From the IMG/VR virus record IMGVR_UViG_3300046557_000504, positions 1 to 42,182 of that record: a DNA stretch of 42,182 bases, one strand, 5' to 3'. The position numbers were made by a program, and so were the translations under genes. This document shows, piece by piece, positions 1 to 42,182 of the stretch (positions within the stretch are counted from its first letter, which is position 1; the number at the start of each line of letters is the position of its first letter). The notes under the pieces were generated by a model, which was given only the letters and a program-made list of their open reading frames with translations, was not told the origin of the DNA and ran no database searches. Source of the DNA: a virus.

Positions 1-604
1 GGTGCTGGCCAATATGGCGGACGGGCGCGTGTTCATCGGCCAGCAAGCGGTCGACGCCGGGCTGGCGGACGGCATCCTCACCCTCGAGGCGCTGATCGAG
101 CAGCTGAACCAGGCGCGCGGCGCATCTGCCCGGACGCCGACACCATCCCGCGCGGCTCCTGCGCGGGCGACCATTCCCACAACTGCAGAAGGAAACACCA
201 TGGACAAAGAAGAGTTGGAAGCGCAACACCCGCAGCTGGTCGCCCAGCTGCTCGGCGAAGGCGCGAAGGCCGAACGCGATCGCATCCAGTCCGTCGAAGC
301 CCAGGCGATCCCGGGCCACGAGGCGCTCATCGCGCAGCTCAAGTTCGACGGCAAGTCCAGCGGCGGCGAGGCCGCGATGGCGATCCTGGCCGCCGAAAAG
401 ACCGCACGCGCCGCCCATGCGAGCGCGATGGCTGGCGAAGCGCCGAAGCCGGTGCCGACCGTCCCTGCCGCTGCGGCGCCGGCGCCCGGCGCGGAAGCCG
501 CCGACAAGACCCGCGAGCAGCTGGACGCCGAGGCGAAAGCCTACATGGCCGAGCACCCCGGCACCACCTACGTGGCCGCCTACAAAGCCGTCGGCGGCAA
601 GTAA
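1..604 (+). CDS. S49 head maturation protease, C-terminal part (partial)
   Basis: This is the 3' part of the lambda gpC-like S49 (SppA/ClpP fold) protease that starts at 41481 at the other end of the window. It is open from base 2 to the stop at 602-604. The first residues (VLANMADGRVFIGQQAVDAG) are the conserved stretch after the protease core in phage S49 enzymes. Residues encoded from 200 onward form an alpha-helical, Ala/Glu-rich scaffold domain. Known role of the family: it is carried into the procapsid by its scaffold domain, then cleaves scaffold, itself and sometimes portal. Joining the ends needs about 5 missing residues and a gap length equal to 2 modulo 3. Confidence 0.9.
   Translation, partial: VLANMADGRVFIGQQAVDAGLADGILTLEALIEQLNQARGASARTPTPSRAAPARATIPTTAEGNTMDKEELEAQHPQLVAQLLGEGAKAERDRIQSVEAQAIPGHEALIAQLKFDGKSSGGEAAMAILAAEKTARAAHASAMAGEAPKPVPTVPAAAAPAPGAEAADKTREQLDAEAKAYMAEHPGTTYVAAYKAVGGK
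200..604 (+). CDS. Nu3-like head scaffold from an internal in-frame start
   Basis: An ATG at 200-202, in frame with the protease, follows a good ribosome site (AGAAGGA at 187-193, spacing 6). It would yield a separate 134-residue protein, MDKEELEAQHPQL onward, ending at the same stop. In lambda the scaffold Nu3 is made exactly this way inside gene C. The sequence is highly charged and Ala-rich, with a Pro/Ala linker (PTVPAAAAPAPGAEA) before a C-terminal helix region, which fits a scaffold with a capsid-binding tail. The start and its ribosome site are seen directly; separate expression is inferred. Confidence 0.7.
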   Translation: MDKEELEAQHPQLVAQLLGEGAKAERDRIQSVEAQAIPGHEALIAQLKFDGKSSGGEAAMAILAAEKTARAAHASAMAGEAPKPVPTVPAAAAPAPGAEAADKTREQLDAEAKAYMAEHPGTTYVAAYKAVGGK

Positions 605-641
605 GCCGTCCCCCGACCCCTCACCCCTGGAAGGAATTGTC

Positions 642-980
642 ATGGCAGCAGCCGCCCTCAAACTCTTGACCCTGTCCGTGGTAGCGACTGCTGCCCTGAC
701 CCAAAACCGCGCCGTCACCGGTGCTGGCGCCGTCCCGGCCGCCGGCGCCCGCTGCCTCGGCTTCGCCGACGTCTCCGCCGCGATCGGCGATCGCATCTCG
801 GTCGGCGCGATGGGCACCACCATCGCCGAAGCCGGCGCCGCCATCGCCGTCGATGCCGCGCTCGAGCTGGACGCCTCGGGCCGTGTCATCACCAGGTCGA
901 CCGGGGTGGCCGTTGCACGCGCCCTCGGTGCCGCCACCGCCGCGGGTCAGATGGTTGAGATTCTTCTCATCCCGAACTGA
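642..980 (+). CDS. capsid cement / decoration protein (DUF2190 type)
   Basis: The product has 112 residues, MAAAALKLLTLSVVATAALT onward, and a ribosome site TGGAAGGA at 628-635. The small, Gly/Ala/Val-rich all-beta pattern, with the segment CLGFADVSAAIGDRISV and the C-terminus QMVEILLIP, matches the DUF2190 capsid cement family. Members bind the outside of the expanded shell and stabilise it. Its position between the protease/scaffold and the major capsid gene is that of lambda gene D. The call rests on family resemblance and synteny. Confidence 0.8.
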   Translation: MAAAALKLLTLSVVATAALTQNRAVTGAGAVPAAGARCLGFADVSAAIGDRISVGAMGTTIAEAGAAIAVDAALELDASGRVITRSTGVAVARALGAATAAGQMVEILLIPN

Positions 981-1016
981 TCCATTTTCCAGCATATACC
1001 TCATTAAGGAATCGTT

Positions 1017-1955
1017 ATGCAGATGACTAACTCCCAGGCGCGCGTCATTGACCCCGTCCTGACCTCGGCAGCGCAAGGCTACAAGAACGCCGAGTTCGTC
1101 GGCGGCGCGCTGTTTCCCACCGTGCCGGTCAAACAGCGCGGCGGCAAGATCCTGTCGTTCGGCAAGGAAGACTTCATGCTGTACACGACCGGCCGTTCGC
1201 CGGGCGCGAACACCAAGCGCGTCACCTTTGGCTACCTGGGCAACTCGTATGTCCTCGAGAGCCACAGCCTGGAAGGGCTGCTGCCGGTCGAAACCCTGCA
1301 GGAAGGCGCGGCCGTGCCCGGCATCGACATGAGCACGATGACCGTCAACAAGACCCAGAACATCATCGCGCTGCGCCTGGAAAAGCAGCAGGCCGACACC
1401 GCCCGCAACGCCGCCAGCTACGGCGCCGGCAACAAGGTCACGCTGTCGGGCACCTCGCAGTGGAGCGACTACAGCGGCACGAGCGACCCGGTCGCCGTGA
1501 TCGAGGCCGGCAAGGAAGCCGTGCGCCAGAAGATCGGCAAGCGTCCCAACACGGCCATCATCGGCGCGGCCGTGTTCGCCGCCCTGAAGCAGCACCCGAA
1601 GATCGTCGACCGCATCAAGTACACCGGGCGCGACGTCGCCACCCCCGAACTGCTGGCCGCGCTGTTCGGCCTGGAGAAGGTGATGGTGGGCGACGCCGTC
1701 TACGCACTCGACGACGGCACCTTCGTCGACGTCTGGGGCAAGGACGTGGTGCTGGCCTACACCGACGTGGGCACCGTGGCCGAGCAGGGCAAGCCGTCCT
1801 ACGGCTACACCTACCAGCTCGAAGGCTACGCCATCGTCGAGGAGCCTTACTTCGAGCGCAACAACAAGAGCTGGGTCTACCCGGTGACGGACGAAGTCGC
1901 GCCGGTGATCGCGGGCGCCTCCGCCGGTTACCTGATCGTGAACGCAGTCGCCTAA
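1017..1955 (+). CDS. major capsid protein (lambda gpE type)
   Basis: The product has 312 residues. The ATG at 1017 follows AAGGA at 1005-1009. N-terminal MTNSQARVIDPVLTSAAQGY and the segment VGGALFPTVPVKQRGGKIL are typical of the gpE-like major capsid family, as is the C-terminal EEPYFERNNKSWVYPVTDE. HK97-fold shell subunit; assembles with the scaffold (200-604) and portal (39788) and is decorated by the product of 642. It lies in a co-directional head operon. Confidence 0.88.
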   Translation: MQMTNSQARVIDPVLTSAAQGYKNAEFVGGALFPTVPVKQRGGKILSFGKEDFMLYTTGRSPGANTKRVTFGYLGNSYVLESHSLEGLLPVETLQEGAAVPGIDMSTMTVNKTQNIIALRLEKQQADTARNAASYGAGNKVTLSGTSQWSDYSGTSDPVAVIEAGKEAVRQKIGKRPNTAIIGAAVFAALKQHPKIVDRIKYTGRDVATPELLAALFGLEKVMVGDAVYALDDGTFVDVWGKDVVLAYTDVGTVAEQGKPSYGYTYQLEGYAIVEEPYFERNNKSWVYPVTDEVAPVIAGASAGYLIVNAVA

Positions 1956-1992
1956 TCGCGGCTGTCCACCCCCAACCACCTGCGGAGTACCC

Positions 1993-2175
1993 ATGAAAGT
2001 TAAAACCCTCAGCCCGGTGCAGCACGACGGCAAGGAGATCGAACCTGGCACCACGCTGGACCTGGCCAGCAAGGCGGCCGCGCAGCTGATCGCGGCCGGC
2101 GCAGCGGAAGGCGTCGGCGCCGACAAGGGCGCCGGCAAGGCAGCCGACGGCGCCGACACCGGCAGCGCCCAGTAA
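1993..2175 (+). CDS. small conserved phage protein (DUF7210-like)
   Basis: The product has 60 residues: MKVKTLSPVQHDGKEIEPGT, a predicted small beta unit, then an Ala/Gly-rich tail (GADKGAGKAADGADTGSAQ) that is probably disordered. The N-terminal pattern (lysine-rich start, S-P-V-x-H-D-G-K, E-P-G-T) recurs in small phage proteins between capsid and head-tail joining genes. No biochemical role is known. A ribosome-site-like GCGGAG lies at 1982-1987, spacing 5. Real gene by synteny and tight spacing: the next gene begins 3 bases after the stop. Confidence 0.65.
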   Translation: MKVKTLSPVQHDGKEIEPGTTLDLASKAAAQLIAAGAAEGVGADKGAGKAADGADTGSAQ

Positions 2176-2178
2176 GCG

Positions 2179-2469
2179 ATGCTCGGTGCCGACCTGACCC
2201 CCTTCTTCGTCCCCGGCGAGTTTGCCGGGGAGGGCGACACGCTCGCCGGAGCCCCGGTGACGGGCATCTTCGACGGCGCGTACGTGCGCACGAACCAGGG
2301 GATCGGGATGGCGTCCACCCATCCGGTCTACACCGTGCCTGCCGTCGCGCTCCCGGCCGACCCGCTAGGGCTGGTGCTGTATGTGGGCAGCGAGAACGCG
2401 TCGTTCACGGTGGCCGAGCAAGAGCCTGACGGGACCGGCGTAGTCGTGCTGATCCTGGAGAAGGCCTGA
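2179..2469 (+). CDS. head-tail joining protein (FII-like)
   Basis: The product has 96 residues. The segment GAPVTGIFDGAYV followed by a beta-rich C-terminal half (HPVYTVPAV, VLILEKA) resembles the Phage_attach/lambda gpFII family, which sits at the connector-tail interface. The location between the capsid genes and the tail terminator fits. Its stop overlaps the next start by one base (TGATG at 2467-2471), suggesting translational coupling. Sequence similarity in this family is low, so synteny carries much of the weight. Confidence 0.65.
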   Translation: MLGADLTPFFVPGEFAGEGDTLAGAPVTGIFDGAYVRTNQGIGMASTHPVYTVPAVALPADPLGLVLYVGSENASFTVAEQEPDGTGVVVLILEKA

Positions 2470-2903
2470 TGGCGGCTACCGTCTTCTCGCAGATCTCGGC
2501 GGCGCTGGTCAACCTGCTGCAGGCCGGCACGCCGGTGGCCGAGATGATCTACCGGGCGCGCAGCCGTACCGTGCCCGAGAAGGTCATGACGGCGGCCAGC
2601 GTCCAGTTCATCGGGGCGCTGCCGGCCAGTGCCGCGATCAAGGGCGCCCCGATCGACTGGGTGTCGAAGTACACCATCGAATGCCTGGCGCGCAGCAAGA
2701 CCGAAGCCGGCGACGAAGCGGTCGATCCGCTGCTGCTGGAAGTGTTCAAGCGGATCGCCGCCGACACCACGCTGGGCGGCCTGGTGGACCACATCAGCGA
2801 CCCGACGATCGAGGCCGATTATTCGGCTGAGGGCGAAAAGACAGGCTGGATGTGCCTGACCTACACGGTCGAGCACCGAACCGAAAACGCAACCCTGGAG
2901 TAA
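2469..2903 (+). CDS. tail terminator / tail completion protein (gpU-like position)
   Basis: The product has 144 residues and starts inside the preceding stop codon. The conserved segment AVDPLLLEVFKRIAADTTLG and the C-terminal YTVEHRTENATLE are typical of phage proteins between head-tail joining and tail tube genes. In lambda-like phages this slot encodes the tail terminator, which caps the tube and offers the surface for head joining. The fold-level call is from synteny and motif pattern; no catalytic residues are expected. Confidence 0.6.
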   Translation: MAATVFSQISAALVNLLQAGTPVAEMIYRARSRTVPEKVMTAASVQFIGALPASAAIKGAPIDWVSKYTIECLARSKTEAGDEAVDPLLLEVFKRIAADTTLGGLVDHISDPTIEADYSAEGEKTGWMCLTYTVEHRTENATLE

Positions 2904-2906
2904 GCC

Positions 2907-3104
2907 ATGAAACTACCTACCGCCGCGGACGTGCCGCCGCAACGCGAGATCCCGCCGCCCCCAGGCGGCGGCTCGTGGCGCTTCGACGAGGCCAGCTGGA
3001 AGTGGGCCTCGAACGAGGCCAGCGCGGCATCATCCACCCCGGCCGCTGACCCAGCGGCACCGATTGCAGCACCGGCTGGCAAGCAGCCGAGCACCGAGGA
3101 GTAA
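2907..3104 (+). CDS. small Pro/Ala-rich phage protein
   Basis: The product has 65 residues: MKLPTAADVPPQREIPPPPG, a short Trp-containing core (WRFDEASWKWASN), and an Ala/Pro tail. GGAG at 2898-2901 precedes the ATG at 2907. The stop is 3 bases before the tail tube start. The low-complexity ends suggest an unstructured protein with a small binding motif. Similar small ORFs precede the tail tube gene in related phages, but no function is known. It is not excluded that it helps tail tube folding. Confidence 0.6.
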   Translation: MKLPTAADVPPQREIPPPPGGGSWRFDEASWKWASNEASAASSTPAADPAAPIAAPAGKQPSTEE

Positions 3105-3107
3105 TCC

Positions 3108-4067
3108 ATGTCCCGCTATCTCAAGAACACACTGATTGTCGCCGCCGTCCAGTCGGCGATCGGCACCCTGGCCACGCCGGCCGGCGCCACCGACGCCGCG
3201 CTCGTGTCCGACATGACGCTGACCCCGCTCGATGCCCAGAACATCGACCGCGCGCTGGTGCGCGGCTTTTTCGGCGGCAGCGAGCAGCTGGTCGGCCCGG
3301 GCAGCGTGAAGCTGAGCTACTCGGTCGAGCTGGCCGGCTCCGGCACCGCTGGCACCGCGCCCCAATGGGGCAAGCAGCTGCAGGCGTGCGCGGTGGCAGA
3401 AGGGCTGCTGACCGCGCCGGCGCGGGTCGAGTACACCCCGGTCTCGACCGGCCTGAAGGCCATGACCCAGTTCTACTACGACGACGGCGTGCAGCACAAG
3501 CTGAACGACAGCATGGGCGACTTCACGCTGTCGGCCAAGGTCGGCGAGCGTCCGCTGCTCAAGTTCGACTACATCGGCCTGGATGGCGGCGTGGCGGCGG
3601 CCACCGACAGCGGCACCTACACCGACTGGAAGAAGCCGGTGGCGATGACCAAGGCCAATGTGGTCGACATCACCCTCGGCGCGACGTATGCCACCGGCGC
3701 GCTGACCGGCGGCACGGTCTACCCCAGTACCGGTCTCGAAATGAAGTGTGGCAACAAGGTCAACTTCACCGCGCTGCTCAGCAGCGAGACGGTCGACATC
3801 ACCGACCGCGAATCGACCGGCACGATCGAACTCGACCTGACGCCGGCGCAGGAGGTGGCGCTGATGGCGGTCGTCAAGGCCAACACCACCCAGAGCCTGG
3901 CGCTGACCATCGGCACCACCGCCGGCAACAAGATGATCTTCTTCGGGCAGGCGGCCCAGCTGCTGAACCCGAAGAAGATCGAGCGCAACGGCAAGCGCCT
4001 GATTGGCTTCGACGTGCGCTTTGTGCCCGTCAACGGCAACGACGAATGGCGCCTGGTGGTTCTGTAA
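3108..4067 (+). CDS. phage tail tube protein
   Basis: The product has 319 residues. The N-terminus MSRYLKNTLIVAAVQSAIGT and the repeated beta-rich segments (VKLSYSVELAGSG, NKVNFTALLSSETVDITDRE) match long-tailed phage tail tube subunits. It precedes the two-part tail assembly chaperone and the tape measure, the invariant order in siphophages. It forms the stacked hexameric tube through which DNA passes. A C-terminal part (AALLS to the end) could form an outer domain, as in lambda gpV. Tail tube proteins and Hcp share a fold; the phage also carries an Hcp (16841-17329), which is a different protein. Confidence 0.85.
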   Translation: MSRYLKNTLIVAAVQSAIGTLATPAGATDAALVSDMTLTPLDAQNIDRALVRGFFGGSEQLVGPGSVKLSYSVELAGSGTAGTAPQWGKQLQACAVAEGLLTAPARVEYTPVSTGLKAMTQFYYDDGVQHKLNDSMGDFTLSAKVGERPLLKFDYIGLDGGVAAATDSGTYTDWKKPVAMTKANVVDITLGATYATGALTGGTVYPSTGLEMKCGNKVNFTALLSSETVDITDRESTGTIELDLTPAQEVALMAVVKANTTQSLALTIGTTAGNKMIFFGQAAQLLNPKKIERNGKRLIGFDVRFVPVNGNDEWRLVVL

Positions 4068-4107
4068 CCGGCCGATCCTCACTTCTTAACCCTATTGATC
4101 GACAACC

Positions 4108-4443
4108 ATGGCACACAAACTCGTAGTTCGTAACAAGCTGCCCGTGCAAGTGAAGGGCACCCTCAAGGGCGAGGACGGCAAGCCGGTCGAGTTCGACTTC
4201 GTCCTCAAGTGCAAGCGCCTGAACCAGGCCGAGATCGACGCGATGTTGGCCAACAAGGCCGAGCCGGTCAAGCAGTTCCTGCACACGATCGCCGAGGGCT
4301 GGGACGGCGTGCTCGACGACCAGGGCGGCGCGCTGCCGTTCAATGCCGAGAACTTCGATGCCATGCTCAACAACGACCCGGGCATGCAGTCGGTCTGCTT
4401 CCAGAGCTACCTGCGCGACGTGGGCGCGGTCGCAAAAAACTGA
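4108..4443 (+). CDS. tail assembly chaperone, short form (lambda gpG-like)
   Basis: The product has 111 residues, MAHKLVVRNKLPVQVKGTLK onward, and ends at a TGA at 4441-4443. The segment FDFVLKCKRLNQAEIDAML is typical of TAC proteins. The family binds the tape measure and tail tube subunits and is absent from mature virions. Its last codons are GCA AAA AAC followed by TGA, which form a -1 slippery heptamer, so a fraction of ribosomes continue into the downstream frame (see the next entry). Confidence 0.85.
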   Translation: MAHKLVVRNKLPVQVKGTLKGEDGKPVEFDFVLKCKRLNQAEIDAMLANKAEPVKQFLHTIAEGWDGVLDDQGGALPFNAENFDAMLNNDPGMQSVCFQSYLRDVGAVAKN

Positions 4444-4799
4444 AGGGGGCCGCGCGCCTGTTGGCGCGCGGCCAGCTGCGCCTGGATGGTGACGATGCGC
4501 GGCCCGCCAGGGACGAGGTCATGGCGGCAGCAGCGGCATTCGGGATCCGGGTCGAGGATGACTTCGAGCTGGACGACGACGAATACTGGCTGTGGCCCGA
4601 GAACGAAGCGGCGTTTGCGCTGTGGCTGTCGCTGCAGACCCAGTGGAACATCGGCATGAAGGGCGTGACCGGACTGCAGTACCCGGGGGTGGAAGCATGC
4701 ATGCGCCTGCGCGGGACGCGACCGAAGGAGCGCGCCGGGCTGTTTGGCATGGTCCAGATGATGGAGCAGGTCTGCCTCGAAGAGTGGGCGCAACAATGA
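4108..4799 (+). CDS. tail assembly chaperone, -1 frameshift fusion (lambda gpGT-like)
   Basis: Predicted join is 4108-4440 then 4440-4799, giving a 230-residue protein. The downstream frame has no well-placed start of its own near the overlap but is open from before the slip site to the TGA at 4797-4799. It encodes the DUF1799-like T domain: LKGAARLLARGQLRLDG, then acidic DDFELDDDEYWLWPENE and a helical core (ALWLSLQTQW). In lambda the G and GT products occur in a fixed ratio and both are needed for tail assembly. Slippage is inferred from the heptamer and following stem; the coding continuity is seen directly. Confidence 0.85.
4434..4473 (+). promoter_or_regulatory. programmed -1 ribosomal frameshift signal
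   Basis: The slippery heptamer A AAA AAC lies at 4434-4440, in phase with the upstream codons. A spacer of 7 bases contains the zero-frame stop. A perfect 11-bp all-GC stem follows (4448-4458 with 4463-4473) with the tetraloop TGTT. Heptamer type, spacing and stem are all canonical for bacterial -1 frameshifting. Confidence 0.88.
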
Positions 4800-4817
4800 T
4801 GAACATGGAGCGGGCCG

Positions 4818-7800
4818 ATGTCTTATAGTTCAGGTGCGGGGGGCGCGGCGATTTCGATGCGGGTCGAGGATGCTGCCTCGGCGCGCCAGGAGATCGAGAG
4901 CGTCGGCGACTCCCTCAAGAAGCTGAACGACAGCTCGTTCCAGAAGCTGAGCGGGCAGGTCACGGCGATCCACTCCAAGCTGGGCAGCCTGCGCGAGTCG
5001 CTGACCAGCCTGGCGCAGATCAGCGTGGCCGGCTTCACCATCGGCGCCTTCGCCGAGATGATCCGGGGCGCGATCGATGCCGCCGACAGCCTCAACGACC
5101 TGAAGAAGAGCACCGGCATCGCCGTGGCCGACCTGGCCGGCCTGAAGCTGGCCGCCGCGCAGTCGGGCGGCGACCTCGAGGGCATTGCGGCATCGATCAA
5201 CAAGCTGTCGGTGGCGATGGGCAAGGACGCCGAGCGCTTCGCCCGGCTGGGCGTGACGGCCAAGGACCCGATCGAGGCGTTCAAGCAGCTGGCCGACGTG
5301 TTCTCGGCGATCGACGACCCGCAGACCCGCGCCGCGCTGGGCGCCGAGGCGCTCGGCAAGAGCTGGGCCTCGTCGGCGCCGCTGCTGATGGAAGGCAGCA
5401 AGAACATCGGCGAGATGGTCGAGAAGGGCAAGGCGCTGTCGCGCACCACCCAGGAGATGGCCGACAAGGCCGACGAGTTCAACGACAAGCTGGCCGAGCT
5501 GCAGACGGCCGCGTCCGGCGCGAAGATGAAGCTGGCCGGCGAGATGCTGCCGGCCATGACCGAGATCACCAAGGCGGTCACCACCGCCTACGAGGAGTCG
5601 GGCAAGCTGCAGGCCCTGTGGGTGGCGATGGGCGCGCTCGGCAAGTTCGCGTTTACCGACGAGTTTTCCAGCGCCGAGGTCAAGCTGAAGAACCTGCGGG
5701 GCGAGCTCGAGCACATCCTGCGCGACCAGGCGCTGGCCAAGGACGCGCCGGCGGTCGGCTTCGTGGGGCGCTGGCTGTTCGGGGACTCGGAGGAAGCGCT
5801 GACCCGGCGCGTGACCGAGCTGCGTGCCCAGATCAGTGGCCTCGAGAAACAGATGACGGCGCCGCCGAAGGCGGAGGGCGCGGACCAGGCGGCCAAGGAT
5901 GCCGCGGCGGCCAAGGCGGCCAAGGACAAGGCGGCCGAGTTCCTGAGGCTGAACGAGGAGGCACGCAAGGCGGCCGAGGCGGAAGCGAAGAAAGCGCAGG
6001 AGACCTATGCCGGCTTGACCGCGGCAGTCAACGCGAAGATCGCCGCCACCGCCCAGGAAGCGGCCGGCCTGGGCAAGCTGAGCGAGGCGCAGAAGCTGCA
6101 GGTCGACCTCGATGAGCAGCTGCGCGCCGGCAAGCTCAAGCTGACGCCACAGAACAAGGCGGCCTACGAGCAGCTGATCGGCCAGCTGGCCGTGAACGAG
6201 CAGGTAGTCGCGTCCCAGAAGCGGGCGGTCGCCGGCGCCGAGGCGATGGCGAAGATCACCAAGGAGCTGCAGGACGACCGCGCCAAGTCGCTCGAGACGG
6301 CCGTCAAGGAAGCCGAGCAGAACGAGGAGCTGGCGCGCACCTTTGGCCTGTCGAAGGCGGCCATCGAAGCGCAGGAGGTGGCGCGCCTCGAAGAGCAGCT
6401 GGCCCAGCGTGCCTCGACCGCCATGACGCTCGATGAGATCGAGGCACTCGAGCAGCTGATCGCGGTGAAGAAGCGCAGCGCCGCCGCACTGGGCGAGGTC
6501 GAGGCCAAGGAAGCCTACAAGAAGTCGGCCGACGATATGGTAGCCGAGTACAAGCGCGCCTCGGAGCAGATCGGTCAGTCGCTGACCGACAACATCATGC
6601 GCGGTGGGAAGAGCGCGGCCGAGTATGTGCAGGACCTGTTTCGCACCATGGTGCTGCGGCCGGTTCTGTCGCCGATCGGGAACGCGGTCGGCGGCATGCT
6701 GACCTCGGCATTTTCGCCTGGTACGGCGCAGGGATCCACGGGCGCGGCCGGAAGCTCCAACCTGATCGGCGCGGCCCAGAATGCCTCCAGCCTGTACAGC
6801 ATGGGCAAGACCATGTACGCGGGCTTCTCGGCCGGGCTGTCAAGCAGCATGGGCTCGATCGTGACCTCGTTCGGAAGCATGTTCGGATCGCAGGCGGCAA
6901 CCGCCTATGGCGTTGGCATGAGTACGCCCGGCGCCGCTGCCGTCATGGCTGAACTGTCTGGCGGCGCAGCCGGCGCCACCGCTGGCACGGCCACCGCTGC
7001 CAGCGGTGCGGCGGGCGCGAGTGCCGGCGCTTATGCTATTCCGATTGCGGGCTGGATCGCCGCCGGCATGGCCTTGTCGCACTCGCTCTACAGCCAAGGC
7101 TGGGACGCCAGGAACGGGACGCTGGAAGACCCGCTCAAGCTCAGCGGCGGCAGCATGGCCTTTGACAGTATCCTGCGGGGGATCGGCCTGAGCAACAGCG
7201 CCGCAAATATCTTCTCCGGCCAGGCGACCTATGCGCGCCTGCTCGGTCGCAAGAACCCCGAGGTGGAGTCGCAGTTCCTTCAGGGAACGGTCAATAGCGC
7301 AGGGCTGGATGGGCATCTGCTGTCAAATATCGTCGAAAAGGGTGGGCTGTTTCGCAGCGATAAGCGTTATCCGCAGACGAGCGATCTGAGCGTTGCGCAG
7401 GACGCCGGTTTTGACGCGACCATCCAGGCGATGCTCATTGCGGTCAAGGGCTTTGGCGAAGCGCTCGGCGCGCAGGTCGACCAAATCGACGGCTACACCA
7501 AGGCGATCAACCTGCAGCTGACCAGCGACGATGCCAAGAACCAGGAGCTGATCACCAAGCTGTTCGGCGACATCGGCGACGAGCTGTCGACCAGGCTGGT
7601 GCCGGACCTGGCCAAGTTTTCCAAGACCGGCGAGACGGCGTCCATCACGCTGCAGCGTCTGGCCAGCGACTTCCAGGCCACCGACCAGATGGCGCAGCTG
7701 CTCGGCACCTCGGCCAGGGCGTTGTTCGGCGGCAAAGGTATGGAGTCGGCCGCCGCCCGCGAGCAGCTGATCGCGCTGGCCGGTGGGGTACAGGTACTGG

Positions 7801-9260
7801 GCCAGCAGGCTGGATTCTACGCGCAGAACTTCCTGACCGACGCCCAGCGCTTGGCGCCGGTCGAGGAAGCGCTGGGCGCGGCGATGGCGGACCTCGGCCT
7901 GTCCTCCATCACGACCCGGGTGCAGTTCAAGGATCATATCGACCAGCTGGTGGCGTCCGGGAAAATCCTGACCGAGGCGGGGGCGAAAGAATTCACGTCG
8001 ATGATGAAGCTGGAGGAGGCGTTCGCGCTGGTCCATCCGCAGATCGACGCGACCACCGATGCGCTCGCGAAGCAGGCCGCCGCCCAGCAGCAGATGAAGG
8101 ACGCCGCCAGCGGCCTGCTGGGCGGGGTGGATGACGCCTTCTCGGTGCTGCAGAAAGTGGTCGGGCGCGAAAAGGCGGCGCTGCAGCAGCGCATCGATGC
8201 CGAGACCGAGGTCGTCGGCAAGCTGACCTCGCTGTCCGACTCGCTGCACGGCACCATTGACGGCATGCGCGCAGCCGGCCAGGACGGCGCCGCCCGCGCC
8301 GCCGCCCAGGCCCAGATCCGCGCGGCGCTGGCCGCGGCCAAGGCGGGCGGCGCGCTGCCGTCCGCCGACAGCCTGAAGAGCGCGCTGGCGCTCGCGGGCC
8401 AGAGCGACCCGCGCAAGTTCTCGTCCTACCAGGACTACCTGAGCGACTTCAACCGCACCCGGAACGATATCGCGCAGCTGGCCGGCATCACCGACAACTC
8501 GCTGTCGGTCGAGCAGGAGTCGCTCGATGCCCTGAACCAGCAGGCCAAGTCGCTCGACGGCGTGCTGGACAGCGCGCAGTCGCAGATCGACGTACTCAAG
8601 GGCCAGTCGACCACGCTGCTGTCGATCGACCAGGCCATGCGCGGGCTGGCCTCGGCGATCCTGGCGGCCCAGGCCAACCCGATGGTCGCCTCGGGCGCCG
8701 CCATCAACCAGGCCTACGCCGGCGCGCTCGGGCGCGCGCCGGACGCCGCCGGGATGGCCTACTGGCAGCAGCAGGCCGCCAACGGCGTCTCGACCAGCTC
8801 GATCGTCGGGGCCATCAACAACTCCACAGAAGCGAAGGTGCAGGCGCTGTACCAGTCGCTGCTCGGCCACAGCGCGGACGCGCCCGGCCTGCAGTTCTGG
8901 CTGTCGGGCGGCGCCTCGCTCGACGCGATCGGCGCCGGCATCAAGAACAGCGCCGAATACCAGAAGCTGCACCCGTTCGCGGCCGGCGCCAACATCATCC
9001 CGGAAGACATGCCGGCCCTGCTGCACGCCGGCGAGCGCGTGGTCCCGGCCGCCGACAACCGCGAGCTGATGCGCCGTCTGGCCGACCCGGCCGCCGGCAA
9101 TGCGGTGCTGGTGGCCGAGGTCCGCCTGCTACGCGAGCAAGCAGCGCGCACGCAGGAGGTGCTCGACCGGATTGCCGCCAGCACCGGCCAGCATGCCAAC
9201 CAGTTCAACGACGTGACGGGCGGGGGCGCCTACCTGCGCACCAAGGCGGTGGGGAAATGA
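4818..9260 (+). CDS. tail tape measure protein with DUF4214 repeats
   Basis: At 1480 residues this is the longest gene of the window. It has long heptad-like Ala/Glu/Lys helical tracts (for example residues 350-460). A hydrophobic segment at about residues 737-760 (AYAIPIAGWIAAGMALSHSL) fits the membrane-active part of tape measures. Two tandem DUF4214-like units lie at about residues 1294-1387 (AYAGALGRAPDAAGMAYWQQ and the following QALYQSLLGHSADAPGLQFW). The C-terminal ALLHAGERVVPAADNREL is common in tape measures. It sets tail length and is ejected with the DNA. At about 0.15 nm per residue a tail near 220 nm is implied (inference). GGAG at 4806 precedes the ATG. Confidence 0.9.
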   Translation: MSYSSGAGGAAISMRVEDAASARQEIESVGDSLKKLNDSSFQKLSGQVTAIHSKLGSLRESLTSLAQISVAGFTIGAFAEMIRGAIDAADSLNDLKKSTGIAVADLAGLKLAAAQSGGDLEGIAASINKLSVAMGKDAERFARLGVTAKDPIEAFKQLADVFSAIDDPQTRAALGAEALGKSWASSAPLLMEGSKNIGEMVEKGKALSRTTQEMADKADEFNDKLAELQTAASGAKMKLAGEMLPAMTEITKAVTTAYEESGKLQALWVAMGALGKFAFTDEFSSAEVKLKNLRGELEHILRDQALAKDAPAVGFVGRWLFGDSEEALTRRVTELRAQISGLEKQMTAPPKAEGADQAAKDAAAAKAAKDKAAEFLRLNEEARKAAEAEAKKAQETYAGLTAAVNAKIAATAQEAAGLGKLSEAQKLQVDLDEQLRAGKLKLTPQNKAAYEQLIGQLAVNEQVVASQKRAVAGAEAMAKITKELQDDRAKSLETAVKEAEQNEELARTFGLSKAAIEAQEVARLEEQLAQRASTAMTLDEIEALEQLIAVKKRSAAALGEVEAKEAYKKSADDMVAEYKRASEQIGQSLTDNIMRGGKSAAEYVQDLFRTMVLRPVLSPIGNAVGGMLTSAFSPGTAQGSTGAAGSSNLIGAAQNASSLYSMGKTMYAGFSAGLSSSMGSIVTSFGSMFGSQAATAYGVGMSTPGAAAVMAELSGGAAGATAGTATAASGAAGASAGAYAIPIAGWIAAGMALSHSLYSQGWDARNGTLEDPLKLSGGSMAFDSILRGIGLSNSAANIFSGQATYARLLGRKNPEVESQFLQGTVNSAGLDGHLLSNIVEKGGLFRSDKRYPQTSDLSVAQDAGFDATIQAMLIAVKGFGEALGAQVDQIDGYTKAINLQLTSDDAKNQELITKLFGDIGDELSTRLVPDLAKFSKTGETASITLQRLASDFQATDQMAQLLGTSARALFGGKGMESAAAREQLIALAGGVQVLGQQAGFYAQNFLTDAQRLAPVEEALGAAMADLGLSSITTRVQFKDHIDQLVASGKILTEAGAKEFTSMMKLEEAFALVHPQIDATTDALAKQAAAQQQMKDAASGLLGGVDDAFSVLQKVVGREKAALQQRIDAETEVVGKLTSLSDSLHGTIDGMRAAGQDGAARAAAQAQIRAALAAAKAGGALPSADSLKSALALAGQSDPRKFSSYQDYLSDFNRTRNDIAQLAGITDNSLSVEQESLDALNQQAKSLDGVLDSAQSQIDVLKGQSTTLLSIDQAMRGLASAILAAQANPMVASGAAINQAYAGALGRAPDAAGMAYWQQQAANGVSTSSIVGAINNSTEAKVQALYQSLLGHSADAPGLQFWLSGGASLDAIGAGIKNSAEYQKLHPFAAGANIIPEDMPALLHAGERVVPAADNRELMRRLADPAAGNAVLVAEVRLLREQAARTQEVLDRIAASTGQHANQFNDVTGGGAYLRTKAVGK

Positions 9261-10189
9261 GGGAAAACCTGAGCGTCCTGATTCCGCTGGCGATCGGCGA
9301 TGCGGCGCTGACCAGCAGCACGGTGGCCGAGAACGAGTATCCGACGTGGGCCGCCGGCACCACCTTTGCCGCCGGGGCCTTCTGCATCAGCCCCGTCACC
9401 CACCGCGTCTACCGCAGCCTGGTCGACGGCAACCTGGGCAAGGACCCGACCGACGCCGTCAACCGCGTCGGCGTCGGCACCATTCCGGCTTACTGGCAGA
9501 ATTACAGCGCCACCAACAAGTGGGCCATGTTCGACAACCAGGCCGGTACCCAGACGGTGGCCACCTCGCCGCTGACCGTGGTGCTGCACCCGGGCGGCTT
9601 CAATGCCTTCTGGGTCGGCGGGCTCGATGCCGAGTCGCTGACCGCCACGGTCAGGGACGCGCCGGGCGGCAATGTGATCCTCACGGCCACCAGTTCGCTG
9701 GAGGCGTCGGCGCCGGGCGACTACGACGAGTACTTCTTCAGTCCGTTCCGGCCGCAGACCGACTTCCTGGCCAGCCAGATCGACCAGTACAGCAACGCGG
9801 AACTGACGCTGACGCTGACCAAGGCTAGCGGCCCGGTCAAGTGCGGCATGCTGGCCGTGGGTGACCTGCAGTCGCTGGGCGCTACCTTGCGTGGCGTGAA
9901 GATCAAGCCGAAGAGTTACGCCTTCGTCGATACCGATGAGTTCGGCAATACCGAGATCGTGCCCGGCAAGGCGGCGGTCGACATGGACGTCAGTGCGCGC
10001 ATCGACCTGTCCGAAGCGGCCCACGTCGGCGGCGTGCTGCGCAGCGTGATGGCGGTGCCGGTGGTGGTCATCGCCGCCCAGGCCGACGCATACAGCGACC
10101 TGCGCGGGTTCGGCCTCATCTCTGGCGAGATCGACTACGACGCCCCAACCAGCTGTCTGCTAACTACCAACACGAAAGGAATGATCTGA
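9257..10189 (+). CDS. tail protein with CBM5/12-like module
   Basis: The product has 310 residues, coupled to the tape measure by an ATGA overlap at 9257-9260. Residues about 28-75 (YPTWAAGTTFAAGAFCISP, then VYRSLVDGN and later AYWQN) have the W-x-A-G-x-x-Y/F-x-x-G spacing of small carbohydrate-binding CBM5/12-like modules often found in tail tips. The remainder is beta-rich. Its place right after the tape measure suggests a distal tail or tail-tip protein. The specific role is not known, and no enzymatic motif was seen. Confidence 0.55.
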   Translation: MRENLSVLIPLAIGDAALTSSTVAENEYPTWAAGTTFAAGAFCISPVTHRVYRSLVDGNLGKDPTDAVNRVGVGTIPAYWQNYSATNKWAMFDNQAGTQTVATSPLTVVLHPGGFNAFWVGGLDAESLTATVRDAPGGNVILTATSSLEASAPGDYDEYFFSPFRPQTDFLASQIDQYSNAELTLTLTKASGPVKCGMLAVGDLQSLGATLRGVKIKPKSYAFVDTDEFGNTEIVPGKAAVDMDVSARIDLSEAAHVGGVLRSVMAVPVVVIAAQADAYSDLRGFGLISGEIDYDAPTSCLLTTNTKGMI

Positions 10190-12354
10190 TGAGCCAAACA
10201 CCACCGCCGACCATCGCGCCGGCGCCGGCGCCCATCCAGCGCGGCGACCGCAGCACGTTCAGCGACCGGCTCGATGCCTTCGTCCTGTGGCTGACCAATG
10301 CCGTGACCTCATTCGGCAACGTCGCGACCAACGCGTATAACAATGCGCTCGACTGCTACAACAACGCCGTGGCTGCGGCGAGCTCGGCCAGCACCGCATC
10401 GGCCGCGGCCGGCACCGCCACCCAGACCGCCAATGCGACGCTGTGGGTCAGCGGCACCGCCTACGTCGTCGGCAACAACGCGATCAGCCCGCTCACCTTT
10501 CAGACCTTCCGCCGCAAGATCGCTGGAGCGGGCACCACCGATCCCAGCATCGACGTGACAAACTGGGCCCCGATCATCACGACCCCGACCTCCACCGTGG
10601 CCAACCCGCAGACCAGTGCCACCGATGTGACGCTGGCCAGCACGGCTGCCGGCGTGCAGGCGATCGCGATGACGGCGCCTGGGAAATCGGTTCTCCTGCC
10701 CAGCGCCACCAGCATGGGGTCTGTGGGCGGCCCGCTGTTCGTGATCCGCAACAACGGAGCCTATCCTTTCGGCGTGCGCGACAATACCGGGGTGCTGCTG
10801 GTGGCCGTCGCCGCTGGCGGCAGCGCCTACCTGACGCTCGAGAGCAAGGCGAGCGCTGCGGGCACCTGGGGCATCACCGGCACTGGCCTGGAGCCGGGCC
10901 TGGTCACGCTCGACCAGACCCTGTCCACCACCTACGGCAGTACGGTCTATGCGCAATCTGTCGCGCTCGACGCCAACACGTCGCTGCACTTTGCCGCGTT
11001 GTCATCCGGTTTTGCGGCCTTCGTCGTGGACAACACTGGCAAGGCCATCGGCACGCCGGTGACGGTATCGGCCGCTGCCGGTAGTGCCCCGCGTGCCGCG
11101 TTCAAGATTAGTGCGACCCAAGCCATCCTGTTCTACGGGGCCAGCGCGACGGATCACCAGGCGGTGGTGCTGACGCTCTCGGGCGCATCGCCATCGCTTG
11201 CACTGGCAGTCGGTACGCCTGCCGCGCTGACCGCTACTGCGCAGTCGTCGTGGGACGAGAACGGCACCGGCGCACCGAAGATCGCGCAACTCTCACCATC
11301 TCTCTATGTGGCCAGCTACACCAGCGGAGCCCCCGGCAATGCGATGGCTGTTGCGATCTCGGTGTCAGGCGCGAGCGTGAGCATCGGCGCTCCGATCACG
11401 GCTATCACTGGTAATTTCGCCGCGCCCTTGAGCACTACATATGCCCTGACAGCAACGACAGCGCTGGTGATCGGAAGGGCGAGCTCAGATACGAGATACT
11501 GGGCCGTGGTCGTCACGGTCAGCGGCACCAACTGCGCTCCGGGGACGGCAGTGACGACGGGCCTTGCTGGCGGCACTACAATGCCGCCTAGTAGTGTGCT
11601 GGTTTCACCAACTAAGTGCATCCTCGCCTCGGATGGTGGCACTACCTCCCTGTCCGCAGTCGCAGTGACGATCAACGGCACAAGTGTGGCAGCGGGCGCG
11701 CTGTTGGCCGTGGATACGTTGGCAACCGGTTCATCGGCCGATTACACCAGCGGCGGCTCAACGCGCTTCAATCCTCACCTGTGGACGGTTTCTGCTGGCT
11801 CGACTAACCTCATCGGTCTGTGGGCGCTTGACCGCGCTGCGATCCTGAGTGAGACCGGCGGCGTCTTGACCAAGGGCGGCACCCTCTATGGTAGCTTTTC
11901 CAGCGCGGCGTCCGGTGCCTCCGGTTACGGTGTGGTTTCTGCGCTGCAGGGCGCAACTGACTTCGTCGCCATCACCCAGCACGGCGCGGCGGGCGCATGG
12001 CGCAAGATCGCCGTCCCGCACAAGATCAACGGCACCACGATCACCTACGGCAACGGCCATGCGCTGCCCGAGCTGTCGCCGGTCGTCCAGGCCGACGCGG
12101 TGCCGAGCGTGCGCCTGGCGCAGGGCGACTACCTGCTGTTCAGCCCGAACGCCTCGTCCTTGCCGGTGCTGCGCTCGAACGGGGATGCGCTGGCGCGCCG
12201 CGGCGCGGTCTCGCTGCCCAACCTTGGCGGCCCCACGACCTGCCCGCTGGCGGCAGTCTCGTCCAACCGACTGCTGCTGGCGGCGACCACCGCGGGATCA
12301 GCGGCAAGCGGTGCCCAACAACTGCGTATCCTGAATATCGAGGTGGCCGCTTGA
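10189..12354 (+). CDS. tail fibre / receptor-binding candidate with propeller-like repeats
   Basis: The product has 721 residues; its start overlaps the previous stop. After a Pro-rich head and an Ala-rich helical segment (NNAVAAASSASTASAAAGTA) comes a second CBM5/12-like module (LWVSGTAYVVGNNAISP). From about residue 300 there are four to five blades of the type hydrophobic-x-V-x-V-S-G-x-x-x-x-x-G-T (HQAVVLTLSGASPSLALAVG; MAVAISVSGASVSIGAPI; YWAVVVTVSGTNCAPGTAV; LSAVAVTINGTSVAAGALLA), as in beta-propeller-like phage fibres. It is the best candidate for host recognition. Parts of its gene (11300-11900) use codons less strictly than the surrounding head genes, as often seen in fibre genes. Confidence 0.65.
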   Translation: MSQTPPPTIAPAPAPIQRGDRSTFSDRLDAFVLWLTNAVTSFGNVATNAYNNALDCYNNAVAAASSASTASAAAGTATQTANATLWVSGTAYVVGNNAISPLTFQTFRRKIAGAGTTDPSIDVTNWAPIITTPTSTVANPQTSATDVTLASTAAGVQAIAMTAPGKSVLLPSATSMGSVGGPLFVIRNNGAYPFGVRDNTGVLLVAVAAGGSAYLTLESKASAAGTWGITGTGLEPGLVTLDQTLSTTYGSTVYAQSVALDANTSLHFAALSSGFAAFVVDNTGKAIGTPVTVSAAAGSAPRAAFKISATQAILFYGASATDHQAVVLTLSGASPSLALAVGTPAALTATAQSSWDENGTGAPKIAQLSPSLYVASYTSGAPGNAMAVAISVSGASVSIGAPITAITGNFAAPLSTTYALTATTALVIGRASSDTRYWAVVVTVSGTNCAPGTAVTTGLAGGTTMPPSSVLVSPTKCILASDGGTTSLSAVAVTINGTSVAAGALLAVDTLATGSSADYTSGGSTRFNPHLWTVSAGSTNLIGLWALDRAAILSETGGVLTKGGTLYGSFSSAASGASGYGVVSALQGATDFVAITQHGAAGAWRKIAVPHKINGTTITYGNGHALPELSPVVQADAVPSVRLAQGDYLLFSPNASSLPVLRSNGDALARRGAVSLPNLGGPTTCPLAAVSSNRLLLAATTAGSAASGAQQLRILNIEVAA

Positions 12355-12821
12355 CCCAGCTCCTGATCCAAGGCAGCGCGATCCTCGCCTGCGGCCCGTT
12401 CACCGACGACGGCGACAATATCGTGTCGTGCGACGCCATCTTCCCCAAGCACGTGCTGGACGGCTGGGCCATCGCGGACAGTACCTTGCCGGAAGGCTTC
12501 GCACCAGCCGACTACACGTGGGACGGCGCGGCGCCGGTGGCCAGGCCGCAGGCGGTGCCGGTGCCCAAGAAAGTGTACCGCCGCCAGGCGATTCAGGCGC
12601 TCATCAACGAGGGCAAGCTGGCGCTAGTGCAGCCGGTGATCGACGCGCTGGACGACGGCACGCCGGCAGGGTCGGTCAGCAAGGCCACCGCACAGAACGA
12701 CTGGGACAACTCGCTCGAGTTCCAGCGCGACTGGCCGACCCTGATCCAGATTGCCGGCGCCATCGGCTACGACACCCCGGCCAAGCTCGACGCGCTGTTC
12801 GTCAAGGCGATGGTGCTGTGA
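12351..12821 (+). CDS. small tail-associated protein, TTG start
   Basis: The product has 156 residues and starts with TTG at 12351, sharing TTGA with the stop of the fibre gene. N-terminal beta-rich part (TQLLIQGSAILACGPFTDDG), a linker rich in Pro and Val, then a helical C-terminal half (VYRRQAIQALINEGKLALVQ; LEFQRDWPTLIQIAGAIG). The helical part resembles C-terminal regions of small fibre-linked proteins in other phages (XkdW-like). It could be a fibre assembly chaperone or a short tail protein; neither is proven. The non-ATG start is supported because no ATG in this frame lies near the junction. Confidence 0.5.
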   Translation: MTQLLIQGSAILACGPFTDDGDNIVSCDAIFPKHVLDGWAIADSTLPEGFAPADYTWDGAAPVARPQAVPVPKKVYRRQAIQALINEGKLALVQPVIDALDDGTPAGSVSKATAQNDWDNSLEFQRDWPTLIQIAGAIGYDTPAKLDALFVKAMVL

Positions 12822-13300
12822 TGCGTGCCGGCCTCGTCACCGTCCGCTACACCTCGCGCTGGCCGTACAACCCCGGCAGCCTGCTGATCGGCGCGGCCTC
12901 GGGCTCGCCGGAACTGCTGTCGCACGTGATGGCCATCATCGACGGCCGCGCCTACGAGGCGACCATGACCCACGGCTGCCGCGCCGTGCCGGTGGAGGTG
13001 GCGATGAAGGGCATCGTGCGCTACCAGGACATGCCGGTCTGGGTTCCCGACCTGGACGATGCGGTCAAGTTCGGCGAGGCCCAGGATAAAAAGCCCTACG
13101 ACTTCCCGGGGGCGATCGGCCTGCCGCTGCTGCAATCCGAGGATTGGGCGGACACCGGCAAGTGGTGGTGCTCGGAGCTGGTCTTCGCGCTGCTGATGGC
13201 GGGCGGCACGGTCCTGCTCGACCCGGACGAGGCCAAGCGCGTCACCCCGAACAATCTGCGCCAGTGCAACTACCCGAAGCTGGCAATGGTGGCGGCATGA
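12821..13300 (+). CDS. permuted papain-like (YiiX/NlpC-P60-like) cysteine hydrolase
   Basis: The product has 159 residues, with a start coupled to the upstream stop (TGATG at 12819-12823). A histidine precedes the cysteine: H35 in SPELLSHVMAIIDGRAYEA and C117 in GKWWCSELVF. This order (His first, Cys later, followed by S-E-L) is that of circularly permuted NlpC/P60 enzymes of the YaeF/YiiX group. Such a protein at the end of a tail module could cleave peptidoglycan stem peptides during entry, or modify another bond; the substrate is not known. Motif order is seen; function is inferred. Confidence 0.6.
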   Translation: MRAGLVTVRYTSRWPYNPGSLLIGAASGSPELLSHVMAIIDGRAYEATMTHGCRAVPVEVAMKGIVRYQDMPVWVPDLDDAVKFGEAQDKKPYDFPGAIGLPLLQSEDWADTGKWWCSELVFALLMAGGTVLLDPDEAKRVTPNNLRQCNYPKLAMVAA

Positions 13301-13302
13301 CC

Positions 13303-13327
13303 GCGGGCCGGCGCGCCGCCGGCCCGC
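13303..13327 (+). terminator. GC-rich stem-loop after the tail operon
   Basis: A perfect 10-bp stem (13303-13312 with 13318-13327, GCGGGCCGGC and its complement) with a 5-base loop begins 3 bases after the stop at 13300. There is no following T-run, so intrinsic termination would be weak or need a factor. It sits just before the late-promoter-like repeat at 13332, so it may separate tail transcription from lysis transcription. Confidence 0.4.
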
Positions 13328-13331
13328 AAGT

Positions 13332-13375
13332 CGTCTCATTTTGCCCTAGAAATGAGACGCCCGAAGTCACAAAAT
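13332..13375 (+). promoter_or_regulatory. late promoter candidate 1 (inverted repeat plus -10) for the lysis genes
   Basis: Inverted repeat CGTCTCATTT (13332-13341) and AAATGAGACG (13350-13359) around the loop TGCCCTAG. A -10-like CAAAAT starts at 13370, 24.5 bases from the dyad centre. The same repeat and spacing occur at 39492 and 41407. There is no recognisable -35, as expected for an activator-dependent promoter. It would drive holin, endolysin, Rz/Rz1. Confidence 0.55.
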
Positions 13376-13437
13376 AAACGCACTTTAGTGGGCAGCCGAT
13401 CCCGCTGTCCTCCGTCCCGTGGAGACCCGACCGACGC

Positions 13438-13845
13438 ATGCAACACCTCACGATGAAAGCACAAATGAGCGAACCGATATCTGGCGCAGCCGCCGGCGCC
13501 GTGGGCTGGAAACTCATCGGAGGCGCGGCTGGCGTCGGCGCGATCGGGGCCGGCCTGGCCGCGGTGGTGGTGATGTGCGCGATGACCCCGCGCAGCGCCA
13601 AGGAATGGACCACCGGGATCATCTCGACCGTGATGGCCTCGATCGGCGGCGGCGCGGCCGTGATCCAGCATTTCGAGCTGCAGGCGTGGGCCCAGTCGCC
13701 GTTCGGCCTGATGGCGATGCTGGCCCTGGTGTTTGCCTGCGGCCTGCCCGGCTGGGCGCTGGTGCGCTGGCTGTTCAACTACATTGCCAAGCGCAAGGAC
13801 AGCGACCTGGCCGACGTCGTCGAGGAAGTGAGGGGTGCGCTGTGA
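13438..13845 (+). CDS. holin-like membrane protein
   Basis: The product has 135 residues counted from the first ATG; ATGs at 13453 and 13465 are also in frame. Three hydrophobic segments: GWKLIGGAAGVGAIGAGLAA onward, GIISTVMASIGGGAAV, and LMAMLALVFACGLPGWALV. The C-terminal tail is charged (KRKDSDLADVVEEVRG). Position directly before the endolysin and topology support a holin. The choice of start is uncertain: GGAG at 13421-13424 is rather far from 13438, and GAAAG at 13455-13459 would serve 13465. Use of two starts, giving a holin and an inhibitor, is possible but not shown. Its stop overlaps the endolysin start (GTGA). Confidence 0.7.
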   Translation: MQHLTMKAQMSEPISGAAAGAVGWKLIGGAAGVGAIGAGLAAVVVMCAMTPRSAKEWTTGIISTVMASIGGGAAVIQHFELQAWAQSPFGLMAMLALVFACGLPGWALVRWLFNYIAKRKDSDLADVVEEVRGAL

Positions 13846-14492
13846 ACCGCGCGCAGCTGCTGGCGATCGAGCCGGGCGCGTCCAAACAGGCCGACCAGTT
13901 CCTGGCGCCGCTGAATGCGGCCATGGAGCGCTTCGGCATCGACAGCCCGGCGCGCCAGGCCGCGTTCGTCGCCCAGCTGCTGCACGAGTCGCGCAGCTTG
14001 ACGGCGATGGAGGAAAGCTTCAACTACAGCCCGGGCAACCTGACGGCCACCTTCAACACGGCTACGGCGCAACGCTTCACCCCCGAGCTGGCCGGGCAGT
14101 ATGGCCGCACCGCGCAGCGCCCGGCCAACCAGACGATGATTGCCAATACCGCCTACGCGAACCGGATGGGCAACGGCACGATCGAGTCCGGCGACGGCTG
14201 GCGCTACCGTGGCCGCGGGCCCGGGCAGCTGACCGGAAAGGATAACTACACGCGCTGCGGCGCGGCGCTGGGCCTGGACCTGGTCAACCATCCCGACCTG
14301 GTGGCGCAGCCGGAAACGGGCTGCCTCGCGTTCGCCTGGTTCTGGGCGCAGGGCAACCCGGCCGGCATCAACCTGAACCTGCTGGCCGACGCCGGCAAGA
14401 TCGAACTGCTCAGCCGGGCCGTCAATGGCGGCCCCAACGGGCTGGCCCAGCGCGTGGCACTGACCCAGCGCGCGCTGCAGGTGCTGGCTTGA
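13842..14492 (+). CDS. endolysin, GH19 chitinase-like family
   Basis: The product has 216 residues with a GTG start at 13842 after GAGGGG at 13830-13835. The segment AFVAQLLHESRSLTAMEESF carries the candidate catalytic E49, followed by FNYSPGNL and later GWRYRGRGPGQLTGKDNY, the hallmark blocks of phage GH19-type muramidases/endochitinase-like lysins. There is no signal peptide, so it depends on the holin for access to peptidoglycan. It lies in a holin-endolysin-Rz-Rz1 cassette with 4-base overlaps on both sides. Confidence 0.85.
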   Translation: MNRAQLLAIEPGASKQADQFLAPLNAAMERFGIDSPARQAAFVAQLLHESRSLTAMEESFNYSPGNLTATFNTATAQRFTPELAGQYGRTAQRPANQTMIANTAYANRMGNGTIESGDGWRYRGRGPGQLTGKDNYTRCGAALGLDLVNHPDLVAQPETGCLAFAWFWAQGNPAGINLNLLADAGKIELLSRAVNGGPNGLAQRVALTQRALQVLA

Positions 14493-15058
14493 ACGCGCTG
14501 CTGGCGCAGGCCCGGGCGCTGGTGCTGCCGTGGTGGGTGAAGTGGGCCGCGCTCGGCGCGCTGCTGGTCGCCGTGTACGGCCTTGGCCGGCTGCAGGAAG
14601 CGCGGCGCGGCGCCGACGCGATGGCCGACTACGTGGCGCAGCAGGCCGCGCACACGGCCTTCATCGTCAAGCGCGAGGTGCAGGTGGTCACGCAGGTGGA
14701 AATCCAGTACCGCGACCGCATCCAGAAAATCTACGTCCAAGGTGAACAAATTGAAAACCGCATTCCCGCCGTGCTTACGGCGGATGTCGACCGCCGCCTG
14801 CCTCTGCCTGCTGGCTTCGTGCGCATCCTCGACGCCGCCTGGTCAGGTGACCCTGTTGGACCCGCCGCCGATTCTGACCGCGAACCCGCCGCCGTTCCGC
14901 CCAGCGTCGTCGCCGCCAACGAAACCGGCAACGCCACCAGCTGCCGCGCCTGGCGCGCGCAAGCCCTCGGATGGCGCACGTTCTACGCCGGACAGCAGCT
15001 AGCGGTGAATGGCCGGGCAGGTGACTGGGCAGAGCGAGAAGTAAGCAACCCGCAGTAA
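14489..15058 (+). CDS. Rz: i-spanin (Rz-like)
   Basis: The product has 189 residues with a TTG start overlapping the endolysin stop (TTGA at 14489-14492). One N-terminal transmembrane segment (WWVKWAALGALLVAVYGLG) is followed by a periplasmic helical region (REVQVVTQVEIQYRDRIQKI), the expected layout of an inner-membrane spanin. The 3' half has a second gene in another frame (Rz1). The C-terminal part of the translated protein is Pro/Ala-rich and probably constrained by the overlapping gene. Together with Rz1 it would disrupt the outer membrane at lysis. Confidence 0.75.
   Translation: MNALLAQARALVLPWWVKWAALGALLVAVYGLGRLQEARRGADAMADYVAQQAAHTAFIVKREVQVVTQVEIQYRDRIQKIYVQGEQIENRIPAVLTADVDRRLPLPAGFVRILDAAWSGDPVGPAADSDREPAAVPPSVVAANETGNATSCRAWRAQALGWRTFYAGQQLAVNGRAGDWAEREVSNPQ
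14751..15002 (+). CDS. Rz1: o-spanin lipoprotein (Rz1-like) embedded in Rz
   Basis: It lies wholly inside Rz in another frame. The best start is TTG at 14751 with AAGGTG at 14739-14744 (spacing 6), giving 83 residues. Alternatives are GTG at 14742 and ATG at 14784. The N-terminus KTAFPPCLRRMSTAACLCLL runs into the lipobox LLASC, followed by CASSTPPG and a very Pro-rich mature part (DPPPILTANPPPFRP). A lipobox plus a Pro-rich short tail is diagnostic of Rz1 outer-membrane spanins. Confidence 0.75.
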   Translation: MKTAFPPCLRRMSTAACLCLLASCASSTPPGQVTLLDPPPILTANPPPFRPASSPPTKPATPPAAAPGARKPSDGARSTPDSS

Positions 15059-15195
15059 AAGACAGGGCGCCGGCCTCGATTGCGTCAACAACCGAAGCCG
15101 GCCTCGATTCACTGAGATGCCAGTAAACCAAGCTAGGGCTCTGCCACCCCCGGGGGGCAGGCAAAGTCTAGCATGAATTCGTAAAAGGTTTACTA
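15059..15195. repeat. intergenic gap with a 13-bp direct repeat
   Basis: GCCGGCCTCGATT occurs twice, at 15069-15081 and 15097-15109, with 28 bases between starts. The gap also has a bulged GC hairpin around 15145-15165 (CACCCCCGGGGGG core) that could act as a weak terminator for lysis genes. It precedes the methylase gene. No function is established. Confidence 0.4.
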
Positions 15196-15984
15196 ATGGC
15201 AATACCTATCATTCCCTGGATGGGCGGCAAGCGCCGCCTCGCTGATCACCTGATCCCGCAGTTCCCGCCTCACAAGTGCTACGTCGAGGTGTTCGCGGGC
15301 GGCGCGGCGCTGTACTTCATGCGCCCACCGGCCGAGGTCGAGGTGATCAACGACATCAATGGTGAGCTGGTCCGACTATATCGGGTGGTTCAGAACCACC
15401 TCGAGGAGTTTGTGCGACACTTTAAGTTCGCCTTGTCGAGCAGGGAAGTGTTCAAGTGGCACCAGATCACGCCACCCGATACCCTGACCGACATTCAGCG
15501 CGCGGTCCGGTTTTTCTATCTGCAGCAGCAGGCATTTGGTGGCAAGGTCGATGGGCAAAACTGGGGGACCGCCACGACCACCCCGCCGGTGAATTTGCTG
15601 CGCATCGAGGAAAACCTCTCGGCCGCCCACTTGCGCCTGGCTGGTACGTACATCGAAAACATGGACTGGTACAAGCTTATCGAGCGCTACGATCGTCCCC
15701 ACACCCTGTTTTACCTCGACCCGCCGTATTGGGAGACCGAAGGCTATGGGGTCGATTTTGGCATGGCGGAGTATGAAAAGATGGCCGAGTTGATGGCCAG
15801 GATACAGGGCAAGGCGATCGTGAGCCTGAACGACCATCCAGCCATCCGTAGGATTTTCGCCGCGTTCCAGATGGATACGGTCCCGATCTCGTATATCGTC
15901 GGCGGCCCTGGAAAGACGGTCGATCGATCCGAGGTGATCATCTACAGTTGGGACCGTTCGGAGGATCCGGTAGGGCTCTTTTAG
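15196..15984 (+). CDS. orphan N6-adenine DNA methylase (D12/Dam class)
   Basis: The product has 262 residues. Motif X/I region: PWMGGKRRL near residues 7-15, the SAM-binding block YVEVFAGGAALYF at residues 29-41, and catalytic DPPY at residues 175-178. This order places it in the alpha-class (D12) N6-adenine methyltransferases. No restriction endonuclease gene is adjacent, so it is most likely protective, masking phage DNA from host restriction, or regulatory. The ribosome site AAAAGG at 15183-15188 lies 7 bases from the ATG. Its base composition is a little more AT-rich than the preceding lysis genes, which hints at separate acquisition. Target sequence unknown. Confidence 0.85.
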   Translation: MAIPIIPWMGGKRRLADHLIPQFPPHKCYVEVFAGGAALYFMRPPAEVEVINDINGELVRLYRVVQNHLEEFVRHFKFALSSREVFKWHQITPPDTLTDIQRAVRFFYLQQQAFGGKVDGQNWGTATTTPPVNLLRIEENLSAAHLRLAGTYIENMDWYKLIERYDRPHTLFYLDPPYWETEGYGVDFGMAEYEKMAELMARIQGKAIVSLNDHPAIRRIFAAFQMDTVPISYIVGGPGKTVDRSEVIIYSWDRSEDPVGLF

Positions 15985-16003
15985 CAAGCCGCTTCCTGGC
16001 TGG

Positions 16004-16480
16004 CTATTTGAGCGGCCAGAACCAGACCTCGGTGGACCACCAGTAGCAGTCCTCCTCGCACGCCAGCTGGTTGATCGTGTCGGGCGCCACCAGGTCGATA
16101 TGGCCCTGGCGGTCGGTCGCGCCCCACAGGTGGTAGAAGCTGATCACGCCGCGCCTGCCGTCGATCCCCTGCGCGGCCGCCGGGCCGCCGGGGTACTTTT
16201 CCGGCGCGCCCCACGCGCGCACCAGGAAGCGCGCCACGTTGGCCTGTCCCGGTTCCAGGACCAGGCCCTTGCATTCGCCGGCGGCCACCCGCAGCCGCGC
16301 CGGCATGATGTGCACGCCGCACCGCACCAGCGCCAGGCTCATCCGGATCCCGCAGGTGTTTTCCCAGCCCGGCGTCGTGTACAGGGCCGCATGCCCGATC
16401 CAGCGATACAGTTCCTCGGTCGTCACCGACCTCCGGTCCGGGTACTTGCTGCGCAACAGCGCGTACGGCGGCTTATGCAT
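16004..16480 (-). CDS. tae4: T6SS amidase effector Tae4
   Basis: The product has 158 residues starting at the ATG at 16480, 8 bases inside the immunity gene. The Tae4 signature is clear: active-site Cys C43 in WENTCGIRMSLALVRCG, catalytic His H127 in RQGHIDLVAPD, and the C-x3-C pair C141/C145 (LACEEDCYWW) that forms a regulatory disulphide in known Tae4 enzymes. Family function: cleavage of the gamma-D-Glu-mDAP bond of peptidoglycan stem peptides in the periplasm of rival Gram-negative cells. No signal peptide is present, as expected for Hcp/T6SS delivery. An upstream in-frame extension to 16585 exists but looks non-native. Confidence 0.88.
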   Translation of the reverse strand: MHKPPYALLRSKYPDRRSVTTEELYRWIGHAALYTTPGWENTCGIRMSLALVRCGVHIMPARLRVAAGECKGLVLEPGQANVARFLVRAWGAPEKYPGGPAAAQGIDGRRGVISFYHLWGATDRQGHIDLVAPDTINQLACEEDCYWWSTEVWFWPLK

Positions 16481-16841
16481 GGCAGCACCCGCTGCCCGCG
16501 CACGGCCAGGCATGGCGCCAAGCCGCGAGCGCGATCGCGCCAGCGCTGCCAGCGGCCAGCGCCGGGGGCGCCGTTTCGATAGCATCGGTGACGGCCGCCT
16601 GCAGCGCCGCGCTGCTGGGCCGGGTGCGGCTGTAGCACCAGTCGCGGTCGGCCGTGGCGTCGACCACGCCCTGCAGGTAGGACACCGCCTGCGCCGCCTC
16701 GGCCGGGCTGCGCAGCTGGTGCAGCAGCTGGGCGCCGGTGCGCCACGGCGGCGCGGGCGGGGCGGGCGGGGCGGCGGACACCGGCAGCGTCAGGGCCAGC
16801 AGCAGGGCCGGCAGCAGGGCCGGCAGCAGCGGCGCGCCCAT
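16473..16841 (-). CDS. Rap1a/Tai-type periplasmic immunity protein for Tae4
   Basis: The product has 122 residues; its start shares the adenine of the hcp stop (TGATG). A signal peptide (LLPALLPALLLALTLPVSA) precedes a helical Rap1a-like domain: GAQLLHQLRSPAEAAQAVSY, LQGVVDATADRDWCYS, and AALAAWRHAWPC-like end (ALAAWRHAWPC), with the two conserved Cys. Tai4/Rap1a proteins sit in the periplasm and plug the Tae4 active site. A location between hcp and tae4, coupled on both sides, supports the pairing. The first Cys of the canonical family (after GxxLL) is absent here (HQL), so it is a divergent member. Confidence 0.78.
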   Translation of the reverse strand: MGAPLLPALLPALLLALTLPVSAAPPAPPAPPWRTGAQLLHQLRSPAEAAQAVSYLQGVVDATADRDWCYSRTRPSSAALQAAVTDAIETAPPALAAGSAGAIALAAWRHAWPCAGSGCCHA

Positions 16842-17329
16842 CAGGCCACCCGGTTGGTGGCCAGGTCCCAGCCGCCGGCCGTGTTGCCGCCGGCGCCGCC
16901 CACGATCCGCTGCTGGGTGTACTTCCACTTAATTTTTGAGAACTTCAGGCCGACGCCGTCGACCATCCCGCCCGCCGCCACGCCTTGCGCCACATGGCCG
17001 ATCAGCACGTTCTCGAGCTCGACCTCGTAGTACTTCACCCGCTCGCCATTGCCGTCCGCCCGGAAGAACTCGAACCTGGCCTTCGGCATCGTCTTGCCCA
17101 TGGCGCAGTACTGGGCCAGCAGCGGCGAGGCCAGGTCGCAGATCTTGTTGAAACTGACGTCCGACAGCTCGGCGCGCTCGGCAGTGTGGCCGCCCGCCGT
17201 CGACGCGGTCGCGCTCTTGGGCTGCCGGATCGACCAGCTGACCGACTCGCACTCGATCCAGCCCTGGTGCGCGCTGTCGGCCGACTCGCCCTTGATGCCG
17301 TCGATTTGCAGGTATGCGTCGATTGCCAT
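16841..17329 (-). CDS. hcp: Hcp-family T6SS tube protein
   Basis: The product has 162 residues, with a perfect AGGAGG ribosome site 5 bases before the ATG at 17329. N-terminal MAIDAYLQIDGIKGESADSA and the blocks GWIECESVSWSIRQP, AELSDVSFNKICDLASPLL, KARFEFFRADG and VKYYEVELENVLI are characteristic of the Hcp1 family. Hcp hexamers form the T6SS inner tube and chaperone small effectors in their lumen, so Hcp followed by an effector/immunity pair is a functional unit. No other T6SS gene (VgrG, TssB/C, ClpV) is in the window, so it must use a host apparatus. The fold is shared with phage tail tubes, but the phage has its own tube gene at 3108. Confidence 0.9.
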   Translation of the reverse strand: MAIDAYLQIDGIKGESADSAHQGWIECESVSWSIRQPKSATASTAGGHTAERAELSDVSFNKICDLASPLLAQYCAMGKTMPKARFEFFRADGNGERVKYYEVELENVLIGHVAQGVAAGGMVDGVGLKFSKIKWKYTQQRIVGGAGGNTAGGWDLATNRVA

Positions 17330-17391
17330 GGGTGCCTCCTTGGTTGATGAGGCATGGTCCCATGGTTGGGTTTACGGCAACTTGGGCGGGG

Positions 17392-17613
17392 TCAATGGCG
17401 GGCCGGGACCAGCGCAAAGGCGCGCATGGCCCAGCCGCGCCGCTGATACGGTTCGGACAGCACGCGCACGGTCAGGCGGAAACCGATGCCGGCGTCGGCC
17501 AGCAGGATGGCCGCGGCGCGCGTGCCGAAGGTGCGCTGCACCAGCAGGGCCGCGTCGATCAGGCGCGCCTGGCGCTGGTCGGGGCGGTCGAATCGGGAGG
17601 AGGGCGAGTACAT
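17392..17613 (-). CDS. small conserved hypothetical protein
   Basis: The product has 73 residues: MYSPSSRFDRPDQRQARLID, then a helical stretch with an Ala-rich core (ALLVQRTFGTRAAAILLADA) and a C-terminal basic region (SEPYQRRGWAMRAF). No ribosome site is obvious. It lies upstream of hcp in the same orientation with a gap of 62 bases. Coding-like composition and a plausible protein pattern support it, but no function can be assigned. It could share the hcp transcript. Confidence 0.5.
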   Translation of the reverse strand: MYSPSSRFDRPDQRQARLIDAALLVQRTFGTRAAAILLADAGIGFRLTVRVLSEPYQRRGWAMRAFALVPARH

Positions 17614-17680
17614 GCCGACAGGCTACCGGGCAGGCGGGCACGGCGGTCGACGCAGGTCAAAGGTGCTACACTCGGGCGCT

Positions 17681-17971
17681 ATGCATGTGCGAGCCAAACA
17701 ACTGCGCGAGCGCGGCCGGCGCCGCAGCGCCCAAGAGATCGCCGCCGATGACGGCCGGGTCGGGGAGCTGACGCTGGCCTCGGTCGGGCCGTCTTGGCAG
17801 CTCAACCTGAACGACGCGGACAGCTCGGTGCACGCACCGCTGTTCCCTGTGCTGTACGACGCCGGGCTGACGACGATGCAGGGCGACAAGATGCTGTTCA
17901 AGGGCGTGGAGCGCGCAAGCGATGGGGCTGAGCATGTGCAGGAGTGGTCGGCCCAGGTGCTGGCCCGGTGA
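17681..17971 (+). CDS. hypothetical protein, possibly leaderless mRNA
   Basis: The product has 96 residues: a basic N-terminus (MHVRAKQLRERGRRRSAQE) then a beta-rich domain (VGELTLASVGPSWQLNLNDA; DKMLFKGVERASDG). A -10-like TACACT at 17668-17673 lies 7 bases before the ATG, so transcription could begin at or near the start codon. No ribosome site is seen. Not recognised. It lies divergent from the small gene at 17392-17613. Its position beside the T6SS cassette and near the integrase marks it as accessory. Confidence 0.55.
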   Translation: MHVRAKQLRERGRRRSAQEIAADDGRVGELTLASVGPSWQLNLNDADSSVHAPLFPVLYDAGLTTMQGDKMLFKGVERASDGAEHVQEWSAQVLAR

Positions 17972-18010
17972 TCGGCGGGCCAGCACCCGGGCCTGCTGCG
18001 GACCAGGTTT

Positions 18011-18322
18011 TTAGAGAGGCGAGTCGCCGTAGGCGTCCCAGTGGTCGACCAGCCATTTGGCGACGTGCTCACGGCTGCGCAGCTCCGATGGCAGGTGCTT
18101 GTGGATCAAGCGCTCCGCCTTCTCCGCGACGCCTGGTCGTCCCGACGCGTTGTCGTTGGCGAACTTGTTGATGAAATAGAGCATTTCGTACCATTCGTTC
18201 CTGTTGAGCAAAACACTGTCCGGGATGCGCCGCATGCGCGGGTCGTCGCCCGCAGAAGGTCCGTCCGGGTACGGGTATTGGAGGTCGTCCTTCGTCAGGG
18301 GACCAACACGATGGTCTGCCAT
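18011..18322 (-). CDS. hypothetical accessory protein
   Basis: The product has 103 residues, MADHRVGPLTKDDLQYPYPD onward, with helical segments around NEWYEMLYFINKFANDNASG and a C-terminal HVAKWLVDHWDAYGDSPL. It is convergent with the gene at 17681-17971. No motif was recognised. AT content is higher than in the structural genes, which fits a recently acquired accessory gene. The ribosome site is weak. Confidence 0.5.
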   Translation of the reverse strand: MADHRVGPLTKDDLQYPYPDGPSAGDDPRMRRIPDSVLLNRNEWYEMLYFINKFANDNASGRPGVAEKAERLIHKHLPSELRSREHVAKWLVDHWDAYGDSPL

Positions 18323-18769
18323 TTTTTCACCCTCAGCTTTAGAATAGCTTCATGCACCGAGCACCCCGACTGGGACTACCCTGATGAGCTGGGGAAATTG
18401 TAAGCCCGTATGTACGAAAGTCCGGTGCAGTTTTGTGTGGGGGTTCGAAGGCGCGCGGAAAATGTTTCGCGCGAATCCGATCAGCGGCGCGCGATCCAGC
18501 ATTCTCTGAGGCGGTTTCTTCTACGCAGAATTTACGCACGGGGCGCGTAAGTACCTGATTTTACGGCGATGACGATCCCGGCTCCGGGCACCAGCAGCCT
18601 TAGCAGCAAACCAGCGCAAACCCGCACTTTCCTCGCTATTTCAAGCACTTAGCGTCACTCTCTGCAATGCCCAAAACCAACAAAAACCCGCATTAACCAC
18701 CCTTTTTCAACGCCTAGTTACCCATTTTTTACCCCATAATTACACACGCTGATTACCGGGGGGATTGCG
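18323..18769. other. AT-richer integrase upstream region, candidate attP
   Basis: About 450 bases without a convincing gene before the integrase. The last 170 bases are visibly poorer in G and hold AAACCCGCA twice (18618-18626 and 18684-18692), which could be arm-type integrase sites. A short inverted repeat TTACGC/GCGTAA lies near 18532-18550. A GGGGGTTCGAA string near 18438-18448 resembles a tRNA T-arm, but no tRNA can be folded around it. In lambda-like phages attP is next to int, so this is the best place for it; the core is not identified. Confidence 0.4.
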
Positions 18770-19789
18770 ATGGCATCATTCGAGAAGCGGGACAAGGGCT
18801 GGCGGGCTTACGTGGCGGTCAGGAGCACGCGCGAGTCGAAGATTTTTGCGACCAAGGCGGAGGCAGTCAGCTGGGCCGCCAGGCGCGAGACCGAGATCCG
18901 CGAGGACGCGGCCACAGGCGTGCAGCGCCACCGCACCGTCGACGATGCCTTCCGGCGCTACGAGAAAGAGGTCTCCGCCACCAAGCGCGGCCACCGCCAG
19001 GAGGCGCTGCGGCTGGCCGCGATCGGGCGCACCGAGATCGACGGCGCAGTCTTGCAGGACATGCGGCTGGTGGACCTGACCTCCGACGTGCTGGGCAAAT
19101 GGCGCGACCACCGGCTCAAGGTCGACCAGGTCAAGGGCTCGTCCATCAACCGCGACCTGAACCTGCTGTCGCACGTGTTCTCGTCCGCGGTGCGGGAATG
19201 GAAGTGGATCGCCAAGAGCCCGACCACCGACGTGCGCCGGCCGCAGGACCCGGCGCCGCGCGAGCGGCTCTACAGCGACGATGAGATCGCCCGGCTGTGC
19301 CTCGCGTGCGGGCTCGAGCTGGGGCAGTCCGAGCCGGCCGCGACTGGCTACCAGCGCGTGGCGGTGGCGTTCCTGTATGCGATCGAGACCGCGATGCGCG
19401 CCGGCGAGATCTGCGCCCTGACGGCGGCCGACCTGGTGGGGCGCAGCGCGCGCCTGCGCGCGGAGGTGACGAAGAACGGGTCACGGCGCGATGTGCCGCA
19501 GTCGAAGCGGGCGCTCGAGCTGCTGGGCCTGCTGCCGCCGGTGGCGGATGGGCAGCCGTTGTTCCAGATGAGCCCGGCGACGCTGGACGCGCTGTTCCGG
19601 AAGGCGCGGGAGCGGGCCGGCATCGAGGGCGCCACGTTCCACGACACGCGCCACCTGGCAGTCACCCGGCTCGCGAAGAAGTTCCCCAATGTGCTCGACC
19701 TGGCGCGGATGACCGGCCACAAGGACCTGCGCAAGCTGCAGATCTATTACAACGAAACGGCGGAGAAGATGGCCGACCTGCTCGATTGA
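18770..19789 (+). CDS. int: tyrosine recombinase integrase
   Basis: The product has 339 residues. An N-terminal arm-binding-like start (MASFEKRDKGWRAYVAVRST) precedes a SAM-like core-binding domain to about residue 160. The catalytic set is intact: R210 (AMRAGEI), K near 234 (VTKNG), H291-x-x-R294 (FHDTRH), H317 (TGHKD) and Y326/Y327 (QIYYNET). A ribosome-site-like GGGGGG at 18758-18763 precedes the ATG. It integrates and, with an excision factor, excises the phage genome. It is convergent with the excisionase-like gene at 19805. Confidence 0.92.
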   Translation: MASFEKRDKGWRAYVAVRSTRESKIFATKAEAVSWAARRETEIREDAATGVQRHRTVDDAFRRYEKEVSATKRGHRQEALRLAAIGRTEIDGAVLQDMRLVDLTSDVLGKWRDHRLKVDQVKGSSINRDLNLLSHVFSSAVREWKWIAKSPTTDVRRPQDPAPRERLYSDDEIARLCLACGLELGQSEPAATGYQRVAVAFLYAIETAMRAGEICALTAADLVGRSARLRAEVTKNGSRRDVPQSKRALELLGLLPPVADGQPLFQMSPATLDALFRKARERAGIEGATFHDTRHLAVTRLAKKFPNVLDLARMTGHKDLRKLQIYYNETAEKMADLLD

Positions 19790-19804
19790 GGTCGGCGCCA
19801 GGAG

Positions 19805-20092
19805 CTAGTTCTTGTCCTTGTACTTGCGGGCCCAGGCGATCACCTCGCGCGCCTCATACAGCGGGTGGCCCCGGGACGACTTGGTCGATGGCGGCCGGAT
19901 CGCCTTCGGGAAGTCGGCCAGGCAGGCGATGCGCTCGCGCACCACCGCCTCGCTGCGCTTGAGGTAGGCGGCGACCATGGCGAGATCCCACAGGTCGATC
20001 TCGACCGGAATGGCGGGCCGCGACAGCTTCGCCAGTTGGTCGACCAGCTGGCGGACCAGTTCATTTTCGACGTGCATTTGTGCTTCGTGCAT
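19805..20092 (-). CDS. small HTH protein, excisionase/AlpA-like
   Basis: The product has 95 residues. The core DLAMVAAYLKRSEAVVRERI followed by a wing-like PLYEAREVIAWARKYK is the winged-helix pattern of MerR/AlpA-type excisionases, in which a helix-turn-helix reads DNA and the wing carries a conserved Y-x-x-x-E-V. TAGGAAT precedes the ATG. As the last gene of the leftward early operon, next to int, it fits a recombination directionality factor expressed on induction. It could instead be a regulator of the operon. Confidence 0.6.
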   Translation of the reverse strand: MHEAQMHVENELVRQLVDQLAKLSRPAIPVEIDLWDLAMVAAYLKRSEAVVRERIACLADFPKAIRPPSTKSSRGHPLYEAREVIAWARKYKDKN

Positions 20093-20157
20093 GGCTATTC
20101 CTAATTCTTCACTTCAATGACGGGTCACGGGTACTGGCGGGGTAGGGGTGGCCACGT

Positions 20158-20484
20158 TCACAGCCCCAGCGGGCCGACGAAAAACCAGTACCCGGCCACG
20201 GCGACGGCGCCGAGTGCGCAGCCGCCCTTGGCGACCCGCGTCCACTCCGGATAGCCGGCGCACACGTTCACACACAGCACGGCAGCCAGCAGCAGGAACG
20301 CGAGCGTCACCGAGGTGTGCACCGTGGACGGCACGCGCTCGATCTGCGGCCCGAGCAGCTCGAAGCGCCAGTCGTCGCGCCGGGTGATGATCGCCAGCAG
20401 CAGCATGGGGCTGTACAGTGCCGACGCGGCGGCGCAGGCCGAGAACAGCATCGCCAGGGCGGTTTCGATGGTGGGGCGGATCAT
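20158..20484 (-). CDS. small multi-pass membrane protein
   Basis: The product has 108 residues. The ATG at 20484 has GGGAG 6 bases upstream and overlaps the stop of the preceding gene. Three hydrophobic segments: [38 protein letters not shown], and [18 protein letters not shown]. The loop between the first two is charged ([11 protein letters not shown]). The family is not recognised. Possible roles include a superinfection or entry-exclusion protein, but nothing in the sequence proves it. Confidence 0.55.
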
Positions 20485-21125
20485 GGCTGCTCCCGCTTGA
20501 ATTCCACCACCCACACCCACGGGTTGGCGTCCCAGCTGCCGGGGCCGTTGATCTGCTCCCAAAGAACGCTGTAGGCAGCGACTGCGCCGTCAGCGCATGG
20601 CATGCTCAGCACCTCGGCTTTATCGATCCCTTCAGCCCAAGCATCCGCATCGCTGATGTCCTGCAGCCTCTCGACGCGAACGCTGACGATTTCGAGCAGG
20701 ATGCGGCTGGCCCAGCGGGGCATGTGGATCGACGGCTTCCAGAACTTCCCCTCCGGTGCCTAAAATGGATGCTCGTTGTCGGCGCGGTAAAAAAGTGCTT
20801 CGCGCGCACCGGGAATCTCGAGATATGGGCCGCTCTGCACTTTGAAGTGGTCGCATACCCACGTCTCGCGCACCCACAGGCGGTCGCCGGGCTGGCCGTA
20901 AGGGCATGGTCGGGCCCATTCGCCATCGGAGGTGTAGGCACCATAGACCTCGTCGCCAGGATGCTCTTGGCCGTGCCGGCCGGTAACCGTCGGATGGTAG
21001 AAACCCGAACTGATCGGCTCGTCGATGTACGCCGGCAGCTTCACGACCCGCCGCGTCTGCGTCTTGCTGCCGTCGAGCAGTGCGCGCACCATCGGCGCGC
21101 TGAAAAGGATGGGGCGTTCTTTCAT
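20481..21125 (-). pseudogene. ASCH-like phage protein interrupted by an in-frame amber codon
   Basis: The reading frame from the ATG at 21125 encodes MKERPILFSAPMVRALLDGS and GQPGDRLWVRETW, then HPF and a TAG at 20760-20762 (codon 122). The same frame continues unbroken to 20481 with [20 protein letters not shown] and [20 protein letters not shown]. Both halves belong to one well-conserved phage family with an ASCH-like layout, so a single CAG or GAG to TAG change would explain the break. No good restart site lies after the stop. Either the gene is inactivated, the protein is truncated, or the stop is suppressed. Other genes here end in TAG, so TAG is not generally recoded. Confidence 0.75.
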
Positions 21126-21487
21126 GGTGCACCATCTTTCTGGCTGTGCTGGCTAACCGTGCGAAGCCGCTCGACTTCTGCCGGATTCTCGTCGCGCCAC
21201 CGCTGCCAGCTTTCGTCGATGAGCTTGTGATTGATCCAGTCAGGATGGTCAGGCGTCGCATCGAACGGGGCCTTACCCTTCATGCAGCGTTCACACTGGC
21301 AGTGACTGCCCGCCAGATGATCGCCGCAGAAGAACAGCCCGCAGCCATGATCGCCACCGGCAGGCTCCCCGCCGCAGATGTAGCCCAGGCCCCGATCAAT
21401 CTCTTTCCCGCAGCCCGGGTGATCACAGTACGCTGGCACGCCATACCCCACATCCCGGCCATCGCTTTCTCCAATACTCCAGCCCAT
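21122..21487 (-). CDS. Cys/His-rich zinc-binding phage protein
   Basis: The product has 121 residues. The ATG at 21487 follows AGGAGG. Several Cys/His pairs (AYCDHPGCGKEI; YICGGE; DHGCGLFFCGDHLAGSHCQC; ERC) suggest at least two zinc sites of a treble-clef or LIM-like type. The C-terminal part contains HPDWINHKLIDESWQRWRDE. Similar small proteins occur in early regions of beta-proteobacterial phages without known function. Coupled at both ends by ATGA-type overlaps, so expressed with its neighbours. Confidence 0.65.
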   Translation of the reverse strand: MGWSIGESDGRDVGYGVPAYCDHPGCGKEIDRGLGYICGGEPAGGDHGCGLFFCGDHLAGSHCQCERCMKGKAPFDATPDHPDWINHKLIDESWQRWRDENPAEVERLRTVSQHSQKDGAP

Positions 21488-22392
21488 CACACACCTCCTT
21501 CGCTTGCAGCAGCCTCGGGTGCAGCGGTAGATGCCTTGACCAGTTGGCCGGTCAACTCATGGTAGCGCTGCAGGAACATCCGCTTGGCCAGCGCCGGCGA
21601 CATCGGGAAGATCCGGGTCGACAGCGGCTCGACCCCGGCGCTGACGACCAGCGCTGCCGGCGCCGCCTGCAGGTCGCGCCGCTCGGTGGCCAGCAGCACC
21701 TGGTCGGCGCGCTTGACCGACGCCGGCAGGGTGGCCGGCAGGCCGAAGCGTGCGAACACCTCCGCCTCGACCCGGCGCTCGATCACCGCATAGTCCGGCA
21801 GCAGCCGCTTGAGCGGCTTCGGGACGTCCTTCAGGAACGCCTCGGCCGCGTCGTGCAGCAGGCCCGCCAGTGCGTCCGCAGGCGGCACGATCTGGCTCAC
21901 CAGCAGCGAGTGCTGGGCGACCGAGTAGAAATGCTGCACGTGGCCACCGAAGCGGCACTCGTTGGCCAGGGCATGGGCGATGTCCTCGATGTCGAACACG
22001 CACTTTTCCGGCGCCGCGAAGCTGAAGAAGTGGCCGGACTTCGTCAGGATCGCGTGCTCGTACTGCTCGCTGGCCAGCACAGTGAGCGCGTCCGGCGCCA
22101 GCTGCGCGACGATGCCCGAGCACAGGTCGGGGTGCGACTGGGCGGCAGCGATGGCCACCTCGCCGAGGCCCGCGAGCGCCTGCTCGTCGTAGCTGGCCGG
22201 GGTGGTCCGGCCGATGGGTTGCATGATTTGCATGGCAGGTTCTCCGGTTGGTTCGCTGATGGTCGCTGCCACCTGGTCGAGATGGGCCAGCACCGCGCGG
22301 CGGTACTGGCCCAGGGTCTGGTGCTCGGCGGCGTGCCCGTCGTTCTCGACCAGGCTGCGCACCGACCCGAGTGCCGCTTGAGCGTTAGCCAT
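21487..22392 (-). CDS. HD-domain phosphohydrolase (YfbR/5'-nucleotidase-like)
   Basis: The product has 301 residues. The HD core is in the second half: [20 protein letters not shown] with QHSLLVSQ supplying an upstream His, and [20 protein letters not shown] giving the H-D pair and later acidic residues. This spacing is that of phage HD hydrolases related to YfbR, which act on deoxynucleoside monophosphates. The N-terminal about 90 residues are helical and unassigned. It follows the PRTRC genes in one operon; a nucleotide-metabolism role during early lytic growth is the likely one. Confidence 0.75.
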
Positions 22393-23114
22393 TACGCCAC
22401 CTCGCGCAAGGCGTGCTGGGCCGGGGCGGCCGGCGGGCGCGTGGTCTCGTTGAAGCTACCCATGTCGAGGCCGTGCAGCAGGTAGTCGCGGAACGCCTCG
22501 AGCCCGCCGTCCTGGATCTCGTACATCACCGCCCGGTAGAACAGGTCGGTGTGGCGCGGCGGTACCTCGAGCACGAACAGGCGCCGGTCGGTCTCGAGCA
22601 CGGGAAGGAATTCGGTCGAGGTCGACAGGAACACGAAATTCATGCGGTTGTCGATGGTGCGGTCGCGCCTGCCCTTGGTGGTGATCGGCACCGACACGGC
22701 GCTGATCAGGCTTTTCAGGCGCGTGGCGTTCTTCTTCGAGAACGTGCCGTCCACCACCACCAGGCCGGCGCCATCGGCCCAGCGGGTGAACACGTCGTGC
22801 AGCTGCCTGGCATTGATCACGCGCGCGCTGTCGTCGCGGTACAGGCCGGCAGCCACATGGTGGAAGAACACGCTCTTGCCGGTGCCGCCTTCGCCGTTGA
22901 CCACGATCCCCATCGCCATCTTGGCGCCCGGATTGCGCAGCGGGTAGGCCAGCCAGCACATCACCCAGTGGCAGGCCGCCTCGTCGTAATCGCACAGGTG
23001 CAGCAGCAAGGTCTGGATGTTGTGGAAGCTGACCGGCCGGTGGTGGTCGCGGCCGAGGAAGGCGCTGGCGATGGTGGCGCGCAGCAGCCGGAGGTTGCGA
23101 AGCAGTCGTTTCAT
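22392..23114 (-). CDS. P-loop ATPase, SF3-helicase/DUF5906-like
   Basis: The product has 240 residues from the ATG at 23114 (AGGAG in front). Walker A is GEGGTGKS at residues 74-81 ([20 protein letters not shown]). Walker B-like is [13 protein letters not shown], and a sensor-like NFVFLSTS follows. These blocks match DUF5906/primase C-terminal SF3-type ATPases. It is much shorter than usual primase-helicases and lacks a primase domain. The phage has a full primase-helicase at 31852, so this is either an accessory helicase or a partner of the PRTRC genes, with which it is adjacent and co-directional. Confidence 0.7.
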
Positions 23115-23142
23115 GGGAATCTCCTGGGTTTGGCGAAAGGCG

Positions 23143-23952
23143 TCACGCGGCAGCGCACACCCGCTCGTTGTCATCGGTGGAATTGGCGGCCGTGTCCGGC
23201 TGGGGCGGCGGTTCGCGCACGAGCAGCGGCCGCATGCTGCCCGTCTTCAGGTTGACGAAGGCGCCGTGCCAGGTCAGCTGCCCGTGGCGGAAGAACTCCC
23301 ACAGGATGGCCAGCGCCGGCGTCACGATCGACTGGTTGACGAACAATTCCTGGCGCTCGAGCGCCTCGGCCAGGCCGCAGCTCGGCGTGTCGTCCTCGGG
23401 CGCGCGCAGGTCGACCAGCTCCGGCAGGACCGTGTACGGGCTCGGGAGCCTGACGCTGCCGGCCGGCGCGACCAGCTGGCGGATATCATCGTCGAGCCCG
23501 AGCTCGCCGAAGATTACCTGGCCGTCGGCCGCGCGGTTGCCCAGGTCCATCAGGTAACGGGCCCGCTGGCGGCCCAGGTGGTGCGCAATCTCGTAGCGTG
23601 CACGCGCGCTGTCCACGCACGCGATCGCGATTTTTGGGCAGTGGCCGTCCTCTTCATAGCGGCCATAGAACGCCTCCCAGTTCAGCCCGAAGAAGGCGTT
23701 GATGCGGTTGACCAGGACGTGCGCCTTGCTCGAGCCGACGTCGAAACTGCCGAACAGCTGGCGGCCCATGTTGGCCTCGCTGACCGTGTCGGGGTCGTAC
23801 ACGCGCACTTCCAGGCCGGGGTGCCCGAGCGCCGTGATCGCGTGGTTCAGGCGCGCGAGGCCGGTCAGCATCTGCGAGCCGTTGCCGCCGCAGCCGATCA
23901 GCGCGATCTCGACGGGCCGCTGCAGCAGTGAGGGAGGAGTGATATGTGGCAT
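23143..23952 (-). CDS. PRTRC system ThiF-family protein (E1-like)
   Basis: The product has 269 residues. The Rossmann nucleotide-binding start is IALIGCGGNGSQ (G20, G22, G25). The E1 acidic/Arg block is VYDPDTVSEANMGRQLF (D53, D55, N61, R64, Q65). CVDSARARYEIAHHL follows, and C192 in TPSCGLAEALERQELFVNQ is the candidate catalytic cysteine. In E1-like enzymes these residues adenylate the C-terminus of a ubiquitin-like protein and then take it as a thioester. It follows PRTRC A by 7 bases. The order A then ThiF is the standard end of PRTRC cassettes. Confidence 0.9.
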   Translation of the reverse strand: MPHITPPSLLQRPVEIALIGCGGNGSQMLTGLARLNHAITALGHPGLEVRVYDPDTVSEANMGRQLFGSFDVGSSKAHVLVNRINAFFGLNWEAFYGRYEEDGHCPKIAIACVDSARARYEIAHHLGRQRARYLMDLGNRAADGQVIFGELGLDDDIRQLVAPAGSVRLPSPYTVLPELVDLRAPEDDTPSCGLAEALERQELFVNQSIVTPALAILWEFFRHGQLTWHGAFVNLKTGSMRPLLVREPPPQPDTAANSTDDNERVCAAA

Positions 23953-23959
23953 CGCCCGC

Positions 23960-24715
23960 TCACCCGAAGATCTTCTCGGCCGGCACGTTGATCGGGATGT
24001 ACAGCCCGAGCACGCACAGGCGGAACGCCACCGTCGGTACCGGCTGGTCGAGGTTGCCAAAGACACCGGCGATCTTGACGCTGCCGGCATCGTCGCGGTT
24101 ATCGGTGTCGCTGAAGAACGCCGGCAGCTGGCCATGGCTGTGCAGGTCGAAGGCGTACGACAACGGGCCATCGACCCTGAGCGCCGGCAGTTCGTAGCGT
24201 AGCGATGAAGGCGTGCTGTCCTGTACCGTGACCGACACGTAGATCAGTTCCTTCAGTTCGGCGTCCCACGCCAGCGCGCAGGCCGTCTCGTTGGGCGCCT
24301 CTGCTCGGGCATGCTCGGCAAATTTGCGGAACAGGTCGAGTGCGTCGCCGAGGCGGCCGAACGCCAGGTCGGTGCGCGGTTCAATGTGCCCGTATGGCAT
24401 GGCGACCGCGTTTTGCTCGGCCAGCCGGCGGATGACATGCAGCCACGGCCGCCGCACCTCGAGGTACAGGCCATCGTCCGCCAGCAGGAAGCGGTGGCCG
24501 CTGTCCTGCAGCGGGAAGAACTCGCTGTGGCGCGGTACCGCCGCGACCGGTGCGGCGGCAAACTGGGCCAGGTCCAGCTGCAGCTTGTCCGGATCGATGT
24601 TTTCCTCGTCGAGCGCGATCGGCATCGGCCGCTGGGTGCGCAGGGCGGCGTCGGTGGCGGCGACGAACTGCTCGAACGCTGCACGCTGCAGCTCCAGCAG
24701 TTGGTCGAATTTCAT
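23960..24715 (-). CDS. PRTRC system protein A (JAMM/JAB peptidase-like)
   Basis: The product has 251 residues from the ATG at 24715 with AGGAG 6 bases upstream; an earlier ATG at 24736 lacks one. A complete JAMM motif is present: H192-S-H194, seven residues, S202-x-x-D205 (DLHSHGQLPAFFSDTDNRDD). That motif is the zinc site of MPN+ deubiquitinases. The C-terminal VPTVAFRLCVLGLYIPINVP is typical of PRTRC A. Expected role: removal or maturation of a ubiquitin-like protein. The intact motif suggests an active enzyme. Confidence 0.87.
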   Translation of the reverse strand: MKFDQLLELQRAAFEQFVAATDAALRTQRPMPIALDEENIDPDKLQLDLAQFAAAPVAAVPRHSEFFPLQDSGHRFLLADDGLYLEVRRPWLHVIRRLAEQNAVAMPYGHIEPRTDLAFGRLGDALDLFRKFAEHARAEAPNETACALAWDAELKELIYVSVTVQDSTPSSLRYELPALRVDGPLSYAFDLHSHGQLPAFFSDTDNRDDAGSVKIAGVFGNLDQPVPTVAFRLCVLGLYIPINVPAEKIFG

Positions 24716-24748
24716 GGTGATCTCCTGGCCGTTCATATGGATCCTTTG

Positions 24749-25492
24749 TTAGCGTTGTTTTTGGGATGCCGCCGCGATCCGCGCGATCGCTGCCTGCAGG
24801 GTTTCATCGGACGTGACCAAAGCGCGGCGCGTCGCCTCCGGGTTGGGGTGCGCGAGCTGGTCGCGCCAAAGCTGTTTCATGCCGCCCTTGTACTTGACCG
24901 CCTTCTTCCGGTTGGGGTGGGTGAAGTGGCTGCGGAAGAACGCCTCCTCGTAGCGGGTGATGGCAGCTGCGTCGACCGCCGCCGGCAGATCGACATTGCC
25001 GGTGCAGATGCGGCCGCCATCCCACACGTTGAAATGGGGCGAGTGGCACAGGCGGGTGCCCGGCGCCGGCCGCTCGTCCTTGCGCAGCGCGAACACGTAC
25101 CAGTCGTCCGGCACGGCGACGAACACCAGTGGCGGATGCGCCGCCGCGCCGTGGCCGGTCAGTAAGGCTGGGTCGTTCGATTTGAACCAGGTGGTGCGGA
25201 TGGCTGCCGGCGTCCACCAGGCGATCAGGTTGGGCGACGTGTACAGCAGGTTGGCCGGCAGGAAGCCCGAAAACGCGGTGGCCGTGCTGACCGCCTGGGC
25301 GAACGCGGCCAAGCCGGTTTTCGTCAGCGGCACGCCGGCGCCGATGATCTTGCGGTGCGGCTGGTCGGCGTCGAGGTTGATCGGGTGGGTCGTCGCGTAG
25401 ACATGGCCGTCTCTGGACTGGTACAGCAACAGCGCGCTGACCAGGTCAAGCGTGGTTTCGCCGGCGCTGAGGATGTTGACGAGATGCGTCAT
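24749..25492 (-). CDS. PRTRC system protein B (prokaryotic E2-like)
   Basis: The product has 247 residues. The E2-like C-terminal core contains LCHSPHFNVWDGGRICTGN with candidate catalytic C163, the W-x-x-G-x-x-C-x-G pattern of the Prok-E2_D family, which PRTRC B belongs to. Upstream, PLVFVAVPDDWYVFALRKDE forms the beta sheet. Start overlaps the stop of protein F by ATGA. In the cassette it is expected to accept a ubiquitin-like protein from the ThiF protein. E2-type chemistry in this subfamily is predicted, not proven. Confidence 0.87.
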   Translation of the reverse strand: MTHLVNILSAGETTLDLVSALLLYQSRDGHVYATTHPINLDADQPHRKIIGAGVPLTKTGLAAFAQAVSTATAFSGFLPANLLYTSPNLIAWWTPAAIRTTWFKSNDPALLTGHGAAAHPPLVFVAVPDDWYVFALRKDERPAPGTRLCHSPHFNVWDGGRICTGNVDLPAAVDAAAITRYEEAFFRSHFTHPNRKKAVKYKGGMKQLWRDQLAHPNPEATRRALVTSDETLQAAIARIAAASQKQR

Positions 25493-26556
25493 ATGGGGTC
25501 TCCGATGAGTAGCACCAGCTTTTCGGTCAGGACGGCGAGCTGCATCATCTGGCGGGTCTTTAGCTGGAAGTCGCGCACGCCCTCGGCCGTCATCGGGACC
25601 GGGTTGGCATCGATGAACTCGGAGTACTCCCCACTTTCACCGAACATGTTGAGCGCCTCGTCGATGACCTGGCCGATGGCGTCGTTTTCCTTCCAGAGCA
25701 ATACCATCGACCCATCCACTGAATCGAGGCCGCAGCGGTGCACGCCCTTGTCTTCCGAGCGCAAGACGAAGTCGGGGCGGTTGACCAGTTCGGCGATGGC
25801 ATCGCAAGCGGCGACCACGCTTTTCCCAAATCCCTCGCGCGCAGCGCGCACAATTTGCTCTCTCGACGCGACTCGTTCGGGGCGGGTCACCCAGCGGGGC
25901 ATGTCTGCATAGAAGGCGGCGCGCGTGATCACAACGTCGTTGTCGAGCACTTCCTGCACCGTCGCGTAGCCGTTCATGTTGCGGTGATTCTCGAGCAGCT
26001 CCTCGTCCGTTTCCGAGTCATCCCAGTGCAGCCATTGCACCAGGTCTTGCGCCAGCCAGGGGTTGAGCGAATCGGGCAGCAGCAGCGTCGCGTCGTACAG
26101 GACCGCCAGCACCGTTTGCCCGAAGCCTTCCAGCACCGCCTCGAGCTGCTCGGTGCGCCGCGCCAGCGAGAAGCGGGGTATAAGGCCCCCCCGCGAGTAG
26201 CGCGTGAAGCAGAACCAGGCCGTGGTCGCGTCGTCGTAGTTGTGACCGGTGCCGATCAGCTGCTGAACGTGCAGATGCCAGCGGAAAAACGCGCACGAAT
26301 GCCGCTTGATCAGGCCTGCCCACCAGCGCGACAGCGCCACCATCGACATTTCGCGCTCGTCCGGCTCGCCCAGCACCTCGACCAGCGTGGCATTCGGGCC
26401 CGGCCTGAGCATGGCGTCGGTGATCACGCCGGCCTCGAGCAACGCGATCGCCAATGGCACGGCGAGCGCGTTTTCGCCCGGGATGTGCAGCTCGAGCGGG
26501 ATCGATGGCGCCAGGTGCGGCAGCGCCATGGCGCCCAGTTGCGGATAGCCGATCAT
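25489..26556 (-). CDS. PRTRC system protein F
   Basis: The product has 355 residues, with LGAMALPHLAPSIPLELHIP near the N-terminus and SRWWAGLIKRHSCAFFRWHL in the middle, both as in PRTRC F. It is mainly helical, with no recognised catalytic motif. Its function is unknown; the constant linkage to B suggests a partner or substrate-recruiting role. It starts inside the stop of the small upstream gene (ATGA) and ends inside the start of B, so all three are translationally coupled. Confidence 0.8.
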   Translation of the reverse strand: MIGYPQLGAMALPHLAPSIPLELHIPGENALAVPLAIALLEAGVITDAMLRPGPNATLVEVLGEPDEREMSMVALSRWWAGLIKRHSCAFFRWHLHVQQLIGTGHNYDDATTAWFCFTRYSRGGLIPRFSLARRTEQLEAVLEGFGQTVLAVLYDATLLLPDSLNPWLAQDLVQWLHWDDSETDEELLENHRNMNGYATVQEVLDNDVVITRAAFYADMPRWVTRPERVASREQIVRAAREGFGKSVVAACDAIAELVNRPDFVLRSEDKGVHRCGLDSVDGSMVLLWKENDAIGQVIDEALNMFGESGEYSEFIDANPVPMTAEGVRDFQLKTRQMMQLAVLTEKLVLLIGDPI

Positions 26557-26753
26557 GGCAGCACCAGGTGGTTGACGGACGGCGCCAGGCAGCGCGCGGC
26601 GGTAGCGGCCCGGTTGGCTGCGACGATACGCGCCACGGCGAGCGCGACCGGGTCCCTGGCCTGCTCGCTGGTGACGGCGGTCCGCGAGCGCGCGCTGGTC
26701 GACAGCGTGCCCGTGGTGCGCAGGCGCTGCAGGGCGGTTTCACGGGTCAGCAT
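26553..26753 (-). CDS. small protein between PRTRC C and F
   Basis: The product has 66 residues from the ATG at 26753, one base after the stop of protein C (TGACATG). MLTRETALQRLRTTGTLSTS followed by an Ala-rich helix (DPVALAVARIVAANRAATAA). The first 20 residues look like a short amphipathic helix. A TTG at 26762 is an alternative start. No family was recognised. Tight coupling on both sides indicates a real gene of the cassette. Confidence 0.5.
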   Translation of the reverse strand: MLTRETALQRLRTTGTLSTSARSRTAVTSEQARDPVALAVARIVAANRAATAARCLAPSVNHLVLP

Positions 26754-26754
26754 G

Positions 26755-27258
26755 TCAGGCAACCTGCGCTTCGCAGTACTCGTGGTGCAGCTCGGCCAGG
26801 CGCTCGCGGGAGGCTGCGGAAACAGCGCACGGGCCGACGTCGCGCAGCGCCTCGTCCACGTCCTTGACGAACTGGGCGTCGCCCGCCAGCAGCCAGTTCG
26901 CCCCGAGCGTGGCCACCAGGTCGCCGGCCAGCTTTGGCAGCTCGGCGTCGGATGGCGCCGGCGTCGTCATCAACGCGACGAAGCGACGGTTGCCGAGCTC
27001 CGGCGCCAGGCAGAAGGCGGAGCCACTCACGAAGACGTAGTTGGCAAAGCGCGCGCCGCCCTTGGTGCCGACCGCCCGGCGGAAGGTGTACACGACCTTG
27101 GCGCCCAGCTGCTCGGGGCCCTCGATGTCGGCGCTGACGATCTCGGGGTACACGTTGGCGTAGAAGTCGCGCACCTGGGTCAGCGTGAAGCCGCTGTTCG
27201 GGTCGGCCAGCACCACGCCGTTGTAGCGGAACTCGCGTGTCAGTTGGTTGATGTCCAT
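26755..27258 (-). CDS. PRTRC system protein C (ubiquitin-like) with C-terminal extension
   Basis: The product has 167 residues with GGAG before the ATG at 27258. Residues 1-67 match PRTRC C, the Prok_Ub beta-grasp family: REFRYNGVVLADP, TLTQVRDFYANVYPEIVSAD, IEGPEQLGAKVVYTFRRAVG, ending T-K-G67-G68. Typical members are about 70 residues and end near G-T-K-G. Here about 99 more residues follow the Gly pair (ARFANYVFVSGSAFCLAPEL onward, helical at the end). The extension could be a separate domain, or a peptide removed by the JAMM protein to expose a Gly C-terminus. The first part is family knowledge; processing is inferred. Confidence 0.82.
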   Translation of the reverse strand: MDINQLTREFRYNGVVLADPNSGFTLTQVRDFYANVYPEIVSADIEGPEQLGAKVVYTFRRAVGTKGGARFANYVFVSGSAFCLAPELGNRRFVALMTTPAPSDAELPKLAGDLVATLGANWLLAGDAQFVKDVDEALRDVGPCAVSAASRERLAELHHEYCEAQVA

Positions 27259-27269
27259 GGTGGCTCCGG

Positions 27270-28043
27270 TCAGAAAAGATCGAGGGCGAAGGCATCGCCG
27301 GCGGCTTCGGTGGCGCCCGGCACGGGTTCGCCAGCCGGCGCGCTGGCCGCGGTCTCGTCAGCGGCTGCGGCAGGTGCAGCGATTGGCTGCAGCGCGACCG
27401 CTGCCTCGGGCGATTCAGGCGCCTGCGTGGCGCCCGGCTCGTTGCTGGCCGTCCCTTCGGCGAATTGGGCATCGCCTGGCGCCGCCATGGCGTCAGTTCC
27501 GGCGTCAGTTCCGGCGTCGGGCGCGGCCTGTGCGGTGCCGAGCACGGCCGTGTCGTTGGCTTGCGGCAGCGCGACATCCGGCGCATTGGCCATCAGGGCG
27601 CCATCGGTCAGTGCGGCGCCAGCAACGGCCGCGGTGTCGTCGGTGGCAGCAGCTTCGCCGGGCGCGGCTGCAACCGCGGCGGCGGCGGTATCGGCGGCGG
27701 CACTGCGGGTCGCTGCCTTGGCTGCTGGCTTCTTCTGGCTTGGCGCCCGGGCCTTCGCACCGCCCGAGGTGGCGCCGGTCTCCTTGTCGTCATCGGTGGC
27801 CGCGTCGCGGGCCTGGTCGAGCAGCGAACGCTTGGGCGCCTGCCAGATGGCGGCCGCCTCGGCGAAGTCGGCGTCGAGCTCCTCGGGGCTGCCCACCAGC
27901 GACAGCGGGCGCAGCTCGTGCGCCTTGGTCTTGTCGTTGGTCTGGACCGGCGTGATGTTCACGCGCAGCAGCTCGGGGCCTTCGGCGGTGATCACGATCA
28001 TCAGCGTCGCACGTTGGGCGAGCGCGTGAAGAGGTTTGAACAT
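27270..28043 (-). CDS. PRTRC system protein E
   Basis: The product has 257 residues; AAGGGAG stands 5 bases before the ATG. The conserved part is N-terminal: MFKPLHALAQRATLMIVITA, LLRVNITPVQ, LRPLSLVGSPEELDADFAEA, as in PRTRC E. From about residue 85 to the end the protein is a long Ala/Asp/Pro/Thr-rich, probably disordered tail (many GAP-, AAD- and ATD-like steps). Function is unknown. It is the first PRTRC gene in the operon. Confidence 0.78.
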   Translation of the reverse strand: MFKPLHALAQRATLMIVITAEGPELLRVNITPVQTNDKTKAHELRPLSLVGSPEELDADFAEAAAIWQAPKRSLLDQARDAATDDDKETGATSGGAKARAPSQKKPAAKAATRSAAADTAAAAVAAAPGEAAATDDTAAVAGAALTDGALMANAPDVALPQANDTAVLGTAQAAPDAGTDAGTDAMAAPGDAQFAEGTASNEPGATQAPESPEAAVALQPIAAPAAAADETAASAPAGEPVPGATEAAGDAFALDLF

Positions 28044-28085
28044 GAGACTCCCTTTTATTATGAAAATCGGCTGTTGCCGGTGGCG

Positions 28086-28274
28086 TCAGTCGATGTCGTT
28101 TGCTTGCAGCTTCTTCACATCGGCCCGTTCCCGGCGCTGCATGTGCCGGCGGGCGACCGCCTCGAGAACGATCCTGAGGCTGGGGTCTTTCAGCATCTCC
28201 TCCAGCGGCGCCGTCGTGCGCAGCCGCAGGTGGGCGACTTCGAGCGCGGCGCGGTCTGGCTGGATGCGCGGCAT
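28086..28274 (-). CDS. small basic helical protein
   Basis: The product has 62 residues: MPRIQPDRAALEVAHLRLRT, PLEEMLKDPSLRIVLEAVAR and a basic end (RRHMQRRERADVKKLQ). GAGG precedes the ATG, 3 bases after the stop of the gene upstream. Predicted helical hairpin. No family recognised; similar small ORFs precede PRTRC genes in mobile elements. Confidence 0.55.
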   Translation of the reverse strand: MPRIQPDRAALEVAHLRLRTTAPLEEMLKDPSLRIVLEAVARRHMQRRERADVKKLQANDID

Positions 28275-28277
28275 GGC

Positions 28278-28865
28278 CTACCTCGCCAGCTCCGGCGCCA
28301 GCGCTGGCTGGACCAGTGCGTCCAGCTCCTGCCGCACCCGCTCGTTGTCGAAAAGGCGCATGAACGCGTGGTTCTCGCGCCACACGCCATCGCTGCGTTC
28401 GTATGCGACCGAGTGGTCGACGGTGAAACCGCCGTTAACGATGCGATCGACGACTGCTGTGATCGCATCGAGCATGTGATAAATCGGCGGCGGCAGCTGT
28501 TCGCTGAAAATGTCAGCGACCGCCTTCGCCGCTGCGGCCACCCGGAAGATCTTCGGCAGCCAGCTGCGCAACACTTGCGCCATCCCTGGCTCGAGGTCGA
28601 GGGTGAAGCCCTTGCGTAGGAATGGCACCAGGCTGTCGGCCGAAAAGCACTCCAGGCGCGTGTCGTGCACGCTGATATCGCCCGGGGCGAACTCCAGGCG
28701 TTCGTCACCCGACACCATGCACCCCCGGGCAAACCCCGTTATTTCCGCGCCCGCGATCACGTCCACGTGGATCGTCCCTTCGGCGCGGGGATGCACGCGC
28801 AGGCCGATCTGCTGGCCCACGATGTGGATCCCGTTCCATTCCCGGCACACAGTTGGCATGAGCAT
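28278..28865 (-). CDS. hypothetical protein of the leftward early operon
   Basis: The product has 195 residues from the ATG at 28865, with GAGG about 6 bases upstream. An ATG at 28859 is also in frame. The N-terminal half is beta-rich (GIHIVGQQIGLRVHPRAEGT; RLEFAPGDISVHDTRLECFS) and the C-terminal half helical (VVDRIVNGGFTVDHSVAYER; RLFDNERVRQELDALVQPAL). Not recognised. Its place between the small leader gene and PRTRC E makes it a member of the same transcript. Confidence 0.6.
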   Translation of the reverse strand: MLMPTVCREWNGIHIVGQQIGLRVHPRAEGTIHVDVIAGAEITGFARGCMVSGDERLEFAPGDISVHDTRLECFSADSLVPFLRKGFTLDLEPGMAQVLRSWLPKIFRVAAAAKAVADIFSEQLPPPIYHMLDAITAVVDRIVNGGFTVDHSVAYERSDGVWRENHAFMRLFDNERVRQELDALVQPALAPELAR

Positions 28866-28872
28866 GGTCGCC

Positions 28873-29019
28873 TCAAGCGGTGGGGTGAACGGTGATCCCG
28901 CACGGCGCGGGGGCACACGTGTCAACCGCGTCGAGCGCGGCCTGGGCGCTGGAACTGGCCAGGGCCGTGTAAGTGATGCAGGCGCTGGCGGTGCGAACGG
29001 TAATCAGATATGGCTTCAT
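28873..29019 (-). CDS. 48-residue conserved small protein, first gene of the leftward operon
   Basis: Sequence starts MKPYLITVRTASACITYTAL and contains ALASSSAQAALDAVDTC. AGGAGAG stands close to the ATG. It is too small for a fold assignment, but the Y-L-I-T-V-R beta start and Ala-rich helix recur in small proteins at the head of phage and plasmid early operons. It lies about 30 bases after the predicted leftward start point. Confidence 0.6.
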   Translation of the reverse strand: MKPYLITVRTASACITYTALASSSAQAALDAVDTCAPAPCGITVHPTA

Positions 29020-29054
29020 GTGCTCTCCTGCCGCGTTTCCTGCGGGCGTAAGGC

Positions 29055-29107
29055 ACTTTACCAAAAAGATAAATTTCAGGTCAAGCTTTATTTACCAAAA
29101 AGATTAA
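29055..29107 (-). promoter_or_regulatory. leftward early promoter with two operators (OL-like)
   Basis: Read on the minus strand: -35 TTGACC (29084-29079), 18-base spacer, -10 TAAAGT (29060-29055). Two copies of an 18-base operator flank it: CTTTACCAAAAAGATAAA at 29056-29073 overlapping the -10, and ATTTACCAAAAAGATTAA at 29090-29107 upstream of the -35. The same motif occurs at the rightward promoter (30529-30597). Repressor binding here would silence the whole PRTRC operon. Confidence 0.7.
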
Positions 29108-29182
29108 TTCGCGTCGCGTGGGGCGGCGCCAGGTCGCGGTGGACCATGGGAAGCGGGCCATCAGGGACCGTGCAGGCAAAAG

Positions 29183-29205
29183 AAAACCCGCGCACGGCGG
29201 GTTTT
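29183..29205. terminator. bidirectional intrinsic terminator
   Basis: A 9-bp stem (29183-29191 with 29197-29205), core CCCGC/GCGGG, loop GCACG. T-runs follow on both strands (T at 29202-29208 on plus; TTTTCTTTT on minus). It lies just after the zinc-ribbon gene (minus strand) and isolates it from the leftward early operon. Confidence 0.75.
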
Positions 29206-29230
29206 TTTGGGGGGGAGGGCGGGATCCGGG

Positions 29231-29533
29231 CTAGCCGTTGCGCCACCAGGCGCCCAGGCGCGCCGCCAGGTACACCAGCACGCCCAGGCCCAGCAGCGGC
29301 GCGCCGCGGTCGACCGCGCCGGCACCGCCGTTGCTGGAGCGGCCCGCGAACAGCACCAGGAAGCCGAGCCCGATCAGGGCCAGGCCGAGCAGCTGGCCGC
29401 CCTTGAATCGCTTCGAGGTCTGCTCGATCGTGCGCGGGGCCTGTTCAACGGCAAACGGGTGGCCGCACTGCGGGCAGGTGCGCGCCAGCTTTGACACGCC
29501 ATGTTCGCAACTCGGGCATTGCATTAACGCCAT
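29231..29533 (-). CDS. zinc-ribbon membrane protein
   Basis: The product has 100 residues from the ATG at 29533 with AGGGAG upstream. A zinc ribbon (CPSCEHGVSKLARTCPQCG) is followed by two transmembrane segments (GQLLGLALIGLGFLVLFAG and PLLGLGVLVYLAARLGAWW). The combination is common in small cell-envelope proteins encoded by lysogenic regions. Location between the repressor side and OL means it may be expressed in the lysogen, perhaps to alter the host envelope. Function unknown. Confidence 0.65.
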   Translation of the reverse strand: MALMQCPSCEHGVSKLARTCPQCGHPFAVEQAPRTIEQTSKRFKGGQLLGLALIGLGFLVLFAGRSSNGGAGAVDRGAPLLGLGVLVYLAARLGAWWRNG

Positions 29534-29571
29534 CCTGATCTCCCTGGTGTGGGCAACTGGCGCCCGGCCGA

Positions 29572-29796
29572 CTACAACTTGTCGAGCACGGCGCGCAGCA
29601 TCGCCTTGATTTCCACGTTCTGCTGCTTGATTTCCTCGAGCTGGGCCATGTGCAGCCGCGCCAGTATTTCGGCGTTCATCGAGCGGCCGTTCCTGAGCGC
29701 GGCGTCCTGCAGTTCGTCGCGCAGCGCCTCGGGCAGCCGGACGGCCGTTTTCACATAGTTGCGCTGCTTGGTTTCTTGCGCGGGCGGTATCCTCAT
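29572..29796 (-). CDS. Arc-family ribbon-helix-helix regulator
   Basis: The product has 74 residues. The beta strand VKTAVRLPEALRDELQDAAL followed by NGRSMNAEILARL is the Arc-type RHH pattern, in which the strand inserts in the major groove. The C-terminal half (HMAQLEEIKQQNVEIKAMLR) is a coiled coil for tetramer formation. It is divergent from the small gene at 29977. The palindrome CGTAGGA-CGTT-TCCTACG (29922-29939) and a CGTAGG half-site (29812-29817) in the shared upstream region are candidate operators. Confidence 0.8.
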   Translation of the reverse strand: MRIPPAQETKQRNYVKTAVRLPEALRDELQDAALRNGRSMNAEILARLHMAQLEEIKQQNVEIKAMLRAVLDKL

Positions 29797-29976
29797 CGCC
29801 CGATTTTTTCACGTAGGCCTATATTAGCGGAAACTTTGCCTTCAAACTGAAAGCACTCTTTGATAGTTTTGTTACTTTTCGTTCTAGATATAGGAGCGAA
29901 ACACCGGTCTGTTCTGGAATTCGTAGGACGTTTCCTACGGGCTATATTGTACTGACTTCACGGTTATTAGGCATCT
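29797..29976. promoter_or_regulatory. divergent promoter region with CGTAGG palindromes
   Basis: AT-rich gap of 180 bases between the Arc-like gene (left) and the small gene at 29977 (right). It contains TAGGCCTA (29814-29821), part of CGTAGG at 29812, and the 18-base palindrome at 29922-29939. A -10-like TATATT at 29943-29948 follows the palindrome directly. A protein bound at the palindrome would block or modulate this rightward promoter. Confidence 0.5.
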
Positions 29977-30165
29977 ATGAAAGACAACGAACGCCAGCTG
30001 CTCGAAGATTTCCGGAAATTGGACGATCAGTCGCAACAAGAAATGACTTCCATCATGCACGACCTCGCGGCGGAACAGGACTTCGTGCGGCGCCCCGGGT
30101 TACGACTGGTCCACAGCGCCGAGCGGCCGCTCTTGCCGCTCAAGGTTTCTCAGCATCAGCCTTAA
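29977..30165 (+). CDS. small conserved protein convergent with the repressor
   Basis: The product has 62 residues: MKDNERQLLEDFRKLDDQSQ and QEMTSIMHDLAAEQDFVRRP. The F-R-x-L-x-x-x-x-Q-x-E-x-x-x-I-M-H-D helix pattern recurs in small phage-repressor-linked proteins. The last 66 bases overlap the 3' end of the repressor gene on the other strand, so the two transcripts are antisense there. Function unknown; it may bind or tune a regulator. Confidence 0.5.
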   Translation: MKDNERQLLEDFRKLDDQSQQEMTSIMHDLAAEQDFVRRPGLRLVHSAERPLLPLKVSQHQP

Positions 30166-30510
30166 GGTCTTCTTGCTGCGCTCGGTCAGTGCCCGGAACT
30201 CGGCCAGGTGCTCGGCCTCCTGCCGGTTCAGCCAGTGCAGCTGGAACTCCGCTTCGCGCGCCGGGCTGGCCGGCTCCACGCTTGGCCTGGCTTCCTCCTC
30301 GACCGGCAGGTCGAGTGCGCCGGCCGGCAGCGCGAACGCCTCTTCGATCCGGCGCGCGATGATGTTGCCGATATTCTTCTTCGGCGTCTTCCCGATCAGC
30401 TGACTCACCTGCGAATTGTCCATGCCGGTCTTCCGGCCGAACTCGGCCGGGCCGCCAGCGCTCTGCGCCAGGGCGCGCGCATTCTCTCGTCGTAAGTCTT
30501 CTCGCTTCAT
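30100..30510 (-). CDS. phage repressor, HTH type without peptidase domain
   Basis: The product has 136 residues from the ATG at 30510; a TTG at 30537 would add 9. The helix-turn-helix is NARALAQSAGGPAEFGRKTG, MDNSQVSQLIGKTPKKNIGN, IIARRIEEAFALPAGALDLP, the usual lambdoid repressor N-domain. The C-terminal part (RQEAEHLAEFRALTERSKKT) is a coiled-coil-like helix. No S24 LexA-like autocleavage domain is present, so induction must work by other means than RecA-stimulated self-cleavage. Position between OL and OR supports a CI role. Confidence 0.75.
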   Translation of the reverse strand: MKREDLRRENARALAQSAGGPAEFGRKTGMDNSQVSQLIGKTPKKNIGNIIARRIEEAFALPAGALDLPVEEEARPSVEPASPAREAEFQLHWLNRQEAEHLAEFRALTERSKKTLRLMLRNLERQERPLGAVDQS

Positions 30511-30528
30511 TGGCGGGATGATCTCTGG

Positions 30529-30597
30529 TTTTAGCAAAAAGATAAAGAATCAAAAAGGTAAGCTTTGCTTGCGCTATGTTTATCTTTTTGGTAAAGT
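30529..30597. promoter_or_regulatory. rightward early promoter and repressor operators (OR-like)
   Basis: Operator copies TTTTAGCAAAAAGATAAA (30529-30546) and TTTATCTTTTTGGTAAAG (30579-30596, opposite orientation), with a degenerate CAAAAAGGTAAG near 30551-30562. Rightward promoter: -35 TTGCGC (30569-30574), 17-base spacer, -10 TAAAGT (30592-30597). The start point falls on or next to the ATG at 30604. The left copy covers the repressor promoter. Same operator as at 29055-29107. Confidence 0.7.
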
Positions 30598-30603
30598 CGG
30601 CGC

Positions 30604-30852
30604 ATGGACATGGCAACTTACCTGAAACAGGCCGCCCCCGAGGAGCGCCAGGCGCTCGCGGATACGGCCGGAACCTCGGTCGGCTACCTCTACCTCATCG
30701 GTGGCGGACACCGGCGCGCCTCCCCCAAGCTATGCCGCGCGTTGCATTCGGCCGACGCGCGGCTGACCTTGTGCGAGCTGCGGCCTGATATCTGGGGCCA
30801 GGCCGCGGCCGGGATCGGGCAGGATGCCTCGGATCGGTCCGGCGCGGGCTGA
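30604..30852 (+). CDS. Cro-like regulator of the YdaS family
   Basis: The product has 82 residues: MDMATYLKQAAPEERQALAD, TAGTSVGYLYLIGGGHRRAS, PKLCRALHSADARLTLCELR, the YdaS-type Cro/CI helix-turn-helix in which the TSVGYLYLIGGGHR helix reads DNA. The predicted start point of the rightward promoter is at the ATG, so the mRNA may be leaderless. It is divergent from the repressor, as cro is from cI. The tail after residue 65 is likely disordered. Confidence 0.8.
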   Translation: MDMATYLKQAAPEERQALADTAGTSVGYLYLIGGGHRRASPKLCRALHSADARLTLCELRPDIWGQAAAGIGQDASDRSGAG

Positions 30853-30963
30853 GCGGGCATAACAAAGCTGGATCGTGTGCGTGCATTTCGTGCCCCTGTC
30901 GTTGTTTTGCAAAGTTTCCGTCTTTCCGTTGACCTTGAATACATTCTTTTTGCGAGCTGGCGA

Positions 30964-31407
30964 ATGAACCCTAAAGACGCGTTTCATCGAACTGTGCACG
31001 GTGCCCCTGGTGGGGTGGATGCCCTTGCTGTCCGGATGGGGATGTCGGCAGCAGTGCTGCGCAACAAGGCCAATCCGAACCACTCGTACAACCGGCCCAC
31101 GCTGGACGATGTCGACCAGGCCATGGGGATCACAGGCGACCACGGTGTGTTGCACGCGCTGGCCCAAAATCATGGCCACGTGTGCATTCGGATAGAGGAG
31201 GACGGTGCCGCCTCCGACCAGGCGGTGCTGGAAATGATTGCCCGGATCTGGACCACCAATGGGCAAGTTGGCGCCGAGGTGAACCAGGCGCTGGAAGACG
31301 GCCGGATCACACCGGGCGAGCTCGACAAGGTGCGCGATGCGGTCAAGCGACTCGAGGGGGCCCTCGAGGGGATGGTGGCGCGCTTAGCCGGCATGGCCGA
31401 GAAATAA
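30964..31407 (+). CDS. phage regulatory protein of the CII family
   Basis: The product has 147 residues, MNPKDAFHRTVHGAPGGVDA, then ALAVRMGMSAAVLRNKANPN and YNRPTLDDVDQAMGITGDHG, which match the phage_CII/YmfL-type regulators found after cro in beta- and gamma-proteobacterial phages. The helix around VLRNKANPN is the DNA-reading part. The C-terminal helix (ELDKVRDAVKRLEGALEGMV) probably forms the oligomer. It may activate integration/repressor genes or start replication genes. Confidence 0.8.
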   Translation: MNPKDAFHRTVHGAPGGVDALAVRMGMSAAVLRNKANPNHSYNRPTLDDVDQAMGITGDHGVLHALAQNHGHVCIRIEEDGAASDQAVLEMIARIWTTNGQVGAEVNQALEDGRITPGELDKVRDAVKRLEGALEGMVARLAGMAEK

Positions 31408-31455
31408 GGCATGAGGCGCCCTTGTCACTCCGACCAACGCCTGCGGATTTCTAGC

Positions 31456-31638
31456 ATGAAGCCCCCCACCAATAAGAAAATTCTAACACTTTGTCCACAC
31501 GCTACGACTGAGCAAGATCAATCGTGCGCGGGTCAAGCGGCACGATCGCGATCGCCAGAAGAGAAGGGCCGGATCCTCGCGCACCTGCAGCAGCAGCATG
31601 CCGCGCTTGAGCGCACGAACCGAGGGGAGGTCGAGTGA
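31456..31638 (+). CDS. small ORF before the replication genes
   Basis: The product has 60 residues: MKPPTNKKILTLCPHATTEQ, DQSCAGQAARSRSPEEKGRI, and a helical end. No good ribosome site; the upstream 15 codons in the same frame look unrelated. Its stop overlaps the next start (GTGA at 31635-31638), which favours translation. No family was recognised. Confidence 0.4.
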   Translation: MKPPTNKKILTLCPHATTEQDQSCAGQAARSRSPEEKGRILAHLQQQHAALERTNRGEVE

Positions 31639-31865
31639 CGGCAACCCACCTCGCTGACACCTGTTCCCCGGAATGGCAGCTGGCCTGCCTCGCGCGGCAT
31701 ATTTGCCGGATGCCGGGGAAGGCTGACCGGCACCGGTTCCTCGACCTGATGCGCAAGCACCATCGCCCCGAGTTCATCGCGACAGTAGAACAGAAGGTGC
31801 GCGACGAGTGGGTGTTGACGCACCCGCCCGCCAACGCGCCCCGGGAGGCACATGGCAACCCTTGA
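31635..31865 (+). CDS. small phage protein (DUF7696-like)
   Basis: The product has 76 residues with a GTG start at 31635 after GGGGAGG (31623-31629). CSPEWQLACLARHICRMPGK, DRHRFLDLMRKHHRPEFIAT and VEQKVRDEW match the pattern of small DUF7696-like proteins placed just before primase-helicase genes. It overlaps the primase by 14 bases. Function unknown; a replication accessory role would fit. Confidence 0.55.
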   Translation: MTATHLADTCSPEWQLACLARHICRMPGKADRHRFLDLMRKHHRPEFIATVEQKVRDEWVLTHPPANAPREAHGNP

Positions 31866-34599
31866 CCAGGTCTTGCAACAGATGCGGGATGAGGACATGC
31901 CGGACCTGCCGGCAGGGCATCCTGAACGAGATGGAAAGATCCACCGTTTCGGGCCGAAGAAGAAGGCCTGGTACAAGCTGCAGGAGTTCGCGCTCAATTC
32001 CGGCGAGATCATGATCACCGGTTCCTTCGGCATCTGGCACGGGGCGGAGCCCAACACGATCCGCGTCCAGATGGACTGGAAGGGCGTTAGCGCCGAAGAG
32101 AGAACCGCCGCCGAGGCCAAGCGCCAGGACGAGGAGCGCAAGGCGGCCGAACGGGACGCCCGCAAGGCCGCCGCCGCGGCGCGGCGCGCGCACTTCCAAT
32201 GGGGCGCGGCAGCGCGCGAGGGCAGCTCGGCCTATATCGAGCGCAAGAAGATCAGCGCCCCGGCCGTACGTTTCGGCGCGGACGGCGTGGTCCTGATACC
32301 CGCAGTCGTGTTCGGCGAGGCCGGCCCGCAGCTGGTCGGCCTTCAGAAGATCGCGCCAGACGGCGAGAAACGGTTCAACACCGGCATGGCCAAGCAGGGC
32401 GCATGCTGCCCGATCGGCAAGGTCGGCGCCGACGACGCGCTGTTGTTCCTTGGCGAAGGGTATGCGACCGCGCGCTCGGTCAGCATGGCGACCGACGGCG
32501 CCATCGGCGGTTATGTCGCCTTCGATGCCGGCAACCTGATTCACGTTGCCCGGATGGCGCGCGCGCGCCATCCGGACACGCATATCCTTTTCTGCGCCGA
32601 CGACGACTACCAGCTCGAGCGGCGCCTGCACGACTGGCTGCTCGACAAGTACAAGGTTGCCGACGTGGTCCCTGTGGACGGCGCCGAGCGCACGCTGAAA
32701 GCAGCCGACGGTATGCCGGTGCGCGTGACCGCGTCGTGGTGCAAGGATAGCGGGGGCGTACCCTACGTCCTGGCCGAAGTGCGCAGCGGCCGCCGCATTG
32801 CCACGCGCAAATTCGAGAACGCCGGCATCGCCAGCGCCACTGCAGCTGCCGTCGCCGTCGGCAATGCCTCAGTGACGTGGCCGCGGTTTGCGGACCGGGG
32901 CGACAACAAGTGGACCGACTTCAACGATCTGCACTGCGAGGAATCGCTGGACCAGTGCCGCGAGCAGCTGGCCGCCGCGATCCTGCGCGCGCTGCAGCCC
33001 GCGCCTGAACCTGCTGCCGGCGGCGATACTGATCCGGTGATCGCCGCGCATGCGGACGACCCCCTGTACGACGCTGCGGTCAAGGTCGTATGCGCGGAGT
33101 CCCGGGTGTCGATCTCGCTGGTGCAGCGGCACCTGAAGGTCGGCTATAACCGGGCGGCGCGCCTGGTCGAGCGCATGGAACTGAACGGCCTGGTGTCGCC
33201 CATGGGGCCATCGGGCGAGCGCCAGCTGCTCAAGCCAGCTGGCAACGTGGTCGACCTGCAGCAGCGAAAGCGAAAGCGCGCCGCCGCGGCGCCCGCTGCC
33301 GCTGGGGGCGCGGAGGAAGCACCGCCGGCGTGGGCTGGCAACGGCGACGGCCAGCCCGCTGGCGCCGATCACCTCAGGTGGGAAGATGGGCTCGCGCGCA
33401 GCGACAAGGGCGGGATCCTGCCCTCGCTGGCCAATGTGTTCCTCATTCTCAGCAACCACAAGGACTGGTCGGGCGTGCTCGCGTACGACGAATTCAGCGG
33501 CCAGGTGGTCAAGCTGAAGGCACCGCCCTTCGCCGGAGGCAAGGCCGGCGAGTACTCCGATATGGACGATCTGCGCTGCACGCTCTGGATGCAGCAGAAG
33601 TACGGCTTCCAGCCGCGCAAGGAAGTGGTGATGGACGCCGTGCTACTGATCGCGGACCTGAACATGTACCACGTGGTGCGTGGCTACCTCGACCCACTGG
33701 TGTGGGACGAGGTGCCGCGGCTTGACCACTGGCTGGTCAGCTACCTGGGCGCCGAGGACACGCCGTACGTGCGCGCAGTGGCGCGGAAGTGGCTGATCTC
33801 GGCAGTGGCCCGGATCTACAAGCCGGGCTGCAAGGCCGACAACGTGCTCATCCTGGAAGGCGAGCAGGGCCTGTACAAGTCGACGGCCCTGAAAGTGCTG
33901 GGGGGCGACTGGTTCACCGACGCGCCGTTCAAGCTGGGCGACAAGGATGCCTATGCGGTCATCCGGGGCAAGTGGATCATCGAGCTGGCCGAGCTGGACA
34001 GCTTCAACAAGGCCGAGTCAACCGGCGCGAAGCTGTTCTTCGGCCAGTACATCGACCGCTACCGCAACTTCTACGGCAAGCGCGCGAGCGACGTGCCGCG
34101 CCAGCAGGTGTTCGCCGGCACCACCAACAGCGACGCCTACCTGAAGGACGACACCGGCAACCGCCGTTACTGGCCGGTACGCGCCGTCCAGATCGACCTC
34201 GAAGGGCTGAAACAGGCGCGCGACCAGATCTGGGCAGAAGCGGTGCACCGGTTCCGGGCCGGCGAGGAATGGTGGCCGACAGCGCCGGAACGCGCGATGT
34301 TCGAAGAAGAGCAGGACGCGCGCTACGTGGGCGACGAGTACATCCGCCTGATCAAGGAATATTTGATCGGAAAAAGCCAGACCACGATGGCGGACATCCT
34401 CGGCAACGCGCTCAAGCTGGACGTGGCGAAGTGGTCCAGGCCCGAGCAGCAGCGCGTGGGCCGCTGCATGTCCGAGATCGGGTGGAAGCGCAAGAGGGAC
34501 ACGAAGGTTGGAGTCGACGGCAAGCGCGACTGGCTTTACCAGCGGCCAGAAACCAGTGGCGCCGCGCCAGCCAATGGAGACGCAGATGGTCCGCTCTGA
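31852..34599 (+). CDS. TOPRIM primase / FtsK-gamma / VapE-type helicase fusion
   Basis: The product has 915 residues. N-terminal primase part with a TOPRIM fold: E202 in FLGEGYATARS and D250-D252 in ILFCADDDYQ. A winged-helix domain at about residues 403-460 (DPLYDAAVKVVCAESRVSIS, VQRHLKVGYNRAARLVERME) is a clear FtsK gamma domain. A linker rich in Ala/Lys/Arg follows, then a VapE-like SF3 ATPase from about residue 580 to 800 with Walker A at residues 669-678 (EGEQGLYKST), IIELAELDSF as Walker B-like region and TGNRRYWPVR near the end. It is the main replication protein. The gamma domain reads polar octamers in FtsK; here it may direct the protein to an origin or to the 8-bp repeats right after the gene. 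Confidence 0.88.
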   Translation: MATLDQVLQQMRDEDMPDLPAGHPERDGKIHRFGPKKKAWYKLQEFALNSGEIMITGSFGIWHGAEPNTIRVQMDWKGVSAEERTAAEAKRQDEERKAAERDARKAAAAARRAHFQWGAAAREGSSAYIERKKISAPAVRFGADGVVLIPAVVFGEAGPQLVGLQKIAPDGEKRFNTGMAKQGACCPIGKVGADDALLFLGEGYATARSVSMATDGAIGGYVAFDAGNLIHVARMARARHPDTHILFCADDDYQLERRLHDWLLDKYKVADVVPVDGAERTLKAADGMPVRVTASWCKDSGGVPYVLAEVRSGRRIATRKFENAGIASATAAAVAVGNASVTWPRFADRGDNKWTDFNDLHCEESLDQCREQLAAAILRALQPAPEPAAGGDTDPVIAAHADDPLYDAAVKVVCAESRVSISLVQRHLKVGYNRAARLVERMELNGLVSPMGPSGERQLLKPAGNVVDLQQRKRKRAAAAPAAAGGAEEAPPAWAGNGDGQPAGADHLRWEDGLARSDKGGILPSLANVFLILSNHKDWSGVLAYDEFSGQVVKLKAPPFAGGKAGEYSDMDDLRCTLWMQQKYGFQPRKEVVMDAVLLIADLNMYHVVRGYLDPLVWDEVPRLDHWLVSYLGAEDTPYVRAVARKWLISAVARIYKPGCKADNVLILEGEQGLYKSTALKVLGGDWFTDAPFKLGDKDAYAVIRGKWIIELAELDSFNKAESTGAKLFFGQYIDRYRNFYGKRASDVPRQQVFAGTTNSDAYLKDDTGNRRYWPVRAVQIDLEGLKQARDQIWAEAVHRFRAGEEWWPTAPERAMFEEEQDARYVGDEYIRLIKEYLIGKSQTTMADILGNALKLDVAKWSRPEQQRVGRCMSEIGWKRKRDTKVGVDGKRDWLYQRPETSGAAPANGDADGPL

Positions 34600-34613
34600 C
34601 ATTCATGTTGCCA

Positions 34614-34828
34614 TGTCCCAGCTGTCCGTTCAAATGGGACGGCATTGGGACAGAGAGGGAAAGCATGTTTCGTCCCAATGTCCCAACGTCCCAATGTCCC
34701 AACGTCGCCTCACATGCGTGCGTATGAGCACAGGTGCGCGGGGCGCGCAAGCGGGTGCGGGGGCGCGCATACGCACGCATGTGCGTACACCATTATTTTT
34801 TTCATTAGGACATTGGGACATTAGGACA
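34614..34828. repeat. iteron-like 8-bp repeats around a 16-bp palindrome, candidate origin
   Basis: Four tandem 8-mers of the type C/TGTCCCAA fill 34671-34702. Three tandem 8-mers in the opposite orientation (TTAGGACA, TTGGGACA, TTAGGACA) fill 34805-34828. Further copies: TGTCCCA at 34614-34620 and TTGGGACA at 34645-34652. Between the arrays a perfect 16-bp inverted repeat, CACATGCGTGCGTATG (34711-34726) and its complement (34768-34783), encloses a 41-base GC-rich loop. An AT-rich block (34790-34807) follows. The symmetrical layout directly after the primase-helicase resembles a replication origin. Confidence 0.6.
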
Positions 34829-34848
34829 AGCCAAGGAAGGGGGAGAGG

Positions 34849-35610
34849 ATGATGAGGGTGAGTATCAAGACGAATTTCCCGGATGTGGCGCGCCGCCTAG
34901 GTGAACTGGGCAGGCAGGCGCCGTTCGTGGCGGCCGTCTCCCTGACCCGCACGATGAAGGATGTGCAGGCCGCGATCAGGACCGAGATGCAGCGCGCCTT
35001 CGACCGGCCGACCAGCTATGCCTTGAACGGGACGTTCCTGAAGCCGGCCACCAAGGCCGACCTCGAGGCGCGCGTCTGGGTCAAGGACAACCCGTTCGGC
35101 AAGGGCACGCCGGCCGACCGCTTCCTGCTGCCGCAGATCTACGGCGGCGCGCGCGGGCAGAAAGGCATGGAGCGCATGCTCGAGCGGGCCGGCCTGATGC
35201 AGGCGGGCTGGCGCGCGGTCCCGGCCGCAGGCGCCCAGCTCGACGCCAACGGCAACGTCAAGCGCAGCCAGATCACCCAGATCCTGTCGCAGCTCAAGCT
35301 GCAGGCCGGCGCCGGCTACCAGTCGCGCGCCACCGGCAGCGCCCGGTCGAACCGCGCGATCGCGCGCCAGGGCGTGACCTACTTCGCGCTGCCCACCACC
35401 CGCCGCGGCCTGAAGCCGGGCATCTACCTGAAGCGCCGTTTCGCGCACGGGACCGCGGTGCGCCCGGTCTTCATCTTCGTCCCGGCCGTCCAGTACAAAC
35501 CGCGCCTGAAGTTTTTCGAGGTCGGCCAGGCGACGGTCGATCAGCGTTTCTACGGCCACTTCCACGACGAGCTGGACAAGGCGATTGCCGCCGCCAACTT
35601 GCGCCGCTAA
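34849..35610 (+). CDS. tail completion protein, lambda gpZ-like
   Basis: The product has 253 residues; a second ATG at 34852 has better spacing from the strong GGAAGGGGGAGAGG. The family pattern is clear: QAPFVAAVSLTRTMKDVQAA, RAFDRPTSYALNGTFLKPAT, VWVKDNPF, YGGARGQKGMERML, AGWRAVPAAGAQLDANGNV, LKPGIYLKR. These match minor tail protein Z-like proteins. Such proteins help join or complete the tail. Its place between the origin and terminase, far from the tail genes, is unusual but is also known in other phages of Burkholderiales (recollection, not checked). Confidence 0.65.
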   Translation: MMRVSIKTNFPDVARRLGELGRQAPFVAAVSLTRTMKDVQAAIRTEMQRAFDRPTSYALNGTFLKPATKADLEARVWVKDNPFGKGTPADRFLLPQIYGGARGQKGMERMLERAGLMQAGWRAVPAAGAQLDANGNVKRSQITQILSQLKLQAGAGYQSRATGSARSNRAIARQGVTYFALPTTRRGLKPGIYLKRRFAHGTAVRPVFIFVPAVQYKPRLKFFEVGQATVDQRFYGHFHDELDKAIAAANLRR

Positions 35611-35631
35611 CCCATCCCACCGGAAAACACC

Positions 35632-36645
35632 ATGACCCAGCTCATCCTCAAGGTGATCGCTCACCACCCGATGCAACGCACCTCCCAGCTGGCCGACCGC
35701 CTCGACGTCGCGCTTGATGAAGTGGACCGCCAGCTGCGCCCGCACTTGGTGGCCGGCAACGTGATCGAACACGAAGTTACCGGCCCCAACGGTCGCCCGG
35801 CGATGGCCTACGAGCTGAGCGAGCAGTTCAAGGCAGGCGAGCTGGGCCGCGCCATCATGGCTACCACCAGCCGCGCCACGTTCCCTGCCGTGCCCACCTT
35901 CGTGCCAAGAGCAACGCCCGGACCTGCGCCGACAGCAGCGCCGACGCCAGCAGCGACGCCTGCAGCGACGCCAGCACCGACGCCAGCACCGACGCCAGCA
36001 CCGACGCCAGCACCGACGCCAGCACCGACCGCTGCACCAGCTGCTGCGTCAGCAGCGCCGGCTACGAGCAACGTTCCGGCGTACGCGGGAACCAAGGTCG
36101 ACCGCGCGATCGCCTGCCTCACCCGGCACGGCACGCTCTCGACCGGCCAACTGCGTATCGACATCGGCCTGCGCCCCGGCGACCACCCATCGGCCTACCT
36201 TAGAACCGCACTGCGCACCGGTCTCATCAAGCGCGACGGCGACTACTGGAGCCTCGGACCGGTCCAGCCATCAGCGCCGCCAGCTTTACCCGCGGCTGCC
36301 CCCGAAGCAAAAAAAGACGCCCTCGCATCCGGCGCCACCCTCGGCCAGCGCCCCGTCGATCCCGTACCTGCCAGGATCGCTGCGCCAGCCGGTACGGCCG
36401 CCACCAGCTACCGATGCGCCCTATGGTCGGACGGGGTGCTCGAGGTACAGAAGGATGGCGTCACGGTCGCCGAGATGCCGCAGGCCGCCGGTGAGTCGCT
36501 CGCCGCCTTTCTCGGTCGGCTAGCCAGGGAGGTAGGTACGGGCCTGGCTAGGCCCGGCCCCACCCCCGGGTTAGGTTCTTCCGAGGGGAGGGCAGGCAAG
36601 GGTAATTCAGACCCTGTCGCCGCTCTAGTCACAGCTCATCCTTAA
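35632..36645 (+). CDS. winged-helix protein with Pro/Thr/Ala repeat linker
   Basis: The product has 337 residues with two winged-helix units. The first is at residues 1-70 (LILKVIAHHPMQRTSQLADR, EVDRQLRPHLVAGNVIEHEV). The second is at about 155-210 (KVDRAIACLTRHGTLSTGQL, AYLRTALRTGLIKRDGDYWS). They are separated by a linker of repeated A-P-T-P encoded by five perfect 12-bp repeats. The C-terminal third is low in structure. It precedes the small terminase and may be a regulator of packaging or transcription; the exact role is unknown. Confidence 0.6.
   Translation: MTQLILKVIAHHPMQRTSQLADRLDVALDEVDRQLRPHLVAGNVIEHEVTGPNGRPAMAYELSEQFKAGELGRAIMATTSRATFPAVPTFVPRATPGPAPTAAPTPAATPAATPAPTPAPTPAPTPAPTPAPTAAPAAASAAPATSNVPAYAGTKVDRAIACLTRHGTLSTGQLRIDIGLRPGDHPSAYLRTALRTGLIKRDGDYWSLGPVQPSAPPALPAAAPEAKKDALASGATLGQRPVDPVPARIAAPAGTAATSYRCALWSDGVLEVQKDGVTVAEMPQAAGESLAAFLGRLAREVGTGLARPGPTPGLGSSEGRAGKGNSDPVAALVTAHP
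35967..36026 (+). repeat. 12-bp minisatellite in the linker of the winged-helix gene
   Basis: Five perfect copies of GACGCCAGCACC in a row, encoding a T-P-A-P period, with degenerate copies upstream (35936-35966). In-frame repeat number changes would alter the linker length without breaking the gene, so the copy number may vary between phages. Confidence 0.9.
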
Positions 36646-36655
36646 GGGGGTTGTA

Positions 36656-37186
36656 TTGTCGGAGTTTGACCTGACCAAACCAATGACGCAGGCCGTGTTT
36701 GGCGCCCTGGTCGGTGTAAGCCAGCAGGCCATTGGTAATCTGGTCGGGCGAGGCGTATTGGACATGAGCGCGCCAGGCCACCAGCTGCTGCAGGCGTACT
36801 GCTCGCACCTGCGCGAGCAGGCCGCTGGCCGGGCATCCATCGGTGGGCTGGATCTGGCCGGCGAGCGGGCCGGGCTGGCCAAGGCGCAGCGCGAACGGAT
36901 CGAGATGCAAAACGCGGTCACGCGCGGCGAGCTGGCTCCGGTCGGTCTGATCGAGGAGGTGCTGTCGAAGGCCGGCGGCAAGATCGCCGGCATCCTGGAT
37001 GCGATCCCCGGCGCCGTGCGCCGACGCGTGCCGAGCCTGGCGGCCGACGAGATCAAAACTATCGCCACCGAGATTGCTCGGGTCCGTAATATCGCTGCCG
37101 AGATGTCGCTGGCCGACCTGCGCGAAGAGGACCCGGAGCAGGAGGACGAGAGAGGCGAGCAGGCCGCCGAGGAGATCGATCCATGA
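36656..37186 (+). CDS. terminase small subunit (Nu1-like)
   Basis: The product has 176 residues. A TTG start at 36656 with AAGGGGG 5 bases upstream is the best choice; MSEFDLTKPMTQAVFGALVG then SQQAIGNLVGRGVLD gives a Nu1-like winged helix-turn-helix. A helical second half (LAKAQRERIEMQNAVTRGEL; DEIKTIATEIARVRNIAAEM) would carry the oligomer and large-subunit contacts. It binds the packaging site and recruits the large subunit. Overlaps the next gene by ATGA. Confidence 0.8.
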   Translation: MSEFDLTKPMTQAVFGALVGVSQQAIGNLVGRGVLDMSAPGHQLLQAYCSHLREQAAGRASIGGLDLAGERAGLAKAQRERIEMQNAVTRGELAPVGLIEEVLSKAGGKIAGILDAIPGAVRRRVPSLAADEIKTIATEIARVRNIAAEMSLADLREEDPEQEDERGEQAAEEIDP

Positions 37187-39207
37187 GCGACATGTACGAG
37201 GTCCTCAACTGGGATTCGCCCGAGCTGGCGAAGACGGTGGGCCGGGGCCTGAGCACGTTCGGCGTGCCGGCGCCGGTCACGCTCGAGGAGTGGGCGCGCA
37301 AGCACTTCTACCTCTCGAAGGAATCCTCGTACGTGGAGCAGAGCTGGGTGCCGTGGGGCTTCCAGCGCGCAATCCTGGCCTGCATCAGCAATGACGATAT
37401 CCGCGCGATCGACTTCAAGAAATCGGCCCGCGTCGGGTACACCAAGATGCTGCTGGCGGCGATCGGGTACTTCGCGGAGCACAAGCGGCGCAACCAGGTG
37501 CTGTGGCAGCCGACCGATGGCGACAGCGACGAGTTCGTGAAGAACGAGCTCGACACGATGCTGCGCGACGTGAAGGTGATGGCCAAGGCCATGCCGTCGC
37601 ACGTGTCGCGCCACAAGGACAACACGCTGGCGCAAAAGAAGTTCCTCGGTTGCCTGCTGCATACCCGTGGCGGCACGGCGGCGCGCGCCTACAGGAGGAT
37701 CTCGGTGGACGTGGCCTTCCTGGACGAGCTGGACGCGTTCGACCGCGACATCGAGAAGGAAGGCTCGCCGGACGCACTGGCCGCCAAGCGGGTCGAGGGC
37801 GCCACGTTCCCGAAGATCGTGACCGGCTCGACGCCCAAGCTAGCCGGGTTTTCCCTGATCGACGACCGCTACAACCAGGCGGACGAGCGCTTCAAGTACG
37901 CGATTCCGTGCCCGGAGTGTGGCGGGTTCCACGTGCTGGCGTGGGGCAAGAAGGACGAAGAGACCGGCCTCAAGTGGACCGATGGCGACCCGGCGACGGT
38001 GCGGCACCTGTGCCCGCACTGCGCCTGCCTGATCGACCAGGGCCAGTTCCTCGCGGTCGCCGACCGTGGGCGCTGGCAGAACGCGGATGCGACCATCACG
38101 ATCGACGCGGAAGGCGTGTTCCGCAACGCCGCGGGCGACATTATCGCGCCGCTCGAGCACCTCGCGTTCCACGTGTGGACCGCGTATAGCCCGCTGGTCT
38201 CGTGGAGCACGCTGGTGCAGGAATTCCTCGACGCCTATGCCAATGCGCAGGGCGGCGACATCAGGCTGCTGAAGACCTTCACCAACACGACGCTGGGCGA
38301 GACCTGGGCGCTGGAGCAGGAAAAGAGCGATGCCGAGCAGCTCAAGGCGCGCGCCGAGCCGTACAAGTTCGGCACCGTGCCGAAAGGCTGCGTGCTGCTG
38401 CTGGCCGGGTGCGACACGCAGGACAACCGGATCGAGGTCACGGTACGCGGCTATGGGCGCGGGTGCGAGACCTGGGCCATCGACCACCGCATCTTCTACG
38501 GCAACCCGAACGAGGACCAGGTCTGGCAGGACGTGGCCGAATACCTGTTCGAACACGAGTTCCTGCACGCCGGCGGCGCCAGGCTCCCGATCTACGCCTC
38601 GGCGATCGACACTGGCGGCCACTACACCCAGGCGGTCTACAGCTTCGTGCACATGCATGCCGGCATGGGGCGCCGGATCTTCGCGGTGCGCGGCCGCCCG
38701 GGCCGTGAGAAGCACATCAAGGACGGCGTGGCGAAGGTCGACATCGACTGGCGCGGCAAGAAGCGCAAGCGCGGCGTGATCCTGTGGCACGTGGGCACCA
38801 ACCTGGCGAAGGACCTGATCTACGGCCGCCTGCAGATCGAGCGCCCGGGCCCGGGCTACATGCACTTTTCCAACGATGGAACCGAGGAGTACTTCCGGCA
38901 GATGGCCGGCGAGGCCCGGGTCGAGCGGGCGACCGCCGGCGGCAGGGAATCGCGCTGGACCGCGCTGCGCAAGCGGGTCGAGGCCTGGGACTGCACCGTC
39001 TACGCGGTATGGCTCGAGACGCACCTCGATCTGAGCCGCAAGCCGGCGCGCTACTGGGAGCAGCTCGAAGAGCAGGTGCAGCCGGCCATCGGCGACCTGT
39101 TCGCCTCCGCGCTGCCAGCGGACGATCTGCCGCGGCCACTGCCGGCGCCCCCGCGTGTCGTGGGCGGCAAGATTTCGCTGGCGGGAACGCGGAGGGGGAC
39201 GGCGTGA
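37183..39207 (+). CDS. terL: terminase large subunit (lambda gpA family)
   Basis: The product has 674 residues. The ATPase motor has a Walker A-like KKSARVGYTKM at residues 79-89 and Walker B VAFLDELD at 177-184. A zinc-ribbon-like insert at residues 243-280 (CPECG ... CPHCAC) is typical of the gpA family. The nuclease domain lies in the C-terminal half (IYASAIDTGGHYTQAVYSFV and after). gpA-type terminases usually cut at cos sites, so a cos mechanism is suggested. It starts inside the terS stop and its own stop overlaps the next GTG. Confidence 0.92.
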   Translation: MSDMYEVLNWDSPELAKTVGRGLSTFGVPAPVTLEEWARKHFYLSKESSYVEQSWVPWGFQRAILACISNDDIRAIDFKKSARVGYTKMLLAAIGYFAEHKRRNQVLWQPTDGDSDEFVKNELDTMLRDVKVMAKAMPSHVSRHKDNTLAQKKFLGCLLHTRGGTAARAYRRISVDVAFLDELDAFDRDIEKEGSPDALAAKRVEGATFPKIVTGSTPKLAGFSLIDDRYNQADERFKYAIPCPECGGFHVLAWGKKDEETGLKWTDGDPATVRHLCPHCACLIDQGQFLAVADRGRWQNADATITIDAEGVFRNAAGDIIAPLEHLAFHVWTAYSPLVSWSTLVQEFLDAYANAQGGDIRLLKTFTNTTLGETWALEQEKSDAEQLKARAEPYKFGTVPKGCVLLLAGCDTQDNRIEVTVRGYGRGCETWAIDHRIFYGNPNEDQVWQDVAEYLFEHEFLHAGGARLPIYASAIDTGGHYTQAVYSFVHMHAGMGRRIFAVRGRPGREKHIKDGVAKVDIDWRGKKRKRGVILWHVGTNLAKDLIYGRLQIERPGPGYMHFSNDGTEEYFRQMAGEARVERATAGGRESRWTALRKRVEAWDCTVYAVWLETHLDLSRKPARYWEQLEEQVQPAIGDLFASALPADDLPRPLPAPPRVVGGKISLAGTRRGTA

Positions 39208-39488
39208 ACACCGATCCCGATCCGGACATCGTGGCCGTGATCCTTGCGGCCTGCCGCGCCTGCGGCTTCGATGACGGCACCGCGCGCGAGATCGAAGGCC
39301 GGATCCGCGCCGAGTACGGCGGCCTGCGCGTGCGCATCCCGAAGCGCAAGAAGCACCCCACGCCGCACGAGCGCGAGCAGGTGCACGCCGACGGCGTGAC
39401 CAGCATGAGCAACGACGAGATCATCCAGAAGCATGGCATCAGCCGCGCCACGCTGTACCGCCTGATGAAGCGCACCGCGACCGAATAG
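39204..39488 (+). CDS. Mor/C-type transcription activator
   Basis: The product has 94 residues with a GTG start overlapping the terminase stop (GTGA). The N-terminal dimer part is DIVAVILAACRACGFDDGTA and GRIRAEYGGLRVRIPKRKK. The C-terminal helix-turn-helix is MSNDEIIQKHGISRATLYRL. This is the layout of the Mor/C family of Mu late/middle activators, which bind dyads upstream of promoters lacking a -35. A dyad with a -10 at constant spacing begins 3 bases after its stop and recurs twice more, at 41407 and 13332. It is the likely late-gene activator. Confidence 0.78.
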   Translation: MNTDPDPDIVAVILAACRACGFDDGTAREIEGRIRAEYGGLRVRIPKRKKHPTPHEREQVHADGVTSMSNDEIIQKHGISRATLYRLMKRTATE

Positions 39489-39491
39489 CGT

Positions 39492-39535
39492 CGTCTCAAT
39501 TTGCCCTGTTTTGAGACGGGCGAACTCCCTACACT
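39492..39535 (+). promoter_or_regulatory. late promoter candidate 2 (inverted repeat plus -10) for the portal block
   Basis: CGTCTCAA (39492-39499) and TTGAGACG (39511-39518) around the loop TTTGCCCTGTT. -10-like TACACT at 39530-39535, 25 bases from the dyad centre. No -35. It lies between the Mor-like gene and the gpW-like gene. Confidence 0.55.
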
Positions 39536-39558
39536 GCGACTGAGTATGGGAGACCACG

Positions 39559-39786
39559 ATGGCCGGAATCACGCTAGAACAAGCACAGACGCAGCTCAAT
39601 GCCTACATCGCGGCCGAAACCGCGGTGCTGACGAGCCAGGTGTATGAAATCGCCGGGCGCAAGCTGACCCGCGCCAACCTGATGGAGATCCAGCGCGGGA
39701 TCGACCTGTGGAACACCCGCGTCGCCACGCTGACCCAGCGCGCCGCTGGCCGCGGGCGCGCACGCACCATCGTGGCGGGGGGCTGA
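39559..39786 (+). CDS. head-tail connector protein (gpW/DUF6148-like)
   Basis: The product has 75 residues: MAGITLEQAQTQLNAYIAAE, SQVYEIAGRKLTRANLMEIQ, then a basic tail (AAGRGRARTIVAGG). Two helices around a short beta hairpin, as in gpW/DUF6148 proteins that sit between terminase and portal genes. Expected at the portal ring, where it helps retain DNA and join the tail. TGGGAG precedes the ATG; it lies 24 bases after the promoter candidate. Confidence 0.75.
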   Translation: MAGITLEQAQTQLNAYIAAETAVLTSQVYEIAGRKLTRANLMEIQRGIDLWNTRVATLTQRAAGRGRARTIVAGG

Positions 39787-39787
39787 G

Positions 39788-41395
39788 ATGGCCGCCCCTA
39801 CCGGACCGTTCAACCAGCAGAACCTGCTCGACAAGGCAATCGCCTACGTCGCCCCGAAACTCGCACAGCAGCGCATGGTCGCGCGCGCCGCGCTCGCGCT
39901 CGGTGGCGGTTATACCGGCGCCCGGGTCGACCTGGCCACCCTGAACCGCTGGTCCCCGACCGCCGGCTCGGCCAACGCCGACACGATCCGCGACCTGCCG
40001 ACCCTGCGCTCGCGTTCGCGCGACCAGATGCGCAACGCGCCGGTCGCCCTGGGCGCCCTCAACACCATGGTCAGCAACGTGGTCGGCACCGGCTTGTCGT
40101 ACACGCCAGCGATCGACAAGGGCTTCCTCGGGCTGGCCGATGACGACGCCGACGCCTGGGCCGCGGACACCAAGCGCCGCTTCGACCTGTGGGCCGTCTC
40201 GCCTGACTGCGACGTGGGCCGCCGGCTCAACTTCTACGGCCAGCAGGAGCTGGGCTTTCGGTCGATGCTCGAAAGCGGCGACAGTTTCTGCGTCACCCCG
40301 CGCGTGGCGCGCTCCGGCCAGGCGCCGCGCCTGGCGCTGCAGCTGATCGAGGCCGACCGGGTGTGCAACCCGAACAAGGCGGCCGATACCGACAAGCTGA
40401 TCGCCGGGATCGAAATCGACCCGGATACCGGCGAAGCGATCGCCTGCCATTTCGCGAAGAAGCACCCGGGCGACCCGCACGGAAGCGCCGGCAACACCTG
40501 GACCCGGGAGCCGATGCGCGGCGCGGCCACGGGGCGGCGCAATGTGCTGCACCTGTTCAAGCCGACGCGTCCGGACCAGGTGCGCGGGGTGCCGATGATC
40601 GCGCCGATCCTCGAGCCGCTCAAGCAGCTGAGCCGCTGGACCGACGCGGAGCTCAATGCCGCCGTCGTCAGCAGCCTGTTCAGCGTGTTCGTCAAGATGG
40701 ACCCGGAGGCATTCCAGGACATGTTCGACGATGACGCGCGCGGCGCGATCATCGACAAGGCCAGCAACTGGAGTGGCGAGATGGAGTCGGGCAAGGCGAT
40801 CAACCTCTTGCCCGGCGAAGACATCGTGACGACCACGCCGGGGCGCCCGAACCCGGAGTTCGACCCGTTCTGGGCGGCGATGGTGCGCCAGATCGGCATG
40901 GCGCTCGAGCTGCCGTACGAAGTGCTGGTCATGCACTTCCAGAGCAGCTACAGCGCCTCGCGGGCCGCGCTGCTGATGGCATGGAAGGCGTTCCGCAGCC
41001 GCCGCGATTTCCTCGTCACCTACTTTTGCCAGCCGGTGTTCGAGCTCTGGCTGGCCGACGAAGTGGCCGAGGGCCGGATCAGCGCGCCCGGCTTCTTCGC
41101 CAGCGACCTGGTACGCGCTGCCTGGTGCGGCTCGATGTGGACCGGCGACGGGCCGGGCAGCATCGACCCGGACAAGGAAGTCACAGCGGCGCAGAAACGG
41201 ATCGACCTGGGCATCAGCACCAAGGAGGCCGAAAGCGTGCTGTACGACGGCATCCCGTGGCAGGTCAAACACGAACAGCGGGTCAAGGAGATCAACGCGG
41301 AAAAGCGCGCCGGCATCTACTTCCCGCCGGCCGGCACGCCCGCGGTGGCGGCCGCGCCGGCGGACGTGGCCGATGCCGTGCCGGCGCCTGATTGA
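39788..41395 (+). CDS. portal protein (lambda gpB family)
   Basis: The product has 535 residues. YTGARVDLATLNRWSPTAGS and RSRSRDQMRNAPVALGALNT near the N-terminus are typical of lambda-family portals. The stem/clip region includes LLPGEDIVTTTPGRPNPEFD, and LELPYEVLVMHFQSSYSASR is a strongly conserved block. It forms the dodecameric vertex through which DNA enters and leaves; the C-terminus (PAAPADVADAVPAPD) is low-complexity. One base separates it from the preceding stop. Confidence 0.92.
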   Translation: MAAPTGPFNQQNLLDKAIAYVAPKLAQQRMVARAALALGGGYTGARVDLATLNRWSPTAGSANADTIRDLPTLRSRSRDQMRNAPVALGALNTMVSNVVGTGLSYTPAIDKGFLGLADDDADAWAADTKRRFDLWAVSPDCDVGRRLNFYGQQELGFRSMLESGDSFCVTPRVARSGQAPRLALQLIEADRVCNPNKAADTDKLIAGIEIDPDTGEAIACHFAKKHPGDPHGSAGNTWTREPMRGAATGRRNVLHLFKPTRPDQVRGVPMIAPILEPLKQLSRWTDAELNAAVVSSLFSVFVKMDPEAFQDMFDDDARGAIIDKASNWSGEMESGKAINLLPGEDIVTTTPGRPNPEFDPFWAAMVRQIGMALELPYEVLVMHFQSSYSASRAALLMAWKAFRSRRDFLVTYFCQPVFELWLADEVAEGRISAPGFFASDLVRAAWCGSMWTGDGPGSIDPDKEVTAAQKRIDLGISTKEAESVLYDGIPWQVKHEQRVKEINAEKRAGIYFPPAGTPAVAAAPADVADAVPAPD

Positions 41396-41406
41396 CATGC
41401 GCAAGT

Positions 41407-41450
41407 CGTCTCAATTTGCCCTGTTTTTGAGACGCCCTGACCGATAGAGT
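41407..41450 (+). promoter_or_regulatory. late promoter candidate 3 (inverted repeat plus -10) for the protease/capsid block
   Basis: CGTCTCAA (41407-41414) and TTGAGACG (41427-41434) around the loop TTTGCCCTGTTT. -10-like TAGAGT at 41445-41450, 24.5 bases from the dyad centre. Upstream GCAAGT is shared with the copy at 13332. No -35. The protease ATG is at 41481. Confidence 0.55.
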
Positions 41451-41480
41451 TGCCCCCATCAACAAGCATACGCGGCGCCG

Positions 41481-42182
41481 ATGAAACTCATTGACATCCT
41501 GACTTCGCCCTGGGCGATCGAACCGAGCAAGCTCCTCGAGCTGCAGGCGATCTACCTGGCGCACGTGCGCGGCGAGGCGGTCGATATCGAGGCGGTCGAA
41601 AAGCGCCTCGGCCGCCCGCTCGCCAACGACCAGCGCAGCTACGACGTCATCGACGGCGTGGCCGTGCTGCCGATCGAGGGCGTGGTCGCGAAGAAGATGA
41701 ACATGTTCAGCCAGATTTCTGGCGGGACCAGCAGCCAGCTGGCACAACGCAGCCTGGCCCAGGCGGTCAACGACCCGGCGGTGCACAGCATCGTGCTGGC
41801 GATCGACAGCCCTGGCGGCACCGTCGATGGCTCGCAGGCTTTCTCGGATGCGATCTTCGCCGCGCGCAGCGCCAAGCCGGTCGTCACGCACGCCGGCGGC
41901 ACCATCGGCAGCGCCGCGTACTGGTTCGGCAGCGGCGCCGGCAAGGTCTATCTGGCCGACACGACCACCAGTGCCGGATCGATCGGGGTGGTCACCACGC
42001 ACGTCGACGTCAGCGGCGCGGAAGCGGCGCGCGGCGTCAAGACCACCGAACTGAGCGCCGGCAAATACAAGCGCATCGCCAGCCAGTACGCGGCGCTCTC
42101 GGAAGAGGGGCGCCAGTCGATTCAGGACCAGCTCGATTACATGTACTCGCTGTTCGTCGGCGCCGTCGCCAAGAACCGCGGC
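41481..42182 (+). CDS. S49 head maturation protease, N-terminal part (partial)
   Basis: The first 234 codons run off the window end. MKLIDILTSPWAIEPSKLLE, then the protease core: VAVLPIEGVVAKKMNMFSQI, LAIDSPGGTVDGSQAF (oxyanion region), S144 in GTIGSAAYW as nucleophile, and SAGKYKRIAS with the general-base Lys (K195 or K197). This is the ClpP-like Ser-Lys dyad of phage SppA-type S49 enzymes. It ends at VAKNRG, and family members continue with a few residues and then VLANMADG, which is encoded at base 2. Cleaves scaffold during capsid maturation. Confidence 0.92.
   Translation, partial: MKLIDILTSPWAIEPSKLLELQAIYLAHVRGEAVDIEAVEKRLGRPLANDQRSYDVIDGVAVLPIEGVVAKKMNMFSQISGGTSSQLAQRSLAQAVNDPAVHSIVLAIDSPGGTVDGSQAFSDAIFAARSAKPVVTHAGGTIGSAAYWFGSGAGKVYLADTTTSAGSIGVVTTHVDVSGAEAARGVKTTELSAGKYKRIASQYAALSEEGRQSIQDQLDYMYSLFVGAVAKNRG

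Follow-up and report, generated by a model that had tools for sequence, protein, structure and literature searches.

Candidate late promoters of a lambda-headed phage and a Mor/C-like protein as their probable activator

Comparison of a 42,182-nucleotide stretch of viral DNA (IMG/VR record IMGVR_UViG_3300046557_000504, positions 1 to 42,182; hereafter the window) with about 100 related viruses leads us to propose, with high confidence, that three short inverted repeats in it serve a temperate lambda-headed phage as sigma70 late promoters and depend on an activator, a Mor/C-like protein encoded just upstream of the second repeat. The 94-aa protein encoded at 39204-39488 is very probably the activator, and would act at promoters lacking a -35 element as Mor and C of phage Mu do, with a different site geometry. 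The comparison, which is one of sequences, indicates both which protein acts and which of its amino acids read which DNA letters.

Three dyads precede late gene blocks

The initial annotation had described a dyad at 13332-13359, 39492-39518 and 41407-41434, always intergenic and always ahead of late genes. We verified these coordinates and found the inverted repeats to be exact, with none arising in 100 dinucleotide shuffles; all three lie between genes, and downstream of them are, respectively, the holin-like and endolysin genes, a gpW-like connector gene with the portal gene, and the S49 protease gene. The word TTGCCCT is present in the loop of all three copies, together with the arms GTCTCA and TGAGAC. 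Copy 2 is situated between the Mor-like gene and the gpW-like connector, and copy 3 between the portal and the S49 protease. A fourth copy was sought in the window and none was found, the closest other matches to the left half GTCTCANNTTGCCCT having 3 mismatches, which is the chance level. The record also contains an integrase gene (phrog_1) and lambda-type head genes. The sites, the hexamers and the neighbouring genes are as follows.

13333..13358, + strand: copy 1, putative activator site (GTCTCA 13333-13338, TTGCCCT 13341-13347, TGAGAC 13353-13358), before the lysis genes
13370..13375, + strand: copy 1, -10-like hexamer CAAAAT, 29 nt from the TTGCCCT start, position confirmed in relatives
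13465..13845, + strand: holin-like gene (phrog_1024), downstream of copy 1, holin role assigned from position and from the equivalent gene in locus L255
ORF to 14492: endolysin (phrog_181), after the holin-like gene
14489-15058: Rz-like spanin, after the endolysin
39204..39488, + strand: Mor-like helix-turn-helix protein, 94 aa, recognition helix SRATLYR, proposed activator, upstream of copy 2
39493..39517, + strand: copy 2, putative activator site (left arm 39493-39498, TTGCCCT 39501-39507, right arm 39512-39517), before gpW/portal
39530..39535, + strand: copy 2, -10 hexamer TACACT
39559..39786, + strand: gpW-like head-tail connector gene (phrog_118, DUF6148)
39788..41395, + strand: portal protein gene (Phage_portal_2)
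41408..41433, + strand: copy 3, putative activator site (left arm 41408-41413, TTGCCCT 41416-41422, right arm 41428-41433), before S49 protease/capsid
41445..41450, + strand: copy 3, -10 hexamer TAGAGT
41481..42182, + strand: S49 head-maturation protease gene (phrog_53), cut by the record end

Two other features of the window are a DNA methyltransferase gene (phrog_56, 15196-15984) directly 3' of the lysis cassette, and a 12-nt tandem repeat at 35899-36050, within the ORF at 35632-36645.

The central word keeps the phase of the -10 hexamer

The -10 hexamers had been placed at 24.5, 25 and 24.5 bases from the dyad centres. The hexamers themselves stand (starting at 13370, 39530 and 41445; CAAAAT of copy 1 is the weakest of the three), while the centre as their anchor does not: the distance from the start of TTGCCCT is 29 nt in all three copies, and across relatives this distance remains constant while the centre moves. 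The nearly constant spacing from the dyad centre in the window is therefore a by-product. Indeed, when the -10 is chosen independently, the dyad centre is at its modal distance in 0.39 of sites versus 0.74 for the TTGCCCT start, and we rejected the centre as the anchor.

We collected all exact TTGCCCT words, unfiltered, within 135 nt of a gpW or S49 start, from loci fetched by the motif and by protein (gpW, S49 and Mor). At 117 of these 118 words, A-11 and T-7 of a sigma70-type -10 are found at +29 from the word start, versus 31 cases for the next-best offset; the reverse strand contains 5 such words, versus 118 on the forward strand. Between the left arm and TTGCCCT there are 2, 3 or 4 nt, and between TTGCCCT and the right arm 3, 4 or 5 nt; when the sites are grouped by loop length, the -10 peak keeps a constant distance to the left side and not to the right arm. 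If the -10 is picked independently, +29 is found in 12/12, 11/11, 4/4, 2/2 and 3/3 sites of separate arm-gap classes. It is also the commonest offset in the 24-nt class (21/40), in which 10 sites have a rival AT-rich hexamer at +21. At several gpW sites (e.g. in L067, L078, L091 and L228) the right arm is poor or absent, and the left arm, TTGCCCT and the -10 are kept.

A profile of 113 sites reads aagTcGTctCAAtTTGCCCT(A/G)TTT, T at -16 and (T/G)AnA(G/C)T, with A at -9 in 97% of sites. It contains no canonical -35 consensus, in agreement with the earlier statement that the promoters lack one. Together with the 117 words in phase, this profile displays the organization by which a Mor/C-dependent promoter is recognized, namely a -10 that is present and a -35 replaced by the activator site. 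We also observed variants of the central word (CCCCCCT, CCTCCCT, TCCCCCT and TTCCCCT, in L195, L230, L241, L099, L210, L203, L229 and L248), which have arms of the GTCTCA or GTGCCA type and for the most part keep the -10 phase.

Distribution of the element in phages and genomes

The initial annotation had proposed a search of related phages for the motif. Using the pattern GTCTCA-N1-4-TTGCCCT-N2-7-TGAGAC, we retrieved 45 stretches in viral contigs and 18 in the genomes of 84,980 species. The viral matches and some 8-9 of the genome matches mostly precede the same late genes, so that the element is found before gpW/portal and S49 blocks in dozens of uncultured phages and prophages, and before a lysis cassette in several records. 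The genome matches at phage loci belong to Rhodoferax, Massilia, Janthinobacterium, Nitrotoga, Oxalobacteraceae, Burkholderiaceae and Rhodospirillales. Janthinobacterium psychrotolerans S3-2 (L062) and Massilia sp. Root418 (L055) are examples of culturable lysogens with the system. A mobile hairpin scattered through host genomes was sought in the 84,980 species genomes and was not seen; apart from phage loci the scan returned about 10 isolated matches, most of which have neither a -10 at +29 nor phage genes, and we rejected a mobile repeat as the explanation.

The core element occurs 35 times in 16 phage records, one to three times each and on one strand only within each record, and a reversed control pattern has no matches in these 16 records. 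Additional sites precede a holin-like/endolysin cassette (L030, L039 and L255), a small holin-like gene (L046), a tail-like gene (L008) and an inserted gene of 759 aa (L010), the functions named last being guessed from sequence and position.

In most loci a Mor-like homologue immediately precedes the gpW site, even where the terL belongs to another lineage (~29% identity). Among gpW loci with enough upstream sequence, and with sites scored by hand-set thresholds, 57 have both Mor and a site, 10 neither, 3 a site only and 17 Mor only, the last meaning no site above threshold and including several loci with variant words such as CCCCCCT. At one locus with a site and no Mor (L016), the Mor gene is on the same contig, in L088. 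Two loci, L187 and L057, have good sites before gpW and no Mor-like gene detected in the locus. In cultured phages with homologous portals (KT1, PVP-XSN and phi3LM21), no Mor-like gene was detected in the fetched region and the element is absent upstream of gpW. Eight loci (L231, L235, L237, L239, L240, L244, L246 and L251) have a remote Mor-like gene and no TTGCCCT element upstream of gpW; several of them show AAAGTC(G/T)CA ... TAGAAT-like sequences, perhaps another class of site in the same system.

Arms and recognition helices change together

The base pair beside the arm, T-A in one copy and A-T in the others, had been read as evidence that pairing is kept while bases change. The difference is real in the window, but general upkeep of the pair is not seen among relatives, which have 58 A-T and 6 T-A but also 14 C-T and 4 G-T. 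The informative compensatory changes affect positions 3-5 of the arm and are seen in other phages, whose left and right arms occur as GTCTCA/TGAGAC, GTGCCA/TGGCAC, GTGCAA/TTGCAC, GTGTCA/TGACAC, GTTTCA/TGAAAC, GTGACA/TGTCAC, GTCGCA/TGCGAC and GTCCCA/TGGGAC. Within one phage the arms of the gpW and S49 sites are concordant in 32 of 35 contig groups, a value reached by 0 of 20,000 permutations; 8 of the 32 have arms other than GTCTCA, and the 3 discordant groups show small arm degeneration or mis-framing.

The recognition helix of the adjacent Mor-like protein tracks the arm in 70 of 71 rows. GTCTCA is accompanied by helices of the SRATLYR type, (S/G)R(A/S)xxYR (52/52), GTGCCA by the SRRTLYR type (5/5), GTGCAA by SRRT with the last R changed to N or Y (3/3), GTCGCA by [DH]RATLYR, in which D or H replaces S (3/3), and GTTTCA by SKTTLWR (4/5, with L226 and L227, in which one arm base is degenerate, placed in this class manually). 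The proposed code comprises at least 5 arm classes with a helix signature, and more with single examples. In the sole exception, L086, the S49 site has GTTTCA arms and the helix is SRATIYR.

On a tree built without the helix columns, the helix-arm pairs arise several times, with 3-5 changes per class. Most branches of this tree are poorly supported because the protein is short, and a paired test on the well-supported branches comprises 5 independent pairs only, of which 4 agree (p 0.125). L182 and L183 provide a natural helix swap: their N-terminal parts are nearly identical, their helices are different and their arms differ to match. New loci fetched by protein served as a forward test, in which one arm or both had to show the predicted letters where the classes differ; L286, L288, L289, L290, L299, L301, L302 and L314 all follow the rule, L303 being excluded as a repeat of L226. 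L289 is a hybrid, with left arm GTGCCA and right arm TGAGAC. Very remote loci from the protein searches, L293 and L294, have no site. Given that the helix tracks the arm in nearly every row and that the new loci agree, we consider the protein encoded at 39204-39488 very probably the activator; its earlier nomination as a candidate is strongly supported by this near one-to-one match of arm and helix.

Relationship of the Mor-like protein to Mor and C

Membership of the Mor/C family appears well supported for the homologues as a family and marginal for the window's sequence alone. Pfam Mor (PF08765) is matched by 20 of 22 homologues at E<=0.1 (best 1.3e-6), and phrog_532, "late transcriptional activator", by 19 of 22, with the window's protein at 3e-4. 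Relative to the Pfam Mor gathering cut-off of 24.9 bits, the L042 protein is above (27.4) and the window's protein below (13.2). No INPHARED record matches the window's protein; a second homologue has a single weak match there (26% identity, E 0.04), annotated as a late transcriptional activator. The AF2 model of the window's protein is of moderate quality (pLDDT 78.7, pTM 0.41), and its most plausible solved relative by Foldseek is Mu C in an initiation complex (9l0x; probability 0.77, E 0.15, a weak match). Fold comparison with VIA gave Z 4.3 over 90 residues with an rmsd of 8.7, a middling Z in a search dominated by generic helix-turn-helix folds, and a sequence profile search of the PDB reached Mor (1rr7) at E 0.47 only. 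Taking sites and protein together, there is a strong case that the Mor-like protein would work like Mor and C.

Proposed mechanism and alternative explanations

We number the promoters on the assumption that the -10 hexamer starts at -12, and the start points are predicted accordingly. The Mor/C-like protein, presumably as a dimer, would place its two helix-turn-helix recognition helices on the arms, at about -49 to -44 and about -31 to -26, on either side of the fixed central TTGCCCT at -41 to -35, exactly 22 bp from the -10 hexamer; symmetric arms that track the recognition helix fit a dimer on an inverted repeat. By analogy with Mu Pm, the dimer would straddle the two arms, its centre above TTGCCCT, and the activator site would stand in for the -35 element, so that the bound protein recruits or activates host RNA polymerase at the -10 for transcription of the gpW-portal, protease-capsid-tail and lysis genes. 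Phase is kept by the word and not by the arms, which suggests that the centre of the complex sets the polymerase contact, with flexibly tethered helix-turn-helix domains giving specificity. The earlier proposal that one activator switches three late promoters thus gains strong support from the fixed-phase -10, the placement before late blocks, the arm concordance within each phage and the helix-arm match.

The dyads could instead act as folded RNA or DNA (a terminator, processing site or cruciform between late genes), the fold and not a bound protein being what functions. The perfect inverted repeat, its variable loop length and the compensatory arm changes between phages would all suit such a fold. 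Yet sites such as the gpW sites without a right arm retain the rest of the element, the arms at separate sites of one phage change together and follow the helix of a protein, and the stem is not immediately followed by a run of T. Since the element can do without its right arm, and its separate sites change in concert, we rejected the hairpin or terminator and regard this explanation as extremely improbable.

Two further alternatives accept that a protein reads the arms. The Mor-like protein might bind and repress the late genes: the helix-arm match speaks to binding and not to activation, and the right arm overlaps the usual -35/spacer region. Set against repression are the strict phase between word and -10, the homology to Mor/C activators and the phrog_532 late activators, and the site profile, which has no -35, so that there would be no unaided strong promoter to repress; we think an operator of this kind very unlikely. 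Another phage or host factor might read the arms, with the helix match reflecting linked inheritance of adjoining DNA, since the Mor-like gene is close to the gpW site and both can move together by recombination. The S49 site, ~2 kb or more distant, nevertheless matches equally well, distant lineages repeat the same pairing of helix residues and arm, and in L182 and L183 nearly identical N-terminal parts are joined to different helices with matching, different arms. We give such a factor hardly any credence, and favour activation by the Mor-like protein.

Within the literature collection searched, we found no description of this regulon or of late gene control for this phage group. We consider it reasonably probable that the elements represent a widespread late regulon of uncultured lambda-headed phages, so far undescribed, with a Mor-like activator, a natural arm code, an asymmetric TTGCCCT that sets the -10 phase and floating half-sites, one of which can be lost. 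The natural paired variants of helix and arm make a DNA-recognition rule for Mor-like proteins directly testable and supply candidate orthogonal activator-promoter pairs, and the element allows late operons of uncultured phages to be called. Should the word be read by a surface other than the helices (the centre of the Mor-like protein, or sigma or alpha), this would be a three-contact activator site, which is not described for Mu.

Comparison with known systems

At Mu Pm, a dyad-bound Mor dimer contacts polymerase and takes the place of the -35 element; the arms are of 5 bp with a 6-bp spacer, in a 16-bp site centred at -43.5, at one promoter (PMC4390567, PMC4287176). The system proposed here resembles it in having a small phage helix-turn-helix activator of the same Pfam family, a dyad upstream of and overlapping the -35 region, a G/C-rich centre between half-sites, and a -10 without a -35 for sigma70 polymerase. 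The Mu geometry is not reproduced: the arms are of 6 bp and 12-15 bp apart in most relatives, giving a site of 24-27 bp whose centre is ~24-25 bp upstream of the -10 start, near -37 and thus about half a helical turn nearer the -10 than in Mu. Unlike Pm, the site is anchored by TTGCCCT, its arms slide, its right arm is optional and there are usually 2-3 promoters per phage.

Mu C is a single activator for several late promoters including lysis (lys, I, P and mom), each with a dyad (PMC4287176, PMC4461284). In site layout, on which this comparison rests, the present phages are similar, with several probable late promoters including lysis, one proposed activator and a dyad at each. Mu, however, is a transposable phage, whereas the record studied here has an integrase gene and head genes of the lambda type.

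The portal and head genes are related to those of the lambda family. Late control in lambda involves one late promoter and the Q antiterminator; here, by contrast, several promoters of the activator type would lie inside the late region.

Follow-up and report, generated by a model that had tools for sequence, protein, structure and literature searches.

A predicted ubiquitin-like conjugation system of the PRTRC type among the leftward early genes of a temperate lambdoid phage

Why should a temperate phage encode relatives of the ubiquitin conjugation machinery? The window analysed here is the whole of IMG/VR record IMGVR_UViG_3300046557_000504, a metagenomic sequence of 42,182 nt. The record is a complete temperate lambdoid phage; terminase, portal, capsid, tape measure, CII and integrase are all recognised. 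A head-protease frame of 467 codons spans the join between the end and the start of the record. Since this frame is continuous across the join, the phage genome is effectively complete. Among its leftward genes are relatives of the PRTRC (ParB-Related, ThiF-Related Cassette). Judging from the sequence, these genes fairly probably constitute a phage-specific PRTRC system for conjugation of a ubiquitin-like protein (Ubl), of which replisome targeting is a tentative part.

Families were assigned using the curated NCBIfam cut-offs, with Pfam as a second source. The genes and the elements flanking them are as follows.

27270..28043, minus strand: PRTRC protein E; TIGR03741, 60.9 bits (cut-off 37.95)
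26755..27258, minus strand: PRTRC protein C, predicted Ubl precursor of 167 aa; TIGR03738, 97.0 bits (cut-off 45.95); Prok_Ub PF14454, 84.6 bits
26553..26762, minus strand: S, a small phage-specific protein ending ...HLVLP
25489..26556, minus strand: PRTRC protein F (alpha-hel2); TIGR03742, 76.8 bits (cut-off 58.4); PF14456
24749..25492, minus strand: PRTRC protein B, E2-like; TIGR03737, 209.0 bits (cut-off 131.45); PF14460 Prok-E2_D, 145 bits
23960..24736, minus strand: PRTRC protein A, DUF2016 and JAMM protease; TIGR03735, 201.2 bits (cut-off 101.8); PF09436, PF14464
23143..23952, minus strand: PRTRC ThiF, E1-like; TIGR03736, 305.6 bits (cut-off 144.75); Pfam ThiF
22392..23174, minus strand: VapE/DUF5906 primase-helicase-like ATPase; PF19263, PF05272
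29055..29084, minus strand: candidate leftward promoter upstream of the operon; TTGACC-18-TAAAGT, extended -10

Each of the six PRTRC proteins named in the original prediction (E, C, F, B, A and ThiF) thus exceeds its cut-off, and the Pfam matches agree (ThiF, Prok-JAB plus DUF2016, Prok-E2_D, alpha-hel2 and Prok_Ub). The minus-strand order E-C-small-F-B-A-ThiF is also as predicted, with genes that overlap or nearly do so. ThiF starts at 23952, not 24171, and S probably at the ATG at 26753. The VapE/DUF5906 gene, which overlaps ThiF by 32 nt, shares the transcription unit and lies outside the conserved cassette. Expression of the cassette is probably early. The candidate promoter is the sole promoter-like site found; 1.1 such sites are expected by chance, so there is no excess.

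Protein D is often encoded apart from the PRTRC cassette. As had been noted, neither PRTRC ParB (TIGR03734) nor the family of protein D (ParM/StbA-like) has a match in the record, and neither exceeds its cut-off in any of 47 phage records. In the three plasmids compared, ParB was always present and protein D always matched, once over the cut-off. Because ParB is part of the PRTRC name, we refer to a 'PRTRC-like phage variant' and not to a full PRTRC. Plasmid PRTRC (TIGR03734-TIGR03742) corresponds to operon type 6d of Iyer et al. 2006 (PMC1779556). Its E, C, F, B, A and ThiF are homologous to the phage proteins and identically ordered; the terminal glycine of the Ubl is conserved, as is the pairing of JAB-N (DUF2016) with a JAB protein. 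The phage form, by contrast, is without ParB and D and has S in addition to the common core, its Ubl is usually extended beyond GTKG, and it is located in a phage early operon.

A relative of ThiF is encoded on 252 IMG/VR contigs. Scanning IMG/VR with a single B sequence gave no match; alignment profiles did find relatives. The same cassette occurs in about 80 related viruses and prophages that were examined, most with the Ubl as an uncut precursor. We counted catalytic residues in 155 distinct cassettes, genomic slot and S in 85 phage loci, and ParB and D in the 47 phage records. Phage cassettes form one clade of the tree (support 89). In most of the 85 loci the cassette has the cI/cII region on one side and the integrase on the other, which bears out its predicted placement in the leftward early region of a complete lambda-like phage. 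Neighbours include cI upstream on the same strand (63 loci), cII on the opposite strand (41), DnaB helicase (40) and a nearby integrase (51). The module, so far described mainly from plasmids, is also common in phages.

The survey included an isolated phage. Burkholderia phage BgVeeders33 (OK665841) carries all seven genes in identical order at 25952-30438, with ThiF 57% identical, a type II Ubl extension and a separate S. Unlike the phage studied here, BgVeeders33 is contractile-tailed and has another terminase type. Its cassette is annotated mostly as hypothetical, with ThiF called a dinucleotide-utilizing enzyme. The metagenomic origin of our record might suggest an assembly artefact, with a plasmid segment fused to a phage contig. 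Such a chimera is ruled out by the roughly 80 phage contigs and prophages, and BgVeeders33, that share the cassette, most in the same slot. The separate phage clade and the even base composition of the record also make an artefact extremely improbable.

Are the enzymes likely to be active? The residues that matter are these.

23377-23379, minus strand: codon of the ThiF E1 cysteine, Cys192; Cys in 155/155 distinct cassettes
25004-25006, minus strand: codon of the protein B E2 cysteine, Cys163; Cys in 155/155 distinct cassettes
24101-24142, minus strand: protein A JAMM motif, H199xH201x7S209x2D212; present in 109/110 JAMM-bearing cassettes

The one JAMM exception has Thr in place of Ser. In six-member alignments, C163 of protein B and the JAMM motif of protein A are invariant, as are G20xGGxGS, D53xD, R64-Q65 and C192 of ThiF, save for residues between G23 and S26. 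The motifs had been proposed as intact, and the alignments and counts uphold this. A sequence search for solved relatives returned none for the PRTRC E2 and marginal ones for the JAMM protein. As read from conserved motifs, all parts of an E1-E2-Ubl-JAMM system are present: E1 ATP-binding motifs and cysteine, E2 cysteine, Ubl glycine and JAMM motif. The same residues bear on a different chemistry, in which ThiF would convert the terminal glycine of C to a thiocarboxylate, as in ThiF-ThiS, and C would be a sulphur carrier and not a conjugated tag. The E1 family is common to ThiF and MoeB, and PAPS-reductase-family genes adjoin some plasmid cassettes. However, no such gene was recognised next to phage cassettes, and sulphur transfer leaves no role for the invariant E2-like cysteine or the conserved E1 cysteine. 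We consider this explanation very unlikely.

The original prediction described protein C as ubiquitin-like. This stands, given the Prok_Ub and TIGR03738 matches, but C is not a plain Ubl; its sequence is that of a Ubl made with a 100-residue extension after GTKG.

27058..27069, minus strand: GTKG, residues 64-67 of C, predicted mature C-terminus and processing point; K66-G67 invariant
26758..27057, minus strand: C-terminal extension of C, 'type II'; flexible linker, then a three-helix bundle (residues 107-163)

The ubiquitin-like fold is assigned from the Prok_Ub match and the predicted bb-a-bb order. In the AF2 model, the Ubl and the three-helix bundle are two confident domains, and a low-confidence linker begins at GTKG. 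Searching this model against the PDB and viral models gave nothing significant. A profile of type II extensions, built with the window's sequence included, matches the extension of C. The terminal glycine of the window's C would be exposed only after cleavage, itself a prediction. In cassettes lacking the JAMM protein, the Ubl stops exactly at the KG of GTKG or of its variant in 45/45 cases. Conversely, the Ubl continues past GTKG in 92/110 JAMM-bearing cassettes, by 1-9 residues in 10 and by at least 10 in 82. As the remaining 18 have no extension, processing cannot be the sole role of the JAMM protein. The association of JAMM and extension involves few independent events (4 JAMM changes on the tree, 2 supported pairs), and a sign test is not significant.

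The 'small' gene was correctly placed in the predicted order. S is a conserved, phage-specific protein, present in 81/85 phage loci: separate in 56, fused behind the GTKG of the Ubl in 25, and never both. The two forms are related (E 1.8e-26), and the state changes 6 times on the tree. In eukaryotes, ubiquitin-ribosomal protein fusion precursors are cleaved after the terminal glycine of ubiquitin. The Ubl-S proteins are likewise in-frame fusions that require a cut after a terminal glycine, by analogy and not homology. Here, though, the partner is a small phage protein, and both fusion and fission have occurred within one phage lineage. Together, the fusions and the 'no JAMM, no extension' rule lead to the prediction of a single, exactly placed cleavage. 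Four points were absent from the original prediction: that C is made as a precursor, S with its Ubl fusion, the C-terminal motif of E described below and the wide spread of the phage lineage.

These features suggest a pathway. Protein A would cleave C behind GTKG, and might in addition strip the tag from targets. ThiF would activate the newly exposed glycine, and protein B would hold the Ubl as a thioester and hand it on to proteins. We regard this sequence of maturation, activation and transfer as likely. The same four enzyme classes (Ubl, E1, E2 and JAMM) make up BilABCD, whose JAMM protein also trims a Ubl precursor, exposing its C-terminal glycine (PMC11354881). The phage cassette could therefore be a prophage-carried defence or superinfection exclusion system, in which the Ubl is attached to one of the structural proteins of a superinfecting phage, whose virions it spoils. 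Defence genes are frequent on temperate phages, and related E1-E2 models in PADLOC give weak partial matches. However, beyond this partial similarity of ThiF there was no Bil-type match and no tandem-Ubl BilA, and B, A, C, E, F and S match no PADLOC model. BilA carries a pair of Ubl domains and BilD a pair of adenylation domains (PMC11354881), whereas phage C has a single Ubl. Bil lacks E, F and S and is carried as host defence; the phage E2 belongs to family D, whereas an ISG15-like defence system is listed with family C (PMC10952713). In most of the 85 loci the slot is not one typical of accessory genes expressed by prophages, and plasmid PRTRC accompanies replication and partition genes. 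A Bil-like role is thus rather unlikely. In phage crAss001, gp76-gp77 likewise encode E1-like (ThiF) and JAB-like proteins side by side; PRTRC B, C, E and F were not found there.

Returning to conjugation during the phage's own cycle, what might be tagged? Protein E has a folded N-terminal domain (about residues 1-66) and a long disordered Ala/Pro/acidic tail, according to AF2 of residues 1-104 and tail comparison. A fold search of the E model against the PDB and viral models found nothing significant. The tail ends in a short motif.

27273..27287, minus strand: C-terminal motif ALDLF of E

In a non-redundant phage set, the pattern [hydrophobic][DEN][hydrophobic][F/Y/W/L/M] ends 41/49 E tails, against a mean of 0.14 and a maximum of 4 after shuffling; in several phage lineages the C-terminus is Y, W or PI. 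The LDLF-like end resembles a sliding-clamp-binding peptide without its glutamine. Thus, of Q-phi-x-[L/M]-[F/L], E tails keep phi-x-[L/M]-[F/L]; the absent glutamine is the most important residue for clamp binding (PMC11139829). Mimicry of an SSB tail is less likely, since residues follow the motif in some E relatives. Plasmids offer a parallel. A sliding clamp gene is carried by 8/16 PRTRC plasmids and 1/10 PRTRC-free MobH plasmids (p 0.09), or by 8/9 against 1/10 for gamma-proteobacterial PRTRC plasmids (p 0.001), with few controls and unmatched replicon types in both comparisons. None of 7 alpha- and beta-proteobacterial PRTRC plasmids has one. In five clamp-bearing PRTRC plasmids, the clamp lies within about 10 kb of either the ThiF gene or the ParB-ThiF cassette.

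We tentatively propose that the targets are replication-fork proteins of host or phage, that E acts as an adaptor, with its LDLF-like tail docked on the sliding clamp of the host, and that the phage so alters the replisome early in the lytic cycle; this is possible but doubtful. Many lambdoid phages keep recombination genes in the slot that the cassette occupies. In 47 PRTRC phages, YqaJ exceeded its cut-off once, RecT never and ERF once, in a count that is limited to these three families and has no control phage set. In its fullest form, the proposal is that temperate phages of Burkholderiales would make a Ubl as precursor or Ubl-S fusion, mature it by JAMM, steer it by E to the host clamp and conjugate it to the replisome early, replacing phage recombination functions. 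That all of this holds is rather improbable. If true, a virus would possess a bacterial equivalent of PCNA ubiquitination. PRTRC components were recognised by 2006 (PMC1779556), and the literature searched holds no function for them. Phages make the question testable, since they are small and inducible and the effects of catalytic mutations could be measured in burst size, lysogeny or exclusion. If phages use Ubl conjugation in their own lytic cycle, such tagging is not solely host defence.

The early slot beside the immunity region is also the usual place of phage anti-host genes, and the intact catalytic residues are under selection. Both would fit counter-defence or host takeover, in which the phage tags and inactivates host defence or housekeeping proteins. 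Nevertheless, nothing points to a host target, and the same core occurs on plasmids and Bacteroidota chromosomes, which have no phage life cycle; we judge this explanation unlikely. Were the host replisome the target, it would overlap with our preferred reading.

Six components of the cassette, ThiF, A, B, C, E and F, had been named in the original prediction. All proved real in an HMM check; each scored above its NCBI curated cut-off, and the Pfam domains were concordant (ThiF, Prok-JAB with DUF2016, Prok-E2_D, Prok_Ub and alpha-hel2). The catalytic residues had also been placed correctly, and aligning the proteins with one phage and four plasmid relatives shows these residues to be conserved. 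The E1 cysteine of ThiF and the E2 cysteine of B are both retained in 155 of 155 distinct cassettes; the JAMM motif of A is retained in 109 of 110. The cassette genes probably form a single transcription unit with those for a VapE-like ATPase and a dNMP phosphatase because, from E through ThiF and onward into this pair, the genes overlap or almost touch. The ATPase gene is shared with just one more of the 85 phage loci.

22392-23174, minus strand: VapE/DUF5906 primase-helicase-like ATPase, without the primase part; overlaps ThiF

The same seven genes, in identical order, are found in the isolated Burkholderia phage BgVeeders33, where they are annotated mostly as hypothetical (ThiF is 57% identical). 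A profile scan placed ThiF relatives on 252 IMG/VR stretches. For the best 80 of these 252, automatic profile hits gave the order E-C-S-F-B-A-ThiF in 67, and E-C-F-B-A-ThiF in 9 more. In a quick tree of ThiF and B from 128 cassettes, for which no root was inferred, one branch (support 89) sets apart all 67 phage cassettes; five of the 67 were taken from genome contigs with phage markers close by. Phages that carry the cassette differ in terminase, of which there are at least two types, and may have or lack a tail sheath. Thus, the early region passes between phage backbones.

Plasmid cassettes are plentiful (385 records). PRTRC ParB and D both matched in 3 of 3 plasmids; neither exceeded its cut-off in any of the 47 phage records tested. 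Judged by ParB and D, the phage form is not a full PRTRC, yet its conjugation core is complete. The phage cassettes are a new variant of PRTRC. The plasmid operon type matches the one described in 2006 as type 6d, whose Ubl has a conserved terminal glycine and is accompanied by an E2-like protein and by a JAB protein that has an N-terminal domain of its own (PMC1779556); equating this type with PRTRC is our step. In the literature searched, which was largely that outside subscription journals, we found nothing on PRTRC carried by phages, on extensions of the Ubl or on its fusion to S; judged by title, none of the 26 papers there containing 'PRTRC' was about phages.

The cassette occupies the leftward early slot. 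Of 85 phage loci, 63 have a CI-type repressor upstream and on the cassette strand, 41 have CII on the opposite strand, 40 have a DnaB helicase and 51 have an integrase nearby; at least one of these markers was found in 80. The promoter-like sequence at 29084-29055 would fit this slot but is not above chance. Phage recombination genes are scarce: among 47 phage records YqaJ and ERF each exceeded the cut-off in one, and RecT in none. These counts, from PRTRC phages alone and with no control set, suggest that the cassette occupies a place where recombination genes often lie.

Protein C contains an invariant Lys-Gly within GTKG (residues 64-67). When A is absent, C stops exactly at KG (45 of 45 cassettes). 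With A present, C stops at KG in 18; the extension is 1-9 residues long in 10 and at least 10 residues long in 82. In the window C runs 100 residues past GTKG; AlphaFold2 predicts a confident Ubl and a confident three-helix bundle, joined by a low-confidence linker that starts at GTKG. Most simply read, this means that A would mature C by cleavage after GTKG. Eukaryotic ubiquitin is likewise matured, by other proteases. Matured C would probably be handed from E1 to E2. The proposed cleavage resembles that in Bil, a known antiphage system, where BilC trims the BilA precursor (PMC11354881). Judged by its sequence, C is a Ubl precursor. Phylogeny calls for real caution here: on the tree, A changes state just 4 times, and a paired test of its link to the extension cannot attain significance.

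The gene termed 'small' in the original prediction, S, encodes a conserved protein of ~60-70 residues with a [V/L]LP terminus. Of 85 phage loci 81 have it, as a separate gene in 56, fused in 25 and in both forms in 0; no ORF with an LP terminus was picked up in the remaining 4. Fusions are in frame behind the GTKG of the Ubl, and separate and fused S are clearly homologous (E 1.8e-26). The fused state has changed at least six times among phages on the tree. Such repeated fusion and fission of the Ubl with one partner, at the processing point, fits what a protease-processed precursor would allow. Profile hits did not find S outside phage-like loci, and on this basis S is phage-only. The C-F gap of plasmid cassettes is ~90-110 bases in three examples and 5 bases in a fourth.

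Protein E is predicted to comprise a small folded domain, then a low-complexity tail unconserved apart from its final residues. A hydrophobic-[DEN]-hydrophobic-aromatic/Leu terminus occurs in 41 of 49 non-redundant phage E tails (shuffle mean 0.14), most commonly as LDLF. The sliding-clamp peptide, found at the C-termini of mobile-element transposases (PMC4549789), has the consensus QL(S/D)LF (PMC11139829); E lacks the Gln and is a weaker match. Of 16 PRTRC plasmids, 8 encode a sliding clamp of their own, versus 1 of 10 PRTRC-free plasmids, an excess that is clear among gamma-proteobacterial plasmids (p 0.001) but not among all plasmids (p 0.09). In five of the 8, the clamp lies within ~10 kb of the ThiF gene or of the ParB-ThiF cassette.

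dnaN-like sliding-clamp genes near a PRTRC cassette: plasmids NZ_CP116673, NZ_CP015879, NZ_CP143634, NZ_MF495478 and NZ_CP032092

Because the E-tail motif and the plasmid clamps are two independent lines, the replication fork is our best-supported guess for the site of action, and no more. The wider interpretation in the original prediction is supported in part: a complete conjugation core, without ParB or D, in the leftward early slot stands. A replisome target is a tentative reading. Defence or counter-defence may be the role of the cassette.

JAMM-less E-C-B-ThiF cassettes are common on Bacteroidota contigs (e.g. loci L168-L173), in several of which E retains a FAPSLF-like motif. This type may also occur on phages, since two unannotated human faecal phage records carry PRTRC-like genes: A-ThiF-B in MT835919 and C-B-ThiF, with the Ubl terminus TKG, in MT839883. 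The phage crAss001 (MH675552, 4250-6648) has E1- and JAMM-like genes too, but outside PRTRC; gp76, a strong ThiF protein, adjoins gp77, a weak Prok-JAB match. In the divergent contig IMGVR_UViG_3300034175_000127, F, B and ThiF lie at 7718-10774; C, A and E were undetected, and elsewhere generic ParB models match this record weakly.

The window, an entire IMG/VR virus record of 42,182 bases, is phage DNA: it encodes terminase, portal, major head protein, tail terminator, tape measure, integrase, CII and primase-helicase. The genome is effectively complete, because the head-protease gene, split by the record ends, forms one 467-codon frame when end and start are joined. The closest chromosomal relatives are in genomes of Burkholderiaceae, Massilia, Janthinobacterium and Duganella; we infer that the host family is likely Oxalobacteraceae. 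At 15196-15984 (plus strand) is a DNA methyltransferase near a type II family, with no evident nuclease partner. A Tae4-like amidase of the T6SS amidase effector family (PF14113; 16004-16585, minus strand) may act for the phage in lysis or on the cell wall, and a chitinase-like family 19 glycoside hydrolase (13419-14492, plus strand) is probably the endolysin.

Follow-up and report, generated by a model that had tools for sequence, protein, structure and literature searches.

The window, meaning the whole stretch of 42,182 nucleotides analysed here, derives from a virus record with lambda-type terminase and portal genes and an integrase gene. Its minus strand carries a run of PRTRC genes in the order E, C, a 66-codon ORF, F, B, A and ThiF, ending at position 23143, in which we annotated the following features:

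27270..28043, minus strand: PRTRC E (TIGR03741, 1e-16)
26755..27258, minus strand: PRTRC C gene with an ATG start, 167 aa, a ubiquitin-like (Ubl) domain followed by an extension, tail B (ORF and profile matches)
27058..27258, minus strand: Ubl domain, residues 1-67, ending GTKG67, with a predicted JAMM cut after residue 67 (TIGR03738 over residues 3-67; AF2 model)
26950..27057, minus strand: low-confidence linker, residues 68-103, which most tail B relatives have in shorter form (AF2)
26758..26952, minus strand: tail B helical core, residues 103-167, with predicted helices at 107-118, 125-140 and 148-163 (AF2 and alignment)
26553..26753, minus strand: small ORF, tail A, 66 aa, ending ...CLAPSVNHLVLP, which starts beside the C stop and overlaps the F start by 4 nt
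25489..26556, minus strand: PRTRC F, alpha-helical (TIGR03742, 1.5e-21)
24749..25492, minus strand: PRTRC B, E2-like (Prok-E2_D; profile matches, Cys conserved)
23960..24736, minus strand: PRTRC A, JAMM peptidase (profile matches; Glu, HxH, Ser and Asp all conserved)
23143..23952, minus strand: PRTRC ThiF, E1-like (TIGR03736, 2e-91; GxGGxG and a Cys conserved)

Adjacent Ubl, JAB, E1, E2 and alpha-helical proteins between 23143 and 28043 on the minus strand make this a class 6d operon. Iyer, Burroughs and Aravind (2006), in the passages of PMC1779556 on this class, describe a Ubl, a JAB with an N-terminal domain, an E1-like protein, an E2-like protein with a Cys and a later His, and an alpha-helical protein; the window operon shares all these components (PRTRC proteins, TIGR03735-03742), for which a ubiquitin-like pathway has been predicted since that work. 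The Ubls described in those passages are small standalone proteins with a C-terminal Gly, whereas the window has a tailed Ubl and a small ORF between C and F. Among the relatives compared, the Glu, HxH, Ser and Asp of PRTRC A were present in 102/102, the E2 Cys of PRTRC B was kept in 110/110 and the ThiF Cys in 104/104. The ParB-related member was absent, with no TIGR03734 match in the 42-kb record, which may be a fragment; given this absence, the window holds the conjugation part and not the full cassette. A profile search for PRTRC D returned no match, and its controls gave no signal either. Elsewhere on the phage, a type VI secretion set occupies 16004-17329 on the minus strand, comprising Hcp (PF05638, 9e-38), a Tae4 amidase (PF14113, 2e-13) and a Rap1a-type immunity protein (PF18602, 2e-10). 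A primase/helicase-like protein adjoins ThiF (22392-23174, minus strand; DUF5906, 8e-12; PHROG DNA primase, 1.5e-18), and a VapE-like protein lies at 31852-34599.

The N-terminal part of PRTRC C matched TIGR03738 PRTRC_C over residues 3-67 (E 5e-28, 97 bits against a cut-off of 45.95) and Pfam Prok_Ub over residues 3-65 (4e-24, 84.6 bits against a cut-off of 25). AF2 predicted a beta-grasp for this part (pLDDT 81-88 over residues 11-60), and the predicted model matched ubiquitin structures over residues 5-67 at modest Z values of about 5. As the sequence-only reading had it, the Ubl part of the 167-residue ORF ends RRAVGTKG67-G68 and is followed by 99 residues. Ending at the conserved Gly is usual for standalone PRTRC C proteins, although the domain-type model does not require it; window C continues for 100 residues beyond G67.

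To place this extension, we assembled 113 distinct C proteins from scans of virus contigs, species genomes, plasmids and genome samples. Identical Ubl-plus-tail copies were dropped, as were L001 and L115-L129, which are short copies of loci otherwise included; the sets were found by similarity to the window Ubl or picked from match lists, so that the counts are no census. Of the 113 proteins, 51 carry tail B, 27 have tail A fused to the Ubl and 2 bear other tails; the remaining 33 stop 0-5 residues past the Gly. Tailed proteins made up 69/80 of those from virus records, 4/15 from plasmids and 1/12 from genome-scan loci, as well as 6/6 from the genome_contigs set, which may include prophages. 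That last scan gave eight loci with the Ubl as query and no match with the E2 as query. In a family-profile sample, matches came from 12/399 genomes in the order to which the Duganella genome belongs and from 5/398 in its phylum, with four genomes common to both sets. The view of the window protein as an unusual member is not supported, since most virus-borne homologues are extended. The accompanying expectation, that usual members are near 70 residues and end at GTKG, describes plasmid and chromosomal proteins well (22 of the 27 distinct plasmid or genome-scan proteins have five residues or fewer after the Gly) and fails for the virus records.

Tails A and B join the Ubl at the same point. 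Residue 67 is Gly in 80/80 tailed proteins, and the last four Ubl residues are GTKG in 78/80, with GRKG and GAKG once each. Residue 68 varies freely (A 25, N 13, G 12, T 9, C 7, S 5, L 5, others 4). We thus rejected a cut after the Gly pair, with G68 in only 12/80 proteins against G67 in all, and by this comparison the Gly-Gly pair of window C is incidental. Among the 33 short proteins, 21 end exactly at the Gly position (one of them, L133, with Ala replacing the terminal Gly) and 12 carry 1-5 residues more, as matured and near-matured Ubls would.

The last ~64 residues of window C belong to a family common to other phage C proteins, as captured by a tail B profile. Since this family is shared and its dN/dS is about 0.27 (16 pairs), the extension is not a product of chance. 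The tail B versions of the window-type and Burkholderia-type phage groups are weakly related, and the window linker is an insert relative to ten tail B relatives. In the AF2 model the core forms three helices (pLDDT 76-88 over most of the core) folded apart from the Ubl. The earlier reading had set the precursor idea against the case of a single extension, present in most homologues and packed on the Ubl. Most virus homologues are indeed extended, but their tails differ in kind and the model lacks such packing, the linker at 64-99 being of low confidence (pLDDT <50 for residues 64-77 and 79-99; pTM 0.38). A flexible C-terminus is common among Ubls and does not prove processing.

Searches of the tails against Pfam, NCBIfam, PHROGs (for tail B and the window tail A) and PDB sequences gave no convincing known family, and the viral library gave no match to the tail under 0.001. 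Pizza-repeat PDB matches were read as repeat noise, as no stretch passed alone, and a structural match of the tail to SCIN-like three-helix bundles in the PDB (Z 5.7) lies within chance for helical bundles. Separately, a match to PF09327, a phage tail tip family, came up for six tail B proteins (L079, L080, L082, L083 and similar; best 7e-4). It seems to stem from an insert bearing the pattern DGRTYVAGI, as though the insert had been traded with a tail gene.

In the window, C carries tail B while tail A is a separate ORF at 26553-26753. Tail A was found in 109/113 operons (27 Ubl fusions and 82 separate ORFs), a tally made by reading the locus table; a stricter pattern missed L002, L058, L061, L082 and L149, in which the ORF is present, and took L026, which the tally rejects. 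The four operons with no accepted tail A (L025, L026, L130, L151) all lack a JAMM. Two of the later loci (L167-L174) differ from this pairing, with a Methylomonas locus (L172) that has a JAMM and no tail A found, and a Vibrio locus (L171) that has tail A and no JAMM motif. In close phage relatives the same ~66 residues are either fused to the Ubl or encoded as a separate ORF with a start that overlaps the C stop or lies almost against it, the spacing often being -4 to +10 nt, and tail A ends near the F start wherever F was recognised. Its conserved part is the C-terminus. The dN/dS of tail A is about 0.37 when separate (28 pairs, single pairs up to 0.73) and 0.40 when fused (16 pairs). Readthrough of the C stop codon, suggested by plasmid tblastn matches running past it, was rejected, as tail A is mostly in another frame and has its own start.

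Phage and plasmid tail A are likely homologous, judging from two sequence comparisons. Profile scores were collectively above those of 3009 other small ORFs (p 1.6e-8), with 5/22 passing the 1% line singly, and the C-terminal pattern, which was written after seeing the 22, fits 20/22 against 100/3009. This small ORF between C and F is mostly unannotated. Across 11 plasmid stretches with a separate tail A, the gene tables leave it unlisted in nine (L023, L024, L131-L133, L135, L137-L139) and list it in two (Azospira, Vibrio), the plasmid table being self-declared incomplete. The annotated F start can fall within the tail A ORF (Aromatoleum; L131), and in the published phage BgVeeders33 tail A is listed as a hypothetical protein adjoining a tailed C. 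Polaromonas plasmid 1 (L173) has a PRTRC C gene with a fused tail that is missing from its gene table.

We then mapped the tails on a tree built by a quick method from 103 rows of B plus A proteins. Four tail states required 15 changes, fused tail A alone 8 (at least 5 on well-supported branches) and the contrast of tailed and short 9; the meeting of several long branches makes deep placements uncertain. Joining, loss or exchange of tails always occurred at G67. Swapping, fusing and dropping of tails at exactly this residue in related viruses and plasmids suggests that the operon's own protease trims the Ubl to its functional form.

The distribution of the protease points the same way. Wherever the A gene of a tailed operon could be read, it has an HxH-S-D JAMM motif (76/76). 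Residues beyond the Gly were found in 88/106 operons with a JAMM against 0/9 without (Fisher 7e-7, ignoring kinship). This count leaves out L005, L020, L062, L078 and L100, cut by contig ends, as well as the Polaromonas locus L173, in which the tail is fused and the operon otherwise unrecognised, and sets L133 to present. The nine JAMM-less cases are mainly Pseudomonas and Deinococcus; in the five checked, no JAMM was found anywhere on the replicon or in the genome, and L169, L170, L171 and L174 were judged from the locus stretch alone. Since JAMM presence changes only four times on the tree and an ancestry-controlled test retains one supported pair, the contrast has little independent weight, and it is consistent evidence rather than a passed test. 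The Ubl has no residues to be removed in 18/106 JAMM operons, which implies a further role for A. Loci of the Pseudomonas type (L025, L130, L151, L170, L174) and of Deinococcus (L026, L169) have a Ubl and an E2, mostly with ThiF, and we found no PRTRC A and no clear tail A ORF in them.

Ubl precursors of this general form have counterparts. In eukaryotic ubiquitin-ribosomal protein fusions, a Ubl is joined at its terminal Gly to a small protein that a DUB releases. Window C likewise joins a Ubl to a small protein at Gly; neither tail A nor tail B matches a ribosomal family, and their release would be by analogy. PADLOC matched none of the eight window proteins tested to a described anti-phage defence system: no model matched C, B or A, seven of the eight had no convincing match, and ThiF matched only generic E1-E2 models. 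The Bil system is antiphage and its BilA has two Ubl domains, whereas window C has one Ubl followed by a tail and its operon sits in a phage. In Bil (BilA Ubl, BilB E2, BilC JAMM, BilD E1), the JAMM BilC cuts BilA and exposes the C-terminal Gly of the Ubl, according to a review (PMC11354881), which is a precedent for the proposed cut of C; with BilA maturation already known, the mechanism itself would be of an established type. Closer to phages, the class passages of PMC1779556 describe lambda-type TAPI/TAPK with JAB, in which a phage Ubl is followed by a Gly and then another domain, and propose that the JAB cuts at the Gly. Those proteins belong to tail assembly and are presented there as a JAB paired with a Ubl alone, unlike the window operon. 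The literature searches made gave no record of this tail system, the passages of PMC13373217 on the subject hold nothing on precursors, and a PRTRC literature search returned no paper with the function of PRTRC/6d operons in its title. What appears to be new is the interchangeability of the tails, together with the small ORF as a component that the operons share.

Taken together, we favour, as the probable reading, that window C is the Ubl of a phage-borne E1/E2/Ubl/JAMM operon and is made as a precursor that PRTRC A cuts after G67. The idea of a JAMM-cut precursor came from the sequence-only reading, which put the cut after the Gly pair; we move it to G67 and retain the precursor idea, on strong circumstantial grounds: the invariant G67, unrelated tails joined there, repeated loss and gain of tails, the flexible modelled junction, and a JAMM in every readable tailed operon with no extension where it is lacking. 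A cut after G67 explains a kept Gly with a free next residue, unrelated tails at one point, and tails coming and going beside intact enzymes. PRTRC A would cut C after G67 and expose a C-terminal Gly, which ThiF would adenylate before passing the Ubl to the Cys of PRTRC B; PRTRC B would attach it to targets, from which A may also strip it. The released tail would be a separate product, the small helical domain tail B in the window and tail A in many relatives. As guesses, tail A might act through its conserved C-terminal end (P...VLP) by docking on another operon protein, and tail B might hold the precursor stable or inactive until the cut. The purifying selection on the tails indicates that they are not throw-away peptides, and they might work while still attached.

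This last point leads to the main rival, unlikely in our view but to be taken seriously, in which C remains an uncleaved two-domain protein, with the tail staying on to serve in binding or targeting and G67 conserved because folding, or recognition by E1 or JAMM, requires it. Tail B was met only behind a Ubl (9/9 virus-contig matches of the tail alone were contigs already counted as fusions), the tails are selected (dN/dS 0.27-0.40), and a fusion is simple Rosetta-stone evidence of partnership. Yet an uncleaved protein fits poorly with an invariant Gly followed by a free residue and with the many relatives that end at the Gly in the same operon setting. E1/E2 chemistry also requires a free C-terminal Gly on the Ubl, and the E1 and E2 active sites are intact. 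The tight spacing of C and tail A, together with remnants of the tail A start region in some fused junctions, would suit another account, in which fusion is a side effect of tight packing: the C stop and the next start were lost, and the result is meaningless and tolerated as C needs no free end. We consider this improbable, as the junction is GTKG in all but two of the 80 tailed proteins, the Ubl has a dN/dS of about 0.11, and the JAMM, E1 and E2 residues are intact in these phages.

Extending the precursor reading to the family is more speculative, and we offer it with some reserve. In 6d operons of phages and plasmids, the Ubl may be a removable N-terminal partner, which a cut at G67 by the operon's JAMM would leave mature while releasing a second functional protein, and tail A may be an overlooked core gene, fused in some lineages and kept as its own ORF in others. 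If true, one translation product would yield both proteins, as in ubiquitin-ribosomal fusions. Tailed precursors offer a direct readout of the step, namely the mass of C when A is present or absent, and the operon gains a further component in the small ORF that lies between C and F. Phages that carry a whole Ubl conjugation kit raise the question of what gets tagged.

Follow-up and report, generated by a model that had tools for sequence, protein, structure and literature searches.

The origins that most resemble the locus considered here are those of the PICI and SaPI elements. For SaPIbov1, SaPI5 and Gram-negative PICIs, two papers (PMC6092414 and PMC7581432) place the origin directly 3′ of the initiator helicase gene, describe two iteron sets around a candidate melting region, and have the iterons read by the C-terminal domain of the initiator. 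The ISME J paper among them states that this organisation is found in no other known bacterial replicon, and a figure legend in the pair refers to PICI pri-ori plasmids tested for maintenance. A second counterpart is annotated in Streptococcus phage Sfi21 (NC_000872), where positions 34487-34784, after the primase, are filed as origin of replication; the 302-bp non-coding region that follows this primase reads TAGTTACTTAGTTACT, then an AT-rich stretch, then GTAACTAAGTAACTAA. In phage P4, a single protein, alpha, unites a bacterial-type (Toprim) primase, a helicase and, at its C-terminus, a winged helix that binds the origin, which carries repeats. Here we consider positions 34614-34828 of a 42,182-bp viral sequence (the whole stretch analyzed, hereafter the window). 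With a probability of roughly 86% in our estimate, this segment would be the replication origin of the phage, an iteron site for its own, upstream-encoded, self-loading primase-helicase. The original prediction, that iterons facing each other form an origin used by the product of the gene starting at 31852, is supported by facing arrays at 147 of 181 related loci, by covariation with the winged helix of the protein, and by the match to the Sfi21 and PICI layouts.

As in the PICI/SaPI origins, the arrays of the window lie directly downstream of the initiator gene, two iteron sets flank a centre, and the helicase is of the VapE/D5 type. The difference lies in the centre, which is AT-rich in the PICIs described there, whereas the window has a GC-rich alternating purine-pyrimidine spacer with a short AT edge. 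Since this spacer is not AT-rich, we regard the locus as a variant of the PICI/SaPI-type origin module and not as a member; as far as its organisation can be read from sequence, it is a variant of that known type carried by ordinary phages. Sfi21 is similar in having a non-coding region of ~300 bp directly past the primase-helicase gene, with facing arrays of 8-bp period ~75 bp apart, but it differs in its Pox_D5/DUF5906 helicase, its separate Prim-Pol gene, its AT-rich spacer and its iteron word. PICIs are satellites without large terminase, portal and tail genes of their own. The window, in contrast, has TerL, portal and minor tail genes and is therefore a phage, not a PICI; with terminases, portal, minor tail gene and also an integrase gene, the record is that of an ordinary temperate phage. 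A search of the open-licence literature gave no recognised description of such a primase-helicase facing-iteron system in phages. The window also contains a PRTRC cassette on the minus strand (21487-26556; ThiF, A, B and F proteins; TIGR03736, TIGR03735, TIGR03737, TIGR03742), inside which, at 22392-23174, lies a gene for a 260-aa protein with a DUF5906/VapE-like helicase domain.

The mirrored arrays of 8-bp repeats predicted directly after the primase-helicase are present. Searching both strands of 34614-34828 with at most one mismatch to TGTCCCAA returned nine units, the first of which begins 15 bases past the stop at 34599, and the predicted arrangement of four units on one side and three inverted units on the other is found in the two contiguous arrays of Table 1. 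All four exact copies of TGTCCCAA in the window, on either strand, fall in the gap between the primase-helicase stop and the minor tail gene (34600-34848), as do 9 of the window's 18 one-mismatch copies; any other 250 bp holds at most two. Two further degenerate units can be made out by eye near 34623 and 34635, and the inverted unit within the left half has a counterpart at a similar place in four relatives (L002, L003, L009 and L011). A de novo 7-mer test on the 800 bp past the stop was equalled or bettered by 1 of 60 dinucleotide shuffles, and the facing-geometry tests on the window's array by 0 of 40 and 0 of 50.

Table 1. Features of the window around the proposed origin, in order of position
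Feature	Position	Strand	Evidence
CII-like regulator	30877-31407		
Primase-helicase gene, 915 aa, proposed initiator	31852-34599	+	PF05272, phrog_2249, PDB 7pds
FtsK-gamma domain insert between primase and helicase, codons 401-460	33052-33231	+	PF09397, E 1.5e-21
C-terminal winged helix, codons 829-897, proposed iteron reader	34336-34542	+	AlphaFold2 model and covarying residues 867, 880, 892, 894
Outer left unit, TGTCCCAG	34614-34621	+	unit count, at most 1 mismatch
Inverted unit inside left half, TTGGGACA on the + strand	34645-34652	-	unit count, at most 1 mismatch
Left inner array, 4 contiguous units, CGTCCCAA-TGTCCCAA-CGTCCCAA-TGTCCCAA	34671-34702	+	
Spacer between arrays, ~100 bp	34703-34804	.	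sequence reading
Alternating purine-pyrimidine (Z-DNA-prone) tract, contains the 16-bp inverted repeat	34711-34790	.	
Perfect 16-bp inverted repeat, loop 41	arms 34711-34726 / 34768-34783		
AT-rich block before right array, candidate melting point	about 34791-34807	.	sequence reading
Right array, 3 contiguous inverted units, TTAGGACA-TTGGGACA-TTAGGACA	34805-34828	-	
Minor tail gene	34849-35610		
Nu1-type small terminase and GpA-type large terminase	36656-39207		
TerL	37183-39207		
Portal	39788-41395		

A comparison with the regions after VapE-type primases in relatives had been proposed as a check on the origin, and it gave a favorable outcome. Loci were sampled by conserved motifs from viral contigs, named phages, 399 Burkholderiales genomes (21 of them encoding a relative with an E-value no higher than 1e-40) and further genomes; this yielded 290 loci, 280 of them with enough downstream sequence and 181 non-redundant. 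The final search, for words facing each other across a gap within 700 bp, required a locus to beat 50 of 50 dinucleotide shuffles. It replaced our first iteron callers, which were dropped because low-complexity GC words or a misplaced centre misled some loci. Facing arrays lie within 700 bp past the primase stop at 147 of the 181 non-redundant loci, and 34 fail this strict test. In the upstream control, the 700 bp before the gene, they were detected at 4 of 170 loci, against 138 downstream of those same 170. These counts bear on the notion that the segment serves in partition or incompatibility, or lets the primase-helicase regulate its own gene, instead of being a replication start. Plasmid iterons can act in copy control and partition, and the PRTRC cassette shares the window; however, the site follows the gene, and few loci have facing arrays in front of it. 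Moreover, the PICI pri-ori plasmids tested for maintenance, as the legend mentioned above has it, carry the same origin organisation (PMC6092414 / PMC7581432), and we hold this notion to be very improbable.

The layout is constant across lineages and the array words vary (GTCCCAA, GTCCAACC, GTCCTACC, TTCCATACC, TTCCTAACC, GGTCACCCC, TTAACAG, GTGATGC and others). The window's own layout after the primase stop recurs in its nearest relatives (L002, L003/L010, L004, L005, L009) and in Pseudomonas phage U5, and Marinobacter phage PS3 keeps it with a different word, GGTCACCCC. In the Pseudomonas group a small gene lies between primase and array, which is shifted to about 500 bp past the stop. Seven loci (L006, L007, L008, L061, L068, L070 and L071) have a related primase half and a differently ending C-terminus, yet they have facing arrays, with the words GTTACAG, AACTACG, TTCCACG, TTAACAG, ATGTGAA, TGTGCAG and GTGATGC. 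Nine of 14 named phages beat all 50 shuffles (Staphylococcus 2638A, VarioGold, Listeria LWP01, Brevibacillus Emery, Corynebacterium CL31, U5, Haddon, LPPA36 and PS3); the score was reached by 1 of 50 shuffles for Sfi21, 2 of 50 for Javan405 and 8 of 50 for Aval, and in FoX2 and P2559Y, where 49 and 41 of 50 shuffles reached it, no array was found. At L145 and L149, which both encode the usual winged helix, inspection by eye revealed no recognisable array after the primase stop, and the origin may have moved or been lost. The tandem TGTCCCA word alone is neither general nor specific: it matched 4 of the 399 Burkholderiales genomes, 2 of which also matched the primase query, and the regions surrounding the other two matches (L072 and L073) gave no primase match. 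The Massilia genome G001 has six occurrences of the tandem word when one mismatch is allowed, none of them farther than 230 bp from the prophage site. Two genomes carry two primase loci each, with different iteron words (L010 and L052 in G001; L063 and L064 in G195), as would be expected if co-resident replicons avoid cross-initiation.

The 16-bp palindrome of the original prediction exists as a perfect 16-bp inverted repeat, but it is interrupted by a loop of 41 and so is no palindrome; the AT-rich block said to lie beside it is there. In the window this repeat is longer than any in 300 of 300 shuffles of the spacer that preserve purines and pyrimidines, and the left and right arrays could pair over 24-25 nt at 88%, both of which would suit a cruciform or an RNA hairpin, formed from the inverted repeat and the facing arrays, as the functional feature. 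Across 146 of the 147 facing-array loci, however, the longest spacer arm averages 6.81 against 6.62 in shuffles of the same kind, and it exceeds all 20 shuffles at only 5 of the 146. The 16-bp repeat is therefore local to the window's phage, and since it is real there but unconserved, the large cruciform that had been envisaged is unsupported. Neither the covariation with the primase-helicase nor the inverted units of the left half would, moreover, be explained by a cruciform or hairpin, which we consider extremely improbable.

The conserved element of the spacer is the alternating purine-pyrimidine tract and not the inverted repeat. The window's tract alternates at 41 of 50 steps, a value not exceeded anywhere else in the 10,748 bp examined around the gene; near the array centre, 106 of 146 loci reach 40 or more of 50, against 1 of 170 upstream regions. 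Of 74 non-redundant loci, 56 have their most alternating 50-bp stretch within 700 bp past the primase stop, where ~9% would be expected by length. Alternation is highest 70-41 bp ahead of the right array; over the final 10 bp, the AT content reaches 0.65 (147 loci). The spacers of 141 relatives have a mean length of 88 bp (sd 18). CG, GC, CA and AC steps predominate, with A-runs and GCGCGC-type words enriched beyond the alternation itself, and the k-mers shared across the relatives' spacers gave no single common motif beyond alternation. Such a tract may form Z-DNA.

On sequence evidence, the product of the gene upstream is a VapE-type SF3 primase-helicase. Its VapE-like PF05272 domain (aa 613-824) scores 262 bits against a curated cut-off of 25, the phrog_2249 DNA primase match covers aa 2-903, and PriRep1 (PDB 7pds) is the only sequence match in the PDB (E 5.5e-53). 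An AlphaFold2 model was made for aa 487-915, with a mean pLDDT of 88.8, and its C-terminal end is a predicted winged helix, with helices at 829-838 and 846-853, a recognition helix at 863-876 and wing strands at 879-886 and 892-897. In this model, residue 867 falls near the start of the recognition helix, and residues 880 and 894 on the two wing strands. Among solved structures, PriRep1 is again the nearest, determined with dsDNA (Foldseek E 1.1e-31); the fold is the same through the C-terminal wing, to which the alignment extends (Z 33.8, rmsd 3.3, 389 residues), but the identity is 28%. Modelled alone, the C-terminal part (pLDDT 78.7) gave weak matches, with winged-helix proteins frequent among them (best E 9.4e-3), and the P4 alpha domain was absent among the 50 matches listed for this weakly matching model, which speaks neither for nor against kinship. 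The likeness to P4 alpha (PMC4234260) lies in the joining of primase, helicase and a C-terminal winged helix, here a predicted one, in one protein and in the repeats at the origin.

The FtsK-gamma insert, by way of KOPS-type recognition, was the reader considered first, because KOPS motifs are G-rich. It was rejected: the insert occurs in 4 of 273 proteins longer than 600 aa (the window, L002, L051 and L076), and relatives without it (L005, L009, L010 and L011) carry the same core iteron as the window. To judge from these relatives, the insert is unnecessary for the iterons.

The choice of the winged helix as candidate reader comes from comparing unit bases with protein columns. The consensus step provided 161 loci with a consensus and 130 with a TCC register, six loci being admitted despite exceeding the shuffle limit. 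For 141 proteins, the TCC-core units could be brought into a common register; 13 of the registers were set by hand after the consensus had been seen (L077 and 12 that had no automatic TCC register), and loci without a TCC core in the unit (e.g., L007, L061, L070 and L071) were left out of the code. The column test asks which protein column differs when a unit base differs between otherwise similar proteins, and near relatives weigh on its counts. In the full-length alignment (725 columns, 135 proteins), with no column singled out in advance, R880 ranked first for unit position 4 whichever of the three identity cut-offs was applied, with 0.86 against 0.61 for the next column at 60%. In the test on 141 proteins, R880 was first for position 4 at 60% helicase identity (0.58; next, 0.37) and second to W894 at 50%. 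For position 5, columns 894 and 892 came out on top in the full-length test, but at 60% identity column 840 led, on 29 pairs; position 6 was led by 867 at 50% and 60% and by helicase columns at 40%. For position -1, helicase columns led in both the tree and the full-length tests, and thus we claim no reader for it. In the disjoint-pair test, F560 and R880 tied for position 4 (0.56 each), and H536 and L728 led for positions 5 and 6. On a tree of the helicase only, the columns sharing the most changes were 880 with position 4, 894 with position 5, and 867 with position 6.

The residue combinations can also be read directly. With R880 and W894, unit positions 4-5 are CA in 34 of 36; with K880 and W894 (n=25), they are AA in 18, TA in 7 and CA in none; with F894, position 4 is A in 27 of 27 and position 5 is T or C. 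In the seven closest disjoint pairs (83-91% helicase identity), the R/K swap goes with C/T in all. Counting upper-case bases only and without the 12 hand-set registers, the R880-W894 class gave CA 28, Ca 1, A. 1 and TA 1, and the K880-W894 class AA 17, TA 1 and CA 0. Fisher's test between the two classes gives 4e-15, a value that ignores relatedness; on the tree, the W894 subset requires no more than 5 changes at residue 880 and 6 at unit position 4, with 4 common to both. For position 4, the other C-terminal columns average 0.011 against 0.046 for the helicase, i.e., they are not above the helicase, and the physical linkage of the C-terminus to the array could add to the correlation. With the rule fixed beforehand, 159 new loci, less 109 redundant and 3 too short, left a non-redundant out-of-sample set of 47. 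Arrays were present in 23 of them, 15 with a register (8 array loci had no TCC register) and 12 with a prediction; 9 of these 12 predictions were correct, and the misses comprise two ambiguous consensus bases and one misregistered consensus. Two residues of the primase-helicase, 880 and 894, largely predict the iteron word.

This covariation weighs on two further readings of the segment. The array separates the replication gene from the tail and terminase genes of a phage that encodes a CII-like regulator, and it could be an operator, promoter or antitermination site between early and late genes, its units bound by a transcription regulator. Such a regulatory role seems unlikely, however, given that the unit bases covary with the winged helix of the primase-helicase and not with other parts of the protein, that the layout equals that of annotated origins, and that a simple scan of 34400-34950 picked up no sigma-70 promoter-like site. 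A cos or pac site bound by the small terminase is, to our minds, a good deal less probable still. Repeats mark the small-terminase sites of lambda, and Nu1-type and GpA-type terminase genes follow downstream in the window, but the units covary with the primase-helicase, and the records of Haddon (linear) and LPPA36 (filed circular) end 157 bp and 62 bp past the minor tail gene, well beyond the array, though record ends need not be virion ends.

For an iteron origin served by the primase-helicase, the following course of events can be proposed. The C-terminal winged helices would bind the 8-bp units, and one ring would assemble on each inward-facing array, so that two rings stand head-to-head in opposite orientation. 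Their ATP-driven motion would then open the spacer, probably from the AT edge, and the rings would move onto single strands and separate with their primase domains, starting two forks. Bidirectional loading is plausible from the geometry of the arrays. A check by GC skew did not come out in favor of the site: the cumulative minimum lies near 3-4 kb and the maximum at 34-35 kb, a signal that is weak and confounded by coding strand.

Our most general proposal is tentative, and we would give it slightly less than an even chance. It holds that iteron bases 4, 5 and 6 are dictated by residues 880 and 894 of the wing together with residue 867 of the helix, a simple, evolvable code in the self-loading VapE-type helicases of proteobacterial phages, so that phages could switch replication specificity via a few residues plus the array; that the Z-DNA-prone tract, in place of an AT-rich melting region, would store or release supercoil energy as two head-to-head rings load; and that co-resident prophages would be kept from cross-initiating. 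In any case, a physical question is raised, namely why a GC-rich alternating tract is found where other origins have AT-rich DNA. The results suggest that an origin organisation called unique to satellites in the ISME J paper is common in ordinary temperate phages, and this bears on where the satellites acquired such origins. The 141 aligned loci offer many natural pairings of origin word and reader domain, with which the origin specificity of self-loading SF3 helicases could be predicted and tested.
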